Assembly: GCA_002746795.1 (NCBI GenBank) | Contig: PDQY01000039.1 | Coordinates: 1 to 39,321 of the forward strand | Source: Chloroflexota bacterium | GTDB lineage: Bacteria; Chloroflexota; Anaerolineae; Promineifilales; Promineifilaceae | Direction: 5' to 3' | DNA: 39,321 nucleotides | Shown here: positions 1-39,321 of the stretch, piece by piece | Numbering within the stretch: the first letter of the stretch is position 1 | Layout: each line of letters opens with the position of its first letter | The notes under the pieces: generated by a model | Database searches by the model: none | What the model was told of the DNA's origin: nothing | What the model saw: only the letters and a program-made list of their open reading frames with translations | Program-made: the position numbers and the translations under genes

Positions 1-31
1 CAATTACAACAGGCTCACAATAGCCATAAAA

Positions 32-2026
32 TTACAATTTGGAAACAACACTACTCCGCCTCACTTTAAGCAGCAAGCCCATCGTCGCCAACAGCAGCAA
101 GCTAAACAAGGCGGCAACCCATGTAAAAGAGTGATTAGTGCCAGAAATCATGTGTAGAGAAACGGCCGTAGGCTCCACAAACTCACCCACTGCCCAATCC
201 GCAAGAGACGTAATATCATTACGCCATACAGTTGAGGCATCTGCACCGGTACTAGCGCAATCCCAGCCAGAACCACCTAGCCCACCTGGATACTTACAAA
301 CCTTAGCATTAGCCGAGTCTACAGAATGAGGCAACGTTAGATCAACCAAATAATTCCCAGCTGTTGTGCTTTGATCACTTTGCAAACCAGCAATAATCCA
401 ATATTGTCCAGTTTCAATGGCTGCACCAGAACCGCCACTAGTCGCTTGAGGATGATTCCAGGGAATATGCGTCACCCGTAAGCAATCCAACTCAGCCCCA
501 CCACCAGTATTATCATTAGTCACATTGATAGAAACCGTATTGCCAATGAACTGATAAGTAGTCGGCTCAACATCCGCCAAAATACCACACTGGAGTTCGC
601 CAAGCTCATACGCCCCAACGTCACACACTGCCGTACCATCTGCATCACCATCCATTGGCCGGGCTGCCCCGCGCTGATCATGGCTGGCACAAGATGCATT
701 ATTACCAGCATCAATCGCGGGACTGCCTATGCCCAAAGCATGTGTTAGCGTAGGACCACCATTGAGAGCAAGCGCTCCAAGTAAAGGATCAGCCTGGATG
801 TCCAAACCACCACAAGTCGTGCCAGGATACTCCAAATTATTACCAACATCATTAAACACGCCCGTAGATAAAAAGGCACAATTGCTCGTGCCATTGTCAG
901 ACACAATGCTATTTTCTAAAGTGAAGCTACCCCCCTGATGGGCAATCCCATCACCAGTATCAGCCACATTATTAGCGATTGTGCTGCTAGTAACCGTGAT
1001 GGCACTCCCAGCATTAAATGTATAAATGCCGCCACCAACATGCGCCGTATTATTGGAGATAGTGCTGTTTGTAACAGTAATGACAGCACGACCATCCGCA
1101 TAAATACCACCCCCATTGTTTGATGTCTCATTATTATGAATCGTGCTGTTCATAATGATCAATGTGCCCGTGTTAAAGAAAGCACCACCTCGAGCAGAAC
1201 CATAATTACCAGCAAAGTGGCTGTTATTCACAGTGATAGTACCCAGACGATTATTGAGCCCCGCACCTCTAATAGCAGCCTCGTTACCAGAAACGGTGCT
1301 ATTGTTAACATTGATCGCTGAGCCTGGTCTAAAACTATGCAGCCCACCACCATAAGTACTTTCATTGTCAGAAATAGTACAGTCTGTCAAATTTACAGTT
1401 CCTATTTCTACATTGGCGACGCCACCCCCATGAAACCCAGACACATTATTGACAACATTAACCCGGGTCAAATTCATGGTACCATTGCTTGCATGATAAA
1501 TACCACCCCCATCTTCTCCGTGCGTGTTGTTGCCCAGTGTGCCAAATTGACCATTCTGGATAGTTAAATCATTCAGATTGGTGTTGGCCGCCCCCAAGAC
1601 ATGCATGACGCGATCGATGTGATTGCCATCAATAATCGTTTCATCAACACCAGCTCCATTAAGGATGAGGTCATCGGTGATATCGAGGTCTCCAGTGGCA
1701 TTGAGATCTTCACCTATGCCCGTAAGGGTTAAAATGTAAACACCGGCCGGCAAGGTAATTGTATCAAGACCAACTGTGCCCGAGGCACAATCACCACTGG
1801 TGGTATCCGTGCCCGTATTGGCGTTTGTAATTGCTTCGCGCAAGGTACACTGACCATCGCCAGCAGTCAAGATGTCGTTGCCACTATCGACTGCAATCAC
1901 AGCCCCCTGGGCATGAACCATCATAGGCAAGCTGAAAAATAAAGCAATTAGCAAAACGACAAATCCCCAATTTACAATTTTGCTCTCTTTAATTTGTTTG
2001 GTATTTGAATTTTGATTCATTTTCAC
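32..2026 (-). CDS. CSLREA-domain / choice-of-anchor beta-helix (Pmp-like) surface protein with N-terminal signal and C-terminal TM anchor
   Basis: N-terminal hydrophobic signal; 'GQCTLREAITNANTG' CSLREA-type motif; repeated 'N(S/C)TISNN.A..GGGI' beta-helix turns; C-terminal 'FTWVAALFSLLLLATMGLLLKVRR'. Confidence 0.85.
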   Translation of the reverse strand: MKMNQNSNTKQIKESKIVNWGFVVLLIALFFSLPMMVHAQGAVIAVDSGNDILTAGDGQCTLREAITNANTGTDTTSGDCASGTVGLDTITLPAGVYILTLTGIGEDLNATGDLDITDDLILNGAGVDETIIDGNHIDRVMHVLGAANTNLNDLTIQNGQFGTLGNNTHGEDGGGIYHASNGTMNLTRVNVVNNVSGFHGGGVANVEIGTVNLTDCTISDNESTYGGGLHSFRPGSAINVNNSTVSGNEAAIRGAGLNNRLGTITVNNSHFAGNYGSARGGAFFNTGTLIIMNSTIHNNETSNNGGGIYADGRAVITVTNSTISNNTAHVGGGIYTFNAGSAITVTSSTIANNVADTGDGIAHQGGSFTLENSIVSDNGTSNCAFLSTGVFNDVGNNLEYPGTTCGGLDIQADPLLGALALNGGPTLTHALGIGSPAIDAGNNASCASHDQRGAARPMDGDADGTAVCDVGAYELGELQCGILADVEPTTYQFIGNTVSINVTNDNTGGGAELDCLRVTHIPWNHPQATSGGSGAAIETGQYWIIAGLQSDQSTTAGNYLVDLTLPHSVDSANAKVCKYPGGLGGSGWDCASTGADASTVWRNDITSLADWAVGEFVEPTAVSLHMISGTNHSFTWVAALFSLLLLATMGLLLKVRRSSVVSKL

Positions 2027-2031
2027 CCTCG

Positions 2032-2130
2032 TAAGGAACGGAAATTAAAGCATACGACGAAGTCGTTTCCTTACCGTTCCTGAAAACTGACGATGTAATT
2101 CCATATTTTATTTCATCGTCAATCCTAAAC
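2032..2130 (+). repeat. Intergenic repeat family A, copy 1 (two potential stem-loops)
   Basis: taaggaacgg...ccgttcct and tgacgatg...catcgtca inverted repeats; similar to 12526-12620, 15901-15995 and 22345-22408. Confidence 0.8.
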
Positions 2131-2350
2131 CAACTATGCGAATCACAATATATAAATACGAGCAACGACTTAACGTGTCGTATTCTTTATAGCGAAAACC
2201 AAATTTAATCGTACTACAAATGTAACCATTCAGACCTGACAGGTTTCTCCCAGAGGGATTACCCGTCAAGCCGACTCCCAAAAATCTTATTCAAAAACAG
2301 ATTATGTAAGCTCCCAGCCAAAAATCTGTCTGGTCTTGAGGGTTTAACGC

Positions 2351-2445
2351 TTAGTGACCATCTAAAAGTTAGACCCCGTTTTTCATGGGTAGAGGTCACT
2401 TGAAGCGCATCATCAATTCCGTCACTTATTTATGGATGCACACTT
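2351..2445 (+). repeat. Intergenic repeat family B, copy 1
   Basis: agtgacc...ggtcact followed by gcgcatc...atggatgc; similar to 5639-5735 and to the reverse complement of 14290-14384. Confidence 0.8.
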
Positions 2446-2454
2446 ACCGACAAA

Positions 2455-4179
2455 CTATTCATTATGAGATGACTTTGTTTGCCAACTCAATGTCTGTAAA
2501 CCAACGCTAAGGGCGGATTTGAAGGTTGATGCATCTGACAACAACATTTTCAGATACGTGAGCATAGGGCCAGGACGGAAAGCCCATTCGCGGAAGGCTC
2601 GCTTTTGCCAATACATCAACTGCTCCGCCGATAGGTTATCATAATCCAGTACGGTTCCCTTGTCCATATCAACTTCTTCCCAACGTGTGCCAGCCCGGAA
2701 CCAGTTATTCTTGACCACTTCAAAGAAGAATGGTGTGCCTGGGTAAGGGGCAGCAATATGGAATAAGGCAATATCTAAGGGTAGACTCTTGGAGAATGCA
2801 ATCGTATCTTGAATTGTCTCTTCTGTTTCACCGGGTAAACCAATAATGAAGTAACCCCAATTTTTAATGCCGGCCTCACGAGACCATTGTAAAGCGCGTT
2901 TTGCCTTTTGCGGATTCGCACCCTTACGCGCACGTTTTAGGATTTTCTCACTGCCGCTTTCGATCCCCCATGAAATATACCAGCAACCTGCTTCTCCCAT
3001 CAACTGCAACATTTCCTGATCGACATAATCAACCCGACTGTTGCATGTCCATTTCAGGTTGATATTTTGCTCAATCATCAGTTTGCATAAACTTACAACC
3101 TGTTCCCGACTGACTGTGAAGAGATCAGCATACATATGGATGTTGTTGATGCCCATCTTCTTGAGCCGCCACAACTCTTCCATAATGTTTTCTGGTGAGC
3201 GGAGGCGAACTGTATATTGGTAGCTAACATGTTTGATGCAATAGGTGCAGCCAGCTGTACATCCTCTACTGGTGACAATGAAGGTAAATGGGCCTTTGAT
3301 GAGGGGCATTCGGTATTCTTGCCACGGCAGCAGTTCATGCATGGGTATGGGCATATCATTCAGGTCTTTAATAAACGGCCGATGATAATTGACGACTATC
3401 TCGTCCCCATTTCGCCAAACAAGTCCTTTGATTTCAGGCCAGCGAATATTACCATCTGCATCAAGCGCAGGTTTGTATAAGGGATCATGCTTCTCAAATA
3501 TTCTTTGAATTTGTTCTGAGCGTTCTTGTACTTTGTTTTCAAGCAAGTCTAATAAATCCCGAATGGTGAGATCGGGTTCGCCCAAGAGGATGTAGTCCAA
3601 TGCTGGATAAGCACGCATGGTTTCCCGGGGGATGGGGGTGACGTGTGTGCCAAAGGCAATTGTTTTTGCTCCCCGAGCTTTGGCTATAAAACAACCATAC
3701 ATGTCATTTTCCAAAGTCGGTGCGGTCACCTGTGTTAGGTAATACAGCGGTTGGAGTTCTTCAAGTTTTTGGGTAAATTCGTGCCAGCCCATCCGTTCAG
3801 CATTGGCGTCAATCACGGCGACAGAGTGTTGTGGGTGAAGCATCGCTGCCATCTGCGCCAGGGATACTTGTGGCCAAACCATGTTTTCGCGTGTTTTTCG
3901 CCCTACCCTATGTTGGGTACGAATCCACAGATCGCCATCTGGCGTTGGTGGATTGACTAGCACAATATCAACGGCCGTTTCTGACCGTTGTTTCTGCAAT
4001 AATCCTTGGCGCACAATCTCATCTGCGTTCGGAAAATTGGCATCACGCAGCTTGGGCAACCGCCGGGTTCCCAAATTCGCTTTCAACGAAACAGGAATCG
4101 ACTGTTTCCCATTATTACGATTCGACATATTCTCTTTTTCTTTTGTGGTCTCCCCATTGTTCAACTTGATTTGGTTCAT
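2455..4179 (-). CDS. B12-binding-domain radical SAM protein
   Basis: N-terminal 'VDIVLVNPPTPDGD'; radical SAM cluster 'TSRGCTAGCTYCIKH' (CxxxCxxC); 'WGIESGSEKILKRARKG' and 'GYFIIGLPGETEETI'. Confidence 0.9.
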   Translation of the reverse strand: MNQIKLNNGETTKEKENMSNRNNGKQSIPVSLKANLGTRRLPKLRDANFPNADEIVRQGLLQKQRSETAVDIVLVNPPTPDGDLWIRTQHRVGRKTRENMVWPQVSLAQMAAMLHPQHSVAVIDANAERMGWHEFTQKLEELQPLYYLTQVTAPTLENDMYGCFIAKARGAKTIAFGTHVTPIPRETMRAYPALDYILLGEPDLTIRDLLDLLENKVQERSEQIQRIFEKHDPLYKPALDADGNIRWPEIKGLVWRNGDEIVVNYHRPFIKDLNDMPIPMHELLPWQEYRMPLIKGPFTFIVTSRGCTAGCTYCIKHVSYQYTVRLRSPENIMEELWRLKKMGINNIHMYADLFTVSREQVVSLCKLMIEQNINLKWTCNSRVDYVDQEMLQLMGEAGCWYISWGIESGSEKILKRARKGANPQKAKRALQWSREAGIKNWGYFIIGLPGETEETIQDTIAFSKSLPLDIALFHIAAPYPGTPFFFEVVKNNWFRAGTRWEEVDMDKGTVLDYDNLSAEQLMYWQKRAFREWAFRPGPMLTYLKMLLSDASTFKSALSVGLQTLSWQTKSSHNE

Positions 4180-4185
4180 ATATTT

Positions 4186-5457
4186 TTAACTCGCTTTTGG
4201 TTGAGGAGCTCCACTTTGTGATTCCTGTGACCTTAAAGCATTATCACTTCCTATATAATCGCTGCCTTGCATATCTTTCTCTACCTGGGTATCACGCTTG
4301 CCTAATTCTTCCAGGACACGTAACAAAATCCAGGAGATCAACAACTGCATCCCTACCAAAAGAGCCATGGCACTGAGCAGTAAATAAAGCCACAGCCGCC
4401 CAAGGGGCCAATCGCCAAAAATGGCCAGCAATAAGCTAATAGAGCCGATAACGATCCCGAAAAGAATTCCCACAACACCCATCCATCCAAATTGATGATT
4501 CAATGGTTTTTTGAATATGGGTTTCTTCAACAGCCCTTGACGAATCGGTTGTTCATAAAAGAGGGAGACGATGTAATTAAATGTAACGCCAAAAGCATAA
4601 ATACTCACGCCAGCCACAGCAGAAATAAGTGCGGTGAACACAGCGGCTACACCCCAAACGCCCAGGGTCGTAATGCCCGCCAATCGCGCTAAAACCAGGC
4701 CGCCCACAATTAGCCCCGCCAAACCGACGCCCAATACTGCTAATAAGCCAAGCAAACGGACTGGGTTATATGTTAAAACTGTCCACAACATAGATTCCAA
4801 GAATAAACGGCCGTCATGAACCACGCTCAATTTTGAGTCTCCCATTCGTTCACTATAGGGAATAGGCACCTCACGCATGCTAATATTTTCATGCACCGCC
4901 CGTGTACTCATCACCGGCGTTAAATTCAAGCCATCTGGTAATGGATAAATTTGGGTCAAAATATCCTTATTAAAAACACGCATGCCGCTGGCACTATCTG
5001 TGACCTTTTGCCGACCTAAAATGGTGAGTAAACCGGCAAAAAAAACATTCCCCAGCCTGCGTGTTTTGGGCATATCACTATCAGCCCCAGCCATACGTGA
5101 GCCAATGACAAGATCAGATCCCGCTAAAGCTGCTTCACACAACTGTGGAAAATATTCAGGAGGATAGGTACCGTCGGCATCAAGAAAGCCAATCAACTCC
5201 CCTCGTGCATGACTAAATCCAGTCTTCAAAGCACCGCCATATCCCTTATTGCGCTTATGCTGAACTAAAGTAAGTCCCTTAATCTCACTCGCTATAGCTG
5301 GTGTTTTATCTTTAGAACCATCATCAACAACCAATAATTCTAAATCATCAACGCCTACCTGTTTTAAATTTTCTCGTATCGCCAAAACGCGGTTGGCGAT
5401 CTCTGCAATACCATCTTCCTCATTGTACGCAGGGATAACAACGGATAATGTGGTCAT
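4186..5457 (-). CDS. Glycosyltransferase family 2 (dolichol-phosphate mannosyltransferase-like) with C-terminal TM segments
   Basis: 'LSVVIPAYNEEDGIAEI', 'LLVVDDGSKDKT', 'GELIGFLDADGTYPPEY'; several C-terminal hydrophobic stretches. Confidence 0.9.
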   Translation of the reverse strand: MTTLSVVIPAYNEEDGIAEIANRVLAIRENLKQVGVDDLELLVVDDGSKDKTPAIASEIKGLTLVQHKRNKGYGGALKTGFSHARGELIGFLDADGTYPPEYFPQLCEAALAGSDLVIGSRMAGADSDMPKTRRLGNVFFAGLLTILGRQKVTDSASGMRVFNKDILTQIYPLPDGLNLTPVMSTRAVHENISMREVPIPYSERMGDSKLSVVHDGRLFLESMLWTVLTYNPVRLLGLLAVLGVGLAGLIVGGLVLARLAGITTLGVWGVAAVFTALISAVAGVSIYAFGVTFNYIVSLFYEQPIRQGLLKKPIFKKPLNHQFGWMGVVGILFGIVIGSISLLLAIFGDWPLGRLWLYLLLSAMALLVGMQLLISWILLRVLEELGKRDTQVEKDMQGSDYIGSDNALRSQESQSGAPQPKAS

Positions 5458-5638
5458 AATTCACCTGTTCTTATGTAACCAAAGAATGTCGATTTCAGAC
5501 TAGAAACCATCATGTATTCATTTAGGTACAATCATTCATGTAATAAGAATACCCTGGGCAAAATCCCATGTTCTGTTTTGTGAAATAGCTGGCCGGTGTG
5601 TCACCATCCCCATTATACTCGCTAAACACAAATTTAGA

Positions 5639-5735
5639 TCATAGTGACCGTTAAAAAATTAGTCCCCATATTTCATGGGCAAAGGTCACTGGGAGCGCAT
5701 CCATCAATGCCATAACTTATCTATGGATGCGCACA
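5639..5735 (+). repeat. Intergenic repeat family B, copy 2
   Basis: agtgacc...ggtcact plus perfect gcgcatccat...atggatgcgc inverted repeat; ends a few bp from the stop codon of the minus-strand CDS at 5739. Confidence 0.85.
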
Positions 5736-5738
5736 TAG

Positions 5739-6476
5739 CTAAAAATAAATGGGATGACCAGGGTCATTCATCGTGTCATCAATTTCCTTTATCACTTTTG
5801 CCGGTATGCCACCAACTACAGTATATGGTGCCACATCTTTAGTGACAACAGCTCCAGCAGCAACAACAGCCCCTTTTCCCACACGAACGCCATCTGTGAT
5901 GATGGCGCCTGCCCCCAGCCAAACATCATCTTCGATCACAATGCCCTGGGCAGTGATTCCTTGCTCGGTAAACGGCCGTTTTCGATCACTAAACACATGA
6001 TTAACAGCAATGATCTGAGTGAACGGAGACGTATATACTCTGTCGCCAATCTCCACGCCCCCTTGCCCTCGAATCACACAATACTCCCCTATCAAACTAT
6101 TTCTGCCAATCTTAATACCCGCATTAGGCAAATCACGAAAGTTATATACATGCAAAATCGCCCCATGCATCACAATCGTATCTTCACCTATGGCAATACC
6201 ATTCGGACACGCATGGAGATAGCAATTTTGATCTAGATAAACACCATTATCCAGCCAGATATAATTCGCAAAGCGCAAACGCACGCGGTTCTCAATCGCC
6301 ACCCACCCCTTCGTATTCAGGATCATGCGATAGAAAAAACTGCGAATAGCAATCCCCACAATGCTTGGAATCCACCCTACCAGTAAAAACAAGACCTGCT
6401 CAAAAATATACCGTGAGAGGCTGGCAGACTGCCGACTCAAATACAACCGTAAACCATTAAGGATGACTTTGATCAT
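5739..6476 (-). CDS. Hexapeptide-repeat (LbH) O-acyltransferase
   Basis: '[18 protein letters not shown]', '[53 protein letters not shown]'. Confidence 0.9.
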
Positions 6477-7268
6477 CTAGACAACCATCTTTCCTGTTTT
6501 AGGGCGCTTCTCAGCACCAATAATAGCTTGTGCTTCCTCAAACGCTTTTGGCGTGCCAATATCAAACCATTGACCCTCAAGCTCAACATGTTTAGCCTCG
6601 CCAATCATATTATACGTATTCATCAAATCTGTTGCTTCATATTCACCGCGAGATGACGGCTTAAGGTTTTTCATACGCCTCAAAGCCTCTTGTGATGAAC
6701 GAAAAGCCACTGGCCCACACCAGCAAATCTTACTAGGAGGTTCTTGAGGCTTTTCCAGTAGCTGCCCTTTCCCCTCCCCTAAATCCTGGTAAACTGAAAA
6801 CCGTCTAGCTTCTTCAGGCGGCAGCTCTCGATGAGTCCATGCCAACCGGCATGGAGAGGCCGAACTTGACTGGTCATCAACCAACGCCAACACATTCCTC
6901 ACATTGCAATCATCCAACACAATATTATCACCAGCCATCACAACGGCCGTTTGATCCCCCTCAAGCGCAGAAAACCCAATCCTCATTGCATCAGCCATGC
7001 CCAAAGGCTCATTTTGCACAACCACCCGAGTCTCCAAAGTTTCACAACGCAAACTTGCAACCATTGCCTCATAAACAACCTCAGCAGTTGACGGATGTGC
7101 CACCAAAACAATCCTATCCACATAAGCTTCAACCGCCTGGACCGCATATCCAATAATCGGCAAATCACAAATCGTCAAAATCGTCTTTGAATATGGGGGC
7201 GCCATCTCTCTTAACCGAGAACCCTGACCAGCACCTAAAATAATCGCAGCAACAGATCGAACACGCAT
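6477..7268 (-). CDS. Sugar-phosphate nucleotidyltransferase; candidate heptose-1-phosphate guanylyltransferase by context
   Basis: 'AAIILGAGQGSRLREMAPPYSKTIL' nucleotidyltransferase signature, 'VVMAGDNIVLDD', 'WFDIGTPKAFEEA'; in a locus with GmhA/HddA/GmhB homologues. Confidence 0.8.
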   Translation of the reverse strand: MRVRSVAAIILGAGQGSRLREMAPPYSKTILTICDLPIIGYAVQAVEAYVDRIVLVAHPSTAEVVYEAMVASLRCETLETRVVVQNEPLGMADAMRIGFSALEGDQTAVVMAGDNIVLDDCNVRNVLALVDDQSSSASPCRLAWTHRELPPEEARRFSVYQDLGEGKGQLLEKPQEPPSKICWCGPVAFRSSQEALRRMKNLKPSSRGEYEATDLMNTYNMIGEAKHVELEGQWFDIGTPKAFEEAQAIIGAEKRPKTGKMVV

Positions 7269-7283
7269 AGAACATTAACCATT

Positions 7284-7862
7284 GTGAAACTTTCTACTAA
7301 ACCTTATAATTTCAACATGAAACCAGCAATCTTCTTAGACCGCGACGGCGTCATCATCGAAAATCAGGCAAATTATGTGAGATCTTGGGCCGATGTATCA
7401 ATCTTCCCCCAAGCATTAAAAGCCCTGGCGTCTCTCAGCAAACTGCCCTACAGCATCGTCATCGTCACAAATCAATCCGCAATTGGACGAGGAATCATCT
7501 CTCAAGAACAGGCTGAAAAAATAAATTCTCGCTTAATTAACGAGATCACCAAGGCTGGGGGAAGAATCGACGCCGTATATATGTGCCCGCACGCCCCCCA
7601 AACAGAATGCAGCTGCCGAAAACCAAAACCCGGTTTACTTCTCCAAGCTGCCAAACACCTCTCCCTAGATTTGCAACACTCCCTCATCATTGGAGACGCC
7701 CTATCAGACTTGAAAGCAGGTCAGCTTGCCGGCCTTAAAAGCTCAATTTTAGTATTAACAGGGCGGGGATTTGCACAAGCTCAGCTAAAAGAAGCCCAAA
7801 CACTACTCCCCTTCTCCACCTATAACTCTCTTTTCGATGCCTACACCGATCTATTCCAATAA
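7284..7862 (+). CDS. gmhB: HAD-IIIA D-glycero-D-manno-heptose 1,7-bisphosphate 7-phosphatase-like (an ATG at 7317 is an alternative start)
   Basis: 'AIFLDRDGVIIENQANYV', 'IVTNQSAIGRGI', 'CPHAPQTECSCRKPKPGLL' (Zn loop), 'LIIGDALSDLKAGQLAG'. Confidence 0.9.
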   Translation: MKLSTKPYNFNMKPAIFLDRDGVIIENQANYVRSWADVSIFPQALKALASLSKLPYSIVIVTNQSAIGRGIISQEQAEKINSRLINEITKAGGRIDAVYMCPHAPQTECSCRKPKPGLLLQAAKHLSLDLQHSLIIGDALSDLKAGQLAGLKSSILVLTGRGFAQAQLKEAQTLLPFSTYNSLFDAYTDLFQ

Positions 7863-7991
7863 CCTAGATAGCAACAAAGTGCCCGTCCAAAAAGTGCTTT
7901 TATACGAGGAAACCACAGAAAAACACATCCTAACTGATAGCGATAGCTTTCTGTGGTTTACATTTTGCTGAAGAAAATTATGATATTACGA

Positions 7992-9632
7992 TTAACCCTG
8001 AGATTTTTCTTTCGTAAATTTTCTACGCCAGCTTCTTTCACCAATTGAAACCTTAGGCGGTTGCTCATCCGAATCCTCATAATAATAATATTGATTCTGT
8101 TTCTTGTGAACCAGCTTATTCATTGTGATACCAATAATATTTGCATCAACATTTCTATACCTGGACACAAATTGCTGAACTTGATCCCGACTAGCCTTTT
8201 GGGCATTTATAACCATGAGAACGCCACCAACAACATATCCCAATACCAAAGAATCTGTCAACATCAAACTAGGCGCACTATCAATGATCACAAAATCATA
8301 CCGCCTGGAAACATGACTAATCAGCCTTTTCATCGTAGGCGAGGTCAACAACTCCGATGGATTATTGGCATGAGACCCACTCGTTATTAAATCCAAGTTG
8401 AGATCAGGCACCCTCGTAATATAATGATCCAGCTCAGAGAAAGTTCCCTCTTCATCCGCCAAATAACTCGGCTTACGCAAAATATCTGTTAACCCATATT
8501 TATTCTCTTTCTTAAACAACAAATGTTGATCAGGTATCCGCAAATCAGCATCAATCAACAGCGTCTTAAATCCTGCTTGCACAAATACTAAAGCAAGATT
8601 TGCTGACACAAAACTTTTACCCTCCTGTGCCGTAGCACTAGTAACAAGCAAGGAGCGATTTTCATTTCCTTGGTACGCAATTTGAATCTTCGTTCTTAAA
8701 TCACGGAACATCTCTGAAACTGGGGAGCGCGGTTCCTCCGACACAATTAACGAATTGTCTAAAACCAGTTTCTCACTCGAAATACCCATTAACACAGGAA
8801 CATCAACAATTCTTTCCAACTCTTGGGGGGTTCGCACACGATCATCCAAAAACTCAATCAGGTAAGCCGCAAAACCAGCCAGGACAGCCCCTAAAACACC
8901 AGCTATCAGAACTGTTAAATCCCGCCGCGAGCCTATTGGGGCTTGGGGCAGCGAGGCCGTTTCTATAATAGATAAAATATTGGTGGCCTGATCTTGACTA
9001 TTCGCCAACATAGACGAATAGTTTAATTGTAACGAACTTAATTTTGAGCGGAGCGCAGCAATTTGATCTTGTGCCTCCGCAATATCCCGAGCGCCAACCA
9101 GCCCCCCTAATTCAATTTGCTTCTCTTCAATCTCAACAATAGTTTCTTCAATTTGTACTTGTAAATCATCTAATTGCTGATCAATAAACTCTTGACGTTC
9201 AAGCGCTTCCTGATCTTCCCCACTTGGACTTAACAGAATAAGCTGATTCGCTAATTCATTAGCCACAGCTTGGGCACGTCGTGGGTTAGTATCAACAACA
9301 GAAACCTCAATAAATCGCGTCCTTGCAGGTATCGAAACACTATACTGTGGCAAACTATCAAGATCCAACGCTTCCATTACAGCGACACGTATTGGTTCAC
9401 GTCTTGCAAAATCAGCATAAGCTTCAGCTAATTGATCACTCAACCAAAACTCATTACTGTCAGGGTTAGGATCCGCAAAAGGACTGCCAATCATCAAAGT
9501 TGCCCGAGATTGAAACATGATTGGTTGCTGACGAACCACAAAGAAACTTGTGATCCCAGCCAAAACCGTTGCAAGGATAATGAGCCACCACCATTTCAGC
9601 AAAGGGGCAATATACTGCCTGATTTCTATCAT
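7992..9632 (-). CDS. Polysaccharide biosynthesis tyrosine autokinase (Wzz domain + BY-kinase)
   Basis: N-terminal Wzz TM; Walker A 'TSATAQEGKSFVSANLA', Walker A' 'LLIDADLRIPDQH', 'DFVIIDSAPSLMLTDS'; Tyr-rich tail 'NQYYYYEDSD'. Confidence 0.92.
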   Translation of the reverse strand: MIEIRQYIAPLLKWWWLIILATVLAGITSFFVVRQQPIMFQSRATLMIGSPFADPNPDSNEFWLSDQLAEAYADFARREPIRVAVMEALDLDSLPQYSVSIPARTRFIEVSVVDTNPRRAQAVANELANQLILLSPSGEDQEALERQEFIDQQLDDLQVQIEETIVEIEEKQIELGGLVGARDIAEAQDQIAALRSKLSSLQLNYSSMLANSQDQATNILSIIETASLPQAPIGSRRDLTVLIAGVLGAVLAGFAAYLIEFLDDRVRTPQELERIVDVPVLMGISSEKLVLDNSLIVSEEPRSPVSEMFRDLRTKIQIAYQGNENRSLLVTSATAQEGKSFVSANLALVFVQAGFKTLLIDADLRIPDQHLLFKKENKYGLTDILRKPSYLADEEGTFSELDHYITRVPDLNLDLITSGSHANNPSELLTSPTMKRLISHVSRRYDFVIIDSAPSLMLTDSLVLGYVVGGVLMVINAQKASRDQVQQFVSRYRNVDANIIGITMNKLVHKKQNQYYYYEDSDEQPPKVSIGERSWRRKFTKEKSQG

Positions 9633-9886
9633 AGATTTTCAAGAATTAAGTAAACCACTCTAAGCATGTTTATCATTGATGTAAGGCTTACTAAGGCAAA
9701 ACGAGTAAAATAATTGCTCTTGAATCCAAATTACTTTCCCGTTTGCATCTAAACATTCAAACCGCCAAATTTTTCGTGATAATCCACATAACAAACACAA
9801 AACCACACATGAGACCGCGTGTTGTTAGAATCTAAAAGATAATCTAATTGATTCGCAGTAGATTTCACTCCATACATCATATCATA

Positions 9887-10465
9887 CTACTTCTCAGAGT
9901 TTACAGCCAGATCACGCAGCCGAACACAAAAAATGTGCCCGATAATCAAATGAATATCTTCTACTTGTTCAATCCAATCGCTCGGAACATGAATATTCAT
10001 CCTTGCAAGTGATTTCAACTCCCCACCATCAAATCCAGTTAACCCAATCGTTAACGCATTGACACCATTTGCATACTCTATCGCATTAAGTACATTGGGT
10101 GATTTACCACTGGCAGAAATACCTATCACCACATCATCTGGCTCAACAAAATTAGCCAAGTGACTGGCAAAAACATTTTCATACCCTTCATCATTGGCAT
10201 AAGCAGAAAAAATCGCCGTATTATCAGTAACTTCTGAAATACGGAAATGCGGAATAGTGGACACTCGCGTATTTTTTGCTAAATCGCAAACCATATGTGA
10301 GGCCGTTGAAGCACTGCCGCCATTTCCCATCACAAAAACCTGGCGTTTCTTCAGGCGAGCTTGATGTAAGGCATCGATAACTGCATCTATCGACTCCAAT
10401 GGTAAGAGAGCTAACGTTTGTTGCAACTCAAAAAGATATTGTTGTGTATTTGCCATATTAATCAC
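9887..10465 (-). CDS. gmhA: SIS-domain phosphoheptose (sedoheptulose-7-phosphate) isomerase
   Basis: '[25 protein letters not shown]', '[19 protein letters not shown]', '[18 protein letters not shown]'. Confidence 0.88.
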
Positions 10466-10471
10466 CCAATT

Positions 10472-11443
10472 TTACCTATGGTAATTGAAGATTACCTTTG
10501 TGCCGTCCGCCTCTAATTTAAAAGGAAGTTCTCTTAGCTTTAACGCATTCCTTACTGCTTCCTGTTTTTCATACGGACAATAAACTAACAAAAAGCCACC
10601 ACCGCCAGCACCAGCAATTTTCCCGCCAATTGCGCCTGCCTGACGAGCAGTTTCGTAAAGATCATCAATAAATCCATTGCTAACCTGACTGGCTAAACTT
10701 CTCTTTAACAACCAACCTTCATGAAGAAGCGAGCCAATGGCATCAATATTGCCAGCATTTAATTCAGAATATGCAACATGAGCCAAATTTTTTATCTCAT
10801 CTAAAACAGCATATTTATCCTTTATGTTGTTTTTTTGTTCAGCCAATATTGAGGATGCTTGCCGGGTTACCCCGGTAAAAAACAACATCAAGTTGTTATT
10901 TAAAAGCCACAAATGGCGAGGATCTAATTCAATCCTATTTATCTCTACTTTGTTTTTCGAGAATTCGATAAAGCGAAACCCACCATATGCTGCAATGTAT
11001 TGATCTTGAATCCCAATGGGAGCCTTTAAGACATCAATCTCAATTGAACAAGCTTCCTTCGCAATTCTTTCAGCAGATGGGAGCTCACCTATATACGTAT
11101 GCATGGCGTGTAACGCACCAACAGTTACCGTACTAGATGAACCCAAACCAGAGCCATTTGTGGGAATATCTCCCATCGTGGAGATTTCCACACCCTCTGT
11201 GATTTGTGTCTTTCTGAGCGCTTCGCGGATCAAATCATGTTGGATCTCTTCTAAATTATCAACCAACTCTGTTTTTGTATACCCAATTCTAAGTTGCGAA
11301 TCAAAACGTTTTTTAATTGTAACAAAAATGTATTTATCGATTGCAGTACTTAAAACGCACCCTCCCCTTTCATTGAAGTAATCAGGGAAATCTGTTCCGC
11401 CGCCAAACAAGCTCACGCGTAAAGGTGTTTGTACAATGATCAT
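10472..11443 (-). CDS. hddA: GHMP kinase, D-glycero-alpha-D-manno-heptose-7-phosphate kinase-like
   Basis: '[23 protein letters not shown]', '[17 protein letters not shown]', '[18 protein letters not shown]'. Confidence 0.88.
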
Positions 11444-11519
11444 TCTTTATCCTATGCAGTGGTTTAGGGAATTTTTTAAGGAACAACAACTAAAATAATT
11501 CGAGGGGAAAATCTGGAAA

Positions 11520-12506
11520 TTATTCTAGATACCCATCTGGGTGTTTTTGGTGCCAACTCCAAGCTGATTCAACTATGGTGTGTAAATCTGGATATTGTGG
11601 TTGCCAGCCAAGTTCCTGTTGGATTGATTCAGAACCAGCAATAAGTATATCAGGGTCTCCTGGCCGTCTAGGGCCATCCACTGTAGCGATCTGCTGCCCT
11701 GTCACATCTTGCACCGTCTGAATCACTTCACGAATACTGTATCCTCTTCCATTACCAAGATTATATTTACGACTCCCATTATCTAAATCTTCTAATGCCA
11801 GGATATGAGCCTGAGCTAGATCGATAACGTGGATGTAATCACGGACACAAGTCCCGTCTTTTGTGGGATAATCTGTGCCGAAAATTTCTATATGCGAACG
11901 TTGGCCTAAAGCCACCTGTAAAATAAGCGGAATTAGATGTGTTTCAGGATCGTGATCCTCGCCAAACATCTCAGATGCCCCAGCTGCGTTGAAATATCGA
12001 AGGGCGGCATATTTTAGACCAGATGTCTTATCTAGCCAGTCCAACATCCGCTCTAGAATGTATTTGCCTTCCCCATAAGGGCTGCCGGGAACGATTTTCT
12101 CATTTTCTGAAATTGGCATTTTCTCTGGCTCGTCAAACAAGTTGGCAGTTGACGAAAGAATGAATTTTTTAACACCATACTTTACAGATGTCTCAAGTAA
12201 ATTCAGGCCATTTCTTATGTTGTCACCAATATAGAGAAATGGTTTTTCTACAGATTCACCAACTAATGTATAGGAAGCAAAATGCATCACTGCATTGATT
12301 TTGTTTTTGGAAAAAACTGCTTCTAAATCAGCCTTATTCGCTAGATCACCTTTGAAAAAATCAGCTTTAGGGTGAACTGCGTCCCTATGACCTTGATACA
12401 AGTTATCAAAAACAACAACTTCATACCCTTTCATTATCAGTTGTTCTGTTGTTATTGACCCAATGTAGCCGGCACCCCCTGTAACAAGTACTTTCATTTT
12501 TTTCAT
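11520..12506 (-). CDS. galE: UDP-glucose 4-epimerase
   Basis: '[19 protein letters not shown]' Rossmann, '[19 protein letters not shown]', '[11 protein letters not shown]', '[10 protein letters not shown]', '[17 protein letters not shown]'. Confidence 0.93.
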
Positions 12507-12525
12507 TATTGATTTCCATTTATGC

Positions 12526-12620
12526 TAAGGAACGGGAATTAAATAATACGATGAGGTCGTTTCCTTACCGTGCCTTGACACTGACGACGCCTTTCTGTAT
12601 TTTTTTTCATCGTCAGTCTC
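12526..12620 (+). repeat. Intergenic repeat family A, copy 2
   Basis: aaggaacgg...ccgtgcctt and ctgacgacg...catcgtcag; similar to copy 1. Confidence 0.8.
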
Positions 12621-12639
12621 AAATGCCAAAACCACTAAA

Positions 12640-14151
12640 TTAGTAAGCGCCACGCTGTTTCAAAATAGCAGGTATTGTGAGCCACAAAATGTAGAGATCT
12701 GACCATATTGTCCAGGTGCGAATGTATTCCATATCCAATTGCACTCTTTCTTCGTAGGTGGTATCTGACCGACCACTAACTTGCCATAAACCTGTTATCC
12801 CCGGATTTACAGTTAGTAAATTGATACCCCACTCCTTGTACATTTCCATTTCAGAATTGGTGATCATACGGGGACCAACTACTGACATTTCTCGCTTGAT
12901 AACATTCCATAATTGAGGAATTTCGTCCAGGCTAGATTGCCGTAAAAACTTTCCTACCCTGGTGATTCTAGGATCTTCTTTAAGTTTGTGATCCCGCTCT
13001 AGTTTTTCTTTTAGCCCTGGATGTGCATCTAAAATCTCATCACCATTTGTATACATAGTCCGAAACTTATAAGCATAAAACTCCTTATGACTCTTACCCA
13101 TCACCTTTCGTCGATGTATGATTGGGCCAGGTGAGTCAAGTTTGATTAGTATGCAAATAAGTAATAGTAACGGAACAATAAACAACATTGCAGAGAGGAT
13201 CAACGTATAATCCAAAATAAATTTCAGGGCACGATCTAAGCCTGTTAACTGCACTTTATTGACGCGAACGAGTGGCGCATTCAAAATATCACCAACTTCA
13301 ACACGAGTTGTTACCAATTCAAATAAACCGGATGATAAACGTAGATTAAGGTTTTCTCTTAGACCATATTCTTTATATAATGCTACGATTTCCTCACGGG
13401 ACAACGCACTTGAAACAAGAATTAGTTCCTCAACACCAAACCTTTCAATAATATCATCTAGCTGCTCACTATTTCCCAAATTTACCAAGTTGCTATATTT
13501 CTGCTCACCAATGGCAGATTTTTGATCCACAAAACCCACGATGTACAACCCAGATGTTTCCCACTTCATTAATTGGTTGGCCAATGCGTATCCCTCTTTA
13601 TTAGCACCAATGATAACGGCGCAAGCCACGAGATAGCCTTGCTTTCGCATCCAGTAAACAACACGTCTTATCGCAAAGCGCTCTAAACTAACAAAGACGA
13701 ATGACAAGACCCATAATAATAAGATCCAGCCACGAGCCAATACGACATTGGGGAATAGAAAGCTGGCCACGATAACTAATAACAGCCCTAAGGAAGTTGA
13801 GCGGAAAACAATTTCATACTCTCGAGTTCCACCAAGAATTTTGCGTTGGTTATAAAGCCCGCTAGCATAAAATATGCTCAGGGTTACCAATATAAACGCA
13901 AATGCCATTCTTTGGTAGTAATTCGGCGAGGGCACTACATCTAACTGGAATATTGAAAGCGACAAAGAAAATCGAATCCAATAAGCAACTAAACCGGCAA
14001 GTGCTATCATTAACAGATCACTGAGCATCAATGTGGAGATAAGGATAGATTTCTGTATATGACGGGGGACTCGTCGGATCGCATTATAAATGTGCTGACT
14101 GCCGGCCATGGTATTTATCATTTCAATATTAGACATATCGTAGGTTGCCAT
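12640..14151 (-). CDS. Exopolysaccharide polyprenyl-glycosylphosphotransferase (WbaP/WcaJ type)
   Basis: N-terminal TM cluster; 'KLDSPGPIIHRRKVMGKSHKEFYAYKFRTMY', 'RVGKFLRQSSLDEIPQLWNVIKREMSVVGPRMI', 'NPGITGLWQVSGRSD'. Confidence 0.95.
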   Translation of the reverse strand: MATYDMSNIEMINTMAGSQHIYNAIRRVPRHIQKSILISTLMLSDLLMIALAGLVAYWIRFSLSLSIFQLDVVPSPNYYQRMAFAFILVTLSIFYASGLYNQRKILGGTREYEIVFRSTSLGLLLVIVASFLFPNVVLARGWILLLWVLSFVFVSLERFAIRRVVYWMRKQGYLVACAVIIGANKEGYALANQLMKWETSGLYIVGFVDQKSAIGEQKYSNLVNLGNSEQLDDIIERFGVEELILVSSALSREEIVALYKEYGLRENLNLRLSSGLFELVTTRVEVGDILNAPLVRVNKVQLTGLDRALKFILDYTLILSAMLFIVPLLLLICILIKLDSPGPIIHRRKVMGKSHKEFYAYKFRTMYTNGDEILDAHPGLKEKLERDHKLKEDPRITRVGKFLRQSSLDEIPQLWNVIKREMSVVGPRMITNSEMEMYKEWGINLLTVNPGITGLWQVSGRSDTTYEERVQLDMEYIRTWTIWSDLYILWLTIPAILKQRGAY

Positions 14152-14289
14152 TGTGAAACCTCATAAACTCTTGATTTATATAATTCCGATAAAGAATCTG
14201 ATTTAGGGCTGACGATTAAATAAGTTGTGGAATGGCATTGTCAGCCTGAAGGATCTGTAAAAAGGAAAATTATTTCTAGACGGTTACTA

Positions 14290-14384
14290 TGAGCGCATCC
14301 ATAAACAAGTTACGGAATTGACGGATACGCTTCAAGTGACCTTTACTCTTGAAAAGCGAGGAGTAATTTTTAGACGGTCACTAT
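14290..14384 (-). repeat. Intergenic repeat family B, copy 3 (reverse orientation), with an extra copy of one end at 14274-14290
   Basis: Reverse complement reads catagtgaccgtctaaaaatt...aaggtcacttgaagcgtatccgtcaattccgtaacttgtttatggatgcgctcatag. Confidence 0.8.
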
Positions 14385-14651
14385 GTAAAATAAAATGGAA
14401 GAATCATTGATTTCTTATCAATAAAAGTGATAAAATACTCGGGAACAAAGCTGACAAAAATTGAAGGAAAATCCCTCATAGGGAAAACACCATTACTCGT
14501 TTACATGCTTTCATGCATCAATTAATAGTAGGAATTATTTTGTTTGGTGCGCAGAATCGTGTATAGTAAGTTTGAAGAGAAGAAGAATTACTTTTTCTTG
14601 GCTGTTTGTTTTTCAAAATCAACAGATTGTCAGGAAAAAGAGGGGAAAACT

Positions 14652-14882
14652 ATGAAAAACGAGTTAATACATCATAAAAGTCAACTGTTTTTATTGTTGA
14701 TTGTATTCACCTCTTTAGTTGGATTTGCTTTTGTGCGTCTTGGGCAAACTACGGAATTAAGTCCTCTTCAGAAAGGTGTTGTTAATTGGACAAGTTGGAT
14801 AACACTTTACTTTATTGCTCAATTGGGTGTGGCTATTTTCATAGGAAAAATGATCCGCGGTCAAAATCTGGATAACATGTAA
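14652..14882 (+). CDS. Small (76 aa) two-TM membrane protein
   Basis: ATG preceded by 'gagggg' SD-like sequence; two hydrophobic stretches 'LFLLLIVFTSLVGFAFV' and 'WITLYFIAQLGVAIFIG'; the upstream part of the 112-aa ORF is probably untranslated. Confidence 0.5.
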   Translation: MKNELIHHKSQLFLLLIVFTSLVGFAFVRLGQTTELSPLQKGVVNWTSWITLYFIAQLGVAIFIGKMIRGQNLDNM

Positions 14883-15214
14883 AGAAGATATCCTTTAATC
14901 GCTTAACCAAAACAATCACTGCAATAACTTTCATAAAAACAAAGCCCTCTTTAACCCTGCACGCAGAAATATAGCTGCTCTCTCAAGTTGCGTTTTATGC
15001 AGTTAAAACGGCCGTTTTCCCGGTCAGTAGTTGCGCCCCAGCCATACGATAAATGATATTGCCTATTGGGCTAAATCCTGGTGAAAAGAAAATTCTAGCA
15101 GGCATTAGATAAGCTCCGCCCTTAAGCTTGTCAGCAGCTTAAAGTTTTTCAAAAATCTAGACACTTCTGGAGCGATGGCTACGACAGAAAATGATTGTTC
15201 GGAACTTATAAATA

Positions 15215-15805
15215 CTATTCGCTTACTTTGATACGCCTGCCCCGGCCGCGAGTGCGCCGAGGTCTCTTATGGGCAGTACGGCTTGAATAAGATGACTTTT
15301 CCTTGGAAACAACCTCCAGATCATCTATATCGAGCTTTACCCGGTTAACACGACCTAAAAAATCCAGTAAAACTTGCACCCTTTCTCTAGAAGAAGTGGG
15401 GCGTTCAAAAATTGCCTGCATCCCCTGGAAAGGGCCAGAAACCACACGAACCAACGTTCCGGGTTGCATAGAAGGTTCGAGATTTTCATGCCTTGATTCA
15501 TTCGCCAATTGAATATTCTGTCTCATTTCTTCCATCATACAATCAGGAATTGTCACTGGTTGTCCACCGAAAGAGACGATCCTTCTCACACCAGGAACCC
15601 ATTGGATAGAAGATAACCCTTCTTCTTCCAAAGAAATCTTTGCAAACATATAACAGGGGAAAAGAATTTCTTTTGTAGCGGTTTGAGATGAGGATGAGAG
15701 AGAATAGAAACCTGGTACGTATGTTTCGATCTCATATTGGGCGAGCCAGGCTGCAACCCGATATTCAGACTTCGGTTTTGTGTAAATTACATACCAATGT
15801 TTCAT
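15215..15805 (-). CDS. NusG N-terminal-domain transcription (anti)termination factor, RfaH/UpxY/LoaP-like
   Basis: 'KHWYVIYTKPKSEYRVAAWLAQYEIETYVPG', 'LFPCYMFAKI', 'VPGVRRIVSFGGQPVTIPD', KOW-like 'GTLVRVVSGPFQGMQAIFERP'; Arg-rich C-terminus. Confidence 0.88.
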   Translation of the reverse strand: MKHWYVIYTKPKSEYRVAAWLAQYEIETYVPGFYSLSSSSQTATKEILFPCYMFAKISLEEEGLSSIQWVPGVRRIVSFGGQPVTIPDCMMEEMRQNIQLANESRHENLEPSMQPGTLVRVVSGPFQGMQAIFERPTSSRERVQVLLDFLGRVNRVKLDIDDLEVVSKEKSSYSSRTAHKRPRRTRGRGRRIKVSE

Positions 15806-15900
15806 ACTTAATTCACAATTAAAACTCTTTCCTACACTTGTTCACGAAAGGCAAAAAACTTTGGGAAGGCTCTATTTCCTAAATAGTTGAGAACTTACGC

Positions 15901-15995
15901 TTAGGAACGGAAATCAAATAATACGACAAAGTCATTTCCTCACCGTTCCTTGAAACCGACGATACAATTTCATATTTCATTTCACCGTCAGTCCC
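15901..15995 (+). repeat. Intergenic repeat family A, copy 3
   Basis: taggaacggaaatcaaataatacgac...ccgttcct...gacgata...ccgtcagtcc. Confidence 0.75.
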
Positions 15996-16088
15996 TGTTA
16001 AATCTTCCATCGATTTTTTGAATAGCGATATTGTTAACTAAAACTTGTCTTTCCACTTACAAAAAATCAAGATGATCTCCGGTAAAAT

Positions 16089-16194
16089 CCTACCTATTAT
16101 TTCTTACGTTCAAGCTTACATGGACGAAAAAATAGTGCTTCCAGAAACCCAAAAGTAGCCTACCTAAAAATTCTTACGGTCAAACTTACATAGG
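16089..16194. repeat. Direct repeat with exact 70-bp period (two ~36-bp units)
   Basis: 16089 cctacctattatttcttacgttcaagcttacatgga vs 16159 cctacctaaaaattcttacggtcaaacttacatagg. Confidence 0.8.
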
Positions 16195-16305
16195 TACCAA
16201 GTACTAAAAACAGTGACTACCTTTAAAAAGAAAAACACCGACAGCGTCAATGCAAAAACGGCCTCGCTGTCAGTGCTTAGATAAAGTTACTGCAATTGTA
16301 CTCTC

Positions 16306-18672
16306 TTATGGTGCCTCACCCCGGGCAATCACTTCAATCTCCCCTAAACTGGCTGCTGGTTTCCCAAAGAACAAACCAGTGACATCATTAATCTCCACCA
16401 TCACAACCCGGGCTACCGTATCATCAAAATCCACATCTGTACCATAAACAGATAACGCACCTACAGTTTGCCTGCCAACCTCAACAGTCCCATTTTCATC
16501 AGAAAACAGCGTGATAGTGGCACGATTCACCTGAATCGAAGAATCATCCTCCTGGCGAGGATTGTAAAGTCGTACAGTGCGCACAGATACCGGCACTTGA
16601 AAAGTAAGCTTCACCCATTGATTTTGCGTCTGTCCATAAGCACTTGACCAGTAATTTTGAAGCCGCCCTTTCATCTGCCATCGATCGACAACACCACGAT
16701 TCCTATTTTCATCTCGGGTAGAAGATACCGATACTTGTGCCCCTGGCGCCAAATTTGTCCACAAAGCATCTTCACGGTTATCCGGGAGAGGGATCATAGT
16801 ATGCCCGGCATGACAACCAACACAAGTAGCTACCGTGCCCGGACGCCCATAATTCATTCCCGTCACATGAGCTGCGCCATCAATCCTACCCTTAGGATGA
16901 GTAGTAACGGGAATCATATTATCCGAGCTACGAATCTGTTCAAACAGCGGCACATTTGCTGGGGAATGAGGCTCAATGAGTGACCCATCTGGATTTACAG
17001 GCAAAGTATTCAACAATATTGGCCAATCTAAATATTCAAAAGAGCCTGGATTTGTCCGTTGGTGATCAATGAAAAACCTTATCGTGTCCGCAGAACCCAC
17101 TGCTGGTGCATTCACAATATCAGTATCAACCGGTGCATTGAAGTAAACATTCAAATCATCAAATACAAACGTACCTTCTACATCATAAGGACCAGCTGCA
17201 GATGGCGGCAAGAGCGCCGGCACCTGGGTAACCGTATCTGGAATAATCGGTGGCAAAGGCCGAGGACAAACAAGCTGCGCCCTCAATTCAGCTGTACCAG
17301 GATTATCATATATCAATTTAAGGCCAGAACCATCAGCTTTCGTCATGTAAAGACCATAATCCTGATAAATATTTTCAGCCCAAGAAAAAATGATCCAGCC
17401 ATTATCCATCACCGCTGGTTCAGCAGCGTAATTCCCTTTGAATATGCCAAAAGAAGTTGGTGATTGGCTTACATAGTCAAGCGTAAAATCGGTAACACCG
17501 ATGATCGGCTCATACGAATTTGGACCCCGATAAAAACGGCGCAGGCCGCCAAACCCAGCAGCCTCTGTCATGTTGCTCATGGGGAAATAATTGGAGATGA
17601 GATCTCCATTCGGAGCAAACGAACCGCCATAATAATGAAGTTGATTGGCATTCCGAAAAGAGCCTCCCCACCTATCCAAATCCGTTCCATCTGGATTGAT
17701 CGAGGCAATTTGCCAGAAATTTGCAAATAAATTGCCGTTGAACCCCACTTGATTTCTACCAATGGCTGTCAACCCGTCATGCTGCAAATAAGTATCATCC
17801 GACCCCAATATTGTCGTCGGATCATTCGTTGCCATTCGGAAATTGCGCCACCATCTGGCAAAAACAATTTTACCCGTTTGGGGATCAATAATTGGACGAT
17901 CCGCTCCATTTCTCTCAGAAGTAATCCGATGCAAATTGCTGCCATTTTCATTGACCACATAAAGGTTGCTGGTTCGCGCCCCGCTATACTGGGCAAAACT
18001 AGGCCAGCGCGTCGTGGAAAACACGATTCTGCCATCTGGTAACCACACAGGATCTGTATCATCATAGGTTCTAAACTGGATAGTGCCAAACTGAGACATG
18101 TCCAGATCGTTATAATCCAGATCCGATGTCGTTATTTGCTGAAGTCCAGTTCCATCTACATTAATGGCATAAATCCGCCAACCACCCGGATTTTTTGCTG
18201 GCAATCTTGCATTAACCGACTGAGCCTGTTCAGGAAATCCAGCAAAGACAATTCTGGAGCCATCATAGGAAACATCTGGTGCGTTTACGTCAATGAGATA
18301 GAGTGAGGCGGCCGTCGGGTTAGAGCCATCAATCAATGTGCGTAACTGACCATTGGGTTCACGAATCATCAACTGCCCCGGTGAGGCAACCTGGAATCGA
18401 CTATAAGTGCCTACGCCAACCATCCCATTTGGTTCATCCCAATACACACTCCCTCGGTCAGGAATCTGCCGAGAGACAAATACAATGGGATATTGGGTAT
18501 CCCCAAAATTTAATTCCTCATCTACAATCGGTAGATCAAGCGATAACTCACTATCAGCTTTGATTTTTTCTATAAACAACAAAAGAGGTAAGCACAAACC
18601 TGCCAAAATAAATAGCGTTGTAATGATTAGATATGCTTTTTTGGATTGAATGAGCCAAATCCGTTTAAACAT
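16306..18672 (-). CDS. Membrane-anchored TolB/PD40-type repeat protein with c-type heme motif and C-terminal discoidin-like region (hydrazine synthase alpha-like family)
   Basis: Start ATG at 18672 with GAGGAGAG SD; 'ISYDGSRIVFAG'/'PVWLPDGRIVFSTTRW'-type blades; heme-binding 'TCVGCHAGHT'; C-terminal 'VRTVRLYNPRQEDDSSIQVNRATITLFSDENG'. Confidence 0.75.
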   Translation of the reverse strand: MFKRIWLIQSKKAYLIITTLFILAGLCLPLLLFIEKIKADSELSLDLPIVDEELNFGDTQYPIVFVSRQIPDRGSVYWDEPNGMVGVGTYSRFQVASPGQLMIREPNGQLRTLIDGSNPTAASLYLIDVNAPDVSYDGSRIVFAGFPEQAQSVNARLPAKNPGGWRIYAINVDGTGLQQITTSDLDYNDLDMSQFGTIQFRTYDDTDPVWLPDGRIVFSTTRWPSFAQYSGARTSNLYVVNENGSNLHRITSERNGADRPIIDPQTGKIVFARWWRNFRMATNDPTTILGSDDTYLQHDGLTAIGRNQVGFNGNLFANFWQIASINPDGTDLDRWGGSFRNANQLHYYGGSFAPNGDLISNYFPMSNMTEAAGFGGLRRFYRGPNSYEPIIGVTDFTLDYVSQSPTSFGIFKGNYAAEPAVMDNGWIIFSWAENIYQDYGLYMTKADGSGLKLIYDNPGTAELRAQLVCPRPLPPIIPDTVTQVPALLPPSAAGPYDVEGTFVFDDLNVYFNAPVDTDIVNAPAVGSADTIRFFIDHQRTNPGSFEYLDWPILLNTLPVNPDGSLIEPHSPANVPLFEQIRSSDNMIPVTTHPKGRIDGAAHVTGMNYGRPGTVATCVGCHAGHTMIPLPDNREDALWTNLAPGAQVSVSSTRDENRNRGVVDRWQMKGRLQNYWSSAYGQTQNQWVKLTFQVPVSVRTVRLYNPRQEDDSSIQVNRATITLFSDENGTVEVGRQTVGALSVYGTDVDFDDTVARVVMVEINDVTGLFFGKPAASLGEIEVIARGEAP

Positions 18673-18953
18673 TGCTCTCTCCTCGGTATTTGCATACAAA
18701 CAGCGTGCCGCCGTCAAACAATGATGTTGGCGGGGAGGAAGGTCATTTTATCCCCAAAAACTTACAGCCTTTTGAGACTTTTGTTACCATTGTTTGAAAC
18801 AACGAAGTACAAGTCAAAAGGGCTTTGGTACTAGCCTGGGGCGAAGAAACGGCCGTTCTCCCCGAAAGATCACTCTAGCACAAAAATGACGCAAGCGTGT
18901 GCTTTCTAATTTCTTCCACATCCCAAAACTTTCCTCTATAATCCATCCCTATC

Positions 18954-21900
18954 ATGGCTCAGCCTGCACTGCTTATCCGCACAAAACTATCGCCGCCTCG
19001 TTTGCCTCGCCACACACTGGCACGTGAGCGTGTGTCAGCACTGTTAGCAACCGTGCGCGAGTATCGCCTGGCGATCATGCAAGCGGGCACAGGCTATGGA
19101 AAATCAACAGCGCTGGCTACCTTTGCCCTCGATACCCAAAAGGCAGCCTGGTATCATCTCCATGCTGACGACGCTGATCCTCAAGTCTTTTTACATCACC
19201 TGGCCTACTGCTTGAAAACGGCCGTTCCCCAAATCTCCGATGAGCCATTCACCTTACTTGAGCAGTGGGAGTTGGCGCCAGGCAATCATATCTGGACTGA
19301 CATCACCCAATCCCTGCTCAACGAGATCATAGAAAGCACAGACGAAAACATCTTTCTCATCCTGGACGACGTTCACATTTTGCCAGAAACAGCCGTTTCC
19401 CTGCGCATCCTCAACCATTTCATCAGCTACGCACCCAACAACCTCCATATCATCCTGGCCACCCGCTACCCCCTCTCGCTGCCCAATCTGCATCGCTGGC
19501 GTATTCGTGGCGAGTTGATGACCCTCAACCAGGAAGAACTGACATTCACCCCAGACGAAACCGCCATCTTTCTCCAGACCCAATACAACATCACCCTCTC
19601 TCCAGAACAATCAGCCCTGCTCGCCAATCGTGTTGAAGGATGGCCCATTGCCTTACCCTTAATTGGTCGGCGTTTACAAAGCGGCAGTAACCTGGAAGAG
19701 GCTCTAGGCCATCTCTCCGGCTCTGCTGGAGATTTATTTGTCTACTTAGCGCAGGAAGTTTTAGCCCAGCACCCTGAACACGTGCAGCAATTCTTGACAG
19801 AAACGGCCGTTTTGCGTCAGATGACAGCCTCCGTGTGTGATGAACTGCGACAACAAACAGACAGCACCGATATTTTGACATACCTCCTAGAAAACGACCT
19901 GTTTATCGTAGCTTTGGGAGACGGGCATGTGCGCTACCATCACCTTTTCCGCGAACTGCTGCTCAACCAGCTTGACCCGGCCATCACCAAAGCACTGCAT
20001 CTGCGGGCAGCCACCCTCCTAAAAAACAAAAATGACAGCAAAAGCGCCATCTACCACTTTTTGGCAGCAGAAGCCTATGAAGAAACGGCCGTCTTGCTCA
20101 AAACCATTGGCTACCGTTTTATCCAGAGTGGGCAACTCGACACCATTTCCATCTGGATTGGCCGCATCCCGCCTAACATCCTAGTCAACCATCCCCCGCT
20201 ACTCTCCTATTTGGGTGACGTGGCTCGTTTGCGCAGCCGATTTGAAGAAGCACTAGCCTGGTATCAACAAGCCGAAACCCACAGCCGCGCTCGTGATGAC
20301 CACACCGCCATTGGGCAAGCACTGCGCGGACAAGCACGTGTTTACCTGGACACCGTTAACCCCGTCCAAGCCGAAGCAGTTCTTCAAGAAGCATTACGAC
20401 TTGCCGATGATCAAGATAACCGGGAAACACAAGCCCGGTTATTAGATTTATTAGCCGAAAATCTACTCAATCAAGGGCATCCCCATGAATCCGAGCAATA
20501 CCGCGCACAAGCCCGCGATCTTCGTGAAGAAGGACCTGGAGAAGCCGAGCTATCTGTACGGGTCATGTTACGCACCGGCCGATTAGAAGAAGCACGCCGT
20601 CTATTAGAAGCACAAGCAGCACAAGAACAACAAGAGCCAGTTCTTCGTCCTCGTGCCCACAGAGAGACACAACTTCTCCTCTCCATCATCTTGTCAATGC
20701 AAGGTGAACGGGAGCAAGCATTTCAATGCGCCATAAATGGCACTGCTCGCGGACAGGCATTGCGTTCACCATTCATAACCGCCGTTGGTCACATGCGGCA
20801 AGGGCATACCTGGCTACTCAAAAAAGATGAACCAGGTGCCAGAGAGGCCGTCCGTTGTTTTGAAAAGGCGATCCGCATCAGCGAAACCTTACACGTGCCT
20901 CGTTTAAAAGTTGAAGCGAGTTGGGGATTAACACAAGCCTATGGTTTTCGTGGTGATTTGAAGATGGCGCAGCAAGTCGCCGAAGAAGGTCTGGCATTGG
21001 CGCGTGCCGCTGGCGACGAGTGGGTATCAGCCTGCATCAGCCTGGCGTTAGGCGCCTCCTTTGCCCTATTCAGTGAACACGAAACGGCCGTGAGCTGGGT
21101 CAGCCAAGCTCGCAGCGCCTTCCGCGAATGTGGAGACACATATGGCGAAACAGCAAGCTATTTATGGCTTTGTCTGCTCTGGCACCAACAAAGCGATCAC
21201 GTCAGGCTCGCCCGTGACCTGGACGACCTGCTGCAACGAGTTAACACCTACCACTACCAGTTCCTCTTCACTCGGAAAACATTGATGGGAGCGCCAGATC
21301 CACGTTCACTAGTGCCAGTGCTGCTCTATGCCCGGGAAAACAGCGTGCAAACGGCCGTTGCAGATTCCCTACTCGCAGCCATCAACCTGTCCAAAATCAA
21401 ACATCATCCCGGCTACCAACTGCGGGCTCACATGCTAGGGCCATTTGCGCTGTGGCGCGGCCCAGACCCTGTGCCAGCCAGCGAATGGAAACGGCAAAAA
21501 GCACGTCAGCTCTTCCTCTTCTTCCTGACCAACCGCCACACCCTCTGGGAACGAGAACAAATCACCGACTGCCTGTGGCCAGAACTCGATCCCGATGCGG
21601 CTGAACGCAACTTCAAAATCGCCTACAACGCCCTCACCAAAGTCCTAGAGCCAAACCGGCAGCGAAATGCCCCGTCAGCCTTCATTTTGCGAGATGGGTC
21701 TCGCTACGGCTTGCGCCCCGAAGCCGACATTTTACTAGACGTACAAACATTCAACGAACTGGTTGCCGAGGGAGACAGGTTACTCGCCCAAAACGAGCTG
21801 CAAGCCCTGACACAGTATCAACAAGCATTAGCCCTCTACAAAGGTGAATTTCTGCAAGAGTATCCCTACGAAGAATGGACCAGCACCGAGCGCGAGCGGT

Positions 21901-22178
21901 TGTTTACCCAATATTTACGCACCTCCGAGCGAGTAGCCTCCAGTTTGCTAGCTCACGAAAAATGGGAAGACGCCTTACAAACAGCACAAGCCATTCTCAA
22001 CCATGATGCTTGCTGGGAAAACGCCTACCGCATTCTCATGACAGCCTATGCCCAGATGGGCAATCGCGCCCAAGCCATCCGCACCTACCACCGCTGCATT
22101 GACAATCTGCAATCTGAACTCGGCGTCTCCCCCACCCAAACCACAGTTCAATTGTGGCAGCAAATTTGCGAAATCTAA
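18954..22178 (+). CDS. MalT-like STAND ATPase regulator with TPR region and C-terminal SARP wHTH + BTAD domain
   Basis: 'LLIRTKLSPPRLPRHTLARERV', Walker A 'MQAGTGYGKSTALATF', 'LILDDVHIL'; C-terminal 'LRAHMLGPFALWRG...RQKARQLFLFFLTNRHTLWEREQITDCLWPELDPDAAERNFKIAYNALTKVLEP' and BTAD 'YRILMTAYAQMGNRAQAIRTYHRCIDNLQSELGVSPT'. Confidence 0.92.
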   Translation: MAQPALLIRTKLSPPRLPRHTLARERVSALLATVREYRLAIMQAGTGYGKSTALATFALDTQKAAWYHLHADDADPQVFLHHLAYCLKTAVPQISDEPFTLLEQWELAPGNHIWTDITQSLLNEIIESTDENIFLILDDVHILPETAVSLRILNHFISYAPNNLHIILATRYPLSLPNLHRWRIRGELMTLNQEELTFTPDETAIFLQTQYNITLSPEQSALLANRVEGWPIALPLIGRRLQSGSNLEEALGHLSGSAGDLFVYLAQEVLAQHPEHVQQFLTETAVLRQMTASVCDELRQQTDSTDILTYLLENDLFIVALGDGHVRYHHLFRELLLNQLDPAITKALHLRAATLLKNKNDSKSAIYHFLAAEAYEETAVLLKTIGYRFIQSGQLDTISIWIGRIPPNILVNHPPLLSYLGDVARLRSRFEEALAWYQQAETHSRARDDHTAIGQALRGQARVYLDTVNPVQAEAVLQEALRLADDQDNRETQARLLDLLAENLLNQGHPHESEQYRAQARDLREEGPGEAELSVRVMLRTGRLEEARRLLEAQAAQEQQEPVLRPRAHRETQLLLSIILSMQGEREQAFQCAINGTARGQALRSPFITAVGHMRQGHTWLLKKDEPGAREAVRCFEKAIRISETLHVPRLKVEASWGLTQAYGFRGDLKMAQQVAEEGLALARAAGDEWVSACISLALGASFALFSEHETAVSWVSQARSAFRECGDTYGETASYLWLCLLWHQQSDHVRLARDLDDLLQRVNTYHYQFLFTRKTLMGAPDPRSLVPVLLYARENSVQTAVADSLLAAINLSKIKHHPGYQLRAHMLGPFALWRGPDPVPASEWKRQKARQLFLFFLTNRHTLWEREQITDCLWPELDPDAAERNFKIAYNALTKVLEPNRQRNAPSAFILRDGSRYGLRPEADILLDVQTFNELVAEGDRLLAQNELQALTQYQQALALYKGEFLQEYPYEEWTSTERERLFTQYLRTSERVASSLLAHEKWEDALQTAQAILNHDACWENAYRILMTAYAQMGNRAQAIRTYHRCIDNLQSELGVSPTQTTVQLWQQICEI

Positions 22179-22344
22179 ACAAGCCTCCACCACTGCCCAT
22201 CCACAAACAACAAAACTTCCGAAACCTGTACCCAGGTAGCCACCCACTCCCAACCATTCCAAATTCCTGTGACCACCACCCCAAGTGTCCCATACCGATA
22301 CAAACATAAGCATTGTAACTCCTGTGTAACTTCCTTCTGCTATG

Positions 22345-22408
22345 CTTAAGAACAGAAAACAAATAATACGACGATACAATTCCATGTTGTACTTCATCGT
22401 CAGTCCTA
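22345..22408 (+). repeat. Intergenic repeat family A, copy 4 (internally shortened)
   Basis: cttaagaacagaaaacaaataatacgacgatacaattccatgttgtacttcatcgtcagtcc; matches both ends of family A with the middle missing. Confidence 0.7.
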
Positions 22409-22422
22409 AACAAGGAACAGGC

Positions 22423-22641
22423 ATGACAGAAACGGCCGTTACCTCATTTGTGGTTCGTTTTATCCAGGAAGACCCGGCAGTTGACACCTGGCGCGGCCTC
22501 ATCCGCCACGTACAAACCAGTCAGGAAATCCACTTTTCCAGCATCAAAGACGCCCTCCTTTTCATGGATCAATTCGTGAAAATAGAGCAACCGCCAACTG
22601 AACATCATCCTCAAATAAGACACAACAAGGACATCCCATGA
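22423..22641 (+). CDS. Small (72 aa) conserved-looking protein of unknown function
   Basis: ATG with upstream 'aaggaa'; 'MTETAVTSFVVRFIQEDPAVDTWRGLIRHVQTSQEIHFSSIKDALLFMDQFV'; stop overlaps the start of the next CDS. Confidence 0.6.
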   Translation: MTETAVTSFVVRFIQEDPAVDTWRGLIRHVQTSQEIHFSSIKDALLFMDQFVKIEQPPTEHHPQIRHNKDIP

Positions 22642-23639
22642 GTCGATATGCCCAAATATTGGCAACAGGTCGCTACATCCCCGAGAAAATCATCACCAAC
22701 GACGACCTAGATCAGATGCTAGGCGAAAACGTCGGGGAATGGCTAGTCGAAAACGTCGGGATTCATGAGCGCCACATCATGGCCGCTGACCAAACCACGT
22801 CAGACATGATCGCAGCCGCCGCTAACCAGGCATTGACCCGAGCCAATATCCCGGCTGCCCAACTCGACCTCATCATCGTCGCCACCGACACCCCCGATTA
22901 CATCAGCCCCGCCACCGCCTCAGCAGTACAAGCCAAACTTGGCGCCACCAACGCCGGCACCTACGACATCAACTGCGCCTGTGCTGCCTGGGTCACCGGT
23001 CTGGACATAGCCGCCCGCTACATCGCCACCGACACCGATTACAACACCATCCTGGTTGCCGGCGGCTACGGCATGACCAAATTCCTCGACTGGACCGACA
23101 AATACACCTGCACCTTGTTCGCCGATGGCGCTGGCGTGGCCATCGTAGGAGCAGGCGATAAACCTGGTTTCCTGGCAGGCAAGCTCATGGCTGAAGGCGA
23201 ATACCACGATGCTATGGGCATCTACAGCGGCGGCACATACCGCCCTGCCACTCCAGAAACCGTCGCCAAACTAGGCAAACCGTGCGTTCAATTTGTGCGC
23301 AAATTCCCAGCCACCTTCAACAGCGACAACTGGCCGCCATTAGTGCGCAGCGTTGTCGCCAAAGCTGGTCTAGAGTTAGACGACATCGACTTTTTCCTGT
23401 TTACCCAGCTCAACTTACGCACAATCGAATTTGTCATGGAAAACCTGGGGCAGCCCCTGAGCAAAACCCATTGGATTATGGACAAGTGGGGCTATCTTGG
23501 CTCCGCTTGCATTCCAGCCGCCCTAGACGACGCCCTGGTTCAAAACAAAGGTCCCCAGCCGGGTGACCATGTCGTCTTTTGCGCCACCGGCGGCGGCATG
23601 GCCATGTCAGCCACCGTTTGGCGCTGGCGCAGCTGCTGA
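22638..23639 (+). CDS. KASIII (FabH)-like thiolase-superfamily protein 1
   Basis: 'WLVENVGIHERHI', catalytic-Cys region 'YDINCACAAWVTGLDIAARYI', 'LVAGGYGMTKFLDWTD', 'ATGGGMAMSATVWRW'. Confidence 0.85.
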   Translation: MSRYAQILATGRYIPEKIITNDDLDQMLGENVGEWLVENVGIHERHIMAADQTTSDMIAAAANQALTRANIPAAQLDLIIVATDTPDYISPATASAVQAKLGATNAGTYDINCACAAWVTGLDIAARYIATDTDYNTILVAGGYGMTKFLDWTDKYTCTLFADGAGVAIVGAGDKPGFLAGKLMAEGEYHDAMGIYSGGTYRPATPETVAKLGKPCVQFVRKFPATFNSDNWPPLVRSVVAKAGLELDDIDFFLFTQLNLRTIEFVMENLGQPLSKTHWIMDKWGYLGSACIPAALDDALVQNKGPQPGDHVVFCATGGGMAMSATVWRWRSC

Positions 23640-23718
23640 AGAGCCTGAGAAAAAGCGGCATCAAGCACATTACCAACATCTCAACGGCAATACTACCGCT
23701 GTCAACAACATCGCTAAG

Positions 23719-23766
23719 TGCGCATCCATGAATTCGTCATACAATTTAATTGCCGTTCCTAAAGCT
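23719..23766 (-). repeat. Apparent chimeric remnant of families A and B
   Basis: Reverse complement ttaggaacggcaattaaattgtatgacgaattcatggatgcgcac: family-A-like left end joined to family-B-like right end. Confidence 0.5.
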
Positions 23767-23827
23767 CTAACAATCCATCAAAAACTGAAAACTTGCAGCA
23801 AAACCAACTGCAAGCATGGAGGATAAC

Positions 23828-25363
23828 ATGCACATTGGCGACTACTTAGGACGCCGCAACATCTATTCACCAGACAAATTGGCCATGATCGATGCGGGTA
23901 AGTCACCCGAACTGCGCCTGACTTACCGCCAATGGAATCAGCGCGTCAACCAGTTAGCCAACTGGCTGCGTCACGAAGCTGGTATCCAAAAGGGAGACCG
24001 CGTCGCCATTCTGGCCAAAGATGGCATCGAGCATCTTGATTGTTTCTTTGCTTGCGGCAAATTGGGCGCAATCCACACCGCCCTCAACTGGCGGCTCCAT
24101 TGGCGTGAAACCCACGCCATCCTGGAAAATACAACCCCTAAAATTCTCCTCTATTCCAGCGAATTCACCGCTGACATTACCGAAATATCATCCGCCATCA
24201 ATTTTCCACTATCCATGATCCATTTAGAAGATGAAGGCGCAGAAAACAGCACAGCGTATCAGGCCGTTTTAGCTAGTGGAGCAGAAACGGCCGTTACCTG
24301 CCCCTCCCTCACCAAAGAAGACACCGCCTGCCTCATCTTCACTGGCGGCACCACAGGTTTACCCAAAGGCGCTCAAATCAGCCACCGCATGATCAACTGG
24401 AACGTCCTCAACACCATCATCCACGACCTGCACCACGACGACATCTACCTCAACGTCTTTCCCTTATTCCACGCTGGCGGACTGTTTGCCTACACCTCAT
24501 CCCAAATCGTCATTGGCAACACCACCATCATCACCCGGCAGTTTGACCCAGAACAGGTACTGGCTTTGATTGAGCGAGAAAAAGTCACCGTCTTTGCTGC
24601 GGTGCCCACCATGTACCAAATGCTCACCCAGGCTCCCCACTGGGATTCAGCCGATCTAAGCAGTTTACGCTTTTGCACCAGCGGCGGTGCCCCCCTGCCC
24701 CGCCCCCTCATCGAACAATACCAGCAAGAAAAAGGCGTGCGCTTCAAACAAGGTTTCGGCATGACAGAATACGGCCCAGGTCTCTTTGCCCTCTCCGCCA
24801 AAGATGCCGTGCGCAAAGCAGGCAGCATCGGTCGCCCCAACTTCTTCATCGACGTGCGCGTGGTAGACAACAACAACCAGCCCCTCGGCCCCAACGAAGT
24901 TGGCGAACTAGTGCTTAAAGGCCCTAGCGGCTGTTCCGGCTACTGGAATAACCCGGAAGCCTCAGCCACCGCCTACGACGAGGCAGGCTGGTTCCACACT
25001 GGCGATTTAGTACGTTACGACGAGGAATGGTATTTCTACGTCGTTGACCGCAAAAAAGATATGTTCATCTCCGGCGGGGAAAACATCTATCCGGCTGAGA
25101 TTGAAGCCGTTTTATACAAACATCCCGCCATACTCATGTGTGCCGTCGTGGGCATTCCAGATGAAAAATGGGGCGAGGTAGGCAAAGCCTGTGTCATCCT
25201 CAAACCAGACAAAACCATCACCGAAGCCGAACTCATCACCTTCATGCAAGAACAGTTAGCTCGCTACAAAGTCCCCAAAAGCGTCACCTTCATGACTGCA
25301 TTCCCCCTATCCGGCGCAGGAAAAATTTTGAAGCGGGAGCTGCGAGAAAAATTTATCTCGTAG
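23828..25363 (+). CDS. AMP-dependent acyl-CoA synthetase 1
   Basis: ATG with 'ggagg' SD; 'LIFTGGTTGLPKGAQISH', 'GFGMTEYGPG', 'GWFHTGDLVRYDEEWYFYVVDRKKDMFISGGENIYPAEIE', terminal 'GAGKILKRELREKF'. Confidence 0.93.
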   Translation: MHIGDYLGRRNIYSPDKLAMIDAGKSPELRLTYRQWNQRVNQLANWLRHEAGIQKGDRVAILAKDGIEHLDCFFACGKLGAIHTALNWRLHWRETHAILENTTPKILLYSSEFTADITEISSAINFPLSMIHLEDEGAENSTAYQAVLASGAETAVTCPSLTKEDTACLIFTGGTTGLPKGAQISHRMINWNVLNTIIHDLHHDDIYLNVFPLFHAGGLFAYTSSQIVIGNTTIITRQFDPEQVLALIEREKVTVFAAVPTMYQMLTQAPHWDSADLSSLRFCTSGGAPLPRPLIEQYQQEKGVRFKQGFGMTEYGPGLFALSAKDAVRKAGSIGRPNFFIDVRVVDNNNQPLGPNEVGELVLKGPSGCSGYWNNPEASATAYDEAGWFHTGDLVRYDEEWYFYVVDRKKDMFISGGENIYPAEIEAVLYKHPAILMCAVVGIPDEKWGEVGKACVILKPDKTITEAELITFMQEQLARYKVPKSVTFMTAFPLSGAGKILKRELREKFIS

Positions 25364-25451
25364 TCAGATAGTCAAATAGTCTGGTAATCAACCCGTTGGC
25401 AGCATGGATTACGAGACTAACGACGACAAAGCTAAACAACCGAGGACAATT

Positions 25452-26519
25452 ATGACTGACACCGTAGGCATTGCCGGGATCGGCACCTATTCACCAGAAG
25501 GGTATCTAACCAGCAAAGAGATCGCAGAAGCCACAGGCTTCCCAGAATGGGTAGTGCGCGATAAACTAGGCATTCACAAAAAACATGTAGGTGGTCCAGA
25601 CGACCAGCCCAATGAAATGGGCATCAAAGCGGCGCTAGACTGTTTAGAAAACAGCGGCATCGACCCAAAAGAAATTGATGTGGTACTCAACACCACCGAA
25701 GAGTGGCGCGAATATCTGCTCTGGACCTCAGGCATCCACATGGCGTATGAAATTGGCGCGACCAATGCCTGGGCCATGGACATCCATACCCGTTGCGCCA
25801 CCACCGTCGGCGCCATGAAGATAGCCAAAGACATGATGATCGCCGACCCTGAAGTAAACACAATCCTCATTGCTGGGGGGTATCGTGTGTCTGATTTCAT
25901 CAACTTCAAAAACAAACGTACCTCATTCTTATGGAACATTGGCAGCGGCGGCGGTGCCCTGCTGCTGCGCAAAAATCACCCGCGCAATCAAGTTTTAGGG
26001 TCACATTTGATGGCCGATGGCTTCATGAGCAAACATGTCATCGTGCCTGCCAGCGGCACAGTGCAGTATCCCAATCCCCAAGCGATGGCCAAGCCCCAAA
26101 ACGTGAACGAAGAGGATTTTTACTTCGATTTGGTCGAGCTGGAAGCGATGAAAGATCGCCTGAACGCCGTGAGCATGGACAACTGGGTACACTGCGTCAA
26201 CGAAGCGCTGCGCAAAAGTGGCACCAAGCCAGACGGAACCCCCTACACCAAAGCAGATCTGGACTTTTTGAACATAGTTCTAATCAAACCGTCCGGTCAT
26301 CGGGATATGTTAGCTCGCTTAGGGCTGACAGAGGAACAGTCAGTTTACCTGAACGAGATCGGGCACACAGGCGAGCAAGATGCTATGTTTGGCATTCGTG
26401 AAGGCGTCGCTCAAGGTCGGCTGAAAGAGGGTGATTTGATGGCCATCGTGGCAGCTGGTATCGGTTATGTGTGGGCGGCCAGCGTCGTCCGCTGGGGGCG
26501 TCTACAAACTTCAGCTTAG
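25452..26519 (+). CDS. KASIII / HMG-CoA-synthase-like thiolase-superfamily protein 2
   Basis: ATG with 'gaggac' SD; 'VVRDKLGIHKKHVGG', 'AMDIHTRCATTVGAMKIAKD', 'ILIAGGYRVSDFINFKN', 'VAAGIGYVWAASVVRWG'. Confidence 0.8.
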   Translation: MTDTVGIAGIGTYSPEGYLTSKEIAEATGFPEWVVRDKLGIHKKHVGGPDDQPNEMGIKAALDCLENSGIDPKEIDVVLNTTEEWREYLLWTSGIHMAYEIGATNAWAMDIHTRCATTVGAMKIAKDMMIADPEVNTILIAGGYRVSDFINFKNKRTSFLWNIGSGGGALLLRKNHPRNQVLGSHLMADGFMSKHVIVPASGTVQYPNPQAMAKPQNVNEEDFYFDLVELEAMKDRLNAVSMDNWVHCVNEALRKSGTKPDGTPYTKADLDFLNIVLIKPSGHRDMLARLGLTEEQSVYLNEIGHTGEQDAMFGIREGVAQGRLKEGDLMAIVAAGIGYVWAASVVRWGRLQTSA

Positions 26520-26570
26520 TCTAAGGTAACGCAGGATTTATGGAGATTGCAAAATCTAAAGGACAAGGAA

Positions 26571-27329
26571 ATGAGATTAAAAGATAGAGTAGCAGTAGTA
26601 ACCGGTGGAGCAGCCGGGATTGGTAAGGCAACGGCCGTTCGCTTCAAAGAAGAAGGCGCCCTTGTCGTGATTTGTGACGTGAACGAGGAATTAGGGCAGG
26701 CTGCCGCAGCTGAGATCGGCGCTGATTTCTACAAAGTGAACGTAGCAGACCGACAAGCTGTGCAAAACTGGATTGATACAGTGGTAGAGAAAAACGGCCG
26801 TGTGGACATTCTGGTCAACAATGCAGGGGTGTTGCGTGACGGCACCCTGGTCAAAGTCAAAGATGGCCAGTTAGTCAAACAAATGTCAGAAGAAAACTTT
26901 GACTTAGTCATCAGTGTCAACCTCAAAGGCGTCTTCAACTGCACCCAAGCCGTCGCCCCTGTCATGATCAACCAGGGCAGCGGTGTCATTCTCAACGCCA
27001 CCTCCATTGTAGGTCTTGATGGCAACTTCGGTCAGACCAACTACGTAGCCACCAAAGCAGGCGTCATCGGCATGACCAAAGTATGGGCACGGGAATTGGG
27101 GCGCAGTGGCGTGCGCGTCAATGCCATAGCTCCGGGGTTCACCCTCACAGAAATGGTCAGACAAATGCCAGAGAAAATCCTCGAGGGCATGAAAGCTCGC
27201 ACCCCCTTGCGCCGTTTGGGGGAACCGCGAGACATCGCCAACGCCTACCTCTTCCTGGCCTCAGACGAAGCCAGCTTTATCAGCGGCGAAACCCTGCGCG
27301 TGGATGGCGGCATCGTCGTCGGGACTTAA
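26571..27329 (+). CDS. SDR-family 3-oxoacyl reductase (FabG-like)
   Basis: 'DRVAVVTGGAAGIGKATAVRF', 'LVNNAGVLRDG', 'NYVATKAGVIGMTK' (YxxxK), 'INSGETLRVDGGI'-type C-terminus. Confidence 0.93.
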   Translation: MRLKDRVAVVTGGAAGIGKATAVRFKEEGALVVICDVNEELGQAAAAEIGADFYKVNVADRQAVQNWIDTVVEKNGRVDILVNNAGVLRDGTLVKVKDGQLVKQMSEENFDLVISVNLKGVFNCTQAVAPVMINQGSGVILNATSIVGLDGNFGQTNYVATKAGVIGMTKVWARELGRSGVRVNAIAPGFTLTEMVRQMPEKILEGMKARTPLRRLGEPRDIANAYLFLASDEASFISGETLRVDGGIVVGT

Positions 27330-27375
27330 TGCTAGTTGAACAAATTCCTGTTCACCAACATTCGAGGAGGAAAGG

Positions 27376-28908
27376 ATGCACGCAGCAGATTTATTGAATA
27401 AACGAGCGTTGTTGACACCAAATCGTGAAGCGCTGCTATTTACCGACAGCGGCGAACGGTTCAGTTACGCTGCACTCAACGAACGCGCCAACAAAGCAGC
27501 TCACTTCTTGCGTGACAAATGTGGCGTCCAACCAGGAGATCGCGTCTCCATTTTGGCCCACAACAGTGTGGTCTACATCGACCTGCTTTACGGAGTCGCC
27601 AAAATTGAGGCTATCCTGGTACCGTTGAACTGGCGGCTGGTGGCGGCAGAACTCACCTACATAGTCAATGATTGTGCGCCAAAAGTATTGCTTTGTGACC
27701 CAGATTTTGTCGAAACGCTGACCCAAATGCAGCCCAACATCCAGGTTGAGCAACTCGTCAGCCTGAACGGTGCTGAGATCGAGGGAGCGCTTTCGTATGA
27801 GGATGAGTTGGCACAAGCCGAAAGTAGTGAACCAGAACGGCCGTTATCCCTCAACGGTGAATCCCCCCACTGCATCCTCTACACCTCCGGCACCACCGGC
27901 CAGCCCAAAGGAGCCATCATTCCACAGCGCCAGGTTCTTTGGAACATTCTCAACACGGCAGCAAGCTGGGGACTGACAGAGCATGACGTGTCACCAGTCT
28001 TTACCCCCCTCTTTCATGCTGGTGGTCTGTTTGCCTTCTTGACCCCCCTGCTATACTTGGGCGGTCGCCTAGTCTTGTCCAAAGGCTTCGACCCAGAAAA
28101 CACACTAGACATCATCCTCAAAGAAAAATGCACCGTCATTTTAGGCGTCCCTACCCTCTTTCAAATGTGGCTCGACGCCCCCAACTTCCAGGAGCTTGAT
28201 TTCAGCCATGTCCACTTCTTCATCAGCGGTGGCGCACCCTGCCCACCCTCGCTCATGGAAAAATGGCGCGAGTGCAAAAACATCATTTTTCGCCAGGGCT
28301 ATGGCCTCACCGAAGTCGGCCCCAACTGCTTCAGCATGACCGATGATGATTCAATACCCAAGACAGGCAGCGTAGGCCGCCCCATCTTCCACAGCGACAT
28401 GCGGCTGGTAGATGAGCAAGGCAATGACGTAGCGGTAGGACACACTGGCGAACTGCTCATCAAAGGCCCCCACGTCTGTACCGGGTATTGGCACAATCCT
28501 GAAGCCACAGCCACAGCACTGGTCGATGGTTGGTTCCACACGGGTGACACCGCCCGCATGGACGAAGATGGCTTCTACACCATCGTTGGGCGTGCTAAAG
28601 ACATGATCATCAGCGGCGGAGAAAACGTTTATGCTGCTGAGGTAGAAGCGGTTTTCCTGGAGCATCCGGCCGTTTCTGGGGCAGCACTCATCGGTAAACC
28701 ACACAAAAAATGGGGAGAAGTCGGGCTGATGGTGGTCATCACCGAGAAAGGCCACAGCGTGACCGCAGAAACACTCATCGACTACTGCCACCAACGGTTG
28801 GCTCGCTACAAAACCCCCAAAGAAGTCATCTTCGCAGAAGAACTACCCTATTCGCCTTACGGCAAAGTGCAGAAGAACAAACTGCGAGAGAAATATTTGG
28901 AATCGTGA
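27376..28908 (+). CDS. AMP-dependent acyl-CoA synthetase 2
   Basis: 'ILYTSGTTGQPKGAIIPQ', 'GYGLTEVGPN', 'GWFHTGDTARMDEDGFYTIVGRAKDMIISGGENVYAAEVE', 'YGKVQKNKLREKYL'. Confidence 0.93.
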   Translation: MHAADLLNKRALLTPNREALLFTDSGERFSYAALNERANKAAHFLRDKCGVQPGDRVSILAHNSVVYIDLLYGVAKIEAILVPLNWRLVAAELTYIVNDCAPKVLLCDPDFVETLTQMQPNIQVEQLVSLNGAEIEGALSYEDELAQAESSEPERPLSLNGESPHCILYTSGTTGQPKGAIIPQRQVLWNILNTAASWGLTEHDVSPVFTPLFHAGGLFAFLTPLLYLGGRLVLSKGFDPENTLDIILKEKCTVILGVPTLFQMWLDAPNFQELDFSHVHFFISGGAPCPPSLMEKWRECKNIIFRQGYGLTEVGPNCFSMTDDDSIPKTGSVGRPIFHSDMRLVDEQGNDVAVGHTGELLIKGPHVCTGYWHNPEATATALVDGWFHTGDTARMDEDGFYTIVGRAKDMIISGGENVYAAEVEAVFLEHPAVSGAALIGKPHKKWGEVGLMVVITEKGHSVTAETLIDYCHQRLARYKTPKEVIFAEELPYSPYGKVQKNKLREKYLES

Positions 28909-28965
28909 AGCGTAAAACGTGCCGCGTAAACCAACCATGACGCAGCACCCCTCACGCATGACGAA

Positions 28966-30039
28966 ATGGAGAAAATGATGAACGTACCCACAATTCCAGG
29001 CATATCGGCAAAAACAATCACCACCGACCGCATCACCACGCGCGTGTTGTTCAGCGGACCAGAAAATAGCATCCCTGTGCTATTTTTGCACGGCAACCTC
29101 TCGTCAGCCACATGGTGGGAAGAGACGATGGTCAATCTGCCCGCTAGTTTTCGGGGCATTGCCCCAGACCAGCGCGGTTTTGGTGAGGCTGAGGCAGCTA
29201 AAAAAGTAGATGCCACCCGTGGCGCCGGTGATTGGGCGGACGACATTTTGGCGCTGCTAGACAATCTTGGTATCCAACAAGCTCATATCGTGGGCAATTC
29301 TTTGGGCGGCAATGTCGTTTGGCGGCTGCTGATGGACGCCCCCGAAAAATTCTTATCTGCTGTCCTGGTAGACCCAGGGTCTCCTTACGGTTTTGGCGGC
29401 GTCAAGGGGATCGATGGCACACCTTGCTATGATGATTTTGCTGGTTCTGGCGGTGGTCTTTCCAATCCAGAGCTAATCAAACGCATAGCAGCCGGAGATA
29501 TGAGTACCGACAGTCTCTTCTCGCCCCGCTCGGCTCTGCGTACCATTGTAGTCAAACCACCCTTTATCCCTGAACGGGAAGAGGCACTGTTGCTGTCGAT
29601 GTTCACCACCCATATCGGCGAGCAAGATGTGCCAGGTGATTCAGTGCCATCGCCTAACTGGCCCCATATGGCACCAGGCAAATGGGGGGCGACCAATGCC
29701 CTCTCACCCAAATACGCTGGTGATGTCCGCAAAATCATCACCAGCGAACCGAAAACCAACGTGCTTTGGATCCGAGGCAGTCATGATCTAGCCGTGTCAG
29801 ATCAGGCGGCATCTGACCCAGCCACGGTAGGAGCAATGGGCGCACTGCCCGGCTATCCTGGACCAGACGTGTATCCGGCACAACCTATGCTGCAACAAAC
29901 TCGAGACATTCTCGAAAAATATGCGGCTGCTGGCGGAGCCTACAAGGAGGTGGTCATTGAAGAGGCAGGCCACATTCCCTATATCGAAAAACCAGAGGAG
30001 TTTAACAAGCATTTTCATGCGTTTATCAGTGGGCAGTAA
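28966..30039 (+). CDS. Alpha/beta-fold hydrolase (Ser nucleophile)
   Basis: 'PVLFLHGNLSSATWW', 'GIAPDQRGFGEA', nucleophile elbow 'HIVGNSLGGNVVWRL', C-terminal 'VVIEEAGHIPYIEKPEEF'. Confidence 0.9.
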   Translation: MEKMMNVPTIPGISAKTITTDRITTRVLFSGPENSIPVLFLHGNLSSATWWEETMVNLPASFRGIAPDQRGFGEAEAAKKVDATRGAGDWADDILALLDNLGIQQAHIVGNSLGGNVVWRLLMDAPEKFLSAVLVDPGSPYGFGGVKGIDGTPCYDDFAGSGGGLSNPELIKRIAAGDMSTDSLFSPRSALRTIVVKPPFIPEREEALLLSMFTTHIGEQDVPGDSVPSPNWPHMAPGKWGATNALSPKYAGDVRKIITSEPKTNVLWIRGSHDLAVSDQAASDPATVGAMGALPGYPGPDVYPAQPMLQQTRDILEKYAAAGGAYKEVVIEEAGHIPYIEKPEEFNKHFHAFISGQ

Positions 30040-30101
30040 CCAGTATTCCAGGTTGTGTAAACCGATCACCAAATACTGGCCACCGAATACCGGAGAGAAA
30101 A

Positions 30102-31364
30102 ATGACCAAACGAAAATTAAGCAGAGGGGTCGCTGTTGTCGGGGCTGGGATGAGCCAGTTTGGGGCATTCCCAGAGAAAACAACGCGTGATTTATTTGTG
30201 GAAGCGTTTCAGGATATGAGAGCTTCTGTGGACAAAGGGCTGGTGCCCCATGACATTGAAGCGTTGTACCTTGGCAATTACAGCAGTGATTTATTTGAAG
30301 GCCAGGGGCACACCGCTCCCATTATGGCAGATTGGGTGGGCTTAACGCCGCGTCCTGCTACGCGCATTGAAGATGCCTGCGCCAGTTCTGGGGTGGCTTT
30401 ACGCCAGGGATTGCTGGCTGTGGCCTCAGGTGCGTACGATGTTGTCTTGGTTGGCGGCATTGAGAAAATGAACAATCTGCCCATCGCTGAAGTGACTGAG
30501 GCGTTGGCGACTGCTGGCGACATTTTGTATGAAATTCCAGCCGGGTTTACCTTCCCTGGCTTTTACGCCACGATGGCGACGGCCTACATGCACAAATACG
30601 GGGCAGTGCCAGAAGCGTTGATGCACGTGGCTAAGAAAAATCATGATAATGGCGCCTTGAATGCCAAAGCGCAGTTCAACAGCACCATCGCCAAGGTGAT
30701 GGCTGCCAAGCAGCGCAGCGCAGAGAAAAAAGGGCGTCCCATTCCTACTTGGGAAAATGAAATGGCGTTCCTGCATGATGACCGAGCCAACCCGATGATT
30801 GCCTGGCCGCTGCGTTTGTTCGATTGCTCGCCAGTGACGGATGGAGCAACGGCCGTTCTCCTGGTTAGCGAAGCAATTGCCAAACAATACACAGATGATC
30901 CCGTTTACATCATCGGCTCTGGACAGGCCAGTGATGGTGCCCTGCACGACCGCCCCGACCTGACCAGCATCGGAGCCGCCAAACGAGCCAGTCAAATGGC
31001 CTACGACATGGCAGGCGTCAATGCCAACGACATCAAAATCGCCGAAGTCCACGACTGTTTCACTATTGCCGAAATCATTGCCACCGAAGACCTGGGCTTT
31101 TTTGCGCCAGGCCAGGGCCATAAAGCCGCGCAAGAAGGGCTTACTGCCCGTTATGGCCCCAAACCAATCAACACCTCTGGCGGCTTGAAGTCAAAAGGGC
31201 ATCCGGTCGGCGCTTCAGGCGCGGGGCAAGCGGTGGAAATCTTCAAGCAAATGCGCCGTCAGGCAGGCAGCCGGCAGGTAGACCGGGACATCGATTTAGC
31301 ACTCACCCACAATGTCGGCGGCACAGGGCAAACGGCCGTTGTTCACATTTACGAGAGGAGATAG
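30102..31364 (+). CDS. SCP2-type thiolase / acetyl-CoA acetyltransferase-like
   Basis: 'EDACASSGVALRQGLLAVASGAYDVVLVGGIEKM', 'EVHDCFTIAEI', 'GGLKSKGHPVGASGAGQAVEI', C-terminal 'HNVGGTGQTAVVHIYER'. Confidence 0.9.
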   Translation: MTKRKLSRGVAVVGAGMSQFGAFPEKTTRDLFVEAFQDMRASVDKGLVPHDIEALYLGNYSSDLFEGQGHTAPIMADWVGLTPRPATRIEDACASSGVALRQGLLAVASGAYDVVLVGGIEKMNNLPIAEVTEALATAGDILYEIPAGFTFPGFYATMATAYMHKYGAVPEALMHVAKKNHDNGALNAKAQFNSTIAKVMAAKQRSAEKKGRPIPTWENEMAFLHDDRANPMIAWPLRLFDCSPVTDGATAVLLVSEAIAKQYTDDPVYIIGSGQASDGALHDRPDLTSIGAAKRASQMAYDMAGVNANDIKIAEVHDCFTIAEIIATEDLGFFAPGQGHKAAQEGLTARYGPKPINTSGGLKSKGHPVGASGAGQAVEIFKQMRRQAGSRQVDRDIDLALTHNVGGTGQTAVVHIYERR

Positions 31365-31423
31365 TCAGGCAGTCAGCCAGTCAGGTCGTCATAACCAACC
31401 GACTACAATTAAAGGATTGAATT

Positions 31424-31849
31424 ATGAATGATAGAGCATTTAATGAACATTCTTTCCAGGCATATTTAAGCGAAGGCAAATTGATGGGCTCGCGGAGCAA
31501 AGCGACGGGCAAAATTTACGTACCGCCCCGCCCGCTAGACCCAGAAACCCACAGTGATGAGATGGAGTGGGTTGAGCTATCGGGCGCAGGTGAACTATCA
31601 GCCTTCACGGCCGTTTTCATTGGCCCGACTGCCATGATCGAAGCAGGTTACAACCGCAACAATCCTTATATGAGCGGCATCGTCAAGTTGGCAGAAGGTC
31701 CGTTTGTCAGTGCCCAAATCTTAGGGCTAGACGCGGCTTCGCCAGACATCAACGCGATTGGCACCCCGTTAACCGTGCAGTACATTGACCGCAGTGAAGG
31801 TGAAGAGAAACGAACCTTTTTAGCTTTTACCGCATCACAACCAGATTGA
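31424..31849 (+). CDS. DUF35/OB-fold acyl-CoA-associated protein, apparently lacking the zinc-ribbon cysteines
   Basis: Position after thiolase; 'LSEGKLMGSRSKATGKIYVPPRPLDPETH' aligns with DUF35 'L.G.RC..CG..Y.PPR..C..C'; 'EWVELSGAGELSAFTAVFIGP'. Confidence 0.75.
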   Translation: MNDRAFNEHSFQAYLSEGKLMGSRSKATGKIYVPPRPLDPETHSDEMEWVELSGAGELSAFTAVFIGPTAMIEAGYNRNNPYMSGIVKLAEGPFVSAQILGLDAASPDINAIGTPLTVQYIDRSEGEEKRTFLAFTASQPD

Positions 31850-31863
31850 TACAAGACACCAAA

Positions 31864-31992
31864 ATGGGTGAAGAAGGCCTACGAAAACTGCATTCTTACT
31901 TAGAAATCATTGCCAATCAGATTCCCCAGGCTGAGTTTGCCGTGATACCGGGAACAGGGCAGGCTGCCTTGTGGGGAAAATCGGAGGAATAA
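31864..31992 (+). CDS. Possible 42-aa small ORF overlapping the 5' end of the called ACS3 ORF
   Basis: MGEEGLRKLHSYLEIIANQIPQAEFAVIPGTGQAALWGKSEE*; stop 2 bp before ATG 31995, with 'ggaggaataagg' between; below the 60-aa ORF-track cutoff. Confidence 0.35.
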   Translation: MGEEGLRKLHSYLEIIANQIPQAEFAVIPGTGQAALWGKSEE

Positions 31993-31994
31993 GG

Positions 31995-33530
31995 ATGTAT
32001 CATTTTGATTGGATCAAACGACATGCAGAACGCACGCCAGAGAAGTTGGCTTTGGTCGATGCAGCCACAGGTCAACAGTGGACTTATGCAGGGTTAAACG
32101 GCCGTTCTAACCGTCTCGCCTCTTTCTTCAAAACTAAACTGGGCATCCAGCCAGGGGATCGCATCTCCATCCTGGCACAAAACAGCGCCGACTACTTTGT
32201 AGTGCTGTTCGCTTGCAGCAAAATCGGTGCCATCCTCAACACCCTCAACTGGCGGTTGGCGGTGCCTGAGTTGGCCTACATCCTCACCGACTGCACCCCA
32301 CGGGTCATCATCTACGAGCCAGACTTTGAAACGGCCGTTTCTCAACTGCTGCCCCAAACCACCATCGAAGCCACTGTTTGCCTGGGCGATACTGCGTTGG
32401 CTGATGGCTGGAACTACACAGACGCTTTAGCGGCTGGCGCTCCCGCTGATTTTGATAGACCTCGCCTCAGCTACGACGACATCTGGGCCATTTTATACAC
32501 CTCCGGCACCACTGGACGACCCAAAGGCGCCCAAGTGACCTATGGCAATTTCTTCTACAACGCGGTGGGCATGGGGTGCGCCATTGATTTAACGTCACAA
32601 GATGTCAATCTCAACGTGCTGCCCACTTTCCATGCAGGTGGGTTAGGGCTTTATGCTGGCCCTATTTTCCATGCAGGCGGTACACTCATCAGCATGCGTA
32701 CCTTTGATCCGGGCAAACTGTTAGCGCTCATCGAAGAATGGCAGGTAAGCGTAATGCTGTTGGTGCCCGCTATTTACCTGGCGCTCTCCCAGTTCCCAGA
32801 TTTTGCGCAACATGACCTTTCAAGTGTGCGTCATTGGGGCAGCGGCGGCTCATCTCTGCCACCCAATCTAGTTCACGCCTTTGCTGAAAAAGGGATCATC
32901 ATTCAACAAGGCTTTGGGATGACGGAAACTGGGCCAACTGTTTTCATCATCGACAAAGAGAATGCGGTGCGCAAAGCAGGATCCGTGGGCAAACCAGTGT
33001 TACACACCGACGTGAGCATCCGTGACCGACAGGGCCAGGTACTTGGTCCAAATGAAGTAGGCGAACTGTGCATTCGCGGTGGAAACGTGACCACCGGCTA
33101 CTGGAATCTTCCCGACGCCACAGCCGAAGCGCTAAACGATGGCTGGCTTCACTCTGGTGACGCCGCCATGATGGATGACGAAGGATTCTATTACATCGTG
33201 GATCGTTGGAAAGATATGTTCATCTCCGGTGGCGAGAATGTGTACCCGGCCGAGGTGGAGAATGTGATTTACCAGCATCCGGCAGTAGCAGAAACGGCCG
33301 TTATCGGGGTACCTCATCCCAAATGGCAAGAGACTGGACGCGCTCTCATCGTCCTCAAAGCAGAACAAACCGCCACCGAGGCAGAAATCATCGACTTTTG
33401 CCAGGGCAAACTGGCTCGCTACAAGATTCCCAAGTCAGTTGTCTTTCTCGATAAACCATTGCCGCGCACAGCTGCGGGCAAGGTGTTAAAGCGCGAACTG
33501 CGGGAAACGTATGGAGAAGAAAGAGCATGA
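31995..33530 (+). CDS. AMP-dependent acyl-CoA synthetase 3
   Basis: 'ILYTSGTTGRPKGAQVTY', 'GFGMTETGPT', 'GWLHSGDAAMMDDEGFYYIVDRWKDMFISGGENVYPAEVE', 'AAGKVLKRELRETY'. Confidence 0.93.
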   Translation: MYHFDWIKRHAERTPEKLALVDAATGQQWTYAGLNGRSNRLASFFKTKLGIQPGDRISILAQNSADYFVVLFACSKIGAILNTLNWRLAVPELAYILTDCTPRVIIYEPDFETAVSQLLPQTTIEATVCLGDTALADGWNYTDALAAGAPADFDRPRLSYDDIWAILYTSGTTGRPKGAQVTYGNFFYNAVGMGCAIDLTSQDVNLNVLPTFHAGGLGLYAGPIFHAGGTLISMRTFDPGKLLALIEEWQVSVMLLVPAIYLALSQFPDFAQHDLSSVRHWGSGGSSLPPNLVHAFAEKGIIIQQGFGMTETGPTVFIIDKENAVRKAGSVGKPVLHTDVSIRDRQGQVLGPNEVGELCIRGGNVTTGYWNLPDATAEALNDGWLHSGDAAMMDDEGFYYIVDRWKDMFISGGENVYPAEVENVIYQHPAVAETAVIGVPHPKWQETGRALIVLKAEQTATEAEIIDFCQGKLARYKIPKSVVFLDKPLPRTAAGKVLKRELRETYGEERA

Positions 33531-33575
33531 TGAACGCGGAATCGGTCATCGTTCCTCATGCATCATTTGATATTT

Positions 33576-33953
33576 ATGAAGATTGGACAGGTAATCACAG
33601 AAACAAAAGTATTTACGCAAGCGGAGTTTGATGCCTTTGCGCAGTTGAGCCGGGATGATAACCCCATTCATGTGGATGCAGCTTTTGCAGCGCGGACGCG
33701 ATTTGGGCGCACGGTGGCACACGGCATGCTTTTGTACAGCACCATTTGCGGTGTCCTGAGCCGCCATTTTCCCGGCGCGGTACAGCTAGAACAACAATTC
33801 ATGTTTCCAGCCCCCACTTTTGCTGAGGAACGGATGGAAATTCGCCTTCAAGTCGAGGAAAAATCAGCCAAGCGAGTGTTGGTGATGACCCAAATCTTGA
33901 ATGAAGCAGGCAAATTAACCTGTGACGGAGCGTGTGTGCTGGCTTATGGCTAA
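33576..33953 (+). CDS. MaoC-family (R)-specific enoyl-CoA hydratase
   Basis: 'FDAFAQLSRDDNPIHVDAAFAARTRFGRTVAHGML' canonical hydratase-2 motif. Confidence 0.9.
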   Translation: MKIGQVITETKVFTQAEFDAFAQLSRDDNPIHVDAAFAARTRFGRTVAHGMLLYSTICGVLSRHFPGAVQLEQQFMFPAPTFAEERMEIRLQVEEKSAKRVLVMTQILNEAGKLTCDGACVLAYG

Positions 33954-34287
33954 TTTAATGTTACATGACACGGTTGAGCAAGCGGCAGTGCTCACCTTGA
34001 ACCGCCCCATCACCACAGAAGAAGCTGTCGCCTGGAGGCTGGCAAGCCGAATCGTGTCTGCGGCTGAGATTCGGCAAAAAGCAGTTCAGTTAGCGCAGAA
34101 AATCGCCAGCATGAAACCGGGCAGCATCCGCCACAGCAAACGCCTGCTCAACCCCAATCGGCAGAAAATTAGAGCGTTGTTAAACACAGAGCTACCCCCC
34201 TTCCTGCAGCACATCGTGGCGGGGGAAGGCATTGGCAGCCCTTGTGATTATGTCAACAAAAGCAGGGCAAAACAGGAATCAACATGA
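33946..34287 (+). pseudogene. Enoyl-CoA hydratase/isomerase (crotonase) with large in-frame internal deletion; remnant or miniprotein
   Basis: N-terminal 'VEQAAVLTLNRP' joined directly to C-terminal-type 'ITTEEAVAWRLASRIVSAAEIRQKAVQLAQKIASMKPGSIRHSKRLL'; core with the active site is absent. Confidence 0.7.
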
Positions 34288-34694
34288 AAGGATTAAACAT
34301 TGGTCAACAAGCCTCTGCCAGCCGCATTTTCACAGCAGCAGATGTCGCCCAATACCAGGCTTTAGCGGGTGATGTGGGGTTACATTTTGGCATGGCAGGA
34401 GAAACAGCCACTTCAACCTCGCTCAAAGTCGCCATTCCTGGCCCCCTCCTCGCTGGCATGTTTTCTGATTTATTAGGCACCAAGCTGCCAGGGCGTGGCA
34501 CCAATTGGCTCAAACAACAACTACAATACCCCACAGCCGCTCACGTGGGCGATGAAATTACAGCAACTGTAGAGATCACCCGGCTGCGCCCAGAAAAAGA
34601 ACTTGTGAATTTACGAACCACCTGCACCACTCAAGCAGGGAACATCGTTTGTGCCGGGGAAGCCCTGGTCCTGGTCAAAGACCTGGAATCATAA
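34284..34694 (+). CDS. Divergent MaoC-like hotdog protein
   Basis: 'FTAADVAQYQALAGDVGLHFG...VAIPGPLLAGMFSDLLGTKLPGRGTNWLKQQLQYPTAAHVGDEITATVEI'. Confidence 0.75.
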   Translation: MKGLNIGQQASASRIFTAADVAQYQALAGDVGLHFGMAGETATSTSLKVAIPGPLLAGMFSDLLGTKLPGRGTNWLKQQLQYPTAAHVGDEITATVEITRLRPEKELVNLRTTCTTQAGNIVCAGEALVLVKDLES

Positions 34695-34849
34695 GGAGGC
34701 GAATATGTAAAAATGAACACATCAATAAAACCGCAGATTTTGCAGATTTCGCAGATTTTTCATGTGTCGCTTTGCGTCTTTGCATCTTTGCGTGAGTTTT
34801 TTAACAAACAAGAATGTTACCCAATTCCAATTATTCGGAGGAAAAAGAT

Positions 34850-36328
34850 ATGAAAAATCGTCAATATTTAATGATGTTGTTGTCCTTACTGCTGGTATTC
34901 GTCCTGGCACTAGCTGCGTGTGGTGGCGAACCTGCCGCTGAAGAACCAGCCGAAGAACCTGCTCCAACGGAAACGGTCGAACCGATGGCAGAAGAGGTTG
35001 AACCGGCAGCAGAAGAAGCTGAAGAGGCTGAACCAGTGGCTGAAGAGTCTGAATCGGTGGCAGAAGAAGCGGCTGAAACGGAAGCCCCTGCTGCTGAGGA
35101 AGAAGAGATGGCAGGAGACGGGGGAACGGCCGTTTGCGAAGAACCGGTCAAAGTTGGGCTGATCACTGACGTCACCGGTGACCTCTCCATCTACGGCGCC
35201 CACATGTTACGCAGCTTCCCTTACGGCATGGAATATGTGGCTGGTGCCCCTGGCGAAAAAGTGTCCGACGAACAGTGGACCTTCCAAATTGACGACTGTA
35301 CCGTCGAAATCTACATTCAAGATGACCAATCAGCCGCAGAAAACACCGCCACTGTAGCCCGTGAACTCATCGAAGTGGAAGATGTGGACATCTTGGTCGG
35401 CACCGTCAGCTCTAGTGCCACCGCCACGCTGCAAGAGCTGGCTCGTGAAAACAAGATTCCGCTCATCGTGGCTCCTGCCGCCGCCAACGACATCACCGGC
35501 GCCAACTTCAACGAATACACCTTCCGCACCAGCCGTAACAATTACCAAGATACAGTCAATCTGTGTGAATATTTAGTCCAGGATTACAGCACCTTCGTCC
35601 AAATCGCCCCAGATTACGCTTTTGGTTACGGTGGAGCAGCAGCATACCGTGATGCGTGTACCTTGTTTGGCGGCGAATTCGTCTCTGACGACATCTTTGC
35701 CCCAGCTGATACCACGGAGTTCACCCCCTACATGGAAGAAATACTAGATTCTGGGGCTGACGCATTCCTGGTGACGTGGGCAGGTGGTGGCTTTGTGCCA
35801 ATGATGCAAGCCGCCACCGATCTGGGCGTCCTTGACGAGATGAACATGGGTGCCAGCTTTGTCGATAATGTGGTCATGCCTGTCTTCTTTGGCAACAACA
35901 TTGGCAACACCAGCGGTATCATCTACCATTACACGGCTGCCGATAATGAAGTCAATGATTGGCTTGTCGCCAAGACAATGGAAAATGATGGCGTCCCACC
36001 TGACCTGTTCGATGCTGATGCCATGAATGCAGCACTGCTGTTTGGCAACGCCCTGCGTGCCACCGGCGGTGATGCCTCGGCTGATGCACTCATCAGCGCC
36101 ATGGAAGGTATGGAATTTGAAGGGCCGAAAGGCACCATCTACATCCGTCCCGAAGACCATGTAGCCATTCAAGATATGTACATTGTCACTTTAACCAATC
36201 TAGACGATCCCGAGTTCAAATTCTTTGATTACGTCGAAACGAACCGGCCCGATGTCCCCTGCTTATTGCCGGAAGAACTGCAAGATCGCTGTGGTGACCT
36301 GCCAATTGGCAGCTTAAGCGGCAAATAA
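34850..36328 (+). CDS. Liv-type ABC transporter substrate-binding lipoprotein
   Basis: Lipobox 'LVFVLALAACGGE'; Glu/Pro-rich linker; 'VKVGLITDVTGDLSIYGAHMLR', 'ILVGTVSSSATATLQELARENKIPLIVAPAAANDIT', 'YAFGYGGAAAYRD'. Confidence 0.9.
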   Translation: MKNRQYLMMLLSLLLVFVLALAACGGEPAAEEPAEEPAPTETVEPMAEEVEPAAEEAEEAEPVAEESESVAEEAAETEAPAAEEEEMAGDGGTAVCEEPVKVGLITDVTGDLSIYGAHMLRSFPYGMEYVAGAPGEKVSDEQWTFQIDDCTVEIYIQDDQSAAENTATVARELIEVEDVDILVGTVSSSATATLQELARENKIPLIVAPAAANDITGANFNEYTFRTSRNNYQDTVNLCEYLVQDYSTFVQIAPDYAFGYGGAAAYRDACTLFGGEFVSDDIFAPADTTEFTPYMEEILDSGADAFLVTWAGGGFVPMMQAATDLGVLDEMNMGASFVDNVVMPVFFGNNIGNTSGIIYHYTAADNEVNDWLVAKTMENDGVPPDLFDADAMNAALLFGNALRATGGDASADALISAMEGMEFEGPKGTIYIRPEDHVAIQDMYIVTLTNLDDPEFKFFDYVETNRPDVPCLLPEELQDRCGDLPIGSLSGK

Positions 36329-36329
36329 T

Positions 36330-36470
36330 CAGTGGACAGTAGACAGTGAGCCAGTAAACAGTGAGTAGTAAACAGCAGGCAGTGAGCAGTTTTGCATATC
36401 AAGCATGACTGTTCACTGTCAGCTGAACATTGTCAGCTGAATATTGACCACTGTTCACCCAAAAACGGAG
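36330..36470. repeat. Spacer with degenerate cagtgagcagt/cagtaaacagt word repeats and inverted counterpart
   Basis: cagtggacagtagacagtgagccagtaaacagtgagtagtaaacagcaggcagtgagcagt ... tgactgttcactgtcagctgaacattgtcagctgaatattgaccactgttcaccc. Confidence 0.75.
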
Positions 36471-36476
36471 TCCTCC

Positions 36477-37238
36477 ATGGCTGAAAACATCATCCTGGAA
36501 ACCAACAATTTGCGTCGGGAGTTTGGCGCCTTGGTGGCTGTTGCGGATGTGAGCGTGAAGGTGAAGCAAGGCTCGTTCCATTCCATCATTGGTTCCAATG
36601 GCGCAGGCAAAACTACCTTTTTCAATTTGCTCAGTGGTAACTTGAAGCCCACCAGCGGGCAGGTCGTCTTTAAGGGAAAAGACATTACCCACCTCCCCCT
36701 GCACAAGACGGCCCACTTAGGCATCGGTCGGTCATTCCAAATCACCAATATTTTTCCTAATCTCACAGTTATTGAGAATATTCGGCTGGCATCACAAGCG
36801 CTGGGTAAAAACAATTTCAAGTTTTTCCGTGCGTCTCGCGCTTTTCGGGAGTATGAGGAACGAGCGGAGGCGGTGCTGGAGCAAGTGGGGCTGGCAGAAC
36901 GGGCTTATTCTCAAGCCAACACCCTGCCGCATGGGGATCAACGCAAACTGGAACTGGGTATGATCCTGGCTCCAGACCCGGAAGTGCTGCTGCTGGATGA
37001 ACCTACAGCAGGGATGGCCTCTGAGCAGGTACCAGAATTGATGGCGCTGATTCAAGAGGTGCAGGTGGCGGGCAATAAAACTATCATGCTGGTGGAACAC
37101 AACATGAATGTGGTTATGAACGTCTCCGACACGATCACCGTCATGCATTATGGTGAAGTGCTGGCAGAAGGGACGCCTGCCGAGATTTCAGCTAATGAGA
37201 CGGTGCAACAGGCGTATTTGGGAGCGTTGTATGACTAA
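36477..37238 (+). CDS. livG: Liv-type ABC transporter ATP-binding protein (LivG-like)
   Basis: Walker A 'IGSNGAGKTTFFNLLSG', 'LPHGDQRKLELGMILAPDPEVLLLDEPTAGM', 'IMLVEHNMNVVMNVSD'. Confidence 0.92.
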   Translation: MAENIILETNNLRREFGALVAVADVSVKVKQGSFHSIIGSNGAGKTTFFNLLSGNLKPTSGQVVFKGKDITHLPLHKTAHLGIGRSFQITNIFPNLTVIENIRLASQALGKNNFKFFRASRAFREYEERAEAVLEQVGLAERAYSQANTLPHGDQRKLELGMILAPDPEVLLLDEPTAGMASEQVPELMALIQEVQVAGNKTIMLVEHNMNVVMNVSDTITVMHYGEVLAEGTPAEISANETVQQAYLGALYD

Positions 37239-37935
37239 CTTGCTCGATGTACAAAACATTCACACCTTCATTGGTCAATTCCACATTTTGGAAGGCGTTT
37301 CGGTTACGGTACCGAAAAACAGCATCACGGTGTTGCTGGGTCGTAATGGCGCTGGCAAGACAACGACGCTGAAATCCATCATCGGTTTAACGCCGCCAAG
37401 TGCCGGCAGCATTATCTTTGATGGCCATAACATTCAAGGGCATCCCAGCTATGACATTGCGTCGATGGGCATTGGTTTTGTGCCGGAACACCGGGCGATT
37501 TTCCGCGATTTGAGTGTGGCGGAAAACTTGAAGCTGGCCGAGAGGAAGAAGGGAGATCTAGCACGGAAGGAGGAGTTGATATTCACGCTCTTTCCAGACT
37601 TAAAACGGTTGATCAAACTACCCGGCACCAATTTGTCTGGTGGGCAGCAGCAGATGCTGGCAGTGGCTCGCGCCTTAGTGCCAGACAATAAATTGCTCTT
37701 GATCGACGAACCGAGCGAAGGATTGGCTCCAGTCATTATTGAGCAAATGATTGAGGCGATTTTGAAGCTGTCTAAAAATGCGACGGTGCTGCTCGTGGAG
37801 CAAAGCTTTGTGGTTGCCAGCAAGTTGGCTAAACGGTATGTGATTATTGAAGAAGGACAATCAGTGAAACAAGGGCTGATGGCAGATTTGGTGGATGATA
37901 AAGAGACGATCCATCGTTATCTGGGTGCAGCCTGA
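37231..37935 (+). CDS. livF: Liv-type ABC transporter ATP-binding protein (LivF-like)
   Basis: ATG overlaps livG stop (ATGACTAA); 'LLGRNGAGKTTTLKSIIGL', 'NLSGGQQQMLAVARALVPDNKLLLIDEPSEGLAPVII'. Confidence 0.92.
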   Translation: MTNLLDVQNIHTFIGQFHILEGVSVTVPKNSITVLLGRNGAGKTTTLKSIIGLTPPSAGSIIFDGHNIQGHPSYDIASMGIGFVPEHRAIFRDLSVAENLKLAERKKGDLARKEELIFTLFPDLKRLIKLPGTNLSGGQQQMLAVARALVPDNKLLLIDEPSEGLAPVIIEQMIEAILKLSKNATVLLVEQSFVVASKLAKRYVIIEEGQSVKQGLMADLVDDKETIHRYLGAA

Positions 37936-37991
37936 TGGATTGACGATTGACGCCAATCATCAATCAAACAAAAATCGCACATGGTGTAATT

Positions 37992-39321
37992 ATGGTAGAA
38001 ACGATACGGAAGAATCAGATGCGGATTGTGGTGCTGGCGATTTTGCTGCTGCTGTTTTTGTCGGCGTCGCTGAGCATGGATGCTAAGGATTGGGTGATCA
38101 CGGTGCTGCGCGGCCTGTCGGTAGGCGCGATTGTGTTTTTGGTGGCGGCCGGTTTTTCGCTGATTTTTGGCTTGATGGATGTGCTGAATCTGGCGCACGG
38201 CGAGCTTTTTATGGTGGGGGCATACATTGGCTGGACGATCTATGTGCGGCCGGACACTTTTGTGGATGGCATTACTCCATTAGCGCTGCTGGCGGCGGGA
38301 TTGGTGCTGCTGCCGGTGTTTTATGTGCTTTATGGGCGATTTTCAGGTGGGGGAACGGCCGTTACTGTGCTGCCCTGGGTTCTCCTCATCCTGGCGCTGG
38401 TGATCCTCTTTTTTTCATTTACCCAGTGGCCTCTCGCCATGTGGAATCCTGAAGTGTTCCAAGAAAGTCCGGCGACCTATGCGCTGGCGTTGAGCCAGGG
38501 CAATTTGCAAATACCAGCGCCAGCTGCGGCTGAGGGTCTGCCGCCAATTGTGTTGATGGCGGGCACGCTACTGGGCGGGGTGCTGTTGGCGTTAGCGGTG
38601 GTTGGGCTGAGAACGATGCGGAAAACGGCCGTTACCACCACACGCATCAACAAAAATTCCATCCTCATTTCCGTTGCCCTTATCCTGCTCGGCCTGATTG
38701 CCTTCTTTGCCAACGACGCCCTCACCGCCTGGTTTTTTGGGCTCAACACAACTGCCCTGTTCCTCGTTGCCATTGTAATCGCCACCATCGTAGGTGCCAT
38801 GATTGGGGGGCTCATTGAATCCACCCTGATTCGCCCCTTGTACGACCGCCCCATCTACCAAATCATGCTCACCCTGGGTGTCAGCTTCATCGGCATTGAA
38901 CTGGTGCGTGCCTTCTGGGGACGCCCCGAATTCACAATGCCCAAACCCGCCCTGTTATCAGGTACCGGCGAAGGCTGCCCCGCCACCACCATCGGCAATT
39001 GGTTGGCCAACCAATGCTCCACCATCATCTTATTTGACGCCAGAGTACGCACCTACAACGAAATTTTTATCATTCTGGTCGGCTTGATAGTACTCATTGG
39101 CGTCTGGCTCATCATTCAACGCACCCGTCTGGGCATGATTATTCGTGCCGGGGTACAGGACAGTGAAATGGTGGAAGCGATGGGCATCAACGTCCGCCAG
39201 GTCTTCACCCTCGTTTTTGCCATGGGCGTGGGATTGGCTGCATTGGGTGGCGTCTTGGCTGCTCCATCGATTGGCTTATCCAATGCCATGGGCACCCGTT
39301 TCTTGCTGATGGCACTCATTG
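37992..39321 (+). CDS. livH: Liv-type ABC transporter permease (LivH-like), truncated by window end, with large internal insertion
   Basis: My translation: MVETIRKNQMRIVVLAIL...VLRGLSVGAIVFLVAAGFSLIFGLMDVLNLAHGELFMVGAYIGW...IGGLIESTLIRPLYDRPIYQIMLTLGVSFIGIELVRAFWG...TRLGMIIRAGVQDSEMVEAMGINVRQVFTLVFAMGVGLAALGGVLAAP. Confidence 0.85.
   Translation, partial: MVETIRKNQMRIVVLAILLLLFLSASLSMDAKDWVITVLRGLSVGAIVFLVAAGFSLIFGLMDVLNLAHGELFMVGAYIGWTIYVRPDTFVDGITPLALLAAGLVLLPVFYVLYGRFSGGGTAVTVLPWVLLILALVILFFSFTQWPLAMWNPEVFQESPATYALALSQGNLQIPAPAAAEGLPPIVLMAGTLLGGVLLALAVVGLRTMRKTAVTTTRINKNSILISVALILLGLIAFFANDALTAWFFGLNTTALFLVAIVIATIVGAMIGGLIESTLIRPLYDRPIYQIMLTLGVSFIGIELVRAFWGRPEFTMPKPALLSGTGEGCPATTIGNWLANQCSTIILFDARVRTYNEIFIILVGLIVLIGVWLIIQRTRLGMIIRAGVQDSEMVEAMGINVRQVFTLVFAMGVGLAALGGVLAAPSIGLSNAMGTRFLLMALI

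Follow-up and report, generated by a model that had tools for sequence, protein, structure and literature searches.

The window, i.e., the whole stretch of 39,321 nucleotides analyzed here from a Chloroflexota MAG, encodes a KASIII-fold enzyme (K1) that keeps the nucleophilic cysteine of FabH and carries threonine and tyrosine at the positions of the catalytic histidine and asparagine. The homologues of K1 span at least six bacterial phyla, and all those sampled had the same replaced residues. Our favored, tentative reading is that K1 may catalyze a CoA-dependent Claisen or retro-Claisen reaction without decarboxylation, at a Cys-Asp-Thr-Tyr site.

Active site of K1 and its conservation

The frame of K1 was intact, and the open reading frame was bounded exactly by positions 22638-23639 on the + strand. 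It matched the Pfam domains PF08545 (6e-21) and PF08541 (3e-22), which places it in the KASIII family, and contained the motifs INCACAAWVTGL (residues 111-122), TQLNLRT (256-262), and WGYLGSAC (284-291). In the alignment, C112, H244, and N274 of E. coli FabH corresponded to Cys115, Thr256, and Tyr286 of K1, and the same register was obtained from profile and pairwise alignments of K1 to solved FabHs. In the E. coli FabH reference sequence used, the three catalytic residues had the numbers expected for them, and the register obtained with it agreed with the solved FabH chains. The gene and the codons considered below are:

22638..23639, + strand: K1, KASIII-fold enzyme with a Cys-Thr-Tyr active site, 333 aa (open reading frame, Pfam, AlphaFold)
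22887..22889, + strand: codon of Asp84, an acid in the column of the HMG-CoA synthase Glu (D in 77/77 rows reaching it)
22980..22982, + strand: codon of Cys115, the nucleophile (FabH C112; present in 76/76 family rows covering the position)
23403..23405, + strand: codon of Thr256, in place of FabH His244 (T in 77/77)
23493..23495, + strand: codon of Tyr286, in place of FabH Asn274, within an invariant MxKWGY (Y in 77/77)
23508..23510, + strand: codon of Cys291, five residues after Tyr286 (C in all family rows reaching it)

Homologues were collected from genomes of the same bacterial family and from 84,980 species genomes. They occurred in Chloroflexota, Competibacteraceae (Gammaproteobacteria), Desulfobacterota, Myxococcota, and Acetothermia/Bipolaricaulota and Elusimicrobia MAGs; organism names are those of the MAG records, some of which may be misbinned. 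Because the search used exact peptide patterns and was biased to near relatives, the real spread of the subfamily is probably wider than sampled. A phylum-wide motif scan of 400 Chloroflexota genomes had matches in just 11, which belonged to the same class; the exact DNA pattern makes this an undercount.

Thr and Tyr were present in all 77 homologue rows and Cys in all 76 rows reaching that region; one alignment of 78 rows contains the K1 of the window twice. Cys, His, and Asn were found in 26 of 26 FabH rows, comprising E. coli FabH and 25 paralogues (20 + 5) from the same bacterial family. The preliminary description of K1, which had reported the retained Cys and the exchanges of His to Thr and of Asn to Tyr, was thus confirmed, the exchanges being fixed far beyond chance. 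A replacement His or Asn was looked for in the alignment, and none moves in from elsewhere in K1. His278 is invariant and equals FabH position 266, eight residues before Tyr286; it was judged from the alignment to lie outside the active site. Asn259 corresponds to FabH’s own N247. Sequencing error or a pseudogene was rejected as an explanation, as the same residues recur in homologues and the frame is intact.

In a tree without K2, the second KASIII-like protein of the window, the Cys-Thr-Tyr group was set apart from the FabHs with a support of 0.89. Support for the K1 node was low (0.11) in the tree with K2, probably because of the long branch of K2. The median identity in the trimmed alignment was 61% within the K1 group (minimum 40%) and 34% to the FabHs; FabH paralogues of the same bacterial family were mostly 32–39% identical to K1. 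Judged from these alignments, K1 is a subfamily under strong constraint and not a decaying FabH. The signature separating the two consists of ATDTPD, the nucleophilic Cys, TQ, and MxKWGY.

The AlphaFold model of K1, calculated from 36 family members, had a mean pLDDT of 91.8, and Foldseek found it closest to solved FabHs (top match 4ryb, TM 0.89/0.92). According to this model the fold is otherwise that of FabH. Going by the alignment, Asp84, Thr256, and Tyr286 would be placed around Cys115, with Asp84 predicted to point into the active site.

Further fixed replacements and the relation to FabH

Two more fixed replacements in the K1 family, Asp84 and Cys291, had been missed by the preliminary description. 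The column of Asp84 (FabH position 81) holds S, T, or C in the 26 FabH rows and Glu both in K2 and in the HMG-CoA synthase of the same genome; HMG-CoA synthases have their catalytic Glu at this column. The requirement for Cys plus Glu is discussed in PMC6392133. At the column of Cys291 (FabH 279), 25 of the 27 Asn-group rows had Ser and all K2 rows had Asp. At positions 274/279, FabH hence has the pair Asn/Ser, K2 has His/Asp, and K1 has Tyr/Cys.

We take R36, K214, R249, K256, and K257 of E. coli FabH to be the ACP-docking positions. At these positions the docking residues are mostly lost from the K1 family: R36 is replaced by N in 66 and K214 by T in 70 of the 77 rows, K256 mostly by E, Q, or A, and K257 by varied residues, and R249 is partly lost (48 rows with R, 26 with N, out of 77). 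The FabH gate residue F87 is exchanged for S, and F304 for S or T; the CoA-stacking W32 is kept in 72 of 77 K1 rows.

Genomes of the same bacterial family carry separate Cys-His-Asn FabH genes. A canonical FabH was not found in the MAG of the window, which is 77% complete; given this completeness and the relatives that have both K1 and FabH, the idea that K1 stands in for a missing FabH was rejected.

K1 might still be a decarboxylating ketosynthase, in which the hydroxyls of Thr256 and Tyr286 would take over from His and Asn in donating hydrogen bonds to the malonyl thioester. The overall fold of the K1 model, that of FabH, is in line with this. Moreover, the earlier statement that decarboxylative Claisen condensation needs His and Asn turned out to be too strict: in PqsC, Val occupies the place of Asn, yet decarboxylative condensation goes on, and removal of the His from FabH lowers the activity only about 10-fold, to roughly one tenth (PMC4807248). 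The missing His and Asn alone therefore do not exclude decarboxylation. Nevertheless, the view that K1 is not an ordinary decarboxylating FabH is supported by the fixed substitutions, the invariant Asp84, the loss of most docking residues, and the separate canonical FabHs of relatives. Against decarboxylation, the additional Asp and the loss of docking residues weigh more than the missing His and Asn, and we regard a decarboxylating K1 as improbable.

K1 scored 229.5 bits against the FabH model TIGR00747 (cutoff 292.1) and 248.3 bits against the generic model PRK09352 (“beta-ketoacyl-ACP synthase 3”, cutoff 249), i.e., just under the latter cutoff. The best relative scored stronger than K1 on the generic model (2.8e-83 versus 9.2e-74), and some relatives probably pass its cutoff. 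The FabH-like annotation of K1 is probably wrong in function. With K1 proteins scoring at this cutoff or close to it, a fatty-acid initiation enzyme may be wrongly assigned to uncultured Chloroflexota and other bacteria in metabolic reconstructions.

Gene neighborhood and candidate reactions

The genes surrounding K1 in the window are:

18954..22178, + strand: LuxR/MalT-like regulator with a BTAD domain, upstream of the cluster (Pfam)
23816..25363, + strand: LIG1, acyl-CoA ligase, directly downstream of K1 (Pfam/NCBIfam)
25404..26519, + strand: K2, second KASIII-like protein, PRK06840 family (NCBIfam, 415 bits, cutoff 315; alignments)
26547..27329, + strand: FabG/PhaB-like SDR (profile matches)
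27376..28908, + strand: LIG2, acyl-CoA ligase (profile matches)
28966..30039, + strand: alpha/beta hydrolase (Pfam)
30102..31364, + strand: SCP2-type thiolase with the motifs DACASS, HDCF, and GHP (profile matches and motifs)
31424..31849, + strand: DUF35/OB-fold thiolase partner (PF01796)
31971..33530, + strand: LIG3, acyl-CoA ligase (profile matches)
33558..34694, + strand: pair of MaoC-like hydratase genes flanking an enoyl-CoA hydratase remnant (profile matches)
34814..37935, + strand: LIV-type ABC importer, binding protein and two ATPases (profile matches)

Intergenic gaps were mostly 27–62 bases, with 176 bases after K1 and 121 before LIG3. The SDR lies three genes downstream of K1 and does not adjoin it. 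The enoyl-CoA hydratase remnant (33922-34287) retains only profile positions 152–206 and scored below the cutoff; longer hydratase frames were seen near the MaoC genes of relatives (loci L033, L039, L047, and L050). On the - strand (16306-18717), adjoining the regulator, a large protein is encoded that has a C-terminal DUF7402/F5-F8-like domain and, as judged by eye, repeats resembling those of a beta-propeller; it is unrelated to the K1 finding.

Among relatives in the Chloroflexota, an acyl-CoA ligase was located directly 3′ of K1 almost everywhere, and counting all K1 loci with downstream sequence, a ligase was within the set distance in 35 of 62. Several Chloroflexota loci also had a similar LuxR/MalT-BTAD regulator near K1. 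In Bellilinea a CoA-transferase (PF02550/PF13336) takes the place of the ligase; in the cultured Bellilinea caldifistulae, the gene after K1 (L100:10929-12362) belongs to the acetyl-CoA hydrolase/transferase family. In 11 other loci, among them those of Acetothermia, Bipolaricaulota, and Elusimicrobia MAGs, a FabG-like SDR lies immediately 5′ of K1, and ligase, SDR, K1, and LIV importer occur together in the Acetothermia/Bipolaricaulota loci. In Competibacteraceae, Desulfobacterota, and Myxococcota loci no broadly conserved neighbor was found and K1 stands alone; the neighbors therefore do not define the role of K1 everywhere.

From the observed residues, conservation, fold prediction, and gene neighborhood we infer chemistry, direction, and substrate of K1 as follows. 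The reaction would be a condensation, or the thiolytic cleavage of a beta-ketoacyl-CoA, and not FabH’s malonyl-ACP condensation. The neighboring acyl-CoA ligase (the CoA-transferase in Bellilinea) would provide a CoA ester, from which Cys115 would accept the acyl group; this step is plausible because Cys acylation in this fold is independent of His (PMC4807248). Asp84 would act as general base or acid on the carbon being bonded or released, while Tyr286 and Thr256 would hold and protonate the thioester oxyanion, replacing Asn and His, and Cys291 would back Tyr286. The FabG-like SDR would convert between beta-hydroxy and beta-keto forms. We favor non-decarboxylative (retro-)Claisen chemistry because Asp84 offers a carbon-acid base, superfluous in a decarboxylating enzyme, and because the SDR and ligase neighbors point to beta-keto CoA esters. 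The invariant Cys, Thr, and Tyr, the lost docking residues, and the separate FabHs also count for it, and rebuilt sites with Tyr/Cys acid-base pairs are described in related superfamily members (PMC12329534). Counting against it are the true SCP2-type thiolase of the same cluster, which could do any thiolysis, the three lineages in which K1 is solitary, and the position of the SDR in the window, apart from K1. Among the alternatives named in the preliminary description, the non-decarboxylative enzyme nevertheless fits best, given Asp84, the SDR, and the ligase; the acyltransferase is possible and the partner subunit unlikely.

As an acyltransferase, K1 would use Cys115 to pass a ligase-made acyl group from CoA to an O-, N-, or S-nucleophile, with Tyr286 and Cys291 acting as the His and Asp of CerJ/ChlB3. 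The FabH 274/279 columns, which hold His/Asp in CerJ-type enzymes and K2, are occupied by Tyr/Cys in all K1 rows, and in several Chloroflexota loci K1 and the ligase form a two-gene unit without reductase or thiolase; both observations are consistent with this role. However, K1 has no His at that column, and Tyr with Cys makes a weaker base. Neither Asp84 nor the SDR neighbor is accounted for by this role, and none of the genes seen to recur in the K1 loci was of an acceptor type, such as one for a carrier protein or for a sugar or amine pathway. We consider the role a serious rival, though less probable than the favored reading. K2 contains Cys131, His321, and Asp326 (His and Asp five residues apart) as well as Glu99 at the HMG-CoA synthase Glu column, with Val and His at the FabH His244 and Asn274 positions; Cys131, His321, Asp326, and Glu99 were all fixed in sampled relatives. 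Its model was weaker (pLDDT 78.0) and matched FabH and OleA. On the basis of these residues, K2 may be the CerJ-like acyltransferase of the cluster.

A structural or regulatory partner subunit would relate to a catalytic one as PqsB to PqsC or PhlA to PhlC. Such complexes exist (PMC4807248, PMC6392133), and K2 and the thiolase/DUF35 pair lie in the same cluster as K1. However, PqsB lacks all three FabH triad residues and PhlA lacks Cys and Glu, whereas in K1 the Cys is invariant and the polar character of the site conserved. K2 was present in 10 of 52 genomes of the family, six with K1 and four without, and about 19 genomes had K1 without K2. Since each gene occurs without the other in many genomes, K1 is unlikely to be a partner subunit of K2, and with K1 solitary in several phyla, a subunit role of any such kind appears very improbable. 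A complex of the PhlA/HMG-CoA-synthase type with the thiolase and DUF35 protein of the cluster was also rejected; it is not obligate, as most K1 loci are without these genes nearby.

Finally, K1 could be a retro-aldolase like Ltp2/Sal, in which a Tyr with a Cys as acid-base pair would cleave a beta-hydroxyacyl-CoA and no acyl-enzyme would form. Two aldolases of the thiolase superfamily, Ltp2 (Tyr/Tyr) and Sal (Tyr/Cys), have rebuilt sites (PMC12329534), and the MaoC hydratases and CoA ligases nearby provide a catabolic setting. This is difficult to reconcile with a nucleophilic Cys kept without exception; furthermore, the Tyr of Sal/Ltp2 sits in a YDxF/Y motif, which was not found in the K1 sequence, and the DUF35 partner with which both act is missing from the vicinity of K1 in most loci. 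We therefore consider a retro-aldolase quite improbable.

Comparison with known systems

K1 shares fold, length, and nucleophilic Cys with FabH, and its best PDB matches are all FabHs. It differs from FabH in the exchanges His to Thr, Asn to Tyr, Ser/Thr to Asp84, Ser to Cys291, and F87 to Ser, in the mostly changed ACP-docking positions, and in forming its own clade. The archaeal-type HMG-CoA synthase of the same genome (contig C56) is a CoA-dependent KASIII-fold relative that likewise has an acidic residue at the Asp84 column, but keeps His and Asn (HQPN, GNTY) and is only about 22% identical to K1. K1 itself has the Cys and the acid (Asp84) of an HMG-CoA synthase and lacks the His, and it scored 32 bits against TIGR00748 (cutoff 353). 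By sequence features, the locus of the HMG-CoA synthase (L112:4051-8433) also holds HMG-CoA reductase-like, SCP2-type thiolase, and DUF35 genes in an archaeal-type order, a gene set that suggests a mevalonate pathway in the MAG.

A Thiolase_N match on K1 was below its Pfam cutoff. The C-terminal segment of K1 reads CATGGG, and its Cys315, found in 66 of 77 rows, lies one residue earlier than the CxG Cys that we would expect from thiolases; not being invariant and being one residue off, Cys315 seems a questionable candidate for a thiolase-like second Cys. OleA is a non-decarboxylative Claisen enzyme of the KASIII fold with an acyl-CoA substrate, and its site consists of Cys, His, and Asn plus a Glu from the partner subunit; K1 differs from it in lacking His and Asn.

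The acyltransferases CerJ and ChlB3 have in common with K1 the KASIII fold, the catalytic Cys, and a repurposed pair at FabH 274/279. In ChlB3 this pair is His296/Asp301, five residues apart, an arrangement said to be common to CerJ (PMC9573744). K1 has Tyr286 and Cys291 there instead of the His and Asp of the Cys-His-Asp triad, and the CerJ-type pair is found in K2, not in K1. PqsBC resembles K1 as a FabH-like condensing enzyme that has lost part of the triad and uses acyl-CoA; however, PqsC keeps the His, and PqsBC is a heterodimer of two dedicated genes (PMC4807248). With K2 as the partner examined, K1 has no obligate partner gene of this type, as about 19 genomes of the family have K1 and lack K2, and K1 is solitary in other phyla. 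The steroid aldolases Ltp2/Sal share with K1 the thiolase superfamily and Tyr/Cys acid-base residues, but belong to the SCP2-thiolase branch, act without a Cys nucleophile step, and have a DUF35 partner (PMC12329534).

The residue combination of K1 was not found in a literature search of open-licence papers, and each of the described KASIII members compared here either retains the His or has one where Asn would be. Possibly, K1 represents an undescribed class of C-C bond enzymes that combines the KASIII fold with a Cys-Asp-Thr-Tyr(-Cys) site, performs non-decarboxylative (retro-)Claisen reactions on CoA esters, and is present in at least six phyla under FabH-like annotations. If this is true, a subfamily that replaces both His and Asn and adds a fixed Asp would widen the known chemistry of the KASIII fold.
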